A stretch of 38,148 nucleotides of DNA from a virus. Within the stretch, counting starts at the first letter, position 1. Every line of letters starts with the position of its first letter. The notes beneath the pieces were generated by a model. That model was not told where the DNA came from, made no database searches, and saw nothing but the letters and a program-made list of their open reading frames with translations. The DNA lies in the IMG/VR virus record IMGVR_UViG_3300037149_000215, positions 1-38,148 of that record. One strand, written 5' to 3'. Position numbers and translations under genes: made by a program. Positions 1 through 38,148 of this stretch are shown piece by piece.

Positions 1-522
1 GACCCCGGCCTTGGCCCGCTCGATCAGCCGTTCGGCGAATTCGCGGCCGAGCTCGTCGTCGTGGATGATGTAGAATTGCAGCAGCAGCACCTCGCGGGCC
101 TGGCTGATGCCTTCGAAGATCGAGCCGAAGGTGGCTTCGCCGTCGATCAGTAGCTCCACCTCGTTGCCCTTGAGGAAGGGCATCTGCGAGACGTTGGCGA
201 GGACCGGCCATTCGTCGGTGGCGGGCTGGTCGAGCAGCTTGCTCTGGGCGGCGCGGGCCTTGCGGAGCGCGCGACCGGTATGGGTCTGGATGGCGGCGTA
301 GTCGTCGAAGAGTTTTAGGCCGAAGATCGCGTAAAACAGCGTCATCGGGAAGGGCAGGGTCACCAGCGAGAGGATCCAGGCGATCGAACCCTGCGAAGTG
401 CGCGAGTGAAAGATTTCGCTGACCACGAAGCCAAGGGCGAGAAGGTAGTTCGCCGCAAACGCCCAGTAGATGATGCTCCGAAAGGGGAGCAGGCCGGACA
501 GCCAGGATTCAAGGATCAGCAT
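1..522 (-). CDS. cls: Cardiolipin synthase, N-terminal part (cut by window edge)
   Basis: The frame is open from the ATG at 520-522 to the window start, giving the first 174 residues. Two hydrophobic segments (roughly residues 12-38 and 46-70) look like the paired N-terminal membrane helices of bacterial cardiolipin synthases. They are followed by the region leading into the first phospholipase D domain, with a stretch resembling 'VLLLQFYIIHDDELG'. The family joins two phosphatidylglycerol molecules into cardiolipin at the inner membrane. Both catalytic HKD motifs would lie beyond the window, so catalytic competence cannot be judged. The start codon shares one base with the stop codon of cysK upstream (TGATG), which suggests translational coupling. 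Confidence 0.8.
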   Translation of the reverse strand, partial: MLILESWLSGLLPFRSIIYWAFAANYLLALGFVVSEIFHSRTSQGSIAWILSLVTLPFPMTLFYAIFGLKLFDDYAAIQTHTGRALRKARAAQSKLLDQPATDEWPVLANVSQMPFLKGNEVELLIDGEATFGSIFEGISQAREVLLLQFYIIHDDELGREFAERLIERAKAGV

Positions 523-1571
523 CAGGCCGGTTCGGGTTCGACAACACCTTTCCACTCTACTGAAGCGGGGCTCGCAAGCCAATGCGGAACCGGCAGGTCG
601 CGCGCCTTGAGGAATTCGGGATTGAAGAGCTTGCTCTGGTAGCGATTGCCATAGTCGCAGAGCACCGTGACGATGGTCTTGCCGGGGCCGAGATCGCGGG
701 CGAGGCGGACCGCGCCGGCGATGTTGATCGCCGAGGAGCCGCCGAGGCAGAGGCCCTCATGCTCGAGCAGGTCGAAGACGTAGGGCAGGGCTTCGGCGTC
801 GGTGATCCGGTAGGCGCGGTCGACCTCGACGCCTTCGAGATTGGCGGTGATGCGGCCCTGGCCGATGCCTTCGGTGATCGAATTTCCCGAGGATTTGAGC
901 TCGCCGTGGGCGTAATACTCGTAGAGCGCCGCGCCCTCGGGGTCGGCGATGCCGATCTGGATGTCCTTGTTGCGGGCCTTCAGCGCCATCGAGACGCCGC
1001 CGAGCGTGCCGCCCGAGCCGACCGCGCAGATGAAGCCGTCGACCTTGCCGCCGGTCTGCTCCCAGATTTCGGGGCCGGTGGTTTCGAGGTGGGCCAGCCG
1101 ATTGGCGATATTGTCGAACTGGTTGGCCCAGACGGCGCCGCCGGGGAGTTCGCGCGCCAGCTTTTCGGCGAGGCGGCCTGAAAGTTTTACGTAGTTGTTG
1201 GGGTTCTTGTAGGGCTTTGCCGGCACTTCGATGAGTTCGGCGCCGTAGAGCCGCAGGGCGTCCTTCTTTTCCTGGCTCTGCGTCTCGGGGATGACGATGA
1301 CGGTCTTGAAGCCCATGGCGTTGGCGACCAGCGCGAGGCCGATGCCGGTATTGCCCGCCGTGCCTTCGACAATGGTGCCGCCGGGGCGCAGTTCGCCGCG
1401 CGCCACGGCGTCGCGCACCATGTAGAGCGCCGCGCGGTCTTTCACCGACTGGCCGGGGTTGAGGAATTCCGCTTTGCCCCAGATTTCGCACCCGGTCGCA
1501 TCCGAGACGCGGTTGAGGCGGATGAGGGGCGTGTTGCCGATGGCTGAGAGGACGTCGCGATGTTTGGTCAT
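522..1571 (-). CDS. cysK: Cysteine synthase A
   Basis: This 349-residue PLP enzyme of the cysteine synthase family makes cysteine from O-acetylserine and sulfide in the cytoplasm. The N-terminus carries the 'IGNTPLIRLNR' signature. The PLP-binding lysine is in 'SVKDRAAL' (about residue 44), the substrate loop is 'EGTAGNTG', and the phosphate-binding glycine-rich loop is 'GSGGTLGG'. Classical CysK has TSGNTG, so the TAGNTG variant marks a longer alphaproteobacterial subtype with an extended C-terminus. The divergent cysD/cysNC genes provide activated sulfate, so the locus covers both ends of the cysteine pathway. A cystathionine beta-synthase-like role is an alternative for this fold, but the context favours cysteine synthesis. 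Confidence 0.88.
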   Translation of the reverse strand: MTKHRDVLSAIGNTPLIRLNRVSDATGCEIWGKAEFLNPGQSVKDRAALYMVRDAVARGELRPGGTIVEGTAGNTGIGLALVANAMGFKTVIVIPETQSQEKKDALRLYGAELIEVPAKPYKNPNNYVKLSGRLAEKLARELPGGAVWANQFDNIANRLAHLETTGPEIWEQTGGKVDGFICAVGSGGTLGGVSMALKARNKDIQIGIADPEGAALYEYYAHGELKSSGNSITEGIGQGRITANLEGVEVDRAYRITDAEALPYVFDLLEHEGLCLGGSSAINIAGAVRLARDLGPGKTIVTVLCDYGNRYQSKLFNPEFLKARDLPVPHWLASPASVEWKGVVEPEPA

Positions 1572-1968
1572 AGCGCGGTTCTAGAAACTGCGTGGACGAG
1601 CGACAAGCCGCGAAAGCCCTCGGCGATAAGCCTTTCCCCGGTTTGGCCGATGACTGGAAAGTGCGGCTAAAAGGTCGGCGCCCGACGCGTATTACGATGC
1701 TCGGCGGGCGGTGGGGACGTCGGGCGACGTCGTCGCCGTGACGCCGGAAAAGGGGTCGCGCGGACCGCCTGAAGAAAAGTTTTTCCGTGTTTTCAGTAGC
1801 TAAGGGCCCGTTTCGGCCTTTCCGGGCGGGTCTGGAACAACTCCCTTTCGCGCTGGTCACCTACGCGCAAAGCCCCGCGATAGTTCACATTTCGGCCACC
1901 TTCCCGCCCTTGCCCCAGTGCCGGGTAAAGCGTATCTCCCGCTCAATTTCCCTGGCGGGCTCTTACGC
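1572..1968. promoter_or_regulatory. Divergent cysK / cysD intergenic region
   Basis: These 397 bases separate the start of cysK (leftward) from cysD (rightward), so promoters for both must lie here. I see no confident -35/-10 pair, riboswitch or terminator. Sulfate assimilation genes are commonly activated by LysR-type regulators, but I could not identify a clear operator. A GTG at 1918 would extend cysD by 17 residues that do not resemble the family. Confidence 0.4.
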
Positions 1969-2880
1969 ATGACCGATACGAAGCAACTCAGCCATCTCAA
2001 GGCCCTCGAATCCGAGAGCATCGAAATATTCCGTGAGGTGGCCGCAAGCTTCGAGCGCCCGGTGATGATGTATTCCATCGGCAAGGACTCGTCGGTGCTG
2101 CTGCATCTGGCACGAAAGGCCTTCTTTCCGAGCCGTATCCCGTTTCCGCTGCTGCATATCGACACGACGTGGAAGTTTCGCGAGATGATCGCCTTCCGCG
2201 ACCGTATGGCCGAGGAGCACGGGTTCGAGCTGCTGGTGCATACCAACCCGGAAGGCGTCGAGGGCAACGTCAATCCGTTCGACCACGGCTCGGCGCGCTA
2301 CACCGACATCATGAAGACGCAGGCGCTGCGGCAGGCGCTCAATGCCGGCCAGTATGACGCGGCGATCGGCGGCGCACGGCGCGACGAGGAAAAGAGCCGG
2401 GCCAAGGAGCGCATCTTTTCGCACCGCAACGCCCAGCACGCCTGGGACCCCAAGAACCAGCGGCCGGAGCTGTGGCATACCTTCAACACGCGTCTGGCGC
2501 CGGGCGAGAGCATGCGGGTGTTCCCGCTCTCCAACTGGACCGAGCTCGATATCTGGACTTACATCTATTCGGAAGAGATCGACATCGTGCCGCTCTATTT
2601 CGCGCGGCCGCGGCCGGTGGTGGAGCGCTCGGGGACGCTGATCATGGTCGATGACGACCGCTTCCGGTTCGAGCCGGGCGAGAGTCCGCGCGAGGAGGTG
2701 GTGCGCTTCAGGACGCTCGGTTGCTATCCACTGACCGGGGCGATCCCGTCCTCGGCGGACGATCTGCCCTCGATCATCATGGAAATGCAGGCCTCGCGGA
2801 CGTCCGAGCGCGAGGGGCGGCTGATCGACAGCGACCAGGCCGGTTCGATGGAAAAGAAGAAGCAGGAGGGCTATTTCTGA
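1969..2880 (+). CDS. cysD: Sulfate adenylyltransferase subunit 2
   Basis: This is the small subunit of ATP sulfurylase, 303 residues, the usual family length. It is a PP-loop enzyme of the PAPS-reductase superfamily that forms adenosine 5'-phosphosulfate from ATP and sulfate, with the GTPase subunit CysN supplying energy. The PP-loop 'SIGKDS' lies at residues 36-41, and the C-terminus has the typical '[11 protein letters not shown]' ending. The ATG at 1969 is chosen because the protein then begins '[14 protein letters not shown]', as CysD proteins do. Its stop codon overlaps the start of cysNC by one base (TGATG), so the two subunits are translated together. Confidence 0.93.
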
Positions 2881-4793
2881 TGAACGCCGTGGCCCCGATG
2901 CGCGATGCGAACAATGATCTCGAGCTGTGGCTCGCCCAACAGACCGACAAGGGCCTGCTGCGGTTCCTGACCTGCGGGTCGGTGGACGACGGCAAGTCGA
3001 CGCTGATCGGGCGGCTGCTCTATGACAGCCAGCTCATTCTCGACGACCAGCTGGCGAGTCTCCGCAAGGAAAGCCGCAACCGCATGGTGGGCGAGGAGGG
3101 CATCGACTTTTCGCTGCTGGTCGACGGGCTGGTGGCCGAGCGCGAGCAGGGCATCACCATCGACGTCGCCTACCGCTTCTTTTCGACCGACAAGCGCAAG
3201 TTCATCGTCGCCGACACGCCCGGCCACGAGCAGTACACGCGCAACATGGCGACGGGCGCGAGCAATGCCGACCTCGCCATCGTCCTGATCGACGCGCGCA
3301 AGGGCATGCTGACGCAGACGCGGCGGCACAGCTTCATCCTGTCGCTGATCGGGGTGCGGCACGTGGTGCTGGCGATCAACAAGATCGACCTCGTCGACTA
3401 CGACCAGAAAGTGTTCGACGCGATCGAGGCGGAATACCGCGCCTTCGCCAGGGATCTCGGGTTCGAGAGCCTCGTCGCCATTCCGGTGTCGGCGCTGCGC
3501 GGCGACAACATCGTCGGCCCGAGCGCCGCGATGCCCTGGTACACGGGGCCGCAACTGGTGCCCTATCTCGAGAGCATCGTGGTGTCGTCCGACCGGGCGG
3601 CCATGCCGATGCGCTTTCCGGTGCAATGGGTGAACCGGCCCGACCTCGATTTCCGCGGGTTTTCGGGGACGATCGCGTCGGGTATCGTGCGACCGGGCGA
3701 CGACGTGCTCATCGCCGCCTCGCGAAAGCCGGCGAAGGTGACGCGCATCGTCACCATGGACGGCGACCTCGACGAGGCGATCGCCGGGCAGGCGGTGACG
3801 CTGGTGCTCGACCGCGAGGTCGACATTTCGCGCGGCGACGTGCTGACCCATCCGGGCGAGACGCCGGAGTTTTCCAACCAGTTCCAGGCGCGGGTCGTCT
3901 GGATGAACGAAGAAAGCGCGATGCCGGGGCGGTCCTACCTGCTCAAGATCGGCGCGCAGACCGTTCCCGTGACCATCACGGACCTAAAATTCCGCACCAA
4001 CGTCAACACGCTGGAGCAGAGCGCTGCCAAAACGCTCGAACTCAACGAAGTCGGCACGCTGACGCTTAACACCGACAAGCCGATCGCGTTTGACGCCTAC
4101 AAGACCAACGGGTTGACCGGCGCCTTCATCCTCATCGACCGGATGACCAACGCGACGCTGGGCGCCGGGGTGATCGATTTCGGTCTGCGCCGGGCGCAAA
4201 ATCTCAGCTGGCAAAAATTCGACGTGAACCGCGCCGTGCGGGCCCAGATGAAGGGGCAGGAGCCGACCATCGTCTGGTTCACCGGGCTGTCGGGGTCGGG
4301 CAAGTCGACGGTCGCCAATCTGGTCGAAAAGCGCCTCTCGGCGGAGGGGCGGCACGCCTATATCCTCGATGGCGACAATGTGCGCCACGGCCTCAACAAG
4401 GACCTCGGCTTCACCGAGGAAGCGCGCGTCGAAAACATCCGGCGCGTCGCCGAAGTGGCGCGGCTGATGGCGGATGCCGGGCTGATCGTCCTCGTCTCGT
4501 TCATCTCACCCTTCGGCAATGAGCGGCGGCTGGCGCGGGAAATCGCCGGCGATATCCGCTTTGCCGAAGTGTTCGTCGACACCCCGCTCGAGGTGTGCGA
4601 GGCGCGCGACCCCAAGGGGCTTTACGCCCGGGCGCGGCGCGGTGAGATCAAGAATTTCACCGGCATCGACAGCCCGTTCGAAAAGCCCGAGCACGCCGAT
4701 CTGGTGCTGCATGGCGCCGCCGAGACGCCCGAACGGATGGCCGAGGCAGTGTACGAGGCCGTGTTCGACTGGAGTGGGGCGTACTCGATCTAG
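2880..4793 (+). CDS. cysNC: Bifunctional sulfate adenylyltransferase subunit 1 / APS kinase
   Basis: A 637-residue fusion of the CysN GTPase and CysC adenylylsulfate kinase. Residues 33-41 hold the GTPase P-loop 'GSVDDGKST', followed by 'DTPGHEQYT' and 'NKID' and by translation-factor-like beta-barrel domains. From about residue 462 an APS kinase domain begins with a second P-loop, 'GLSGSGKST', and the kinase signature '[10 protein letters not shown]'. Together with CysD it converts sulfate to APS and then to PAPS in the cytoplasm. The fusion is frequent in Rhizobiales. An upstream in-frame extension exists, but the ATG at 2880 overlaps the cysD stop and gives the normal N-terminus. Confidence 0.93.
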
Positions 4794-5136
4794 GGGGCGG
4801 GGGGGCGGACTCGCGGTTTGCCTCTCTTCTCGCGTTCTTTCGGGGGCAGCCATTCGGGCATAACCCTCGCCACGCCGACAAAGGTCCACCACCTTTGCGT
4901 AGGCGGCACATCACCCTTCTCGCCTAAAATCATGCCACGGGCATGATTTTTCCTTCGGCCGACTTTCGCGGGAATGACGCCGTGGGGGGGCGATGCTTGA
5001 TCTCTGCCCAAATGTTGATCGTATCAGGTCTTCAGCATCAACTTGATGGCGAGGCCGCTTTGCAATATCAGCCATGACGCTAATCTAGCGCACCATTTGC
5101 AGCGCTTAGAGCAATCACGCGGCCGGGGGCACTCAA
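4794..5136. other. Intergenic region after cysNC
   Basis: No credible gene lies in these 343 bases. The region contains one strong palindrome (4926-4950) and GC-rich flanks such as 'tttcgcgggaatgacg', a type of short interspersed intergenic sequence I associate with alphaproteobacteria. The promoter for the following glycosyltransferase gene is presumably between about 5010 and 5120, but no clear consensus is visible. Confidence 0.4.
4926..4950. terminator. Perfect 11-bp palindrome, probable cysDNC terminator
   Basis: An 11-base arm (AAAATCATGCC), a 3-base loop (ACG) and the exact complementary arm (GGCATGATTTT) form a perfect hairpin ending in T residues. The A-tract on one side and T-tract on the other make it symmetrical, so it could stop transcription from either direction. 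It lies 133 bases after cysNC. Confidence 0.6.
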
Positions 5137-5961
5137 TTGAAAATTTACTACATCAACCTCGACCGCCAACCTGAGCGCCGGCTTCGTCTTGAGCGGCAGT
5201 TGTCTGAGTTAGGCCTGGAGGCGACCCGAATTCGTGCAGTCGAGCCTGCCGACATTCCGCCGGAGGTGCTGCAGCGCTATTGCCACCAGCGTACGCCTCA
5301 TTTCCTGGCGCCGGCCGAGCTTGCGTGCACCCTCAGCCACGTCGAGGCGTTCAAGCGTATCGCTGCAGGTATCGCGCCGTTTGGCCTTGTGCTCGAGGAT
5401 GATGCCATCCTGTCCCGATCGCTGCCGGCTTTCCTTGCCGCGTTTGCCGGCGCGCCGCCGCCCCTCGATATCGTCAAGCTCGACGCCCTTCGAGAACGTG
5501 TCCTCGTTGCAGCGGGCGCACCCGCGACGATCTCCGGCATTTCCCTCCTTGAGGTAGTCGGGACGCGGGGCTGTTGCGGCGGCTATTTGATTTCGCGGGA
5601 GGCGGCGGCGCGCCTCGCTGCCGATCCAAGCTTGCTGAATGCGCCGATCGACGTCTCGCTCTATTTTCCATATGAAAATATCGCCAAAGGCTTGGCGATA
5701 CGGCATGCCGACCCTGCCTTGTGCACGCAATATGTGGGACCGGGCACCGATAGCAGCCTTGATGCGCCCCGCAGCGCCATGCGGCAGGTGAGAAGACATT
5801 GGCGCAACATCATTCTCCGAACCATTCGCAAGCGCCGCCCCCAATTGCACGACTTCATTCAACGAGTGCTGGGCGCCAAAGTGGTCCGAACGCGTGTCGT
5901 GGATGATCTGGTCGTGCCATACGCGCCGGCCCGTCCCCAGGTGGGACAACAGGCCATGTAG
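5137..5961 (+). CDS. Glycosyltransferase family 25 protein
   Basis: A 274-residue protein with the GT25 opening 'KIYYINLDRQPERR', the central acidic 'LEDDAIL' motif (about residues 86-92) and 'CGGYLISREAAARL' further on. The family transfers sugars, often galactose, onto lipopolysaccharide or other surface glycans at the cytoplasmic face of the membrane. The start is a TTG at 5137, preceded by a purine-rich GGGGG stretch. The gene stands alone between the sulfate operon and the convergent cydAB operon, so the acceptor glycan cannot be inferred from neighbours. The basic C-terminal region (many arginines around residues 220-250) may help membrane association. Confidence 0.8.
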   Translation: MKIYYINLDRQPERRLRLERQLSELGLEATRIRAVEPADIPPEVLQRYCHQRTPHFLAPAELACTLSHVEAFKRIAAGIAPFGLVLEDDAILSRSLPAFLAAFAGAPPPLDIVKLDALRERVLVAAGAPATISGISLLEVVGTRGCCGGYLISREAAARLAADPSLLNAPIDVSLYFPYENIAKGLAIRHADPALCTQYVGPGTDSSLDAPRSAMRQVRRHWRNIILRTIRKRRPQLHDFIQRVLGAKVVRTRVVDDLVVPYAPARPQVGQQAM

Positions 5962-6082
5962 TGGCCGCGCAGACCGGCGGTCTCCGGTCATGCAGAAAAT
6001 GTCGGGTCGCCTAAGTATCTGCGCCCCCTCCGTTGTTCATGCCAGGGGCGCCGCTGGATCTCAGTCTGAATGTCTTGGCGGA

Positions 6083-6190
6083 TCAGCTCTTCAGCATCAG
6101 CTTGATGGCGAGGCCGACCACGGCAACGGCCAGGACGCCGGCGAGCCAGAGGCCGACGAACCAGGCCAGCCGGGTGGCGGTGGCGCGCAT
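6083..6190 (-). CDS. DUF2474-family small membrane protein of the cyd operon
   Basis: This 35-residue peptide begins 'MRATATRLAWFVGLWLAG' and consists of one hydrophobic helix followed by a short basic end. DUF2474 peptides of this size are encoded directly after cydB in many Proteobacteria with CIO-type bd oxidases, and are thought to play the role that CydX plays for the E. coli enzyme. The ATG overlaps the cydB stop by one base (TGATG), which supports its reality and co-translation. Assignment to DUF2474 rather than CydX rests on the 'LAW..GLW.A' pattern and on context. Confidence 0.82.
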   Translation of the reverse strand: MRATATRLAWFVGLWLAGVLAVAVVGLAIKLMLKS

Positions 6191-7191
6191 CAATGGTAAC
6201 CTTCGGTGGGGTGGACCTTGCCGCGGAACACCCAGTAGGCATAGCCGCTATAGATCAGGATGATCGGGATCAGCACCACGGCGCCGGCGAGGAGGAACGA
6301 CAGCGAGTCGTCGGGGGAGGCGGCTTCCTTGATCGTCAGCGCGCCGGGGACGATGTAGGGATAAAAGCTGATGCCGATGCCGGCGAAGCTGATCACGAAA
6401 ATGCCCAGCGCGCTGAGGAAGGGCTGCAGGTGCTTTTCGGCGCGTAGCCCCTGCCAGAGCCCGAAGGCGCAGACCGCGAGCAGCAGCGGGACGATGGCCG
6501 AGAAATAGGCCGTGGGCCAGCGGAACCAGCGCTCGAAATAGGTCGGGTCGAGGAACGGCGTCCACAGGCTGACCGCACCGATCAGCACCAGCGTGGCGAT
6601 GGCGGCATAGAAGGCGACGTGGCGCGCCCGGCGCTGCATCGGGCCGGTGGTCTTGAGGTTGAGCCAGGTGGCGCCGAGCAGGCTGTAACCGACGACGAGC
6701 GCGACGCCGGTGAGGGCCGAGAACGGCGTCAGCCAGTCCCACCAGCCGCCGGCATATTGGCGGTCCGCGATGTGGATGCCCTGCACCAGCGCGCCGAGTG
6801 CGATGCCCTGCATGAAGGCGGCGGTGAAGGAGCCGAGCGCAAAGCCCCAGTCCCAGACCGGGCGCCAGCGTTTGGTGCGGAAGCGGAACTCGAAGGCGAC
6901 ACCGCGAAAGACGAGGCCGAGCAGCATCAGGATGATGGGCACGTAGAGCGCCGGCAAGACGGTCGCGTAGGCGAGGGGGAACACCGCCATGAGGCCGCCG
7001 CCGCCCAGCACCAGCCACGTCTCGTTGCCATCCCAGACCGGGGCGACGGTGTTGGTCATGACGTTGCGGTCTTCGGTGTCCTCGAAGACGGTAAAGAGGA
7101 TGCCGACGCCGAGATCGAACCCGTCGAGCACGACATAGGCGAGCACGGAAAAGGCCAGCAGCCCGGCCCAGATGAAGCTGAGTTCAAACAT
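6190..7191 (-). CDS. cydB: Cytochrome bd-type quinol oxidase subunit II
   Basis: A 333-residue integral membrane protein with about eight or nine hydrophobic segments, the second subunit of bd-type quinol oxidases. It has the family signatures 'VLDGFDLGVGIL' near residue 20 and 'WDGNETWLVLGGG' near residue 55. With CydA it oxidises ubiquinol and reduces oxygen to water at the cytoplasmic membrane without pumping protons. The ATG at 7191 is chosen over an upstream in-frame start because the protein then opens 'MFELSFIWAGLLAFSVLAYVVLDG' as the family does. It overlaps the end of cydA by eight bases. Confidence 0.92.
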   Translation of the reverse strand: MFELSFIWAGLLAFSVLAYVVLDGFDLGVGILFTVFEDTEDRNVMTNTVAPVWDGNETWLVLGGGGLMAVFPLAYATVLPALYVPIILMLLGLVFRGVAFEFRFRTKRWRPVWDWGFALGSFTAAFMQGIALGALVQGIHIADRQYAGGWWDWLTPFSALTGVALVVGYSLLGATWLNLKTTGPMQRRARHVAFYAAIATLVLIGAVSLWTPFLDPTYFERWFRWPTAYFSAIVPLLLAVCAFGLWQGLRAEKHLQPFLSALGIFVISFAGIGISFYPYIVPGALTIKEAASPDDSLSFLLAGAVVLIPIILIYSGYAYWVFRGKVHPTEGYH

Positions 7192-8590
7192 TGCGGTCTC
7201 CTTCGGCTTCGATCTGCTGCACCGGCGTGATGCCGGCCGAACGCGTCGGCCCCGTATGCAGGTCGGACTCGTCGCCCTCGGGCGGGCGGGACACCACGCG
7301 CAGGATGTAGAACACCCCCGCGCCAAAAACGCCGAAATAGACGAGGATGAAGGCGATCAGCGAGGCGCCGATGGCGGCCGCGTCGATGTTGGAGAGGCTG
7401 TCGGCTGTGCGCAGCAGGCCATAGACTGTGTAGGGCTGCCGGCCGACCTCGGTGGTGTACCAGCCGGCCAGCACGGCAATGAACCCCGACGGGCCCATCA
7501 CCAGCGCCGCGCGTTGCAGCCAGCGGCTGGTGTAGAGCGTCTTTCTGTAGCGCGCCCAGAGCGACCACAGCCCGAGGCCGAGCATCAGGAAGCCAAGCCC
7601 CACCATGATGCGGAAGGTGAAGAACGGGATCAGCGCCTGCGGTCGCTCGTCGGGCGGGAAGGCTTTTAGCCCCTTGATTTCGGCATCGAGCGAATGGCCG
7701 AGGATCAGGGAGCCGAGTTTTGGAATCTCGATGGCGTAGTGGGTCGTCTCGGCCTTGTCGTCGGGGATGCCGAAGAGGATGAGCGGTGCGCCGACCTGGG
7801 TGTCGTAGTGGCCCTCCATCGCGGCGATCTTGGCCGGCTGGTATTCGAGCGTGTTGAGCCCGTGCTGGTCGCCGGCGAAGATCTGGATGGGGGTGACGAT
7901 CGCCGCCATCCACATGGCCATCGAGAACATCACCCGGGCCTGGCGGTTGGAATTGTCGCGCAGCAGGTGATAGGCGCCGACCGCCCCGACGGCGAAGGCC
8001 GTGGTCAGGAAGGCGGCGAGCACGGTGTGCACCAGCCGGTAGGGGAAGGACGGGTTGAAGACGATGGCCCACCAGTCGACCGGCACGAACTGGCCGACCC
8101 CGTTGGTGACATAGCCCGCCGGGGTCTGCATCCAGCTATTGGCGGAAATGATCCAGGTGGCCGACAGCAGCGTGCCCACGGCGACCATGGCGACGGCGAA
8201 CATGTGCAGCCCGTCGCCGACGCGCTTGCGCCCGAACAGCGCAATGCCGAGGAACCCGGCCTCGAGGAAGAACGCCGTCAGCACCTCATAACCCATCAGC
8301 GGGCCGATGATCGGACCGGTCTTGTCGGAGAAGCGGGCCCAGTTGGTGCCGAACTGGTAGGTCATCACGATGCCGGAGACGACGCCCATGCCGAAGACGA
8401 TGGCGAACGCCGTTTTCCAGTAGTCGAAGAGTTTCAGGTAAGCCGTATCGCGCCGCCACAGCCAGAGCGCGTTCAGCACCGCGAGGTAGCTCGCGAGCCC
8501 GATCGAGAACGCCGGGAAGAGAAAATGGAACGAGACGGTGAATGCGAACTGGAGTCGAGCCAGCAGTTCCGCGCTTTGACCAAAGGACAT
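7184..8590 (-). CDS. cydA: Cytochrome bd-type quinol oxidase subunit I (CIO type)
   Basis: This 468-residue subunit carries the hemes of a bd-type oxidase. His22 in 'SFHFLFPAFSIGL' corresponds to the conserved N-terminal heme ligand, and the 'GRQPYTVYG' stretch near residue 390 matches the GRQPW region. The protein is shorter than E. coli CydA, consistent with the short Q-loop of cyanide-insensitive oxidases (CioA). The downstream DUF2474 peptide fits that subtype. A good Shine-Dalgarno (GGAGAGG) precedes the ATG. Such oxidases serve under low oxygen or when heme-copper oxidases are inhibited. Confidence 0.92.
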   Translation of the reverse strand: MSFGQSAELLARLQFAFTVSFHFLFPAFSIGLASYLAVLNALWLWRRDTAYLKLFDYWKTAFAIVFGMGVVSGIVMTYQFGTNWARFSDKTGPIIGPLMGYEVLTAFFLEAGFLGIALFGRKRVGDGLHMFAVAMVAVGTLLSATWIISANSWMQTPAGYVTNGVGQFVPVDWWAIVFNPSFPYRLVHTVLAAFLTTAFAVGAVGAYHLLRDNSNRQARVMFSMAMWMAAIVTPIQIFAGDQHGLNTLEYQPAKIAAMEGHYDTQVGAPLILFGIPDDKAETTHYAIEIPKLGSLILGHSLDAEIKGLKAFPPDERPQALIPFFTFRIMVGLGFLMLGLGLWSLWARYRKTLYTSRWLQRAALVMGPSGFIAVLAGWYTTEVGRQPYTVYGLLRTADSLSNIDAAAIGASLIAFILVYFGVFGAGVFYILRVVSRPPEGDESDLHTGPTRSAGITPVQQIEAEGDRNV

Positions 8591-8741
8591 GGACGCGCCT
8601 CTCCGTGATTTGGCTCATCCTACAACGCCGGCAGACGGATTTCGACGCCCTTGCGGGGGCGTTATGTTGACGCAATCGCGTCGTTTGCGCTTTGTTCCGG
8701 GACGGCGGTGCGCGGGATCGCGGCCCCAGCTGGCAAAAGCG
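8591..8741. promoter_or_regulatory. Region between the P-type ATPase gene and cydA
   Basis: These 151 bases must hold the cydA promoter (leftward) and the end of the ATPase transcript. A 6-bp inverted repeat (ACGCCC at 8645-8650, GGGCGT at 8657-8662) and a dyad GACGC-AATC-GCGTC (about 8669-8682) are visible. Neither matches an FNR site well, and I assign no regulator. Confidence 0.35.
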
Positions 8742-10886
8742 TCAGTGCGGCGCTTGCCACCGCAGCAGCCGCATGGCGTTGGCCGTAACCAGCACGGTGG
8801 CGCCGGTGTCGGCGAGGATAGCGGGCCAGAGCCCGGTGATGCCGAGGATGGTGGTGACGAGGAAGACCGCCTTGAGGCCCAGCGACAGGGTGATGTTCTG
8901 GGTGATGTTTCCCATCACCGCGTGCGACAGGGCGATCATGTTGGGAATATCCGCCACACGCCCGTGCAGGCTTGCCGCGTCCGCCGTCTCCAGCGCAACG
9001 TCGGTGCCGCCGCCCATGGCGATGCCGATGTCGGCGGCGGCGAGGGCGGGCGCGTCGTTGATGCCGTCGCCCACCTTGGCAACGACCTTGCCGGACGCCT
9101 GCAGGTCGCGGACCACGCGCAGTTTGTCTTCGGGCAGCAGATCGGCGCGCGCGTCGATGCCGAGTTTTGCGGCGATCGCCGCAGCGGTGCGGGCATTGTC
9201 GCCGGTGAGCATGATGGTTGCGATGCCGGCGTTCTTGAGCGTGGCCAGTGCTGCTGCTGCATCGGGGCGCGGCTCGTCGCGCATCGCGAACAAGGCCGCC
9301 ACCTGATCGCCGACGAGCAGGACGGACACGCTCTTTCCGGCCTCGCCGAGCGCCGAGATGGTGGTGGCAGTCGCTTCAGCTATCTCGGTGCGCTCTCCGG
9401 CGGCCTGCGGCGAGCCGAGAAAGACGGTCTTGCCGCCGACGCTGCCGCTCACGCCCTTGCCGGCGATCGCCTTCGCGCCCATGGCGGGGGGAATGGGCGC
9501 CTTGTCGCGCGCCGCCCGGTCGAGGATGGCCAGCGCGAGCGGGTGCGACGAGCCGACCTCCAGCGCCGCGGCAAGCGACAGGGCCTGCGTTTCGCTGCGC
9601 CCGAGGGCGATGATGTCGGTCACCACGGGCTTGCCCTGGGTGAGCGTGCCGGTCTTGTCGAGCGCGACGACGGTGATCGTGCGCAGTTTTTCGAGCACGG
9701 CGCCCCCCTTCATCAGGAGGCCGCGACGGGCGCCCGCCGCGAGGCCTGCCGCGATCGCCGCCGGCGTCGAGATGATGAGGGCGCAGGGGCAGCCGATCAG
9801 CAGGATGGCGAGGCCCTTGTAGATCCATTCGCTCCACATTCCGCCGAACAGCAGCGGCGGCAGCACGGCCACCAGCGCGCCGACGACGAGGACGCCGGGG
9901 GTGTAGACAGTGGAGAAGCGATCGATGAAGCGCGCCGTTGGCGACTTGCTCTCCTGCGCCTCCTCGACGAGATGCACGACGCGGGCGATGGTGTTGTCCG
10001 CCGCGGCGGCCGTCACGCGGACAAGCAGCACCGCATCGGCGTTGACGGTGCCCGCGAAAACCTCGTCGCCCACAGATTTGCGTACCGGAACGCTTTCGCC
10101 GGTGACGGGGGACTGATCGACGGCGCTGGTGCCGTCGATGATCTCGCCATCGGCTGCGATGCGATCGCCGGGGCGGACGAGGATGGTGGCACCGATCGCC
10201 AGCTCCTCCACCGGGACTTCCCGGGTCTGGCCGTGCGCATCGACGACCAGCGCCATTTTCGGCACCAGCGCGGTCAGCCCCTTGATGCTGGCGCGGGCGC
10301 GGCCGGCGGCGACGCCTTCCAGCAATTCGCCCACGAGGAACAGCAGGACAACCGTCGCCGCTTCCTCGGTCGCGCCGATGAGGACGGCGCCGATCGCCGC
10401 GATGCTCATCAGCGTCTCGATCGAAAACGGCGTGCCGTTCAACGCCCCGGCAATCGCCCGCCGGCCCACGGGCACCAGCCCGACGAGGAGCGCCGCGAGA
10501 AAAGCCCAGTGACCAAGGGATGGCACCAGCTGCCCGACGACATAGGCGAGCAGCAGACCGGCGGCGCAGACGAGCGTGAGGATGGCTTTCGGCGATTGCC
10601 ACCACGGGCCGTCCTCGAGCGATCCGTGATCGTGGCTGTGCCCTGCAGCCGGCCGTTCGGCATCCCCGCCCGGGGCGCGAAGGGAATAGCCGAGGGCCTT
10701 GACGGTCCTTTCGATAGCGGCGTTCGGCACGCCGTCATGGGTGACTTTCAGCGTACCGACAGTGAACGACGCTTCGGCCTTCGACACGCCGGGGAGGCGG
10801 GCGACGGCAGTCTCGATCTTGGCCGCGCAGGCGGCGCAGTCCATTCCCTCGACCTGGTAGCGGGTGTTCAGGGCGGCTTCGGCCAT
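8742..10886 (-). CDS. zntA: Heavy-metal P1B-type ATPase, Zn/Cd/Pb exporter type
   Basis: A 714-residue metal pump. It starts with one heavy-metal-associated domain with 'GMDCAAC' at residues 14-20, then a histidine-rich linker 'GHSHDHG' and the membrane domain with the 'CPCALII' ion-binding motif near residue 365. The phosphorylation site 'DKTGTLTQG' is near residue 410, with 'SSHPLA' and 'TGDNARTAAAIA' in the cytoplasmic domains. The end includes 'KVGDGINDAPALAAADIGIAMGGGTDVALETAD', split here as K-V-G-D and D-V-A-L elements that fit the Zn/Cd/Pb subgroup. The start at 10886 is preferred over one 11 codons upstream because it gives the usual 'MAEAA...YQVEGMDC' N-terminus. A MerR-type operator lies just upstream. 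Confidence 0.9.
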   Translation of the reverse strand: MAEAALNTRYQVEGMDCAACAAKIETAVARLPGVSKAEASFTVGTLKVTHDGVPNAAIERTVKALGYSLRAPGGDAERPAAGHSHDHGSLEDGPWWQSPKAILTLVCAAGLLLAYVVGQLVPSLGHWAFLAALLVGLVPVGRRAIAGALNGTPFSIETLMSIAAIGAVLIGATEEAATVVLLFLVGELLEGVAAGRARASIKGLTALVPKMALVVDAHGQTREVPVEELAIGATILVRPGDRIAADGEIIDGTSAVDQSPVTGESVPVRKSVGDEVFAGTVNADAVLLVRVTAAAADNTIARVVHLVEEAQESKSPTARFIDRFSTVYTPGVLVVGALVAVLPPLLFGGMWSEWIYKGLAILLIGCPCALIISTPAAIAAGLAAGARRGLLMKGGAVLEKLRTITVVALDKTGTLTQGKPVVTDIIALGRSETQALSLAAALEVGSSHPLALAILDRAARDKAPIPPAMGAKAIAGKGVSGSVGGKTVFLGSPQAAGERTEIAEATATTISALGEAGKSVSVLLVGDQVAALFAMRDEPRPDAAAALATLKNAGIATIMLTGDNARTAAAIAAKLGIDARADLLPEDKLRVVRDLQASGKVVAKVGDGINDAPALAAADIGIAMGGGTDVALETADAASLHGRVADIPNMIALSHAVMGNITQNITLSLGLKAVFLVTTILGITGLWPAILADTGATVLVTANAMRLLRWQAPH

Positions 10887-10923
10887 GCTTTTCGTCCTCG
10901 CGATCCGTTCGGATCCCATCGGT

Positions 10924-10949
10924 ACGACCTCTAGCGACTAGAGGGTCAA
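10924..10949 (-). promoter_or_regulatory. MerR-family operator-promoter of the metal ATPase gene
   Basis: Read on the minus strand there is a -35 element TTGACC (10944-10949), then a 19-base spacer, then TACCGA-like -10 sequence near 10919-10924. Inside the spacer lies a perfect dyad, CCTCTAG-CGA-CTAGAGG at 10928-10944. Over-long spacers of 19-20 bases with an internal dyad are the hallmark of promoters untwisted by MerR-family activators such as ZntR, CadR and PbrR. The position, about 40 bases before the ATPase start, fits metal-induced expression. No merR-type gene is in the window. Confidence 0.75.
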
Positions 10950-10991
10950 GCAGGTTTTGGGGGCTGGGTCTGATGCAAATTTCGGGCAAAG

Positions 10992-11018
10992 AAAAAGCCC
11001 GGTCGCCCGGGCTTTTTT
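10992..11018. terminator. Rho-independent terminator, probably of the interrupted tRNA gene
   Basis: AAAAAGCCCGG (10992-11002) pairs with CCGGGCTTTTT (11007-11017) around a 4-base loop, giving a strong stem with T/A tracts on both sides. It lies 21 bases beyond the tRNA-like 3' end on the side where that tRNA transcript would terminate, so it most likely belonged to the tRNA gene. It is symmetrical enough to insulate the prophage from the chromosome as well. Confidence 0.8.
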
Positions 11019-11038
11019 CGTTCCACTGCCACAAAAAG

Positions 11039-11055
11039 TGGCTCCGCGAGTAGGA
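11039..11055 (-). other. Probable attL: 3'-terminal fragment of a tRNA-Asn gene
   Basis: On the minus strand the 17 bases read TCCTACTCGCGGAGCCA. This matches half of a T-stem (CCTAC), the acceptor strand TCGCGGA, the discriminator G and CCA, the expected 3' end of an alphaproteobacterial tRNA-Asn. The rest of a tRNA is absent on the phage side, and the terminator follows on the chromosomal side. This is the usual remnant when a phage integrates into a tRNA 3' end. The intact tRNA would be expected at the right prophage end, outside the window. Confidence 0.72.
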
Positions 11056-11118
11056 GTAGGAGGCATCCGGCGGATCAGAGAAAACCCATGTTTTGCTCGG
11101 CAGGCGCCTCAGACGACC

Positions 11119-11343
11119 TTAGTTGGCTCCGTCAATGTTGCCCATTTTGTTGCCCGTTTTGTTGCCCGGACGGGAGATGGTGGCGTGGGCGGTAACTCGG
11201 CTCATGATATCGGCCCGACGCAGCTCTTCGGCGCGCATCTTTTCGAGGCGCTCGAACAGCGGCAGCGCCACCTGCAGATCGTGGGTCGTGATGGCCTCGG
11301 CGACCAGCCCCATGACTCGCTCGATGCGCTCCAGCTGGGTCAC
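11119..11343 (-). CDS. Small phage protein, last gene of the leftward operon
   Basis: A 74-residue acidic-to-basic, mostly helical protein ('LERIERVMGLVAEAITTHDLQVALPLFERLEKMRAEEL') with no family I recognise. The C-terminal tail has a repeated 'GNKTGNKMGN' stretch. Its ATG overlaps the stop of the upstream gene by four bases (ATGA), which supports it as coding. It is the gene nearest the left attachment site; an excisionase role cannot be excluded, but no winged-helix pattern is visible. Confidence 0.6.
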   Translation of the reverse strand: MTQLERIERVMGLVAEAITTHDLQVALPLFERLEKMRAEELRRADIMSRVTAHATISRPGNKTGNKMGNIDGAN

Positions 11344-11567
11344 TTCCGTGCCTCAGTGAACTTGCTGGGTGACCAGGGCCAACCTGCAGGGATGGGCTCA
11401 CCGTCGCCAAGCGGATTCCCGTCGGCGCCGACATAGCCGTCTCTGTCTTCGCCGCAACAGCCGCGGTGGATCAGTCCGCCTTCCGCGTCATGCAGAACAA
11501 GATCGCCCTCTCTGAGGGGTGTCTCGCAGGCTATGCAGGTCTCAATCTCGCTGGCGACCTCAAGCAT
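11340..11567 (-). CDS. Small putative zinc-binding phage protein
   Basis: This 75-residue protein has 'CIACETPLREGDLVLHDAE' followed by 'LIHRGCCG', giving a CxxC pair plus His and Cys residues that could bind one zinc ion. The second half is rich in glycine and aspartate. It overlaps the HD-domain gene upstream by eight bases and the gene downstream by four. Function is unknown; small CxxC phage proteins of this kind are often nucleic-acid or protein adaptors. Confidence 0.6.
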   Translation of the reverse strand: MLEVASEIETCIACETPLREGDLVLHDAEGGLIHRGCCGEDRDGYVGADGNPLGDGEPIPAGWPWSPSKFTEARK

Positions 11568-12156
11568 TTGCCGCGCCCTCCCACGCTTTGGTGGCGAGTT
11601 CGCGTTCGAAGGTTTGGCGGAAGAGATCCGCGGCGGCGGCCCAGGTCAGGGGGCGGGGGCGGATGCGTGGGAGAGGACGGGACAGGGGGCGCGGGAAGCG
11701 TCCATTGGCCGCCGGCATGAATGTGCGCCATTCGACGGCCGCGGCGAGCTGGTCGGCCTCGGTCACGGCATCGTGCACTTCTCTCGGCGCATCGGGCAGG
11801 CCGAAACGGCGCTCGATCAGCCGGTCGAGGCGATATTTGATGCTGTCGACGCGGCGCGCGAAGCCGGCGTCGTAGGCGCAGAGCAGCTCGACGGTCGGCG
11901 TCGTGATGTCGCCGATGAGATATTCGTGGCCGTCATGCTTCAGGGCCCAGAGCGCCCAGGGGCGCAGCTGCGGCGCAATGCTGATGAACAGGTCGTAGAC
12001 CAGCACAGAGTGCTGGGCGACGGCGAACGGTACCTCGAGGCATCCGGTCCAGCGATTGAGTTGGCCCAGGCCATGGGCCATGGCCTCGAGGGTGATGGTT
12101 TCGGGCGCCGGGTCGAGCAGATCGACGGGGCCCGTGCGGGTGGCGCTGTGGATCAT
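11560..12156 (-). CDS. HD-domain phosphohydrolase-like phage protein
   Basis: This 198-residue protein contains an HD-superfamily signature: 'FAVAQHSVLVYDLF' supplies the first histidine, and 'ALKHDGHEYLIGDITTP' supplies the HD pair and a downstream acidic residue. Bacterial relatives of this shape (YfbR-like) hydrolyse nucleotides, typically dephosphorylating deoxynucleoside monophosphates. A role in shaping the nucleotide pool during infection fits the MazG-like gene in the same operon, but the substrate cannot be read from sequence. The ATG at 12156 overlaps the stop of the preceding gene (ATGA); longer in-frame starts lie inside that gene. Confidence 0.75.
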   Translation of the reverse strand: MIHSATRTGPVDLLDPAPETITLEAMAHGLGQLNRWTGCLEVPFAVAQHSVLVYDLFISIAPQLRPWALWALKHDGHEYLIGDITTPTVELLCAYDAGFARRVDSIKYRLDRLIERRFGLPDAPREVHDAVTEADQLAAAVEWRTFMPAANGRFPRPLSRPLPRIRPRPLTWAAAADLFRQTFERELATKAWEGAANA

Positions 12157-12884
12157 GCCGCCGCCCTCGCGAGTTGATCGATGTTGCCGCGCTCGACAGT
12201 GAAGTTGTAGGCGGCGACCCAAGGGTTGGCGTCCCATGAGTTTGAGCCGTTGATCGCTTCCCACAGATCGCGATAGGCCTTCTGCGGGTAGTTCGCCCAA
12301 AAGGTGAAGTCGTCCCACCATTTGCCCTCAAACGGCTTGCCCTCAACGTCTTTGGGGCGCCAGTGCTCGGTGGAGGTCACGCCTTCAGCCAGAGCGTCGC
12401 CCGCGCTGCAATCCTGCAAGCGCTGCACGCGCACGTCGGTCACGGTGAGGGTGAGGCGGGAGGCCCAGCGGGGCATATGGATGCTTGGTTTCCATGCCGG
12501 TTTGCCGGAGCGGTCAAAGTCGACACGATAGTGCGCCGCCATGTCCGGATCGGTCGGATCGACAGTCTTGGGCAGGTCGTAGGCTGTGACAGGGATGCGC
12601 GCGAACATTTCGCGCACCCACAGCCGATCGCCGATCTCAAGTGGCACAAGAGTGATGATGGCCTTCTCTGGATCAAAGGGAGCGTAGCTGCTCGCCCAGA
12701 CCCCAGTGACGGCATCAAAAGTTTCCCACCCGCGGAGCTCAAGATCTTCGAGCGTCTCAGACGCCAGATCAGCGACGATCCTAACGTTTTCCGACTTCAG
12801 CGCCCGCCGCGTCTGCGTCTTGGTGCCGGCGAGCAGGGCTCGGACCATCGGACCAGAGAACACGATCGGTTTGTCGGTCATCAC
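12153..12884 (-). CDS. ASCH-like phage protein
   Basis: The 243-residue protein begins 'KPIVFSGPMVRALLAGTKTQTRRALK', an opening shared by a large group of phage proteins assigned to the ASCH/PUA-like fold. The segment 'GDRLWVREMFARI' in the middle and 'LTLTVTDVRVQRLQDCSAGDALAEGV' near residue 160 belong to the same pattern. ASCH domains are RNA-binding in related proteins, but the role in phages is not established. It sits in the leftward operon with four-base overlaps on both sides. Confidence 0.75.
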   Translation of the reverse strand: MMTDKPIVFSGPMVRALLAGTKTQTRRALKSENVRIVADLASETLEDLELRGWETFDAVTGVWASSYAPFDPEKAIITLVPLEIGDRLWVREMFARIPVTAYDLPKTVDPTDPDMAAHYRVDFDRSGKPAWKPSIHMPRWASRLTLTVTDVRVQRLQDCSAGDALAEGVTSTEHWRPKDVEGKPFEGKWWDDFTFWANYPQKAYRDLWEAINGSNSWDANPWVAAYNFTVERGNIDQLARAAA

Positions 12885-13063
12885 GATCTCCCTCCCAGGC
12901 GGCCGATTGCGGCGCGGACGCGGGCTAGCTGGGCGGGCGCCTCGCTGACGATGGTTTCAAGGCTCGACTCGCGGTCACGCAGGCGCGCCAATTCGCGGGC
13001 GCGGTCGAGCGTGGCGACGATGCGCGAATGGCGGTGCCGGTCGTCAGTGGTACGGTGCATCAC
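12881..13063 (-). CDS. Small hypothetical phage protein
   Basis: A 60-residue, arginine-rich and probably entirely helical protein. It is recognised as coding mainly because it starts and ends in ATGA overlaps with the MazG-like gene upstream and the ASCH-like gene downstream. No family is recognised. Confidence 0.55.
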   Translation of the reverse strand: MMHRTTDDRHRHSRIVATLDRARELARLRDRESSLETIVSEAPAQLARVRAAIGRLGGRS

Positions 13064-13647
13064 GCCACCTCCAGCCGGTGCGGCATGCCGTGCTTTTCGG
13101 ACGTGCGGTTGAACTTGGCGACGATGGCGGCGCCGAGGTCGATATCGAGTGACCAGGCGATGCCGTCGAGGGCGCGGACGAGCGCGCCGAAAGCGAAAGC
13201 GGGAAAGAGTCGGGGGCGAACCCTATCCTCGATATCGGCGACGACGCCGGCGATATCGCCCATCCGCGCTATCGCAAGAAGGGCCGCCTGCTGCAGCGTG
13301 ACGATGCCGAACTCGGTGAGCCGGTCTTCGGTAGCTGCGCGAAACTCGTCGAAGCTGCGGTTGTCGATCTCGACGCCGAAGCGGGCGGCGAGCAGGTCGC
13401 AGTAGATCACCGCGTCGGCGAGTTCGTCGGCAAGGTCCGCGGTAAGCGCCTCGGCGGTCGTCTGCGCGCCGAAGGTGATTCCGTCGCGGACGCGGTTGAG
13501 CTTCTTGACGACGTTAAGCGCCTCGCCGACTTCGCCGCCGACGGCGATCAGCCAATCGGAGGGCGACCAGCTTTCGAGCGGGTGTTTCCAGCCTTCGACG
13601 CTGCGGGCGACGTTGACCAGGCGCAGCTGTGGGAAAGTGAGGCTCAT
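13060..13647 (-). CDS. MazG-like nucleotide pyrophosphohydrolase protein
   Basis: The N-terminal half carries a recognisable MazG-like motif set: 'GGEVGEALNVVKKL' (helix with ExxE-type metal ligands) and 'DLADELADAVIYCDLLAARFG' (ExxD). These enzymes hydrolyse nucleoside triphosphates to monophosphates, and phage copies are thought to alter nucleotide or alarmone pools. The C-terminal half (from about residue 110) looks like a second, weaker copy, with 'SLDIDLGAAIVAKFNRTSEKHG' resembling the family's end segment. Total length is 195 residues. It overlaps its neighbours by four bases each. Confidence 0.75.
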   Translation of the reverse strand: MSLTFPQLRLVNVARSVEGWKHPLESWSPSDWLIAVGGEVGEALNVVKKLNRVRDGITFGAQTTAEALTADLADELADAVIYCDLLAARFGVEIDNRSFDEFRAATEDRLTEFGIVTLQQAALLAIARMGDIAGVVADIEDRVRPRLFPAFAFGALVRALDGIAWSLDIDLGAAIVAKFNRTSEKHGMPHRLEVA

Positions 13648-14126
13648 GACGCGATCCTCGCCGGCACACCGCGCTCGGCGTGAAAGTCGTCGGCGGCGCG
13701 GGCGATGATTTCGTCCCAGAGGTCGGCGATCTCGCGGTTGGTGAATTGCTGCAGGCGCAGTGTCGAGTGGATGGTGGGGATCTGCGGCAGCATGCCGAGA
13801 ACCAGGGCGGAAGCCTCGCGGATACGCGCCTCGCGGTCATAGGGCGCCTCGGCGGTGCCGAAGGTGGGATGATCCTGACGGATCACCGTCCGATCGGCGA
13901 TGCGGCTGGCGCGGCCGATGTGGCGAGCGATTTCGTCGGCGCTGAGCGAGTGGGTTTCCGGCGCATCGCGAAAATGGTGCATCTCGGTCGGCCGGCCTTC
14001 GCCGGACTGACGCAGGATTACCGTCGCCATGCGGCCGGCAATGTCTTCGTCCTCAAGGGCGAAGGGGGCCGGCACCAGGCGACTGCCGGCGTGGTCGGGG
14101 CGAAGGTTTTCGGAGTGGGTGTGCAT
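13644..14126 (-). CDS. Hypothetical phage protein, first gene of the leftward operon
   Basis: A 160-residue protein without recognised domain. The start at 14126 ('MHTHSENLRPDHAG') has an AGGAT-type ribosome site; an in-frame start 23 codons upstream would place the operator inside the gene and is not favoured. The C-terminal part ('IHSTLRLQQFTNREIADLWDEIIARAADDFHAERG') is helical and acidic. As first gene of the seven-gene leftward operon, it lies directly behind the operator at 14155-14182. Confidence 0.65.
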   Translation of the reverse strand: MHTHSENLRPDHAGSRLVPAPFALEDEDIAGRMATVILRQSGEGRPTEMHHFRDAPETHSLSADEIARHIGRASRIADRTVIRQDHPTFGTAEAPYDREARIREASALVLGMLPQIPTIHSTLRLQQFTNREIADLWDEIIARAADDFHAERGVPARIAS

Positions 14127-14154
14127 GGAGCATCCTCGCAAAAATCGCGTGAAT

Positions 14155-14182
14155 GTAACCACAGGTTTCAATAAGTTGCAAT
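14155..14182. promoter_or_regulatory. Phage repressor operator in front of the leftward operon
   Basis: The sequence GTAACCACAGGTTTCAATA followed by AGTTGCAAT is nearly the reverse complement of the sequence between repressor and cro (16211-16238). The core GTAACC-ACA-GGTTTC is an almost perfect dyad. The site is 29 bases upstream of the first leftward gene, where it would block that promoter in a lysogen. Confidence 0.72.
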
Positions 14183-14263
14183 AACGGGAAACCAAGAGTT
14201 GCGGTTCGTTCTCCGGTTCCGCGTGTTAGGCTCGCGCTTTGTAGGCATTGCGAGGGGGGAGCC

Positions 14264-15364
14264 TTGCCGTACTATTTGAGGAAGTCGGTGCGATTTGGCC
14301 TGTTGAGGGTCAATTTTTCGAAGAGCGGTGTAGGAGTTTCTACCGGGGTGAAGGGGCTCCGCTTTGGGGCCGGGCCGCGCGGACACTACGTCCATGCCGG
14401 TCGCGGCGGTATCTACTACAGGTCGAATTTCGGGAAGAATTCCGGCCGTGGAACGAAGCCTACTTTCGCCGAGCCACGGCCTCGCGCCGTCGAGCATCAA
14501 GGCGCGAACCCTGTGTCGTTGTCGCTCGAAGTCGAGATGCGCGAGATCGACTCCGGCGATGTCGCCGGCATGCGGGGGGAGGCATTCGAGGCAATCCTCG
14601 CGGATATCGAGAAACGCGCCCGTCGGTGGCGGATGGTTGTGTGGCTGCCGTTGGCCATCATCATCGCCTCTTACGTCGCGTCCATCGGCTGGGGCGCCGC
14701 CTGGTTCGGCTGGGCCTTGTTGGCACTTCCGTCGCTGCTCGTCGGCGTTTGGATCGATGCTTCACGACGAATTTCCGTGATGGCCTATGAACTCGACAAG
14801 GATGTTGAGGGGCGCTACCGGGCCCTATGCGCTGCCTTTGACGAGCTGCTGACCTCGAAAGCCATCTGGCACGTACAGGCGTCGGGTGATGTGCGGGATT
14901 TGCAGGTGGCCAAGCGCAATGCCGGCGCAAAGGCGTTGATTACACGCGCCCAGATATCCCCACGTTACGCGCTTCCCAAGAACATCAAGAGCAATATCAC
15001 GCCGCCCTCTATCAGTGCAGGCAGGCAAACGCTCTACTTCCTGCCGGACGTCGTACTGATCGAAGACCGCAAACGGTTCGGCGCTGTCGGCTATTCAGAG
15101 ATGCGGGTCGATGCCGCGCCGTCGCGCTTCATAGAGGATGGGCGCGTTCCAAAGGACGCAGAAATTGTCGGGACGACATGGCAGTACATCAACGTGAAGG
15201 GCGGTCCGGATAGGCGCTTCGCCAACAATCGTCAGATTCCCATATGCCTTTATGAGGAGATGCAGGTCAGAAGCGAAAGCGGACTCAACGAACGCTTCCA
15301 GGTGTCGCGCCGAGGCGCTGGCAAGGCATTCGGACAAGCGCTGCTAGATTTGGGTAGGGGGTGA
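14264..15364 (+). CDS. DUF4236-domain protein, probable prophage cargo gene
   Basis: The 366-residue protein begins 'MPYYLRKSVRFGLLRVNFSKSG' and continues 'GVKGLRFGAGPRG...VHAGRGGIYYR', the diagnostic DUF4236 N-terminus. Around residues 125-165 there are two hydrophobic segments ('VVWLPLAIIIASYVASIGWGA' split as two helices) that probably anchor it in the membrane. The C-terminal 200 residues are probably cytoplasmic. The start is TTG at 14264 behind a GAGGGGGGA ribosome site. It lies between the leftward operon and the repressor, convergent with the repressor and stopping one base before its stop codon. Function of DUF4236 is unknown; this position suggests expression in the lysogen. Confidence 0.72.
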   Translation: MPYYLRKSVRFGLLRVNFSKSGVGVSTGVKGLRFGAGPRGHYVHAGRGGIYYRSNFGKNSGRGTKPTFAEPRPRAVEHQGANPVSLSLEVEMREIDSGDVAGMRGEAFEAILADIEKRARRWRMVVWLPLAIIIASYVASIGWGAAWFGWALLALPSLLVGVWIDASRRISVMAYELDKDVEGRYRALCAAFDELLTSKAIWHVQASGDVRDLQVAKRNAGAKALITRAQISPRYALPKNIKSNITPPSISAGRQTLYFLPDVVLIEDRKRFGAVGYSEMRVDAAPSRFIEDGRVPKDAEIVGTTWQYINVKGGPDRRFANNRQIPICLYEEMQVRSESGLNERFQVSRRGAGKAFGQALLDLGRG

Positions 15365-16162
15365 TCAGCGCTTGGGGCCGCGACGTGGGCGAGGTGCCGC
15401 TACAGTCAGCGGCTCGGTCCCTGCGCCGGCATAGCCGAGGATTTCGCGGAGCGACAAGACCTTGTGGGTAGATAGGCCCGGCGACTTCATGAAGGAGATC
15501 TCGCCAGTAGGATGCAGCTGACGCGCCATCACCCGGTCTGCAAGATCGTCCTGCAGAATTTTGATGAATGCCGTCGGATTGCCGTTCCGGCTCTTATGCT
15601 CAATGACGATTATTGGGTCGCCGGGCGAGGCGGGTGAATGAGGGCTGACATAGACAGGGTCGCCTGGCCGATACATTGGCAGCATGGAGTCGCCCGTGAC
15701 CTCGAGGCCATATACATCCCGCAAGCCGACCAGGCCGGGAAGCATTGGCAGCGTCCCGATGGGTTGCTGATCGAGTAGTAGGGCCGTGCCCGCCGCAAGC
15801 GTCGAGCCGGCCGCCTGACCATAGATTTCGACCGTCCCAACAAGCCCCCCGGTTCCAGTCGCGTCCAGCACGCCGACGGAATGCAGGAAGCGCTGGCCGA
15901 CGCGGCGCAGGTCGTCTTCCGATGGCGGCGCACCTCGGTTCTTACCAATCCAATCGAGAGTGGTGCCAACCATGTCAGCGACGGCGTCCATGTTTCGCCG
16001 CGCGAGCCCCTTGCTGCCCTTCTCCCAATTACCAACAGCGCCTCGGGTAACGGGAGGTGACCCGGCAGATTTCAACTGCTGGTTCAATGCATCGGCGAAC
16101 TCGTCCTGAGTTAGCCCCATCCCCTTGCGGATGAATGCGATTCTTTCGGCGAGTGACTCCAT
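15365..16162 (-). CDS. CI-like phage repressor with S24 peptidase domain
   Basis: This 265-residue regulator has an N-terminal helix-turn-helix of the XRE type ('LAERIAFIRKGMGLTQDEFADALN...RGAVGNWEKGSKGL') and a C-terminal LexA/S24-type domain. The probable catalytic serine is in 'VTGDSMLPMYRPGD' and the lysine in 'NPTAFIKIL'. Such repressors keep the prophage silent and self-cleave when RecA filaments form. The start at 16162 is preferred; an upstream in-frame ATG at 16219 would overlap the operator. The next gene (cro-like) is divergent, and the operator lies between them. Confidence 0.88.
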   Translation of the reverse strand: MESLAERIAFIRKGMGLTQDEFADALNQQLKSAGSPPVTRGAVGNWEKGSKGLARRNMDAVADMVGTTLDWIGKNRGAPPSEDDLRRVGQRFLHSVGVLDATGTGGLVGTVEIYGQAAGSTLAAGTALLLDQQPIGTLPMLPGLVGLRDVYGLEVTGDSMLPMYRPGDPVYVSPHSPASPGDPIIVIEHKSRNGNPTAFIKILQDDLADRVMARQLHPTGEISFMKSPGLSTHKVLSLREILGYAGAGTEPLTVAAPRPRRGPKR

Positions 16163-16210
16163 GAGCGGCAGGATATTGAAAGGTAGGGTTTCAGTCTCCG
16201 ACAAATCTGG

Positions 16211-16238
16211 TTGCAACATATTGTAACCTGTGGTTTCA
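16211..16238. promoter_or_regulatory. Phage operator between repressor and Cro-like gene
   Basis: TTGCAACATATTGTAACC followed by TGTGGTTTCA is, on the opposite strand, the same sequence as at 14155-14182 apart from a few A/T exchanges. It holds the dyad GAAACC-ACA-GGTTAC and also the imperfect palindrome GGTTGCAA-CATA-TTGTAACC. It lies nine bases before the cro-like start and 48 bases before the repressor start, as expected for a switch operator. Confidence 0.75.
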
Positions 16239-16246
16239 GTGTTGCC

Positions 16247-16501
16247 ATGAGCGATGCTGAATCAGACCGTCTGATCCTGAAGGCCACGGCGCGGGCAAAG
16301 TCCGCTGCCGGCGGTCCTTCATCTCTGTCCCGGGCCCTGGGTCAGTCGGGGGAGGCCGTCTCGCCTCAGGCGATCAGCAAATGGTCGCGCGTGCCCGCTG
16401 AGCGGGTTCTTGAGGTCGAACGGTTGACGGGCGTCTCGCGCTACGAACTTCGGCCAGACGTCTACGGCCCCGCTCCCAAACCAGATCGGGGCGCCGCATG
16501 A
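16247..16501 (+). CDS. Cro-like (YdaS-type) DNA-binding protein
   Basis: An 84-residue protein with a YdaS/Cro-like helix-turn-helix: 'GGPSSLSRALGQSGEAVSPQAISKWSRVPAERVLEVERLTGVSRYELRPDVYG', quoted here as the overall pattern SLSRALG...PQAISKW...ERVLEVE...SRYELRPD. These proteins act as the early antirepressor partner of the phage CI protein. The ATG at 16247 lies directly behind the operator and opens the rightward early operon. The stop overlaps the next gene by four bases. Confidence 0.82.
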   Translation: MSDAESDRLILKATARAKSAAGGPSSLSRALGQSGEAVSPQAISKWSRVPAERVLEVERLTGVSRYELRPDVYGPAPKPDRGAA

Positions 16502-16665
16502 CGATGTCCCTTCTCTACGCCGGACTGTTTTTGATTTCGGCGGTGGCGAACCTGGTGATGGTGATCTTCATCCGTCTTGCCTTGGCCTCGTTCGACCGCA
16601 GGATCAGCCGGATCGAAACCTTGGTAGGCCGGGATGGAAGCGACAACACGAGGTGCGCGCGATGA
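16498..16665 (+). CDS. Small single-helix membrane protein
   Basis: A 55-residue open frame beginning 'MTMSLLYAGLFLISAVANL' with one strong hydrophobic segment (residues 4-31), followed by a basic and polar tail. ATGA overlaps with the gene before and the frame after support translation. No family is recognised. Confidence 0.55.
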   Translation: MTMSLLYAGLFLISAVANLVMVIFIRLALASFDRRISRIETLVGRDGSDNTRCAR

Positions 16666-17069
16666 ACGTCCGTCGCCAAGCCGAGTATTGTTCCACCGAC
16701 CGCCGACATGGCCGCATCCACGGTCACAGTTCTGCCGGTCAGCGTTTTCGCGGCGACCTCGGCGGGTCAGGGCGTCGAATGACCGCCCCATCACTCTTTC
16801 CATTCCACGCAGGCCCGGGAGTGCAGGAGGCGCACGCCCCCGTCACCCAGCGTGGCGCAGGCGCCGAACTCCTCCCTGGCGTCGCCGGACTGGCGGGGGG
16901 CGGCTGTACTGCGTCCGCTCCCCGTCTTTTTCGCGCTGAGGATGCGGCGCGCGCGGCGGTAGGCGGCGAGGGCGGCGGACAGTTCTGGGGTCAGCGGAAT
17001 TTTCATGCGGCGAAATACGGGGCCGCGTTGGGCCTTGTCGTCCGCAACAACCGGGAGGTTTTGCGGTGA
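16662..17069 (+). CDS. Doubtful early-operon protein (135 residues)
   Basis: The frame begins in an ATGA overlap and ends in a GTGA overlap, which argues for it. The protein is rich in glycine, alanine and arginine and has no recognisable domain. Its second half looks like a frame opposite another gene: a minus-strand frame at 16791-17006 has more natural codon usage. Possibly only the first part is real, or a frame change in the sequence has merged two frames. Confidence 0.35.
   Translation: MNVRRQAEYCSTDRRHGRIHGHSSAGQRFRGDLGGSGRRMTAPSLFPFHAGPGVQEAHAPVTQRGAGAELLPGVAGLAGGGCTASAPRLFRAEDAARAAVGGEGGGQFWGQRNFHAAKYGAALGLVVRNNREVLR
16791..17006 (-). CDS. Possible antisense small protein
   Basis: This 71-residue minus-strand frame ('MKIPLTPELSAALAAYRRARRIL...') has strong GC bias at codon third positions and a plausible helical N-terminus. 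However, no ribosome site precedes the ATG, and it would be alone on its strand inside a rightward operon. It excludes the plus-strand frame over most of its length, so at most one of them is likely to be the main product. Confidence 0.35.
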   Translation of the reverse strand: MKIPLTPELSAALAAYRRARRILSAKKTGSGRSTAAPRQSGDAREEFGACATLGDGGVRLLHSRACVEWKE

Positions 17070-17566
17070 GGCCGATGAAGCGACGCCAGCCGGGCAGTGT
17101 GTTCGATGCGCTGGTGCGGATGATGACCCAGATCGGCGAGGCCTCGGGCAATCCCGGGCGCGGCATCGAGATTGCCGCCGATTTCGAGGGCAAGACCAAG
17201 TGGACGCTGACGCACGAGATCGACCCTGACGATGCGAAGCACCGCATGTCGGTGGTCAGCGCGGCGCGGCTGACGGCGCACTTCAATGTTTCCGCGCTGG
17301 CCGAGCATTTCGCGACGCTGGCCGGCGGCTGCTTTCTGCCGATCCCGACGGGCGAGGGCGGGCAGCGCTGGCGCGAACTCACGGCCGAGTCGGTCGAGGA
17401 AATGGGGCTGCTGGCCGCCGAGATGGTGCGTGACCTGGCCGATGGCGAAATCAACGCCGCCGAGGCGCGCCGCATCATTCCGTTGATCGAAATCCTGATG
17501 CGCGACATGGCCGAAATGCTGGCCATGGCCCGTGCGCTGAGCGAGGGGGGGCGGGCCGATGGCTGA
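17066..17566 (+). CDS. Phage early protein, weakly CII-like
   Basis: A 166-residue protein that starts with GTG in an overlap. The N-terminal region ('SVFDALVRMMTQIGEA') and the helical C-terminal region ('GLLAAEMVRDLADGEINAAEARRIIPLIEILMRDM') loosely recall phage regulatory CII-family proteins, but I see no clear helix-turn-helix. The position early in the rightward operon fits a regulator. The assignment is tentative; its reality as a gene is supported by codon use and by overlaps on both sides. Confidence 0.7.
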   Translation: MRPMKRRQPGSVFDALVRMMTQIGEASGNPGRGIEIAADFEGKTKWTLTHEIDPDDAKHRMSVVSAARLTAHFNVSALAEHFATLAGGCFLPIPTGEGGQRWRELTAESVEEMGLLAAEMVRDLADGEINAAEARRIIPLIEILMRDMAEMLAMARALSEGGRADG

Positions 17567-17783
17567 CGAGCCGCTGGAACTCACCCTGAAGCGCTGGCCG
17601 GACCGCGAGGCGCGCTTCGCCCTGGCACGGCCGGCGCGTCCGAGCCCGATCGGCTTTGGTCTGTCGCTCAACGAAATGCGCCGGGTGCGCGCCGAAATCG
17701 ACGAAGCGCTGCGCCTCGTCGAGGCCCAGCCGCACGCCAATGCCTACCAGGTGACGCCGATGCGGAGGGCGACCGATGCGTGA
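17559..17783 (+). CDS. Small hypothetical phage protein
   Basis: A 74-residue protein, overlapping its neighbours by eight bases on each side. It contains a conserved-looking segment 'GFGLSLNEMRRVRAEIDEALRLVEAQ' that should form a helix. No family is recognised. Confidence 0.6.
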   Translation: MADEPLELTLKRWPDREARFALARPARPSPIGFGLSLNEMRRVRAEIDEALRLVEAQPHANAYQVTPMRRATDA

Positions 17784-19635
17784 GGAAGAGCTTGAGGGGC
17801 TGGCCTTCCATCCGCTGGCCGATCTGTTTCCGCTGATCGAGGGGCGCGAGTTCGACGAACTGGTCGAGGATGTGCGCGCCAACGGATTGCGCGAGCGCGT
17901 CGTTCTGCATGAGGGGCGCATTCTCGACGGGCGCAACCGCTTTCGGGCGGCGCGTGCGGCCGGGCTGATCGACGGGGAAGTGCACAATCTGCCGGCGGCG
18001 ATCGCGGCGCAGATGTTCCGCCTGTTCGATCCGCTGGTTGAAGGCGAGCCGCTGAAATGGGTGCTGAGCAAGAACCTTTATCGGCGGCATCTGAGCCCGA
18101 GCCAGCTGAGCATGGTGGCGGCGGATCTCGGCAAGCTGCGGCAGGGGCGGCCGAACGAATGGAACCGGGGCGCGCCGGGTGAGAACAAACCGGCAGGCTT
18201 GCCGGATTCGCCCGCGACGCAGGCCGAGCGAGCGGCGCTTGTCGGCACGTCGGAGCGCAATGTGCGCGCGGCGGACTTCGTCAAGGGCCATGCGGCCGAG
18301 GAAGTCGTTGCCGCGGTGCGGCATGGCGAAGTGACCGTTTCGGCGGCAGCCGAGCTGGCGCGCCTGCCGATCGCCGAGCAGCTCGAAATTCTGCGCAATG
18401 CCGATCCGCGGGCCTTTGCCCGGGTGGCGCGGGAACGGCGGGGCGTGACGCAATCGCTGAAGCGGGAGCGGCGCATCGAACGTGAGATCTCGCTGGCGGC
18501 GCGCCAAAGGGCGCTGCCCGATGCGCGGTTCGGCGTGATCCTCGCGGATCCCGAATGGCGGTTTGAGACCTGGTCGGCCGAGACCGGCATGGATCGGGCG
18601 GCGGACAATCACTATCCGACCTCGACGCTCGAGGCGATCAAGGCGCGGCCGGTCCACACCATCGCGGCGGACGATTGCGTGCTGTTCCTGTGGGCGACGG
18701 TGCCGATGCTGCCGCAGGCGATCGAGGTCCTGGCGGCGTGGGGCTTTGCCTACAAGAGCCATGTCATCTGGCACAAGGTCGGGCAGCAGGGCACCGGCTA
18801 CTGGTTCCGTAACGAACATGAGCTGCTGCTGGTTGGTACGCGCGGCGATCTGCCGGCGCCGATCATGGGCGAGCAATGGTCATCGGTCCTTAGCGAGGCG
18901 CCGGGCGAGCATTCGGCCAAGCCGGAAGGCAGCTTCCGCCTGATCGAGGAATACTTTCCGAATCTCCCCAAGATCGAACTCAACGCGCGGACGGCGCGGC
19001 CGGGCTGGACGGCATGGGGACTCGAAGCGCCGGACGAGATCGTCGATCCGCTCACAGGTGAAGTTCTCGAACCGCAGCCTGCTCCCTGGGCTGCGCCGGA
19101 TGGCGGCGAGGGAGCTGACCTCGCCCTTGCCGCCACCGGACCCCGTTCGCCGGCAACGGCGGATGAGGATGCGGCGTGTGCCCCGGTAGAGCCATGCACT
19201 GACGAGCATGGGGACGGAAACGGCCTCCGGTTGAAGGGGAACGCAACGGCTTGCCCAGACCCCAGCGTAGGTTCGCGCGAGAGCGGTTCTTTGGCTGCGG
19301 AAAGTGGGATCACACAATGCGAGGATGACGCCTCGCCCGCGCCGCATCCAGAAATTCGACGGGATGAGCCCGCCGATACGATCGGGGAGGGCCACCCTTC
19401 TCTCCCCGACCGTCCCAATCCCGCGGCGGCCGACGCGATCCGCGACATCATTGTCGAGGGCTATCGCACCGATACGCCAGTGGCGGAGATCGCCGCGCGT
19501 ACGGGGCTCACGCGCAACGCGGTCAAGAAGCGCGCCGGTGACCTCAAGCTTAGCAGTCGCGACCGACAGCGGCGCATGGCGAGCGCGTTCACGACCAAAC
19601 AGAACGCGGCGCGCCGCGATGCAGGTGCGACGTGA
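17776..19635 (+). CDS. ParB-like / MT-A70 adenine methyltransferase fusion protein
   Basis: A 619-residue protein in three parts. Residues 1-200 resemble a ParB N-terminal domain ('LIEGREFDELVEDVRANG', then 'GRILDGRNRFRAARAAG') and its helical follow-up. Residues about 250-415 are an MT-A70-type N6-adenine methyltransferase with 'VILADPEWRFETW' at the catalytic site, 'VLFLWATVPMLPQAIEVLAAWGF' and a C-terminal 'RTARPGWTAWGLE'. Residues about 555-605 form a helix-turn-helix ('TPVAEIAARTGLTRNAVKKRAGDL'). The usual catalytic motif is DPPW; here it reads DPEW. The likely role is methylation of phage or host DNA, protecting against restriction or altering expression. The linker (residues about 430-550) is low-complexity. 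Confidence 0.85.
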   Translation: MREEELEGLAFHPLADLFPLIEGREFDELVEDVRANGLRERVVLHEGRILDGRNRFRAARAAGLIDGEVHNLPAAIAAQMFRLFDPLVEGEPLKWVLSKNLYRRHLSPSQLSMVAADLGKLRQGRPNEWNRGAPGENKPAGLPDSPATQAERAALVGTSERNVRAADFVKGHAAEEVVAAVRHGEVTVSAAAELARLPIAEQLEILRNADPRAFARVARERRGVTQSLKRERRIEREISLAARQRALPDARFGVILADPEWRFETWSAETGMDRAADNHYPTSTLEAIKARPVHTIAADDCVLFLWATVPMLPQAIEVLAAWGFAYKSHVIWHKVGQQGTGYWFRNEHELLLVGTRGDLPAPIMGEQWSSVLSEAPGEHSAKPEGSFRLIEEYFPNLPKIELNARTARPGWTAWGLEAPDEIVDPLTGEVLEPQPAPWAAPDGGEGADLALAATGPRSPATADEDAACAPVEPCTDEHGDGNGLRLKGNATACPDPSVGSRESGSLAAESGITQCEDDASPAPHPEIRRDEPADTIGEGHPSLPDRPNPAAADAIRDIIVEGYRTDTPVAEIAARTGLTRNAVKKRAGDLKLSSRDRQRRMASAFTTKQNAARRDAGAT

Positions 19636-20033
19636 GTATCGGCTGTCCCCTCTGCGGCGCGCCCATTGTCGACGACGGGTGCGTTCTCGTTGACCTTGAG
19701 TCAGGCCTGGTTGTCGGCGGCGGGCGTGTCGCTCAGCTCACCGGGCAGGAAGCAGTCTTGTTCGAGGCTCTTTGGGTAGTGCGTCCTCGCATGTTGGGCA
19801 GGGAACAGCTGCTGGCGGCGCTCTACTCCCTGCTGTCCTCGGGGGATGAGGCCGAAATCAAGATCATCGACATCTACGTCTGCAAGCTGCGGCGGAAACT
19901 CGCCGGCATGGACATCACAATCGAGACGGTGTGGGCGAGGGGATACCGGCTGGTCGTTGGCCGCGAGGCGCAACGTTCGCGCGCCGGTGACGCCTCCGCT
20001 GATCGCGCCAATTTGGGGGAGCTTCTCTCGTGA
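19632..20033 (+). CDS. Winged-helix regulator with N-terminal zinc-ribbon-like CxxC
   Basis: A 133-residue protein with GTG start in a four-base overlap. It opens 'MSIGCPLCGAPIVDD', a CxxC pair, followed by an OmpR/PhoB-type winged helix: 'LTGQEAVLFEAL...REQLLAALYS...IDIYVCKLRRKL...IETVWARGYRLV'. The 'KLRRKL' recognition helix and 'GYRL' wing are typical of the response-regulator output domain. No receiver domain is present, so it probably binds DNA constitutively or through a partner. Phage-encoded stand-alone PhoB-like domains are found in alphaproteobacterial prophages and may govern middle or late transcription. Confidence 0.75.
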   Translation: MSIGCPLCGAPIVDDGCVLVDLESGLVVGGGRVAQLTGQEAVLFEALWVVRPRMLGREQLLAALYSLLSSGDEAEIKIIDIYVCKLRRKLAGMDITIETVWARGYRLVVGREAQRSRAGDASADRANLGELLS

Positions 20034-20833
20034 CGGAAATCAATACCGATATCGGGCCGGAGCCGCGGCTGGAGTGGATTGACGTCGATCTGATCGACGT
20101 CGACCATAATTATCAGCGCGAGGTCGACGGCCGTCAGGTCACCAAGATCCTGAAGACTTTCAGGTGGGACCATTTCGGCGCGGTCGTGCTCGCCTCCAAG
20201 GAGGATGGCCGCTTCACGGTTACCGACGGCCAGCATCGCTGCAAAGCCGCCCAGCTGCATCCCGGCGTCAAGCGTGTGCCCGCGCTGGTCACATCGTTGA
20301 GCGGGACTGATGCCGAGGCAGGCAATTTCCTCGTCATCAATCGGTCGCGAAAGGCCGTAACGCCGGTCGAAACGTTCTGGGCGGGCGTCGCGGCCGGCGA
20401 TGCCGCGTGCCTTCGCGTTCAAAAAGTGCTGGCGCTCGCCGGCTGCGAAGTGGTGGCGGGGGCAGGTGAACATCGCGCCGGCCACACCAGCGCAGTGTCA
20501 GCGGTCACGCGCGCCTGCGAGCGCTATGGCGACGATGCCGTGGCCGATGCGCTCAAGATCATCCGCGCCGCCTGGCCGAAGGATGCCAAGGCGTTGCGCG
20601 GCACTCTGATCACGGCCCTCGCCCGCGTTATCCGCCACAATGCCGCGCTTGATCGCGACCGCATGGCAAGGATGCTGGCGCCGAAGGGCTTTGCCGAGAT
20701 GACGGCCGCCGCAGAGGCATTCCGCAAAATCTCGGGCGGTGATGCAGCGACCGCGATCAGCAAGACGCTGACCGAACTCTACAATCGGCACCTGCAGCCC
20801 GCGAACCACATCTATTTCGGGGCGGCGACGTGA
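20030..20833 (+). CDS. ParB/Srx-nuclease-like phage protein
   Basis: This 267-residue protein begins with a ParB-like fold: 'LEWIDVDLIDVDHNYQREVDGRQVTKI' and 'FTVTDGQHRCKAAQLHPG'. The 'DGQHR' motif corresponds to the ParB GxxRxxA box. The C-terminal two thirds are helical. Small phage proteins of this kind are common in Rhizobiales prophages; nuclease or DNA-binding activity is possible but unproven. GTG start within a four-base overlap. Confidence 0.72.
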   Translation: MTEINTDIGPEPRLEWIDVDLIDVDHNYQREVDGRQVTKILKTFRWDHFGAVVLASKEDGRFTVTDGQHRCKAAQLHPGVKRVPALVTSLSGTDAEAGNFLVINRSRKAVTPVETFWAGVAAGDAACLRVQKVLALAGCEVVAGAGEHRAGHTSAVSAVTRACERYGDDAVADALKIIRAAWPKDAKALRGTLITALARVIRHNAALDRDRMARMLAPKGFAEMTAAAEAFRKISGGDAATAISKTLTELYNRHLQPANHIYFGAAT

Positions 20834-20946
20834 GCGCGCCCATTTCGGCCAAGCGCCTGCAGCTCGGCGGCCGCGAGCGGCAGCGCCGCGTGGCCAGCAT
20901 TTCAGCAACGCAGCAGCACCAGGTGAGGAGGGCGCATGCCGAATAG
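20830..20946 (+). CDS. Very small basic phage protein
   Basis: A 38-residue frame from a GTG that overlaps the preceding stop (GTGA). It is strongly basic ('SAKRLQLGGRERQRRVASIS') and overlaps the next gene start by 11 bases. It bridges an otherwise empty 100 bases in the operon, which favours translation, but there is no family evidence. Confidence 0.45.
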   Translation: MSAPISAKRLQLGGRERQRRVASISATQQHQVRRAHAE

Positions 20947-21319
20947 CTCGACGACGTTCATGTATGGCGGAGACCAGAACTATGTGGTGCCGCGAGGCAC
21001 TAACCCGGCATTGCAGGCGCGCCGCAGTGTGCGCGGTGAGCCGCTGGAAGCCGGCGCCGTGCGGCAGCTGCGCGAGTGGCACGCGAAAACGAACGTGCGC
21101 TTTCGCCTGATGCAGCCGGGGCCGATCGAGGCGACGCCGGCCTATCTCCACATGGGTGATTTCAGCCGGTTCACGGCGGACGTCACCTACGCCTGGATCG
21201 GGCCGCGCGAAGCGCTGCGCCGCGTCCGCGCCCTTCACCCGCACCTCGCCGATCTCAGCATCGTGCCGGTGCCGCCGGCCCCGCGTGGGGAAATCTTGCA
21301 CTCAAGGAGGATCAGATGA
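20936..21319 (+). CDS. Hypothetical protein upstream of the DGR targets
   Basis: A 127-residue protein of unknown family. A ribosome site (GAGGAGG) precedes the ATG. The middle part 'VRFRLMQPGPIEATPAYLHMGDFSRFTADVTYAWIGPREALRRVR' looks beta-rich. Its stop overlaps the start of the first DGR target (ATGA), so both are translated from one message. It may be a chaperone or partner for the variable proteins, but this is only inferred from position. Confidence 0.6.
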   Translation: MPNSSTTFMYGGDQNYVVPRGTNPALQARRSVRGEPLEAGAVRQLREWHAKTNVRFRLMQPGPIEATPAYLHMGDFSRFTADVTYAWIGPREALRRVRALHPHLADLSIVPVPPAPRGEILHSRRIR

Positions 21320-22248
21320 GCAAGCAGGCTATTCAGAAGCTCGCCGCAGTCGGCGTGGCAATCACCTCACGGCCGCTGCATGTGGCGCCCGTGTTCATTG
21401 CGACGGGACGCGACAGCATCGCCATCCGCGCCGGCGCCGCGTTCAATGTCGCGGGCACCAGTCTGGTGTTCGATGAGCAGCGCGAGCTGCTCGTTGTCGG
21501 CGACCTGGTGCCCGGGCAGGATTATGTCGTGGCGCTCGGCGACGGCGATGCGCCCTATATCGGGCCGTGGCTTGACAATGACGAGCCCGTTCTAGGCGGC
21601 TTCCATTATGCGCCGGGCGGCAACGCCACCGCGCGGCAGGGCGGCGACGATGTGCCGGCGATCAATCCCTGCTCGATCTGGGACATCGGCTTTCGGCCGA
21701 CCTGCGCCGACCCGCGCGGCATGGCCTATGTCGCGGGCGTACCGGGCAGCTTCGGCGTCGCACCGTTCTGGGTCGATATTTATCTTTGCGCCGCTCGCCA
21801 CCTCGAACGGGGCACCAGCGTGTTCGGCGCGATCATTGCCGACGGCAGCGACCCGCCGCAGCAGGCGGACGGTACGCGGTTTGCGAAGCTCGATTATCCG
21901 ACGGCGCAGGCCGTCATGGCGCAGCACGGCAAGGGGCTGCTGAGCCTCAATGAGTTCGCCGCGTCAGCTTATGGCGTGACCGAAAAAACCAATGCCCGCA
22001 ACGACCCGAAGGTGACCGGCCTCGATGCGCCGCGCAGCTCGGGCTGCGGCGTCATGCAGGCGACGGGCAACCTCTACGTCTGGGGCCACGATGGTGACCC
22101 CGACGAACCCCGCGCTTCGATCTTCGGCGGGGACCGGGACAGCGGCGATTGGGCCGGCTCCCGGTACGCGCACGTCGACCACTGGCCGGACTACTCGAGC
22201 GGGTGGATCGGTGCGCGCGGCCGCAGTGACCACCTGCAACTTGTGTAG
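21316..22248 (+). CDS. DGR target protein 1 (variable C-type-lectin-fold protein)
   Basis: A 310-residue protein whose last 45 residues are the variable repeat. The central part holds motifs shared by DGR target proteins: 'GGFHYAPGGNATARQGGD', 'INPCSIWDIGFRP' and 'DPRGM'. The end ('MQATGNLYVWGHDGD', then 'WAGSRYA..DHWP...GWIGARGRSD') fits the C-type lectin/formylglycine-enzyme-like fold used by DGRs to display diversity. The N-terminal 85 residues are beta-rich and differ more from target 2. The protein likely binds a surface ligand, as Mtd does in Bordetella phage, but the ligand is unknown. A perfect AAGGAGG lies 5 bases before the ATG, the strongest ribosome site in the region. Confidence 0.88.
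   Translation: MSKQAIQKLAAVGVAITSRPLHVAPVFIATGRDSIAIRAGAAFNVAGTSLVFDEQRELLVVGDLVPGQDYVVALGDGDAPYIGPWLDNDEPVLGGFHYAPGGNATARQGGDDVPAINPCSIWDIGFRPTCADPRGMAYVAGVPGSFGVAPFWVDIYLCAARHLERGTSVFGAIIADGSDPPQQADGTRFAKLDYPTAQAVMAQHGKGLLSLNEFAASAYGVTEKTNARNDPKVTGLDAPRSSGCGVMQATGNLYVWGHDGDPDEPRASIFGGDRDSGDWAGSRYAHVDHWPDYSSGWIGARGRSDHLQLV
22112..22230 (+). repeat. DGR variable repeat 1 (VR1)
   Basis: 119 bases aligned with the template repeat at 23689-23807 without gaps. I count eight differences in the span from 22114; seven are at template adenines (to G four times, to C twice, to T once) and one is T to C. The last 28 bases are identical to the template and GC-rich, like an IMH. The changed codons lie at 6 AAC positions and neighbours of the C-terminal lectin-like domain. 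Confidence 0.9.
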
Positions 22249-22266
22249 CTGGCGCGAAAGCGCCGG
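22249..22266 (+). promoter_or_regulatory. Hairpin after VR1, candidate DGR target element
   Basis: GGCGC (22251-22255), a GAAA tetraloop and GCGCC (22260-22264) form a perfect stem, extended by a G-T and a C-G pair. It begins just after the target gene stop, 18 bases after the identical end of VR1. In the Bordetella phage DGR, a hairpin with a 4-base loop downstream of VR is needed for efficient retrohoming. Confidence 0.7.
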
Positions 22267-22297
22267 CACCCCTTCCTCAAACATTGGGACCTGAATC

Positions 22298-23206
22298 ATG
22301 AACACTGCAACTGCAGCAAAGACCGTTGGCCTGGCCGCCGAGATCATGGAACGGGCGGAAGCCGGGCCGATCCTCGTGCCGCGCGACCGCAATTTCCTCG
22401 TCCTGCGCGGCAGCACTTCCATCCGCATCGGCAATGTCACCAGCTGGTTCGAAGAGGATACGCCCGTCGCGCTGCCGAGCCTCGAGCCGGGGCGCGATTA
22501 TTTTGTCACGCTTGTCGACGGCGCGCCCGTCGCCAGCGAGGCGGAGGATGGCGAACTCGACGGTGTGCTGGGTGGCTTTCACTTCGCGCCCGGCGGCAAC
22601 GCTGCCGCCCGGCAGGGTGGCGACGAGGCGCCGGCGATCAACCCGTTCTCGTGCTGGGATCTGGGGTTCCGGCCGACCTGCGATGATCCGCGCGGCATGA
22701 CGCTCGTCGACGGCAAGTTCTGGTGCGACATCTATCTGCTCGGCAGCAATCCCTTTGCCGGCGGCAGCAGTCGGTTCGGCGTGACCATTGCCGACGACGG
22801 CGATCTGCCGCTCGCCGACAACGGCATGCCTTGCGCGTCGCTCGATCACCCAACTGCGGTGCAGATCTACGCGCTTTTGGGCAAGCAGCTGCTGGGTCCG
22901 GAAGAGTTCTTTGCCGCCGCCTATGGGGTGACCGAGGCGACGTCGCGCGGCGAGGATCCGGAGGTGACCGGCCTCGATGCCCCGCGCACCAGCAAATGGG
23001 GTGTCATGCAGGCGACCGGCAACATGTCCACCTGGGGCAATGACGGCGACCCCGATGGTCCGCGCCGGGCCTGCCGCTTCGGCGGGCGCTGGGGCTACGG
23101 CGTTTGGGCCGGCTCCCGGTACGCGAGCGTCGACCACTGGCCGGGCACCTCGTTCGAGTGGATCGGTGCGCGCGGCCGCAGTGACCACCTGCAACTTGAC
23201 GCCTGA
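22298..23206 (+). CDS. DGR target protein 2 (paralog of target 1)
   Basis: A 302-residue paralog of target 1. It shares 'LGGFHFAPGGNAAARQGGDEAPAINP', given here as GGFHFAPGGNA...ARQGGD...INP, as well as 'WDLGFRPTC' and 'DPRGM', and the C-terminal 'GVMQATGN' plus variable repeat. The N-terminal region has diverged ('MNTATAAKTVGLAAEIMERAEAG'), so the two may attach to the virion or to each other differently. Between residues 120 and 150 it lacks about six residues present in target 1. The variable segment carries more changes than that of target 1. It lies 49 bases after target 1, with no strong ribosome site. Confidence 0.87.
   Translation: MNTATAAKTVGLAAEIMERAEAGPILVPRDRNFLVLRGSTSIRIGNVTSWFEEDTPVALPSLEPGRDYFVTLVDGAPVASEAEDGELDGVLGGFHFAPGGNAAARQGGDEAPAINPFSCWDLGFRPTCDDPRGMTLVDGKFWCDIYLLGSNPFAGGSSRFGVTIADDGDLPLADNGMPCASLDHPTAVQIYALLGKQLLGPEEFFAAAYGVTEATSRGEDPEVTGLDAPRTSKWGVMQATGNMSTWGNDGDPDGPRRACRFGGRWGYGVWAGSRYASVDHWPGTSFEWIGARGRSDHLQLDA
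23067..23185 (+). repeat. DGR variable repeat 2 (VR2)
   Basis: Aligned to the template without gaps. From CTTCGGCGGG (23077) to the identical end CAGTGAC (23185) there are 11 differences, all at template adenines (G, C and T replacing A). The first ten bases (23067-23076) differ at mixed bases and are probably outside the converted tract. The final 30 or so bases are identical to the template. Confidence 0.92.
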
Positions 23207-23222
23207 GCGATAGCGACAGGCG
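23200..23222 (+). promoter_or_regulatory. Hairpin after VR2, candidate DGR target element
   Basis: CGCCTG (23200-23205) pairs with CAGGCG (23217-23222), and inside is a short GC-GATA-GC mini-stem. It begins 14 bases after the identical end of VR2 and overlaps the stop codon of target 2. Its sequence is unrelated to the VR1 hairpin, but its position is the same. Confidence 0.6.
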
Positions 23223-23235
23223 AACGGCAATCCAG

Positions 23236-23670
23236 ATGACCAGGGCGAGCGCCATAATCCGCGATGAGCGAGCTTCTTACGACGAGATGGCGATCGTCGA
23301 GAAATACGAGGATTTCTTGAACTACGCCTATCCGAAGATTCAGAACTGCCCCCGCAAGCACGGTATCGTTCGCGACACCGTGCTTGCGGCCGTTCTGGAA
23401 CCGGTCGGTGGGTTTTATGCCGCCGGGCGCTCCAGCCAGGTGTCGCGCCTCTATGCACTCGATGCCCAGCTGGCGACGATCCGGTTCTGGTTGCGCTTCC
23501 TCTCCCGTCCCAGCCGGGCCGTGCTCACGACCCACCAGGCCGCCGAAAGCCTGAAACGCCTCAACGAAGTTGGCCGGATGCTGGGCGCGTGGATCGGGAA
23601 GCTGAGTGGCCGCGCGCCGGCCGCACCAAAAGACAAAGGATCGGACGCGCACGCGCGTCCGCTGGGGTGA
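23236..23670 (+). CDS. avd: DGR accessory variability determinant (Avd)
   Basis: A 144-residue, mainly helical protein of the Avd/bAvd four-helix-bundle family. The core 'MAIVEKYEDFLNYAYPKIQNCPRKHGIVRDTVL', shortened here to EKYEDFLNY..PKIQNCPRKHG, and 'LYALDAQLATIRFWLRFLS' with 'LKRLNEVGRMLGAWI' are typical. Avd forms a pentameric barrel that binds the reverse transcriptase and the template RNA. It is basic, as expected. The start at 23236 is uncertain; ATG at 23287 would also give a complete bundle. The C-terminal tail is low-complexity and ends 18 bases before the template repeat. Confidence 0.88.
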   Translation: MTRASAIIRDERASYDEMAIVEKYEDFLNYAYPKIQNCPRKHGIVRDTVLAAVLEPVGGFYAAGRSSQVSRLYALDAQLATIRFWLRFLSRPSRAVLTTHQAAESLKRLNEVGRMLGAWIGKLSGRAPAAPKDKGSDAHARPLG

Positions 23671-24011
23671 ACGGGGAAATGATGCGGGGCGCTTCGATCT
23701 TCGGCGGGAACTGGGACAACGGCGATTGGGCCGGCTCCCGGTACGCGAACGTCGACAACTGGCCGGACAACTCGAACGAGTGGATCGGTGCGCGCGGCCG
23801 CAGTGACGACCGATCTGTGTCGTGGACATTCATCGCTCTGCGGCGGCCACGGCCCCGCAGGCTTCATACACTTGGGCGCGGCACCTCGCTTCGCCCCCGG
23901 TGGTCAGCCCGATCATCCCGCTTCGGCGAACACATTCCACGGTCCGGCGGAACGGGGCGTAGCGCGGTTTGCCGCGTCGAGACCCGCGGCCGGCTTTCTT
24001 GGGGGCGTCAA
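23671..24011 (+). ncRNA. DGR template RNA region (TR plus spacer)
   Basis: Non-coding interval between avd and the reverse transcriptase. It contains the template repeat and then 200 bases of spacer. In studied DGRs the RNA across the avd end, template and spacer is the template and primer scaffold for reverse transcription. The ends of the RNA cannot be read from sequence. The interval is open in the frame of the reverse transcriptase, but the encoded residues look like non-coding translation after the repeat. Confidence 0.7.
23689..23807 (+). repeat. DGR template repeat (TR)
   Basis: The template matches both variable repeats. It holds six AAC codons in the target reading frame (Asn in GGN, DNG, ANV, DNW, DNS, SNE), the classic codon for DGR diversification since mutating its adenines can give most residue types but no stop codon. 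After CAGTGAC (23801-23807) the sequence departs from the variable repeats (GACCGATCTG against CACCTGCAAC), marking IMH* against IMH. Confidence 0.92.
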
Positions 24012-24998
24012 TTGGCAAAGCGATATCGCAACCTCATCGGCCGCATCACGGCCGACGACAATATGCGCGAGGCCCTGCGCCTCACGGCGCGCGGCAAGCG
24101 GCTGACGACCGGGTTTCTCGAGTTCAAGGAGTTCGCGCCGCTCAACCTCGAGGAGCTGGCGCGCGAGATGCGCGGCGGCGCCTATGTGCCCGGGGCGCCG
24201 CACCAGTTCCAGATTTTCGATCCGAAATTGCGCACCATTTCGGCGCTGCCGTTTCGCGATCGGGTGGCACAGCAGGCGCTCTGCCTGGTCATCGGGCCGC
24301 TGTTCGATCGGGCGTTGCTGCCGCATTGTTATGCCTGTCGGCCCGGCAAGGGCACCCATGCCGGGGTGCGTGATGTGCAGGCGGCGGTGCGCCGCATCGG
24401 GCGGCACGGGCAGCCGGTCTATGTGCTCAAGACCGACTTTTCGCGCTATTTCGCCTCGATCGAATTGCCGGTGTTGTGGCGGTTGATCGAACGGAAGATC
24501 AGTTGCCGGGCCACGCTCGACCTGATCGGCGCCATCGTGCCGCGGGAGGGCATCGGCCTGCCCATCGGCTCGCTGACCTCGCAGATCTTCGCCAATATCT
24601 ACACCGGCCTGACGCTCGACCGGCTGCTGCAGCAGGATCTCGGCGAGACCGACTGGTTTCGCTACATGGATGATCTTGTCGTGCTCAGCACGTCGTCGGA
24701 GCATCTGCGCCGGCTGAAGGTCGCCATCGAACGCTATTCGGCCGACCATCTCGGCCTGCGCTTTTCGAAATGGTCGATCGCGCCGGCAGCGCGCGGCATC
24801 AACTTCCTCGGTTATCGGATCTGGGCGACGCACAAGCTGCTGCGCCGCGACAGCGTGGTGCGGGCGCGCCGGAAGATCGCTGCCTATCGCGCCGCCGGCG
24901 ACAGCGTGCGGCTGCAGCGTTTTCTCGGCGCCTGGCTGGGGCATGCAAGCCATGCCGACACGCGCAATCTGGTGCGGGCCTTGGGGGTAACCTCATGA
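24012..24998 (+). CDS. DGR reverse transcriptase
   Basis: A 328-residue reverse transcriptase from a TTG at 24012. It has 'KTDFSRYFASIE' (catalytic Asp about residue 142), 'GSLTSQIFANIYTG' (residues 186-199) and 'YMDDLVVLS' (Tyr218, Asp220, Asp221). The SQ in the GxxxSQ motif distinguishes DGR enzymes from group II intron and retron types, which usually have QGxxxSP. It copies the template RNA with errors at adenines, and the cDNA replaces the variable repeats. The frame continues upstream through the template to 23589; the TTG is chosen because the following residues 'AKRYRNLIGRITADDNMREAL' fit family N-termini. The stop overlaps the next gene (ATGA). Confidence 0.93.
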   Translation: MAKRYRNLIGRITADDNMREALRLTARGKRLTTGFLEFKEFAPLNLEELAREMRGGAYVPGAPHQFQIFDPKLRTISALPFRDRVAQQALCLVIGPLFDRALLPHCYACRPGKGTHAGVRDVQAAVRRIGRHGQPVYVLKTDFSRYFASIELPVLWRLIERKISCRATLDLIGAIVPREGIGLPIGSLTSQIFANIYTGLTLDRLLQQDLGETDWFRYMDDLVVLSTSSEHLRRLKVAIERYSADHLGLRFSKWSIAPAARGINFLGYRIWATHKLLRRDSVVRARRKIAAYRAAGDSVRLQRFLGAWLGHASHADTRNLVRALGVTS

Positions 24999-25267
24999 GC
25001 ATGGGGTTCACCGACCGGTCGTGGCTCGTGCCGACGGACACGGAAGAACGCCAGCGTCCGGTGCTGGTCGCGTGCCGGGTGCTCGAGCGGCGGGAGAAGG
25101 CCGTTCTGGTGCAGGAGCCTTCGGGCGGCACCGCGTGGCTGCCGCGCAGCGAAATCAGAGTCGAGCCGAGTGCGGGTGGGCTGGTGCGCATTACCATGCC
25201 GACCTGGCTGGCGATCGAAAAGGGCCTGACCGCCGAGGCGGGTGTGGGGCAGGGGAGGTTGTTTTGA
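24995..25267 (+). CDS. Small conserved phage protein behind the reverse transcriptase
   Basis: A 90-residue protein with ATG in the RT stop overlap and stop in a TTGA overlap with the next gene. The middle ('KAVLVQEPSGGTAWLPRSEIRVEP') and end ('VRITMPTWLAIEKGL') form a beta-rich pattern of the kind 'WLPxSxI...xPxWLAxxKGL' seen in short phage proteins near recombination or replication genes. Function is unknown. Its coupling to the RT makes it a possible DGR accessory, or simply an early-operon gene. Confidence 0.65.
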   Translation: MSMGFTDRSWLVPTDTEERQRPVLVACRVLERREKAVLVQEPSGGTAWLPRSEIRVEPSAGGLVRITMPTWLAIEKGLTAEAGVGQGRLF

Positions 25268-26232
25268 CCTTCACACCAACCTCTGTCGTGCACCTAGTTA
25301 GCGGCGGCATGGGCAGTTGGCTGGCCGCGAATCTGGCGATGGAAACACATCCACAGGCGGAGCACCATTTCAGCTTTACCGACGTCCTTTACGAGGATGC
25401 CGACTGTTACCGTTTTCTGCTAGAGGGCGTCTGCTATCTGCTGGGCCGCGAAATGTCGTGGGTGCCGGCCGCCGATGAATTCCCCGACTACCGTGTGCCC
25501 GACGACACGCCGATCGAGGACTATCACGGCAACCCTGAGTGGCGAGCGTTTCTCGCCAATCTTCGCACCCTGGCCGCAGTGCATTTGCCGGAGCTCCACT
25601 GGCTGGTGGAAGGACGCGACCCATGGGAGGTTTTTCGCGACGTCCGCTTCCTCGGCAACAGCAGCGTAGATCCGTGCTCGAAACATCTGAAGCGCCAGCT
25701 GCGCGACAAGTGGTTGAGGGCCAATTTCGATCCTAGCGAGACGCTCGTCGTCGTCGGCATCGGCTTTGACGAACGGCACCGCTTCGACAATGGCGAAGGG
25801 GGTGGTTTCGGCCCAAGGCGGGCCGCCGATGGCTGGCATGCCGCGGCGCCGCTGGTCGACTCGTTACATGGCGATATGGGGCCGCTGCACTTCGTTCGGA
25901 AGGCAGGGCTTCTCGTTCCCCGCCTCTATCCGCTCGGCTACTCGCATAACAATTGCGGTGGTTATTGCTGCAAGGCTGGACACGAGCATTTCCGCAATCG
26001 GCGCAATGTTCAACCCGAGCGCTTCGCCTATGACCGGATGATGGAGCGCAAAATCATCGCCCACCTCGGCGCGGACGTCTCCATGCTGACCGACCGCTCC
26101 GGTGACGGCGAAAAGAAGCCTCTGACGCTCGACGAACTCGACAGTCGCCTCGCTGCCGATCCCCAGCTTACGTTCGAGTGGGTGACCGGGTCGAGCGGTT
26201 GCGGCTGCATGATCGACGAGGTGGGGGCATGA
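25264..26232 (+). CDS. PP-loop (PAPS-reductase-like) phage protein
   Basis: A 322-residue protein beginning at TTG 25264. The N-terminus 'SVVHLVSGGMGSWLAANLAME' holds an SGGxxS PP-loop, the ATP-pyrophosphate site of the adenine-nucleotide alpha-hydrolase superfamily. 'SFTDVLYEDADCYRFL', 'PCSKHLKRQLRDKWL' and 'VVGIGFDERHRF' continue that fold. A cysteine cluster follows ('NNCGGYCCKAGHEHF', and 'GSSGCGCMIDE' at the very end), possibly binding metal. Similar enzymes activate substrates by adenylation for sulfur transfer or for nucleobase modification. It could be a DNA or RNA modification enzyme of the phage, but the substrate is unknown. The canonical SGGxDS aspartate is a glycine here. Confidence 0.75.
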   Translation: MTFTPTSVVHLVSGGMGSWLAANLAMETHPQAEHHFSFTDVLYEDADCYRFLLEGVCYLLGREMSWVPAADEFPDYRVPDDTPIEDYHGNPEWRAFLANLRTLAAVHLPELHWLVEGRDPWEVFRDVRFLGNSSVDPCSKHLKRQLRDKWLRANFDPSETLVVVGIGFDERHRFDNGEGGGFGPRRAADGWHAAAPLVDSLHGDMGPLHFVRKAGLLVPRLYPLGYSHNNCGGYCCKAGHEHFRNRRNVQPERFAYDRMMERKIIAHLGADVSMLTDRSGDGEKKPLTLDELDSRLAADPQLTFEWVTGSSGCGCMIDEVGA

Positions 26233-26537
26233 CCTTTCCCGACGGCTTCGCCGAACCGATCATCTGGGGCGCGAAAGAGGGCTACACGATCCCCGAGATC
26301 GCGGCCGGACTGATGCTCGACGCCGCCACGGTGATGGCGGTGATCGAAAGCCGCTCGCCGGTACGGTTTCCGAAGCCGGTCCGCCGCCAGCTGCGCGCGG
26401 CTGCGCCGAAGAAACGGCCACCGCGGCTGCTCGATGTTCCGGCGCTGATCGATACGACACGGAAAGACCCGGCCTATCTCGTGTGGCGGCGTCAGCGGCA
26501 CGGCGCGAGCGAAACGCTGCGGGAGGCCGCGCGATGA
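26229..26537 (+). CDS. Small phage protein with GcrA/helix-turn-helix-like start
   Basis: A 102-residue protein. The segment 'IIWGAKEGYTIPEIAAGLMLDAATVMAVIESR' has the shape of a helix-turn-helix. The remainder is basic. It overlaps both neighbours by four bases. It may be a small DNA-binding regulator or partner of the replication-type protein that follows. Confidence 0.6.
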   Translation: MTFPDGFAEPIIWGAKEGYTIPEIAAGLMLDAATVMAVIESRSPVRFPKPVRRQLRAAAPKKRPPRLLDVPALIDTTRKDPAYLVWRRQRHGASETLREAAR

Positions 26538-27481
26538 ACATCGCCGAAGTTGCCCTCGCCATGGATCGGGCCGGATGCTCTCAGGCGCAGATCATCGCGG
26601 TGATCACTGAGCATGAGCGCGAGCGGCGCGAGCGGCTCATCGAGCGCAAATGCCATCGCGCGGTTGCGCGCGCCCTTGAGCCGACAGTTGACCTCATGGT
26701 CACCGCCGCTGCGGCCAATCAGGCCACCGATGGCCGGATTGCGGCGAGCTCCCTGCCGTCGGCGGAGAGTCCCGAGCGGCGTTATATGCTGGCGCGCGAG
26801 GGGCTCGAGCGCACGTCGCAGCTCAACGCCACCGAGGCGCGTGTGGCACTCGTGATCCTGTCGCACCTCAACCACAAGACGGGCCGATGCAATCCGGCGC
26901 AGGACACCATTGCCGAGGTGGCCAAGGTTTCCAACCGCACCGTCAGGCGGGCGATCGACAGGCTCGGGGAACTCGGGCTGTTCGAGGTATATTTGCATGG
27001 GGGAGGTTATCACCAGAACGCCTATCGGCCCGATTTCGAGGCCATGATCGCCCTCGCGCGGCAGGAAAAGGCCGCCCGGTTCGGTGTCGGCAATAAGGCC
27101 AATCCGGTCAATGTGGCCAGTGAACCGGTCGCCGGTGGCCACCAAACAAGAGAGATTAACAAAAACCTAAGTCATCAGTATGGGGCACAGCGCGCGAAAC
27201 CGCCCAAACGCCCGGACCCACGGCAGCGCGAGATGCTGATGGTGGTGCCGAGTGGCATCCGCCCTGCCGTCGCGCAGTCCAAGGCGCGCGGCAGAATCCA
27301 CGCCGCCATCGCCGACACCTCGCTGCAGGAGGGTGGGTTCAACGTTTCTGCGCTCAGCGACGCGGACTGGGCGGCGGCGGATCTCGCCGAAGTGCGTAAG
27401 CGAGGGGATGGCATCCGCATCATTCGCGAGCGGGTGGCGGCGATCGGCACCGAGCCACCGCCGATGGTGGTGAATGGGTAA
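26534..27481 (+). CDS. Phage helix-turn-helix replication-type protein
   Basis: A 315-residue protein with a winged-helix domain near residues 100-160: 'NATEARVALVILSHLNHKTGRCNPAQDTIAEVAKVSNRTVRRAIDRLGELGLFEV', summarised as LNHKTGRCNPAQ, TIAEV..VSNRTV and RAIDRLGELGLF. This pattern is common to phage replication initiators (O-like) and related HTH proteins. The N-terminal 90 residues are helical and the C-terminal 100 disordered or helical. An AT-rich patch inside the gene might be the origin. No helicase-loader gene is recognised next to it. Confidence 0.72.
   Translation: MNIAEVALAMDRAGCSQAQIIAVITEHERERRERLIERKCHRAVARALEPTVDLMVTAAAANQATDGRIAASSLPSAESPERRYMLAREGLERTSQLNATEARVALVILSHLNHKTGRCNPAQDTIAEVAKVSNRTVRRAIDRLGELGLFEVYLHGGGYHQNAYRPDFEAMIALARQEKAARFGVGNKANPVNVASEPVAGGHQTREINKNLSHQYGAQRAKPPKRPDPRQREMLMVVPSGIRPAVAQSKARGRIHAAIADTSLQEGGFNVSALSDADWAAADLAEVRKRGDGIRIIRERVAAIGTEPPPMVVNG
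27143..27182. other. AT-rich patch inside the replication-type gene (candidate origin)
   Basis: About 40 bases of roughly 70% A+T stand out in a region that is otherwise GC-rich. Lambdoid phages often carry their origin within the initiator gene. I see no clear iterons here, so the candidate rests on composition and position only. Confidence 0.25.
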
Positions 27482-28253
27482 GTTTTTGGGGCTGGGGAAT
27501 AGGGTGATAGTGGCAATGGCGGCGCGTGAACGGCGGGATATCGAGCAGCTTGCGGTGTGGGCGCTGCGCGACCAGGGGCTTGGCTGGGGTGGCGAGCGGG
27601 ACCGATCAAGGGAGGATTTCAGCGATTACGGTACGTTGATCGACACCTCGCCCTCGGGGTCGCATCCGACGATCAATCTGTTGAGCGACGACGATGCGCT
27701 GCTGGTGAAGGCGGCAATCGACGGGCTGCCGCGCGACGCGGCGGCGCTGTTGATCCAATACGGTCGAGCAGGGCTCCGCCCAGACTGGGCAGAGGAGGGC
27801 GTCGGCAGCTGGCAGCAGGATGTCGACGCCCGCGGGCGGCGGCGCTGGCGGTGGCTCAACCAGATGAGCCGGACTGGTGCGCGCGAGCCGCTGATGGTGT
27901 TCGTCGGGCTTAGCGCGGACGTCGTGCAGTTCGAGCGCGCGGCGTACGGGTTGTGGTGGGAAAGCTTGAGCGCTCTCGTCGCGCCGTTGAACCTGCGGCT
28001 TGAGACACATCTTGCGACGGGGCCGGAAGCGCTGCGCCAGCCGTGGCTGGAAAGGCCGGCGACCATCCACACGCCCGAGGGTGTCGAGTTCGCCAAGGCC
28101 GTGCGTCGGCCTGTTCGTGAGGATACGGCGGCGCAGATGGTGGCGAGGGCACAGGCGCCGATCGTGACCAGGCCGACCGATTGGAGCGATCCGAACGGGG
28201 TTTTGCACAGGGACGAATCGACGTCCGAAAGCCAGCAGTCCCGGAGCGGTTGA
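27474..28253 (+). CDS. Hypothetical phage protein, end of the early operon
   Basis: A 259-residue protein starting with ATG at 27474, overlapping the preceding gene by eight bases. The N-terminal 'ARERRDIEQLAVWALRDQGLGW' is helical. 'LLVKAAIDGLPRDAAALLIQYGRAGLRPDW' might be a small DNA-binding helical region. No family is recognised. It ends the early operon before a 298-base gap. Confidence 0.65.
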   Translation: MGKFLGLGNRVIVAMAARERRDIEQLAVWALRDQGLGWGGERDRSREDFSDYGTLIDTSPSGSHPTINLLSDDDALLVKAAIDGLPRDAAALLIQYGRAGLRPDWAEEGVGSWQQDVDARGRRRWRWLNQMSRTGAREPLMVFVGLSADVVQFERAAYGLWWESLSALVAPLNLRLETHLATGPEALRQPWLERPATIHTPEGVEFAKAVRRPVREDTAAQMVARAQAPIVTRPTDWSDPNGVLHRDESTSESQQSRSG

Positions 28254-28551
28254 CAAAACGCAGCTATTTGCGGCATGTGGGAGACATCCCAATAGGGAAT
28301 CGAACGCGCTGCGGCACCCGCCCGGCGCGTTTTGCTTTTGGCGCTGTCCGGCGCTGCAGGCGAACCCCGTTCCACGGGTGACAATTCCGGCAAGTTTGCC
28401 GGTTTAGGGAAACACATTCCCTCGCGAAACTGACTCCCGTGGTGACCTTGGGTCCTTCCTGACCTCGATCGCGTATGTGGGGCGTCATAGCGCTTGTTGC
28501 GGGGGTGTTTCGGGTTTTGGCGCCCGTCAGGATTAGGTTGATGTTGATGCT
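28254..28551. promoter_or_regulatory. Gap between early operon and packaging genes
   Basis: The 298 bases hold no gene. Two terminator-like structures are visible: AACGCGC (28303-28309) pairing with GCGCGTT (28325-28331), followed by TTGCTTTT, and CCGGCA-AGTT-TGCCGG at 28387-28402, followed by TTTA. The region between about 28410 and 28545 probably holds the late promoter, but no consensus elements are obvious. Confidence 0.5.
28303..28338 (+). terminator. Probable early-operon terminator
   Basis: A 7-bp stem (AACGCGC / GCGCGTT) with a 15-base loop, followed directly by TTGCTTTT. Located 50 bases after the last early gene. The T-tract is interrupted by GC, so strength is uncertain. Confidence 0.45.
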
Positions 28552-29142
28552 ATGGCCACTCATGCTCTGCCGGAAGGCGTTGACGACGCTGTACTGAACC
28601 GCGCGCAGCTGGCGCGGGCGCTCAACAAATCGGAGCCGTCCATCGACCGATATCGCGGCGATGGGATGCCATACCTCACGGAAGGTACAAACGGCCGAGC
28701 GTGGGAATTCCAGCTGTCGGCGTGCTGGAGCTGGCTCAAGGATCGCGAGCGGGACGATGTCGAGCAGCGCTCGCAGGCCGAAAAGGCCGTCCAGCAAATG
28801 CGCCTCGCGCTGATTGGCGGGGACGATGACGCTGACCACGATCGCGCGCTCAGTCCGAGGCAACGGCAGGAGGCTTATGATGCGGAACGGGCGTGGATGC
28901 TCGCCGCGCTGCAGCGTGGCGACCTGGTGCGCCGGGCCGAGGTCGTCGAGGCGTTCGAGGATGTTTTCAAGACCTTGCGCGATGCGTTGACCGGCCTGCC
29001 CGACAAGCTCGAGCGCGAGCTGGGGATGCAGGGCAAGGCGCTCGACCTGGCCATCGAGATCTGTGACACGGCGCTCGGTGAGGCGGAGAGAAGGGTCGGA
29101 GATCTGGCCGGCGGCGAGGGCTACAAGCAGGCGGCGCAATGA
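28552..29142 (+). CDS. Terminase small subunit (Nu1-like)
   Basis: A 196-residue protein. Near the N-terminus is a winged-helix-like segment ('LNRAQLARALNKSEPSIDRYRGDGMPYL'), like Nu1 of lambda, which recognises packaging sites on phage DNA. The middle is acidic and helical, as in the DUF1441-type small terminases. The large subunit follows with a four-base overlap (ATGA), which makes the assignment reliable. Confidence 0.83.
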   Translation: MATHALPEGVDDAVLNRAQLARALNKSEPSIDRYRGDGMPYLTEGTNGRAWEFQLSACWSWLKDRERDDVEQRSQAEKAVQQMRLALIGGDDDADHDRALSPRQRQEAYDAERAWMLAALQRGDLVRRAEVVEAFEDVFKTLRDALTGLPDKLERELGMQGKALDLAIEICDTALGEAERRVGDLAGGEGYKQAAQ

Positions 29143-31295
29143 GTATGGCGGAGCCGGACTATCGGCGCGACAAGGGCCGGTTGCCCTCGTTCGCTGATGC
29201 GATGGGGTGCGTGAGGGAGGCGCTGCCGGCGCTCGCGCCTTCACTCAGGATATCGGTCCCAGAAGCCGCGGCGCGGTATCGCGTCGTTGATGCGCCTGGC
29301 TATCGCGGACCATGGCGCAATGAGGTTGCGCCGCAGATGGTCGAGCCGCAGGCGATGATGACTTCGCGGCGGTATGAAGGGGTGATCTTCGTCGGGCCGG
29401 CGCGTACGCTGAAGACCGATGGCATGGTGGTCAACGTCATTGCCCACCGGGTCATGACGCAGCCGCGCGACGTGCGCGTCATCCACATGAACAAGGATAC
29501 GGCCCGCGAGTTCTCGCTGGGCACGATCGACAAGATGATCCGCACCTCGCCGGCCATCAGCGCCCGGCTGGTCCGGGGGCGGCGCGCCGACAACATCTTT
29601 GACAAGCAGTTCTCGGGCGGCATGCGGCTGACCATCGGTTGGCCGGTGATCGGGCAATTGTCAGGCGTCACGCTCTCCGATGTGCTGTTTACCGACTACG
29701 ACCGGATGCCCGAAGACGTCGATGGCGAGGGCGAGCCGTTTGGCCTTGGACGCAAGCGCACCGCAACGGTCGGCTCGACCGGCAAGGTGATGGCGGAGAG
29801 TTCGCCGGGCCGACCGATCCTCGACGACGAGTGGAAGCCGGCGACGCCGCATGAGCCGCCGCCGACCACGGGGATCGTGAACCTCTACGGTCAGGGAACA
29901 CGCGGCCGGCTCTACTGGCCCTGCCCGCATTGCGAAAAGTTCTATCAGCCGACCTTCTCGCGCCTGCGCTGGCCGGATGGCGCGTCACCGGTTGAGGCCG
30001 GCGAGCAGGCGAAGATGTTGTGCCCGTATTGCGAAAAGGGCGCGGAAGCCTCGCTGAAGAGCCAATTGCTGGCCGCCTCGATGTGGCTGCACGAGGCGGC
30101 CGACGATGGAATTGGTGGATACCTCAAGGGGCTGACGCGGATCGACGGCAATGTGCGCCGGGCGAGCCTTGCCAGCTACTGGATGTTCGGGCCTGCGGCG
30201 TCGTTCCAGACCTGGGCGAAACTGGTCGCGGCGTTCCTGCAGGCCGAGGAAGTCTATCGCAGAACCGGCGACGAGAAGGCGCTGCAGGTGACGGTCAACG
30301 TCGACCATGGCGATGCGTATCGACCGCGCGCCATGGGAACCGCAAGCCTGCTGACGGCGACGGAACTGAAGAAGCGCGCGGTCAAGGGGTTGGGGGAAAA
30401 GGGCGCGCGGCTGGTGCCGGCGAACACGCGCTTTGTCACCATCCAGGTGGACGTACAGGCGAACCGCTTTGTCGTGCAGGCCGATGCCTGGGCGCCGCAG
30501 CTCGAGCGTACGCTGGTCGACCGGTTCGAGCTGTTCGAGCCTGCGGACAACAGTGAGCGGGCGATCGATCCGGCGCGCTATATCGACGACTGGAACGCCA
30601 TCGCAACCCTGCTCGATCGAGAGTACACGGTCGATGGCATGGGCCATGTGCTGCGCCCGGCCTTTGTCGTGACCGACAGCGCTGGTGCGCCAGGTGTCAC
30701 GGCGAACGCCTACAAGTTCTGGCGGCGCATGCGAAAGCGCGCCCTCGGGCTGCGCATCATGCTGGTGCGTGGCAACCACGTCAAACATGGCCTGCCCGAG
30801 GCACAACGGCGCGCATACATCGCCTATCCGGAACGATCGACAGAGAACGGCAAGAAAGTGCAGCTCGATGTGCCGGTCATCTGGATCGGCACCGACGCAC
30901 TCAAGGACGAGATCAGCGCGGCGCTCACTCGCGACGAGATCGGTGAGGGTTCTTACAACGTCCTCGATCATGTCGGCGACCAGGTGTTCGAGGAGCTGGC
31001 GGCGGAGCGGCGCAGCGACAAGGGCTGGGACAAGCGCCCCGGCGTGCTGCGCAACGAGGCGCTCGACCTCGCGGTCTACGGCAAGGGCCTCGTGATCGTC
31101 AAAGGCGGCGAAAAGATCGATTGGTCGGCGCCGCCGAATTGGGCCGCGCCGATGGAAAGCAACATCAACGCCTCGCGCATCGAAGGCGCGCCGCAACCGA
31201 TCGTCGAGCCCGCGCCAGCACCGGCCACCGTGGCTGAGACGCCGCGGCGCGAGGGCTGGCTGGGCGGCCGGCGCAGAGGATATCTCGGGAGATAG
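29139..31295 (+). CDS. Terminase large subunit (GpA family)
   Basis: This 718-residue DNA-packaging motor belongs to the lambda GpA family. The ATPase region contains a Walker A-like 'GPARTLKTDGM' near residue 86 and a Walker B-like 'DVLFTDYDRMPED' near residue 185. Two CPxC pairs ('CPHCEKFYQ', 'CPYCEKG') near residues 265 and 295 form the family's zinc site. The nuclease domain lies in the second half, with 'FVTIQVDVQANRFVVQ' and 'VVTDSAG'. It translocates DNA into proheads and cuts it. The C-terminal 40 residues are proline-rich and basic. Confidence 0.92.
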   Translation: MSMAEPDYRRDKGRLPSFADAMGCVREALPALAPSLRISVPEAAARYRVVDAPGYRGPWRNEVAPQMVEPQAMMTSRRYEGVIFVGPARTLKTDGMVVNVIAHRVMTQPRDVRVIHMNKDTAREFSLGTIDKMIRTSPAISARLVRGRRADNIFDKQFSGGMRLTIGWPVIGQLSGVTLSDVLFTDYDRMPEDVDGEGEPFGLGRKRTATVGSTGKVMAESSPGRPILDDEWKPATPHEPPPTTGIVNLYGQGTRGRLYWPCPHCEKFYQPTFSRLRWPDGASPVEAGEQAKMLCPYCEKGAEASLKSQLLAASMWLHEAADDGIGGYLKGLTRIDGNVRRASLASYWMFGPAASFQTWAKLVAAFLQAEEVYRRTGDEKALQVTVNVDHGDAYRPRAMGTASLLTATELKKRAVKGLGEKGARLVPANTRFVTIQVDVQANRFVVQADAWAPQLERTLVDRFELFEPADNSERAIDPARYIDDWNAIATLLDREYTVDGMGHVLRPAFVVTDSAGAPGVTANAYKFWRRMRKRALGLRIMLVRGNHVKHGLPEAQRRAYIAYPERSTENGKKVQLDVPVIWIGTDALKDEISAALTRDEIGEGSYNVLDHVGDQVFEELAAERRSDKGWDKRPGVLRNEALDLAVYGKGLVIVKGGEKIDWSAPPNWAAPMESNINASRIEGAPQPIVEPAPAPATVAETPRREGWLGGRRRGYLGR

Positions 31296-31297
31296 CA

Positions 31298-31495
31298 GTG
31301 GCCTATTCGCAAGCCGACATCGACGAGGTTCAGCGCATCCTCGCATCCGGTGCATCGAGCATCACCTACACCAGCGGTTCGGTCACCTACCGGTCGCTCG
31401 ACGATCTGCGCCGGCTCCTGGTCGACATGCAGCGCGACGTCAATTCCACGGCCACCAGGACGCGAACCGTCGGTCGTTTTGAAAGTGGGTTCTAA
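31298..31495 (+). CDS. gpW-like head-tail joining protein
   Basis: A 65-residue protein from a GTG with GGGAG ribosome site. The pattern 'QADIDEVQRILASGASSITYTSGSVTYRSLDDLRRLLVDMQRDV' shows the helix, two-strand and helix shape of the gpW family, and it lies between terminase and portal as in lambda. It stabilises packaged DNA and helps tail attachment. Confidence 0.8.
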   Translation: MAYSQADIDEVQRILASGASSITYTSGSVTYRSLDDLRRLLVDMQRDVNSTATRTRTVGRFESGF

Positions 31496-32985
31496 TGGAA
31501 GCGCCGAAGCCGACATTGCTCGACAGGGCGATCCTGTGGGCCAACCCCAAGCGGGGCCTGTCACGCATCATGCATCGCACGCAGGCGCAGCTGATGATGA
31601 GCGCCTACAACGCGGCAAGCCCGTCGCATCGCAACTCCAGCCGGCGCTATCGTGCCGGAGACGCCAACAGCGCTGTGCTCAGTGGCGCGCGGCGGCTGCG
31701 CTTCGCAGCTCGCGACCTCGAACGCAATAATCCGGTCGCGACGCGGATCACCTCGGTGCTGACCTCGAACGTGATCGGCACGGGCATCATTCCGGCGGTA
31801 GCCGGGGTGCGCGGGGCACGGACGCGCGACGCGTTGCAGAACATCGTCAACGCCCATTGCGACACGCCGATGGTCGACGCCGCAGGTCGGCAGAACCTCT
31901 ACGGCCTCGAGGCGGTGGCGTTCCATGCCGCCGTGCGCGACGGCGAAAGCCTGCTGGTACGTCGGCGTGCCATGGCCCGCGAGGGCTTGCCGCTACCGTT
32001 CCAGATCGCGGTGCTCGAAGCCGACTACTTCGATGAGCGGGTGCACGGGCCGCTGAGCAACGGCAATGTCGCGATCGAGGGTATCGAGTTCAATCCGCGC
32101 GGCGCGCCCGTCGCCTATCACCTTTACGATCGGCATCCGGGCGACGTGGTGTTTGCCGGCGCGCGCACCACGACGCGCTACGATGCTGCCGATGTCGTAC
32201 ATCTTTATCGGATTGACCGGCCCGGCCAGGCGCATGGGGTGAGCTGGCTGGCGCCGGTGATGGTCCGCCTTGGCGACTTTGAGGATACCAAGGACGCCTA
32301 TATTCTTCGGCAGAAGATCGCCGCGTGCTTCGTCGCCTTCGTCACGAAGACGGATGTTGCGGGCTCGCCAGTCGATCAGGGCAAGACGAGGGCAGGCACG
32401 CCGCTGGAGACGGTCGAGCCTGGCACGGTCGAGCACCTGCAACAGGGCGAAAGCGTCACCTTCGGCACGCCGCCGGTCGTCGGCGACCTTGAGGCTTTCT
32501 TCCGGGTCAACGCCCGCGATATCGCCGTGGGTGTGGGGATGACTTACGAGGCGCTGACCGGCGACCTCAGCAACGTCAATTTTTCCTCGGGTCGCATGGG
32601 CTGGCTAGAGTTCTACCGCAATATTGCAGCGTGGACCGAGCACATGGTGCTGCCCCAGCTCTGCCATAAGGTGGGCGGCTGGATCATGGACGGGCTGATG
32701 CTCGTCGCCAATGTGCCGATCGGCACGATGATCAACTGGACGCCACCTCGGCGTGAGATGATCAACCCGTCCGAAGAGCTGAAGGCGGCTGCGCAGGCCG
32801 CACGCGACGGCCTGGGTACGCGCAGCCAGTGGCTGCGATCGAGCGGCTACGATCCCGAAAAGGTCGACGAAGAGCGCGCGGCGGAGATCGATCGTGAGCA
32901 GCGGCTCGGGCTCGAATACGACACTTATGTGGGGCCGCTTGCGGCGGCTCAGACGATCCCCCCGAAAGGCAAGGAGACAGCCTGA
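31495..32985 (+). CDS. Portal protein (lambda family)
   Basis: A 496-residue portal that forms the dodecameric ring through which DNA enters the head. The family's features include an N-terminal 'YNAASPSHRNSSRRYRAGDANSAV', summarised as RRYRAGDANS, 'RARDLERNNPVA'-like 'ARDLERNNPVATRIT', 'GVSWLAPVMVRLGDFEDTKDA' and 'GMTYEALTGDLSNVNFSSGRMGWLEF', shortened as GDLSNVNFSSGR. The position after gpW fits the lambda order. It shares bases with the previous stop and with the next start (TGATG). Confidence 0.92.
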   Translation: MEAPKPTLLDRAILWANPKRGLSRIMHRTQAQLMMSAYNAASPSHRNSSRRYRAGDANSAVLSGARRLRFAARDLERNNPVATRITSVLTSNVIGTGIIPAVAGVRGARTRDALQNIVNAHCDTPMVDAAGRQNLYGLEAVAFHAAVRDGESLLVRRRAMAREGLPLPFQIAVLEADYFDERVHGPLSNGNVAIEGIEFNPRGAPVAYHLYDRHPGDVVFAGARTTTRYDAADVVHLYRIDRPGQAHGVSWLAPVMVRLGDFEDTKDAYILRQKIAACFVAFVTKTDVAGSPVDQGKTRAGTPLETVEPGTVEHLQQGESVTFGTPPVVGDLEAFFRVNARDIAVGVGMTYEALTGDLSNVNFSSGRMGWLEFYRNIAAWTEHMVLPQLCHKVGGWIMDGLMLVANVPIGTMINWTPPRREMINPSEELKAAAQAARDGLGTRSQWLRSSGYDPEKVDEERAAEIDREQRLGLEYDTYVGPLAAAQTIPPKGKETA

Positions 32986-35150
32986 TGCATTGGCTCATCG
33001 TGAATGGCGAGCTTGTCCTCTACGGCTATGTCGGCCAGAGCGACTGGGACATGCCGGGCTTCCTCGCGCGTGACGTGCTCGACGCGCTGCTGCTGATCGA
33101 TGGCGACGTGACCGTGCGCCTCAACAGTGGCGGCGGGCTCGCGATGGAGGGCCTTGCAATCTACAACACGTTGCGCCTCCATGCGCAGCGGAACGGCGTC
33201 AAGATCCTCGTCATCGTCGACAGCGCTGCGGTTTCCGCCGCAAGCCTCATCGCCATGGCCGGCGATGAGGTGACCATGCTGCCCGGCTCGCTGATGATGA
33301 TCCACGACCCGAGTACGGTCGTCATCGGCACCGCCGACGAACAGCGCCAGAGCGCCGATATCACCGACAAGATGGCCGACCAGTTCGCGGCGGTCTACGC
33401 GCAGAAGGCGGGTATCACGCCCGACGAGGCCCGGGCGATCATGAAGGCCGAGACCTGGTACACGCCAGAAGAGGCCGTCGCTGCCGGGTTTGCCGATGCG
33501 GTAGGAGAAGGCGACGCCAAGGCGGTCGCCTTGTTCGATTATCGCCTCTACGCCAATTCCCCCTCTCCGCTGACGCTGCTGGCTACAGCGTCTGCAACGA
33601 TGTTCCAGCCGAAAGCGGCTCCCGCCGCGCAACCCCAGGAGACCAGCATGAAGCTCGAAGAGCTCATTGCCATGCTTGCCGCGCGGTTCAAGTCGCCGGC
33701 CGATGACGTACAGATGTTTCTCAACCAGGCGATCGGGGCAGGCATCCCGCTCGCCGAGCTGACCCCGCTCGTCAAGGACGCGGCGACGATGGCCGCTGCC
33801 AAGAGTGCCGTCCAGGCCAAGGCCGCTGCCCTGCTTGGGGTCACGCCGGCGCCGGTGGTTACCCCGCCGGTCGTCTCGACGATGTCGGTGGCGGACGTGC
33901 TGGACCTGACCGGCCGTGCCGCCGCCGCCGGTCTCGACATCGCCGCGACCAATGCGATCATGGCCGCGCACTCGACCAAGGATGCGGCCCTGGCGGCTAT
34001 CATCGACAAGGTCGCCGAGATGCGCGGCAGCACCGCGCCGACCGCGACGGCGCAGGTGACGGTGGATGCTCGCGAGAAGTTCCGCGAGGGCGCCTCTCTC
34101 GCCCTGATGGCGAAGGTGGGCATCGCGGAAGGGCAGCGCAACGAGTTCTCCGGTCTCAGCCTCCCCGAGCTGGCCCGCGAAAGCCTGACGATGGCCGGGA
34201 ACACGGCGGCGCGCAGACTCGACAAGATGTCGATGGTGGGCTCGGCGTTCACCTATGCCGCGACGATGTCGGGCGGCATGATGACGACTTCGGACTTCGC
34301 CTACATCCTGCAGAATGTTGCCAGCAAGTCGGCGCTGAAGGGGTATCAGGAGGCCGACGAGACGTTCCAGCTCTGGACGTCCAAAGGTTCGGCGTCCGAC
34401 TTCAAGCCGATCAGCCGCGTCGATCTTGGTCTCTTTCCCAACCTGCTGAAGGTCGAGGAGGGTTCCGAGTTCAAGTACGGTACGATCGGGGACCGGGGCG
34501 CCAGCGTCGTCATCGCGACCTATGGCCGTCTGATCAATATTTCGCGTCAGGCGATCATTAACGACGACCTGTCGATCCTCGGCACGATGCCGCTGAAGAT
34601 GGGTCGGGCGGCCAAGCGTACCGTGGGCAATCTCGCCTATGGGGTGCTGACGGCGAACGCGAACATGCCGGACGGCGTGCCGCTGTTCGACGCCGCGCAC
34701 AAGAACCTCGGCACCGCGGGCGCGCCCTCGGCGGCGGCGTGGGAAGAGGCGGTCAACCTGATGGGCAAGCAGGTGGACAACGAGGCGATTGCCACCGCGC
34801 TCAATATCCGTCCGAAATATTTCCTCTCGGGTGCGTACGAGTTTCTCGCCAAGCAGCTGCTAACCTCGACAGCATCGCTGGCCGACCACAAGAATGCCGG
34901 TGTCGCCAACACGGTACAGGGTCTCGTGACGCCGATCACCGATCGGCGCATCACCGGCAACCAGTGGTTCTTCGCCGCCGATCCGAACCAGTACGACACG
35001 GTCGAAATCACCTACCTCGACGGCATCGAGGAGCCGGTGGTCGAGACCAAGGATGGCTGGACGATCGACGGGACGGAGCTGAAGGTGCGGCTCGATGCCG
35101 GCGCCAATTTGCTCGACTACCGCGGCCTGGTGAGGAACGCCGGCGCCTGA
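32985..35150 (+). CDS. Prohead protease / major capsid protein fusion
   Basis: A 721-residue fusion. Residues 1-200 are ClpP-like (S14/S49 type), with 'VRLNSGGG', the serine in 'VDSAAVSAASLIAMAG' and the histidine in 'LMMIHDPS'. A linker and scaffold-like helical region (about residues 210-350) follow. From about residue 360 to the end is a major capsid domain of the Mu gpT-like or HK97 fold ('FAYILQNVASKSALKGYQEADETFQLW', short form KGYQEADETF, and 'INDDLSILGTMPLKMGRAAKRT', short form DDLSILGTMP). The fused protein presumably cleaves itself during maturation, releasing capsid subunits. No start that would produce the capsid part alone is obvious. Confidence 0.9.
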   Translation: MHWLIVNGELVLYGYVGQSDWDMPGFLARDVLDALLLIDGDVTVRLNSGGGLAMEGLAIYNTLRLHAQRNGVKILVIVDSAAVSAASLIAMAGDEVTMLPGSLMMIHDPSTVVIGTADEQRQSADITDKMADQFAAVYAQKAGITPDEARAIMKAETWYTPEEAVAAGFADAVGEGDAKAVALFDYRLYANSPSPLTLLATASATMFQPKAAPAAQPQETSMKLEELIAMLAARFKSPADDVQMFLNQAIGAGIPLAELTPLVKDAATMAAAKSAVQAKAAALLGVTPAPVVTPPVVSTMSVADVLDLTGRAAAAGLDIAATNAIMAAHSTKDAALAAIIDKVAEMRGSTAPTATAQVTVDAREKFREGASLALMAKVGIAEGQRNEFSGLSLPELARESLTMAGNTAARRLDKMSMVGSAFTYAATMSGGMMTTSDFAYILQNVASKSALKGYQEADETFQLWTSKGSASDFKPISRVDLGLFPNLLKVEEGSEFKYGTIGDRGASVVIATYGRLINISRQAIINDDLSILGTMPLKMGRAAKRTVGNLAYGVLTANANMPDGVPLFDAAHKNLGTAGAPSAAAWEEAVNLMGKQVDNEAIATALNIRPKYFLSGAYEFLAKQLLTSTASLADHKNAGVANTVQGLVTPITDRRITGNQWFFAADPNQYDTVEITYLDGIEEPVVETKDGWTIDGTELKVRLDAGANLLDYRGLVRNAGA

Positions 35151-35184
35151 TCTCAACGGCAGTTTGCACCACGAAGATACGACT

Positions 35185-35204
35185 GAGGCGCCTTCGGGCG
35201 CCTC
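35185..35204 (+). terminator. UUCG-loop hairpin between capsid and cement genes
   Basis: GAGGCGCC, TTCG loop and GGCGCCTC form a perfect 8-bp stem with the stable TTCG tetraloop, followed by GTCGTTTT. It resembles a terminator but lies inside the late operon, so it may be partial and set lower expression of the downstream tail genes, or protect the capsid mRNA. Confidence 0.65.
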
Positions 35205-35255
35205 GTCGTTTTCAGCGCCCGGAATGGTCCGGTGCGCCAGCAGCGAGACATCACC

Positions 35256-35585
35256 ATGAAGAACTATATTCAGGACGGGAAGGTGATCGACATCACGCTT
35301 GCCGCCACGATCGCATCCGGAGCGGCCCTGCTCATCGGCACGGTGCTGGGGGTCGCGCAGAAGTCGGGGAATGTCGGCGACACGGTCGGCTTTCTCACCG
35401 AAGGCGTGTTCGATCTGCCTTACGGCGTGAATGCGGCGATCACCGTGGGGGCGCTCATGTACTGGGACGACACGGCCAAGGGCGTCACCAAGACGACGAC
35501 CAGCAACACGAAGTGTGGCGTGGCGGTCAAGGCAGCGGCGGCGAACGCCGCGACGGTTCGCGTCCGCCTGGTGCCGACCCTCTGA
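35256..35585 (+). CDS. DUF2190 capsid cement protein
   Basis: A 109-residue protein with the DUF2190 signature: 'MKNYIQDGKVIDITLAATIASG' (shortened: NYIQDGKVIDIT), 'GDTVGFLTEGVFDLP' and 'VTVGALMYWD'-like 'ITVGALMYWDDTAKGVT'. It decorates and stabilises the expanded capsid. The ATG at 35256 is preferred over an upstream in-frame start. Confidence 0.87.
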   Translation: MKNYIQDGKVIDITLAATIASGAALLIGTVLGVAQKSGNVGDTVGFLTEGVFDLPYGVNAAITVGALMYWDDTAKGVTKTTTSNTKCGVAVKAAAANAATVRVRLVPTL

Positions 35586-35902
35586 TGCGTCGCAACCATG
35601 TCGAGGCGGTGCTCGGCGCCGCCTCGCAGCTTCTGTTCGAAGACGTGGTTTACACCCACGCGCCGGCCGGGCCGATTATAGTGCCTCGCGCGATCGCGGG
35701 CGTCGAGATCGCGGCCGAACAATATGATATCGGCGGCCAGGCGGCGCGCGAGGTGACGCACCAGACGCGGGCGCTGAAAGCCAAATTCCCTGACCTTGCC
35801 AGGGGCGACATCATTGACGATGGCGCACCTTACAAGGTGCTCGACATTGAACCCGTCGGCGACGGCCGGTTCGAAATCCGCATCAGCCTCAAGAAGCTCT
35901 GA
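35585..35902 (+). CDS. Head-tail joining protein
   Basis: A 105-residue protein between the cement and tail-completion genes, with TGATG overlaps at both ends. 'GVEIAAEQYDIGGQAAREVTHQTRALKAKFPDL' and 'DIIDDGAPYKVLDIEPVGDGRFEIRISL' suggest a beta-rich gpFII-like or HK97 gp10-like joining protein. The last part 'GRFEIRISLKKL' is typical of the group. Confidence 0.75.
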   Translation: MRRNHVEAVLGAASQLLFEDVVYTHAPAGPIIVPRAIAGVEIAAEQYDIGGQAAREVTHQTRALKAKFPDLARGDIIDDGAPYKVLDIEPVGDGRFEIRISLKKL

Positions 35903-36549
35903 TGCTCAGGATCGAGGCGGCGTTCACCGGCAAGCTCGATGAGGTCATCCAGGAGCAGCACGATCGGGCGGCGCGGGCCCTGACAATCGGCACGCATGGT
36001 GCCGCCGATGCGCTCAAGGCCCGGCTGCGCACCATGGTGATCGCCACTTTCGGATCGCAGCGGCTCGCCAATAGCTGGCGCGGCATCGCGTTCCCCACGA
36101 AAGGGAAAGCCAGTCTCGGGCCCGCCGACCTGGTGTTTTCGAAGGCGCCGCACATCATCGCGGCGTTCAATGCGACGACGATGATCCGCGGCAAGAACGG
36201 GTTCTGGCTGGCGATCCCGACCGAGGCCGCGATGTCGATGCGGTTCGGCAACAGGCGCCCGACGCCGGAGCTGATCGAGCAGCGGCTCGGGATCAAACTG
36301 CGCTTCGTGTTTCGCCCGGGCAAGGCCTCGCTGCTGGTCGCCGAACAGGTGCGCGCCCGCACGGGCAAGCGCGGCGGCTACGTCAAGGCTTCGGCCAGGG
36401 CCCTGCGCGAGGGCAATACCACAGCCGTGGTGATGTTCATTCTGGTCGAACAGGTGACGCTGAAAAAGCGCTTCGACCTCGAGGCCGAATACGCGGCGGC
36501 GGCCGACGACATGGTGCGGCGGATCATGGCCGCGTGGGACGATCAATGA
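35902..36549 (+). CDS. Minor head-tail / tail completion protein (DUF6441-like)
   Basis: A 215-residue protein. 'LRTMVIATFGSQRLANSWRG' and 'FSKAPHIIAAFNATTMIRGKNGFWLAIPTEAA' resemble DUF6441 phage proteins of the tail-completion region. It couples by four bases to the following gene. The likely role is connecting head and tail; the fold is unconfirmed. Confidence 0.7.
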   Translation: MLRIEAAFTGKLDEVIQEQHDRAARALTIGTHGAADALKARLRTMVIATFGSQRLANSWRGIAFPTKGKASLGPADLVFSKAPHIIAAFNATTMIRGKNGFWLAIPTEAAMSMRFGNRRPTPELIEQRLGIKLRFVFRPGKASLLVAEQVRARTGKRGGYVKASARALREGNTTAVVMFILVEQVTLKKRFDLEAEYAAAADDMVRRIMAAWDDQ

Positions 36550-36959
36550 GCAAACGCGAAGACATCCTTGTCGCCTTGCTGGCGGTGCTGCAGGCGGTCG
36601 ACCCGGCGGTGGCGCGCAATGTCGCGCTCGCGCCGGAAGGGGCGTTCGCCACGCAGCGCGATGGCGACTGCGACCTGGTTGAAGAGTTCTTCGGCGGCGC
36701 TGGCAGCATCTACGAATTCACCATGACGCCGACATTGATTGTCGTCGTCGTTGGCGAGGATATCGACGCCGCGCTGACCGCCAGGGTCGATGCATTCGTG
36801 GCGGCGCTCGAGGCCGTCGATGATCTCGGCGGGCTGATCACTGCCATTCGTCCGCAACCGGCGGAGTTTGCGCCGGAGGAATTGTTCGGCGTCGAAGACC
36901 GCATGGGCGCCACCGTTGCCGTCGAAATCGACTTCTGGTCCGCGCACAGCGCGGGCTGA
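36546..36959 (+). CDS. Probable tail terminator protein
   Basis: A 137-residue protein between the tail-completion and tail-tube genes, where siphophages encode the tail terminator (gpU-like). Sequence pattern: 'REDILVALLAVLQAVDPAVARN' then 'YEFTMTPTLIVVVVGEDIDAALTARVDAFVAALEAV', summarised as TPTLIVVVVG...LTARVDAFVAAL. Alpha/beta shape fits gpU-type proteins. Confidence 0.68.
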   Translation: MSKREDILVALLAVLQAVDPAVARNVALAPEGAFATQRDGDCDLVEEFFGGAGSIYEFTMTPTLIVVVVGEDIDAALTARVDAFVAALEAVDDLGGLITAIRPQPAEFAPEELFGVEDRMGATVAVEIDFWSAHSAG

Positions 36960-36981
36960 CCTTACCCAACAGGAGATTACC

Positions 36982-37971
36982 ATGGGCACCAAGCCTCGCG
37001 CTTCGGGCAGCGACGCCGTCGTTCTGCTCGCCAAGGAAACCGTCTACGGCACCCCGCCCGACGGCACCGCCGGCGCTGTCTACTTTCGGCCGCCGATCAG
37101 TTCGGACGACGCGTCGGCCGCGCAGGGGCTGGAGGATGATGACAGCTGGAACATGGGCACAGCCGAAGATGGTGACGCCGCGCTGGGGGCCTTCGCGGTG
37201 GCCGGCGATCTGGTCGTGCCGATGGATGTGCGCGGCATCGGCTTCTTCCTGACCATGGCGCTCGGGCCGGAAAGCGCGCCCGTCGACAATGAGGACGGCA
37301 CGTTCACCCATACCTGGAACTCGACCAAGGATCTGTTCAGCTACACCAAGCAGGTCGGCCATCCCAAGCTCAGCGCGCCGAAATGGCGCACGCAGCTCGG
37401 CTGCAAAGCGGGCGGCTTCTCGTTTCCGATGGCGCGCACCGGGCGGGCGAAGTTGACGGTGCCGCTGATCGGGCAGGGCGAGGTCAAGGACACGACCGGC
37501 GCACGCGATGCATCGCCGCGGGTTGACGACTATCTGCCGCTCGACAATGCCAAGGGTTCGGTGCTGCTCGACGGCGCGCCGGCCGCCAATTTGACGGCGG
37601 CGCAGTTCAATTTTTCGACGGGGCTCGACGCTGTCGATGCCATCCGCCCCGACTATCTGATCAGTGGTGCCGACGAGACGAAACGCAAGTGCTCGGGCAG
37701 CGCCAATATTCGGATGGGCGCCGACCACACTATCGACGATCTGGTCGACGGCCATATCCCCGCGCCGCTGACGTTTGGTTTCAAGCTCGCATCGAATGCC
37801 GCGTGGGGGCTGACGATCCTGTTGCCGCGGGTATTCTTTGAGCGGACCAAGGTGGCGATCGGCGGGCCGGGAGGCATCGACCAGTCGACAACCTGGCGCG
37901 CCGCCCGTGACGCTACGGCGGGCTTTATGTTGCAGGCGACGCTGGTGAACGATGTGGAGGCTTATAGCTAG
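36982..37971 (+). CDS. Phage tail tube protein
   Basis: A 329-residue tail tube protein: 'GSDAVVLLAKETVYGTPP' near the N-terminus is typical of the group of tube proteins with a two-domain layout, as is 'FTHTWNSTKDLFSYTKQVGHP' (short: FTHTWNS...SYTKQVGHP). 'RRGARD'-like and 'AAQFNFSTGLDAVDAIRPDY' sections belong to the second half. An AGGAG ribosome site precedes the ATG at 36982. Tube subunits stack as rings to form the tail channel. The next gene would be a tail assembly or tape-measure gene, but the IS element comes first. Confidence 0.82.
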   Translation: MGTKPRASGSDAVVLLAKETVYGTPPDGTAGAVYFRPPISSDDASAAQGLEDDDSWNMGTAEDGDAALGAFAVAGDLVVPMDVRGIGFFLTMALGPESAPVDNEDGTFTHTWNSTKDLFSYTKQVGHPKLSAPKWRTQLGCKAGGFSFPMARTGRAKLTVPLIGQGEVKDTTGARDASPRVDDYLPLDNAKGSVLLDGAPAANLTAAQFNFSTGLDAVDAIRPDYLISGADETKRKCSGSANIRMGADHTIDDLVDGHIPAPLTFGFKLASNAAWGLTILLPRVFFERTKVAIGGPGGIDQSTTWRAARDATAGFMLQATLVNDVEAYS

Positions 37972-38025
37972 CGTCGGACGCGCTGCGCTTCCTCAGCCTC
38001 GCGGAAATAACGCCGCATCTTGCCT

Positions 38026-38148
38026 AGGGTCAGGACTCATTGATCCAAAAGATGATTGTTGCGGCGATGCAGATTGCGGAGTGGAAGGTGTGGGCGCATC
38101 GGTCGTAACGGGTGGCGATGCGGCGCCAGTCCTTGATCCTGGCGAACA
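38026..38148 (-). mobile_element. IS5-family insertion sequence, one end (cut by window edge)
   Basis: Starting about 38026, with GGGTCAGGACTCATTGA as a probable terminal inverted repeat overlapping the transposase stop codon. The preceding CTAG-like sequence (38024-38027) is a typical target for IS427-group elements. The element reads leftward and continues beyond the window. Confidence 0.72.
38030..38148 (-). CDS. IS5-family transposase, C-terminal end (cut by window edge)
   Basis: On the minus strand the last 38 residues read 'FARIKDWRRIATRYDRCAHT' and continue 'FHSAICIAATIIFWINES'. The 'F.R.KDWRRIATRYD' pattern is the conserved C-terminus of IS5-family (IS427-group) DDE transposases, including the Lys-Asp-Arg residues near the catalytic glutamate. 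The stop codon lies within the terminal repeat. The catalytic residues upstream are outside the window. Confidence 0.8.
   Translation of the reverse strand, partial: FARIKDWRRIATRYDRCAHTFHSAICIAATIIFWINES

Follow-up and report, generated by a model that had tools for sequence, protein, structure and literature searches.

A diversity-generating retroelement with one template, which may be translated, and two long-diverged Mtd-like targets in a probable temperate phage

The window analyzed here, the whole 38,148-nucleotide stretch of IMG/VR virus record IMGVR_UViG_3300037149_000215, very probably comes from a temperate tailed phage residing as a prophage in a bacterium and carries an intact diversity-generating retroelement (DGR) of the BPP-1 type that would diversify two Mtd-like targets from one template. 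Judged by relatives, the bacterial host is probably an alphaproteobacterium. The phage context consists of genes for a repressor, terminase, portal, head protease, and tail tube, and a tRNA search of the record found none. In this system, the reverse transcriptase (RT) and Avd would make cDNA from the template repeat (TR) RNA, misincorporating at adenines; this cDNA would be swapped in for the 3'-terminal variable repeat (VR) of one or the other neighboring Mtd-like gene, the outcome being two receptor-binding-type proteins, each varied independently from one template. The element is presumably still active, with retrohoming that would proceed as in BPP-1. A preliminary description of this DNA had proposed that the DGR is complete and that a single template serves two adjoining, diverged targets; the TR and VRs, RT, avd, and Mtd-like targets were all found, and its gene order, coordinates, and intact frames hold on recheck. 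The parts of the locus, all on the plus strand, are as follows.

21316..22248, +, target 1 (310 aa), Mtd-like, with the Mtd second domain and a C-type-lectin-type C-terminus containing VR1; frame intact
22112..22230, +, VR1, 119 nt, pairing with TR positions 23689-23807; 8 mismatches, 7 at TR adenines
22248..22267, +, hairpin 3' of VR1, gctggcgc-GAAA-gcgccggc, with a GRNA loop (rule per PMC3240598)
22298..23206, +, target 2 (302 aa), a diverged Mtd-like paralog containing VR2, identified by phrog_11262 and AlphaFold2/Foldseek; frame intact
23077..23185, +, VR2, 109 nt, pairing with TR positions 23699-23807; 11 mismatches, 11/11 at TR adenines
23200..23222, +, imperfect hairpin 3' of VR2, CGCCTG-A-GC-GATA-GC-GA-CAGGCG
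23236..23670, +, avd, accessory variability determinant (144 aa), NF033474 and PF22296; frame intact
23679..24998, +, proposed read-through cistron that would open at an ATG 8 nt past the avd stop and continue in frame across the TR and spacer and through the RT; a fused product would have 439 aa
23689..23807, +, TR, with its core at 23700-23807
23808..24011, +, TR-RT spacer, occupying the same place as the 'sp' RNA of BPP-1 (spacer role in BPP-1: PMC12875486)
24012..24998, +, DGR RT (328 aa, TTG start) with GSLTSQ and YMDD, PDB 8ub7; frame intact

The assignment of the RT to the DGR type, originally made from the GxxxSQ and YMDD motifs, is borne out by intact catalytic motifs (GSLTSQ and YMDD), by a match to PDB 8ub7 'Reverse transcriptase' (1e-104), and by 51% identity to BPP-1 brt over its length. 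Avd matches NF033474 (2e-29, above its cut-off) and PF22296 (5e-25). There are only three copies of the repeat in the whole record (the TR, VR1, and VR2), and the claim that both targets share the same 119-base repeat stands for VR1, whereas VR2 shares 109 nt. The VR matches stop 18 nt (VR1) and 21 nt (VR2) short of the gene ends and are followed by hairpins, that of VR1 having an 8-position stem and a GAAA loop of the GRNA class, and that of VR2 having a GATA loop on a bulged stem, the bulge being a point against an intact element. Across the lineage, a GRNA-loop hairpin is found 3' of 91/99 VRs, compared with 0.8% of random positions.

The mismatches between the TR and the VRs are concentrated at template adenines, as had been anticipated, with hypergeometric P=2e-5 for VR1 and P=9e-10 for VR2, both figures derived from ungapped repeat-finder matches over 119 and 109 nt, respectively. 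The TR core contains 21 adenines and 6 AAC codons; stop codons cannot arise in it through any change at an adenine. Between the VR1 and VR2 cores, 86/87 non-adenine sites carry the same base and 14/15 differences lie at TR adenines, while most 60-nt stretches of the two target genes outside the VRs are only 42-73% identical; it follows that both VRs have been overwritten from the same TR. The different adenine changes on a near-identical core also lend sequence-level support to the proposal that both targets are diversified in parallel, as does a related pair of loci (L054 and L059) with identical TRs, in which VR differences occur at TR adenines only, at 17/17 and 9/9 positions in the two targets. 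This pair also gives indirect support for mutagenic retrohoming. For the relatives, adenine differences were tallied with an aligner that weights non-adenine mismatches more heavily, and those tallies are thus not an unbiased test. A search of the viral collection with the exact TR/VR patterns of the window gave no matches, and no near-identical relative turned up there; the nearest RT is 86% identical to that of the window, a distance that counts against our interpretation.

Both targets resemble Mtd over most of their length. Target 1 matches PF21916 above the cut-off (4e-8) and the Mtd structure 1yu4 (2e-37, the alignment starting at Mtd residue 64); target 2 falls below the PF21916 cut-off, and its AlphaFold2 model matches 1yu4 in Foldseek with E=4e-24 and TM 0.76, the VR part of the model being of low pLDDT. 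Both match the phrog_11262 'tail protein' family (3e-69 for target 1 and 5e-71 for target 2). By sequence and fold, the targets have the Mtd second domain and a C-terminal lectin-type domain, and by this homology to Mtd each VR lies at the 3' end of a C-type-lectin-type gene. The N-terminal beta-prism of Mtd, its presumed tail-fiber attachment (PMC10743442), is missing, as both targets start at approximately Mtd residue 41, and we therefore refer to them as Mtd-like rather than Mtd. That they are displayed on the virion and choose receptors is inferred from their homology to Mtd. If so, two old receptor-binding-type paralogs served by one template could allow the phage to shift two specificities independently.

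It is unlikely, given that the targets are homologous to Mtd over most of their length and match a tail protein family, that they are prophage-expressed cargo serving the lysogen rather than virion parts, even though they lack the beta-prism and the cassette lies between the early-region and packaging genes, outside any tail module. The position of the DGR upstream of the packaging genes and not next to tail-fiber genes is also a point against the preferred reading of the locus. An element that once diversified both targets and is now dead is a rather improbable account. It would explain the imperfect VR2 hairpin and the single non-adenine change in VR1, a T-to-C substitution at 22135 that puts R in place of a nearly invariant W (found in 117/119 VRs) and that weighs against an intact DGR; however, the frames, RT motifs, and VR1 hairpin are all intact, and there is one non-adenine difference in total across the VR cores.

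The two targets are homologous, neighboring, and co-oriented, as would be expected if a recent tandem duplication had produced the pair and left the second target redundant. A fresh duplication is nevertheless highly improbable, and we rejected it on the basis of the divergence outside the VRs given above and from the tree, so that the pair is considered old. Target 1 clusters with the upstream target of a relative (L082) and target 2 with its downstream target, forming two deep clades (support of 86 and 82 in the rooted tree and of 98 for each in the unrooted one), and in a larger group the upstream and downstream targets fall mostly into separate clades (96 and 95). The absence of any relative whose pair is nearly identical outside the VR also speaks against it. 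The trees suggest that tandem pairs may persist in the lineage rather than always arising anew.

Tandem targets occur in 31 of the 59 non-redundant loci from this lineage, separated pairs in 5, and a single target in 23, with the TRs of relatives sought only in the region just upstream of the RT; three loci (L084, L069, and L093) each have one VR fewer in this restricted search than in the initial pass, and L084 is scored as single because one target is present. The preliminary description had implied that two targets are rare, which is not the case, as more than half of the window's own relatives have two or more, and surveys put the share of DGRs that have multiple VRs or targets at roughly one seventh (PMC3521204), at about 13% (a figure cited in PMC10743442), or at 28.6% (PMC6642488). 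The two-target layout is already known, multi-target DGRs having been in the literature since 2012 (Schillinger et al. 2012, PMC3521204), and it is common among the relatives of the window. DiGReF multi-VR DGRs (PMC3521204), such as that of Rhodomicrobium vannielii with 2 VRs, likewise combine one TR with two paralogous targets and independent adenine changes, but the pair in the window comes from a phage lineage with old, frequent tandem Mtd-like pairs. The nd4/nd12 phage DGRs with tentaclins (PMC10743442) also have one TR and two phage targets with C-type-lectin-like domains, although their targets differ in architecture, whereas those of the window are both Mtd-like with C-terminal VRs. The BPP-1 DGR shares its gene order (mtd-avd-TR-brt), homologous RT, Avd, and Mtd, the adenine mutagenesis pattern, and the GRNA hairpin 3' of the VR with the window; it differs in having one target, a Mtd with its beta-prism, a cassette next to tail-fiber genes rather than upstream of packaging genes, and a TR in another phase that lacks the ATG found ahead of the window TR, which is in the RT frame.

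This last difference extends across the lineage. In 58/59 loci, the TR is preceded by an ATG that has a strong Shine-Dalgarno site and that, in 42 of these 58, overlaps the avd stop (ATGA); the TR frame runs into the RT in 50 loci and stops at or near the RT start in the other 8, and it stays open despite many indels across loci. Together, these features make the TR look translated. We consider it somewhat more probable than otherwise that, in this lineage, the TR is translated as the 5' part of the RT cistron. Ribosomes would start at the ATG, which overlaps the avd stop or lies just beyond it, traverse the TR and spacer, and then either enter the RT in frame or terminate at its start codon. 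One RNA would thus serve as both mRNA and mutagenic template, coupling RT supply, ribosome traffic, and template use. The nascent RT might then act on its own RNA, and stop codons in the TR frame are predicted to reduce RT supply.

A less probable, though credible, explanation is that the TR is untranslated and that high G+C, a conserved spacer RNA, and shared ancestry keep the frame open through the TR and spacer as a side effect. There is no third-position excess among spacer substitutions, and the G+C by codon position (0.63/0.73/0.66) is not gene-like, compared with 0.63/0.47/0.81 for the RT. Furthermore, the motif ahead of the TR is similar to BPP-1 GGGAAATAACG, in BPP-1 a motif at the avd mRNA end halts reverse transcription (PMC12875486), and the BPP-1 TR is not in frame with brt. 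On the other hand, 39 TR-RT length changes on the RT tree include only 6 phase changes, and length differences are multiples of three in 15/19 length-differing disjoint pairs (P=6e-5), five of which stay in phase only via two cancelling odd shifts. The near-universal retention of the ATG with its strong Shine-Dalgarno site, the frequent ATGA overlap, the termination of out-of-phase loci at or near the RT start, and the same pattern in DGRs from phages and plasmids with 45-61% G+C likewise speak against a side effect. The absence of a coding signal in the spacer, in third positions and G+C, indicates that selection probably does not act on the leader peptide itself.

In an E. coli study, a native operon whose TR carried TAATAA was nearly inactive until an RBS was placed before brt, which its authors explained by the original operon having no clear RBS (PMC12875486); a dependence on translation from upstream would be compatible with this result too, which is no test of it. 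In the literature searched, we found no paper on frame conservation, the nearest being the class in which the 'TR overlaps the annotated RT ORF' (PMC3521204) and the Pseudoalteromonas phages ACA1/ACA2 (PMC10612066). The DGR of the latter has one target, unlike the window, but its TR is similarly reported to be translated as an N-terminal RT extension, with a four-base overlap of the avd and RT genes in ACA1 (PMC10612066). Its authors call TR translation uncommon, whereas 58/59 loci of the window lineage have either in-frame continuation or coupling, so that a translated TR, reported once in the ACA phages, may be the rule in this lineage.

The window's record is a single IMG/VR viral entry of 38,148 bases. 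Its left 11 kb carries genes that look bacterial in type, including a glycosyltransferase gene and what we take, by eye from ORF translations, to be cysK, cysD, cysN/C, cydA/B, and a metal P-type ATPase. Beyond these lie, in order, a repressor, a ParB-like/MT-A70 methylase gene, a DUF6551 gene, and the DGR, followed 3′ of the DGR by a likely small terminase, the large terminase, portal, head protease/capsid, and tail tube. The bacterial-type left part, together with the repressor, packaging, head, and tail tube genes, indicates an integrated tailed phage ending inside the tail module. The preliminary description had proposed a complete DGR with intact frames, and this held on analysis, with three ungapped repeat copies recovered by a repeat finder:

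21316-24998: the DGR, with target 1, target 2, avd, TR, and RT in that order, every frame open
22112-22230: VR1, near the 3′ end of target 1
23077-23185: VR2, near the 3′ end of target 2
23689-23807: TR
25273-26229: 319-aa gene directly 3′ of the DGR, without a Pfam match

The sequence of the 319-aa product may recall, presumably, a PAPS-reductase-like fold. The DGR lies upstream of the terminase (21316-24998 versus 28552-37968), as it does in the related locus L082, whereas that of the Bordetella phage BPP-1 adjoins tail-fibre genes; in other relatives the neighbourhood varies, as if the cassette had moved as a unit.

The differences between TR and VRs are concentrated at template adenines, as had been anticipated: VR1 departs from TR at 8 positions, 7 of them adenines (P=2e-5), and VR2 departs from 23699-23807 of TR at 11, all adenines (P=9e-10). 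The two VRs differ from each other at 15 positions, 14 at TR adenines, and share the same base at 86 of 87 non-adenine sites, while the target genes elsewhere mostly have 42-73% identity per 60-nt stretch (one stretch, 85%). Agreement of the VRs amid diverged surrounding genes is the trace that one template overwriting both would leave. The TR core contains 21 adenines and six AAC codons, and no adenine substitution in it can create a stop codon. At position 22135, a T-to-C change in VR1 converts the nearly invariant GGxW tryptophan, kept in 117 of 119 VRs, to arginine, and this may leave target 1 weakened until homing occurs again.

For efficient homing BPP-1 needs a hairpin, rich in GC and capped by a GRNA loop, directly 3′ of the VR (PMC3240598). 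The hairpin after VR1 is gctggcgc-GAAA-gcgccggc, and that after VR2 has a bulged stem and the loop GATA; hairpins of this type stand behind 91 of 99 VRs in the lineage, compared with 0.8% of positions drawn at random from these loci. Adenine changes are nevertheless more numerous in VR2 than in VR1, so the imperfect stem has been no bar to homing. The viral collection yielded no near-identical relative of the window. The related loci L054 and L059 have identical TRs, and their VRs differ only at TR adenines (17/17 and 9/9 for the two targets), with flanks of 87% and 98% identity. For a relative, though not thereby for the window, these sequences show both tandem targets to have been diversified independently.

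A 2012 study described paralogous targets served by one TR, with adenine changes independent of each other, in about one seventh of a DGR set (PMC3521204), multiple VRs occur in 28.6% of 948 DGRs (PMC6642488), and two targets occur in about 13%, a figure cited in PMC10743442, which takes two-target phages as its study objects. The two-target layout is thus already known in kind; the literature searched gave no account of an old, co-maintained Mtd-like pair such as that of this lineage.

An RT search returned 80 viral and 24 genome loci, with Afipia, Mesorhizobium, Rhizobium, Bradyrhizobium, Rhodopseudomonas, and Shinella among the named relatives. The nearest, L082 (RT 86% identity), has the same tandem pair. 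Sufficient upstream sequence was available for 59 non-redundant loci, the window included: 30 have two tandem targets, one has three, five have two separated, and 23 have one. A single target is present in each of the 12 scored loci whose RTs are more distant (43-58% identity). In target trees built without the VRs, which are quick trees with a moderately supported deepest split, one deep clade holds window target 1 with the L082 upstream target and the other holds target 2 with the L082 downstream target, and upstream and downstream genes of the largest group are mostly in separate clades. This pattern indicates that the pair is old; it may stem from a single ancestral duplication or from repeated assembly. 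The triple array (L099, 6437-9256) comprises Mtd-like targets with one TR in a Rhizobiales genome. Near a single-target DGR, L016 has a second Mtd homologue in which no VR can be recognised (ORF on the minus strand, 15377-16600 as numbered on the reverse strand), and L113, on an Ideonella dechloratans plasmid, has two avd-RT pairs in direct succession (2888-6287), possibly two DGRs side by side.

While the RT start was being checked, it emerged that in 64 of 72 loci the RT frame is open all the way across the spacer and TR, compared with 20 and 9 for the other frames. Across the 50 loci in which the TR coding phase is the RT frame, spacers hold 1 stop in 3,359 codons, whereas the other frames hold 48 and 69, counts that conserved blocks make non-independent. 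On the RT tree, 39 TR-RT length changes require only 6 phase changes, and in 15 of 19 disjoint nearest pairs with unequal TR-RT lengths the difference is divisible by three (P=6e-5); in five of these 15, window/L082 among them, two odd shifts cancel. Unique inserts are a weak indicator in the same direction (0, 2, and 5 stops by frame). Of 59 loci, 58 retain an ATG in the TR frame just 5′ of TR, and in 42 of the 58 it forms a four-base overlap (ATGA) with the avd stop. The median Shine-Dalgarno energy of this ATG is -7.2 kcal/mol, whereas random positions give -2.7 and the RT start gives -5.9; in the window it lies 8 nt 3′ of the avd stop. In the eight out-of-phase loci the TR frame runs open through the spacer to a stop close to or at the beginning of the RT (three at +1, four at +5, and one at -13), and RT N-terminal codons may contribute to this stop. 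Five gammaproteobacterial phage or plasmid DGRs (45-61% G+C) likewise have a stop-free TR frame, and the RT gene is annotated in all five as beginning within 3 nt of, or before, the avd end; five others, L111, L113, L116, L117, and L118, have no such frame. In the window (23679-24011) and loci L004-L101, the ATG with its Shine-Dalgarno sequence coincides with the avd stop or closely follows it, and the frame survives many indels.

On these sequence comparisons, we lean towards translation of TR within the RT cistron as the rule in this lineage. Two observations count against translation: spacer substitutions and G+C show no codon pattern, and BPP-1, unlike the lineage, has its TR in another phase and without the ATG. 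The simplest account would be that ribosomes cross TR and spacer and that selection acts on an unbroken frame, not on the peptide it encodes. All 59 loci retain the RT start codon, so initiation probably also takes place there, and RT would be produced both as a fusion and from that start. Translation may shield a long untranslated stretch from transcription termination, set the RT amount by coupling to Avd, or let nascent RT bind its own RNA. In ACA phages, TR is stated to be translated as an RT N-terminal extension and this is called uncommon (PMC10612066), whereas our data suggest that it is the rule here.

The window RT matches a solved 328-aa RT (PDB 8ub7, 1e-104) and has 51% identity to BPP-1 brt, and Avd exceeds the cut-offs of NCBIfam and Pfam. 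Both targets match phrog_11262 'tail protein' (about 1e-70 each). Target 1 matches Mtd structures (2e-37) from Mtd residue 64 onward, and target 2, modelled with AlphaFold2 (mean pLDDT 79, low in the VR part), has only Mtd structures as significant hits (E=4e-24, TM 0.76). The targets are shorter at the N-terminus, where Mtd has the beta-prism presumed to serve tail-fibre attachment (PMC10743442), and are therefore named Mtd-like. The gene 17 tail fibre of LR745707.1 and LR745708.1, named Escherichia phage T7, matches an Mtd-like target at 39%.
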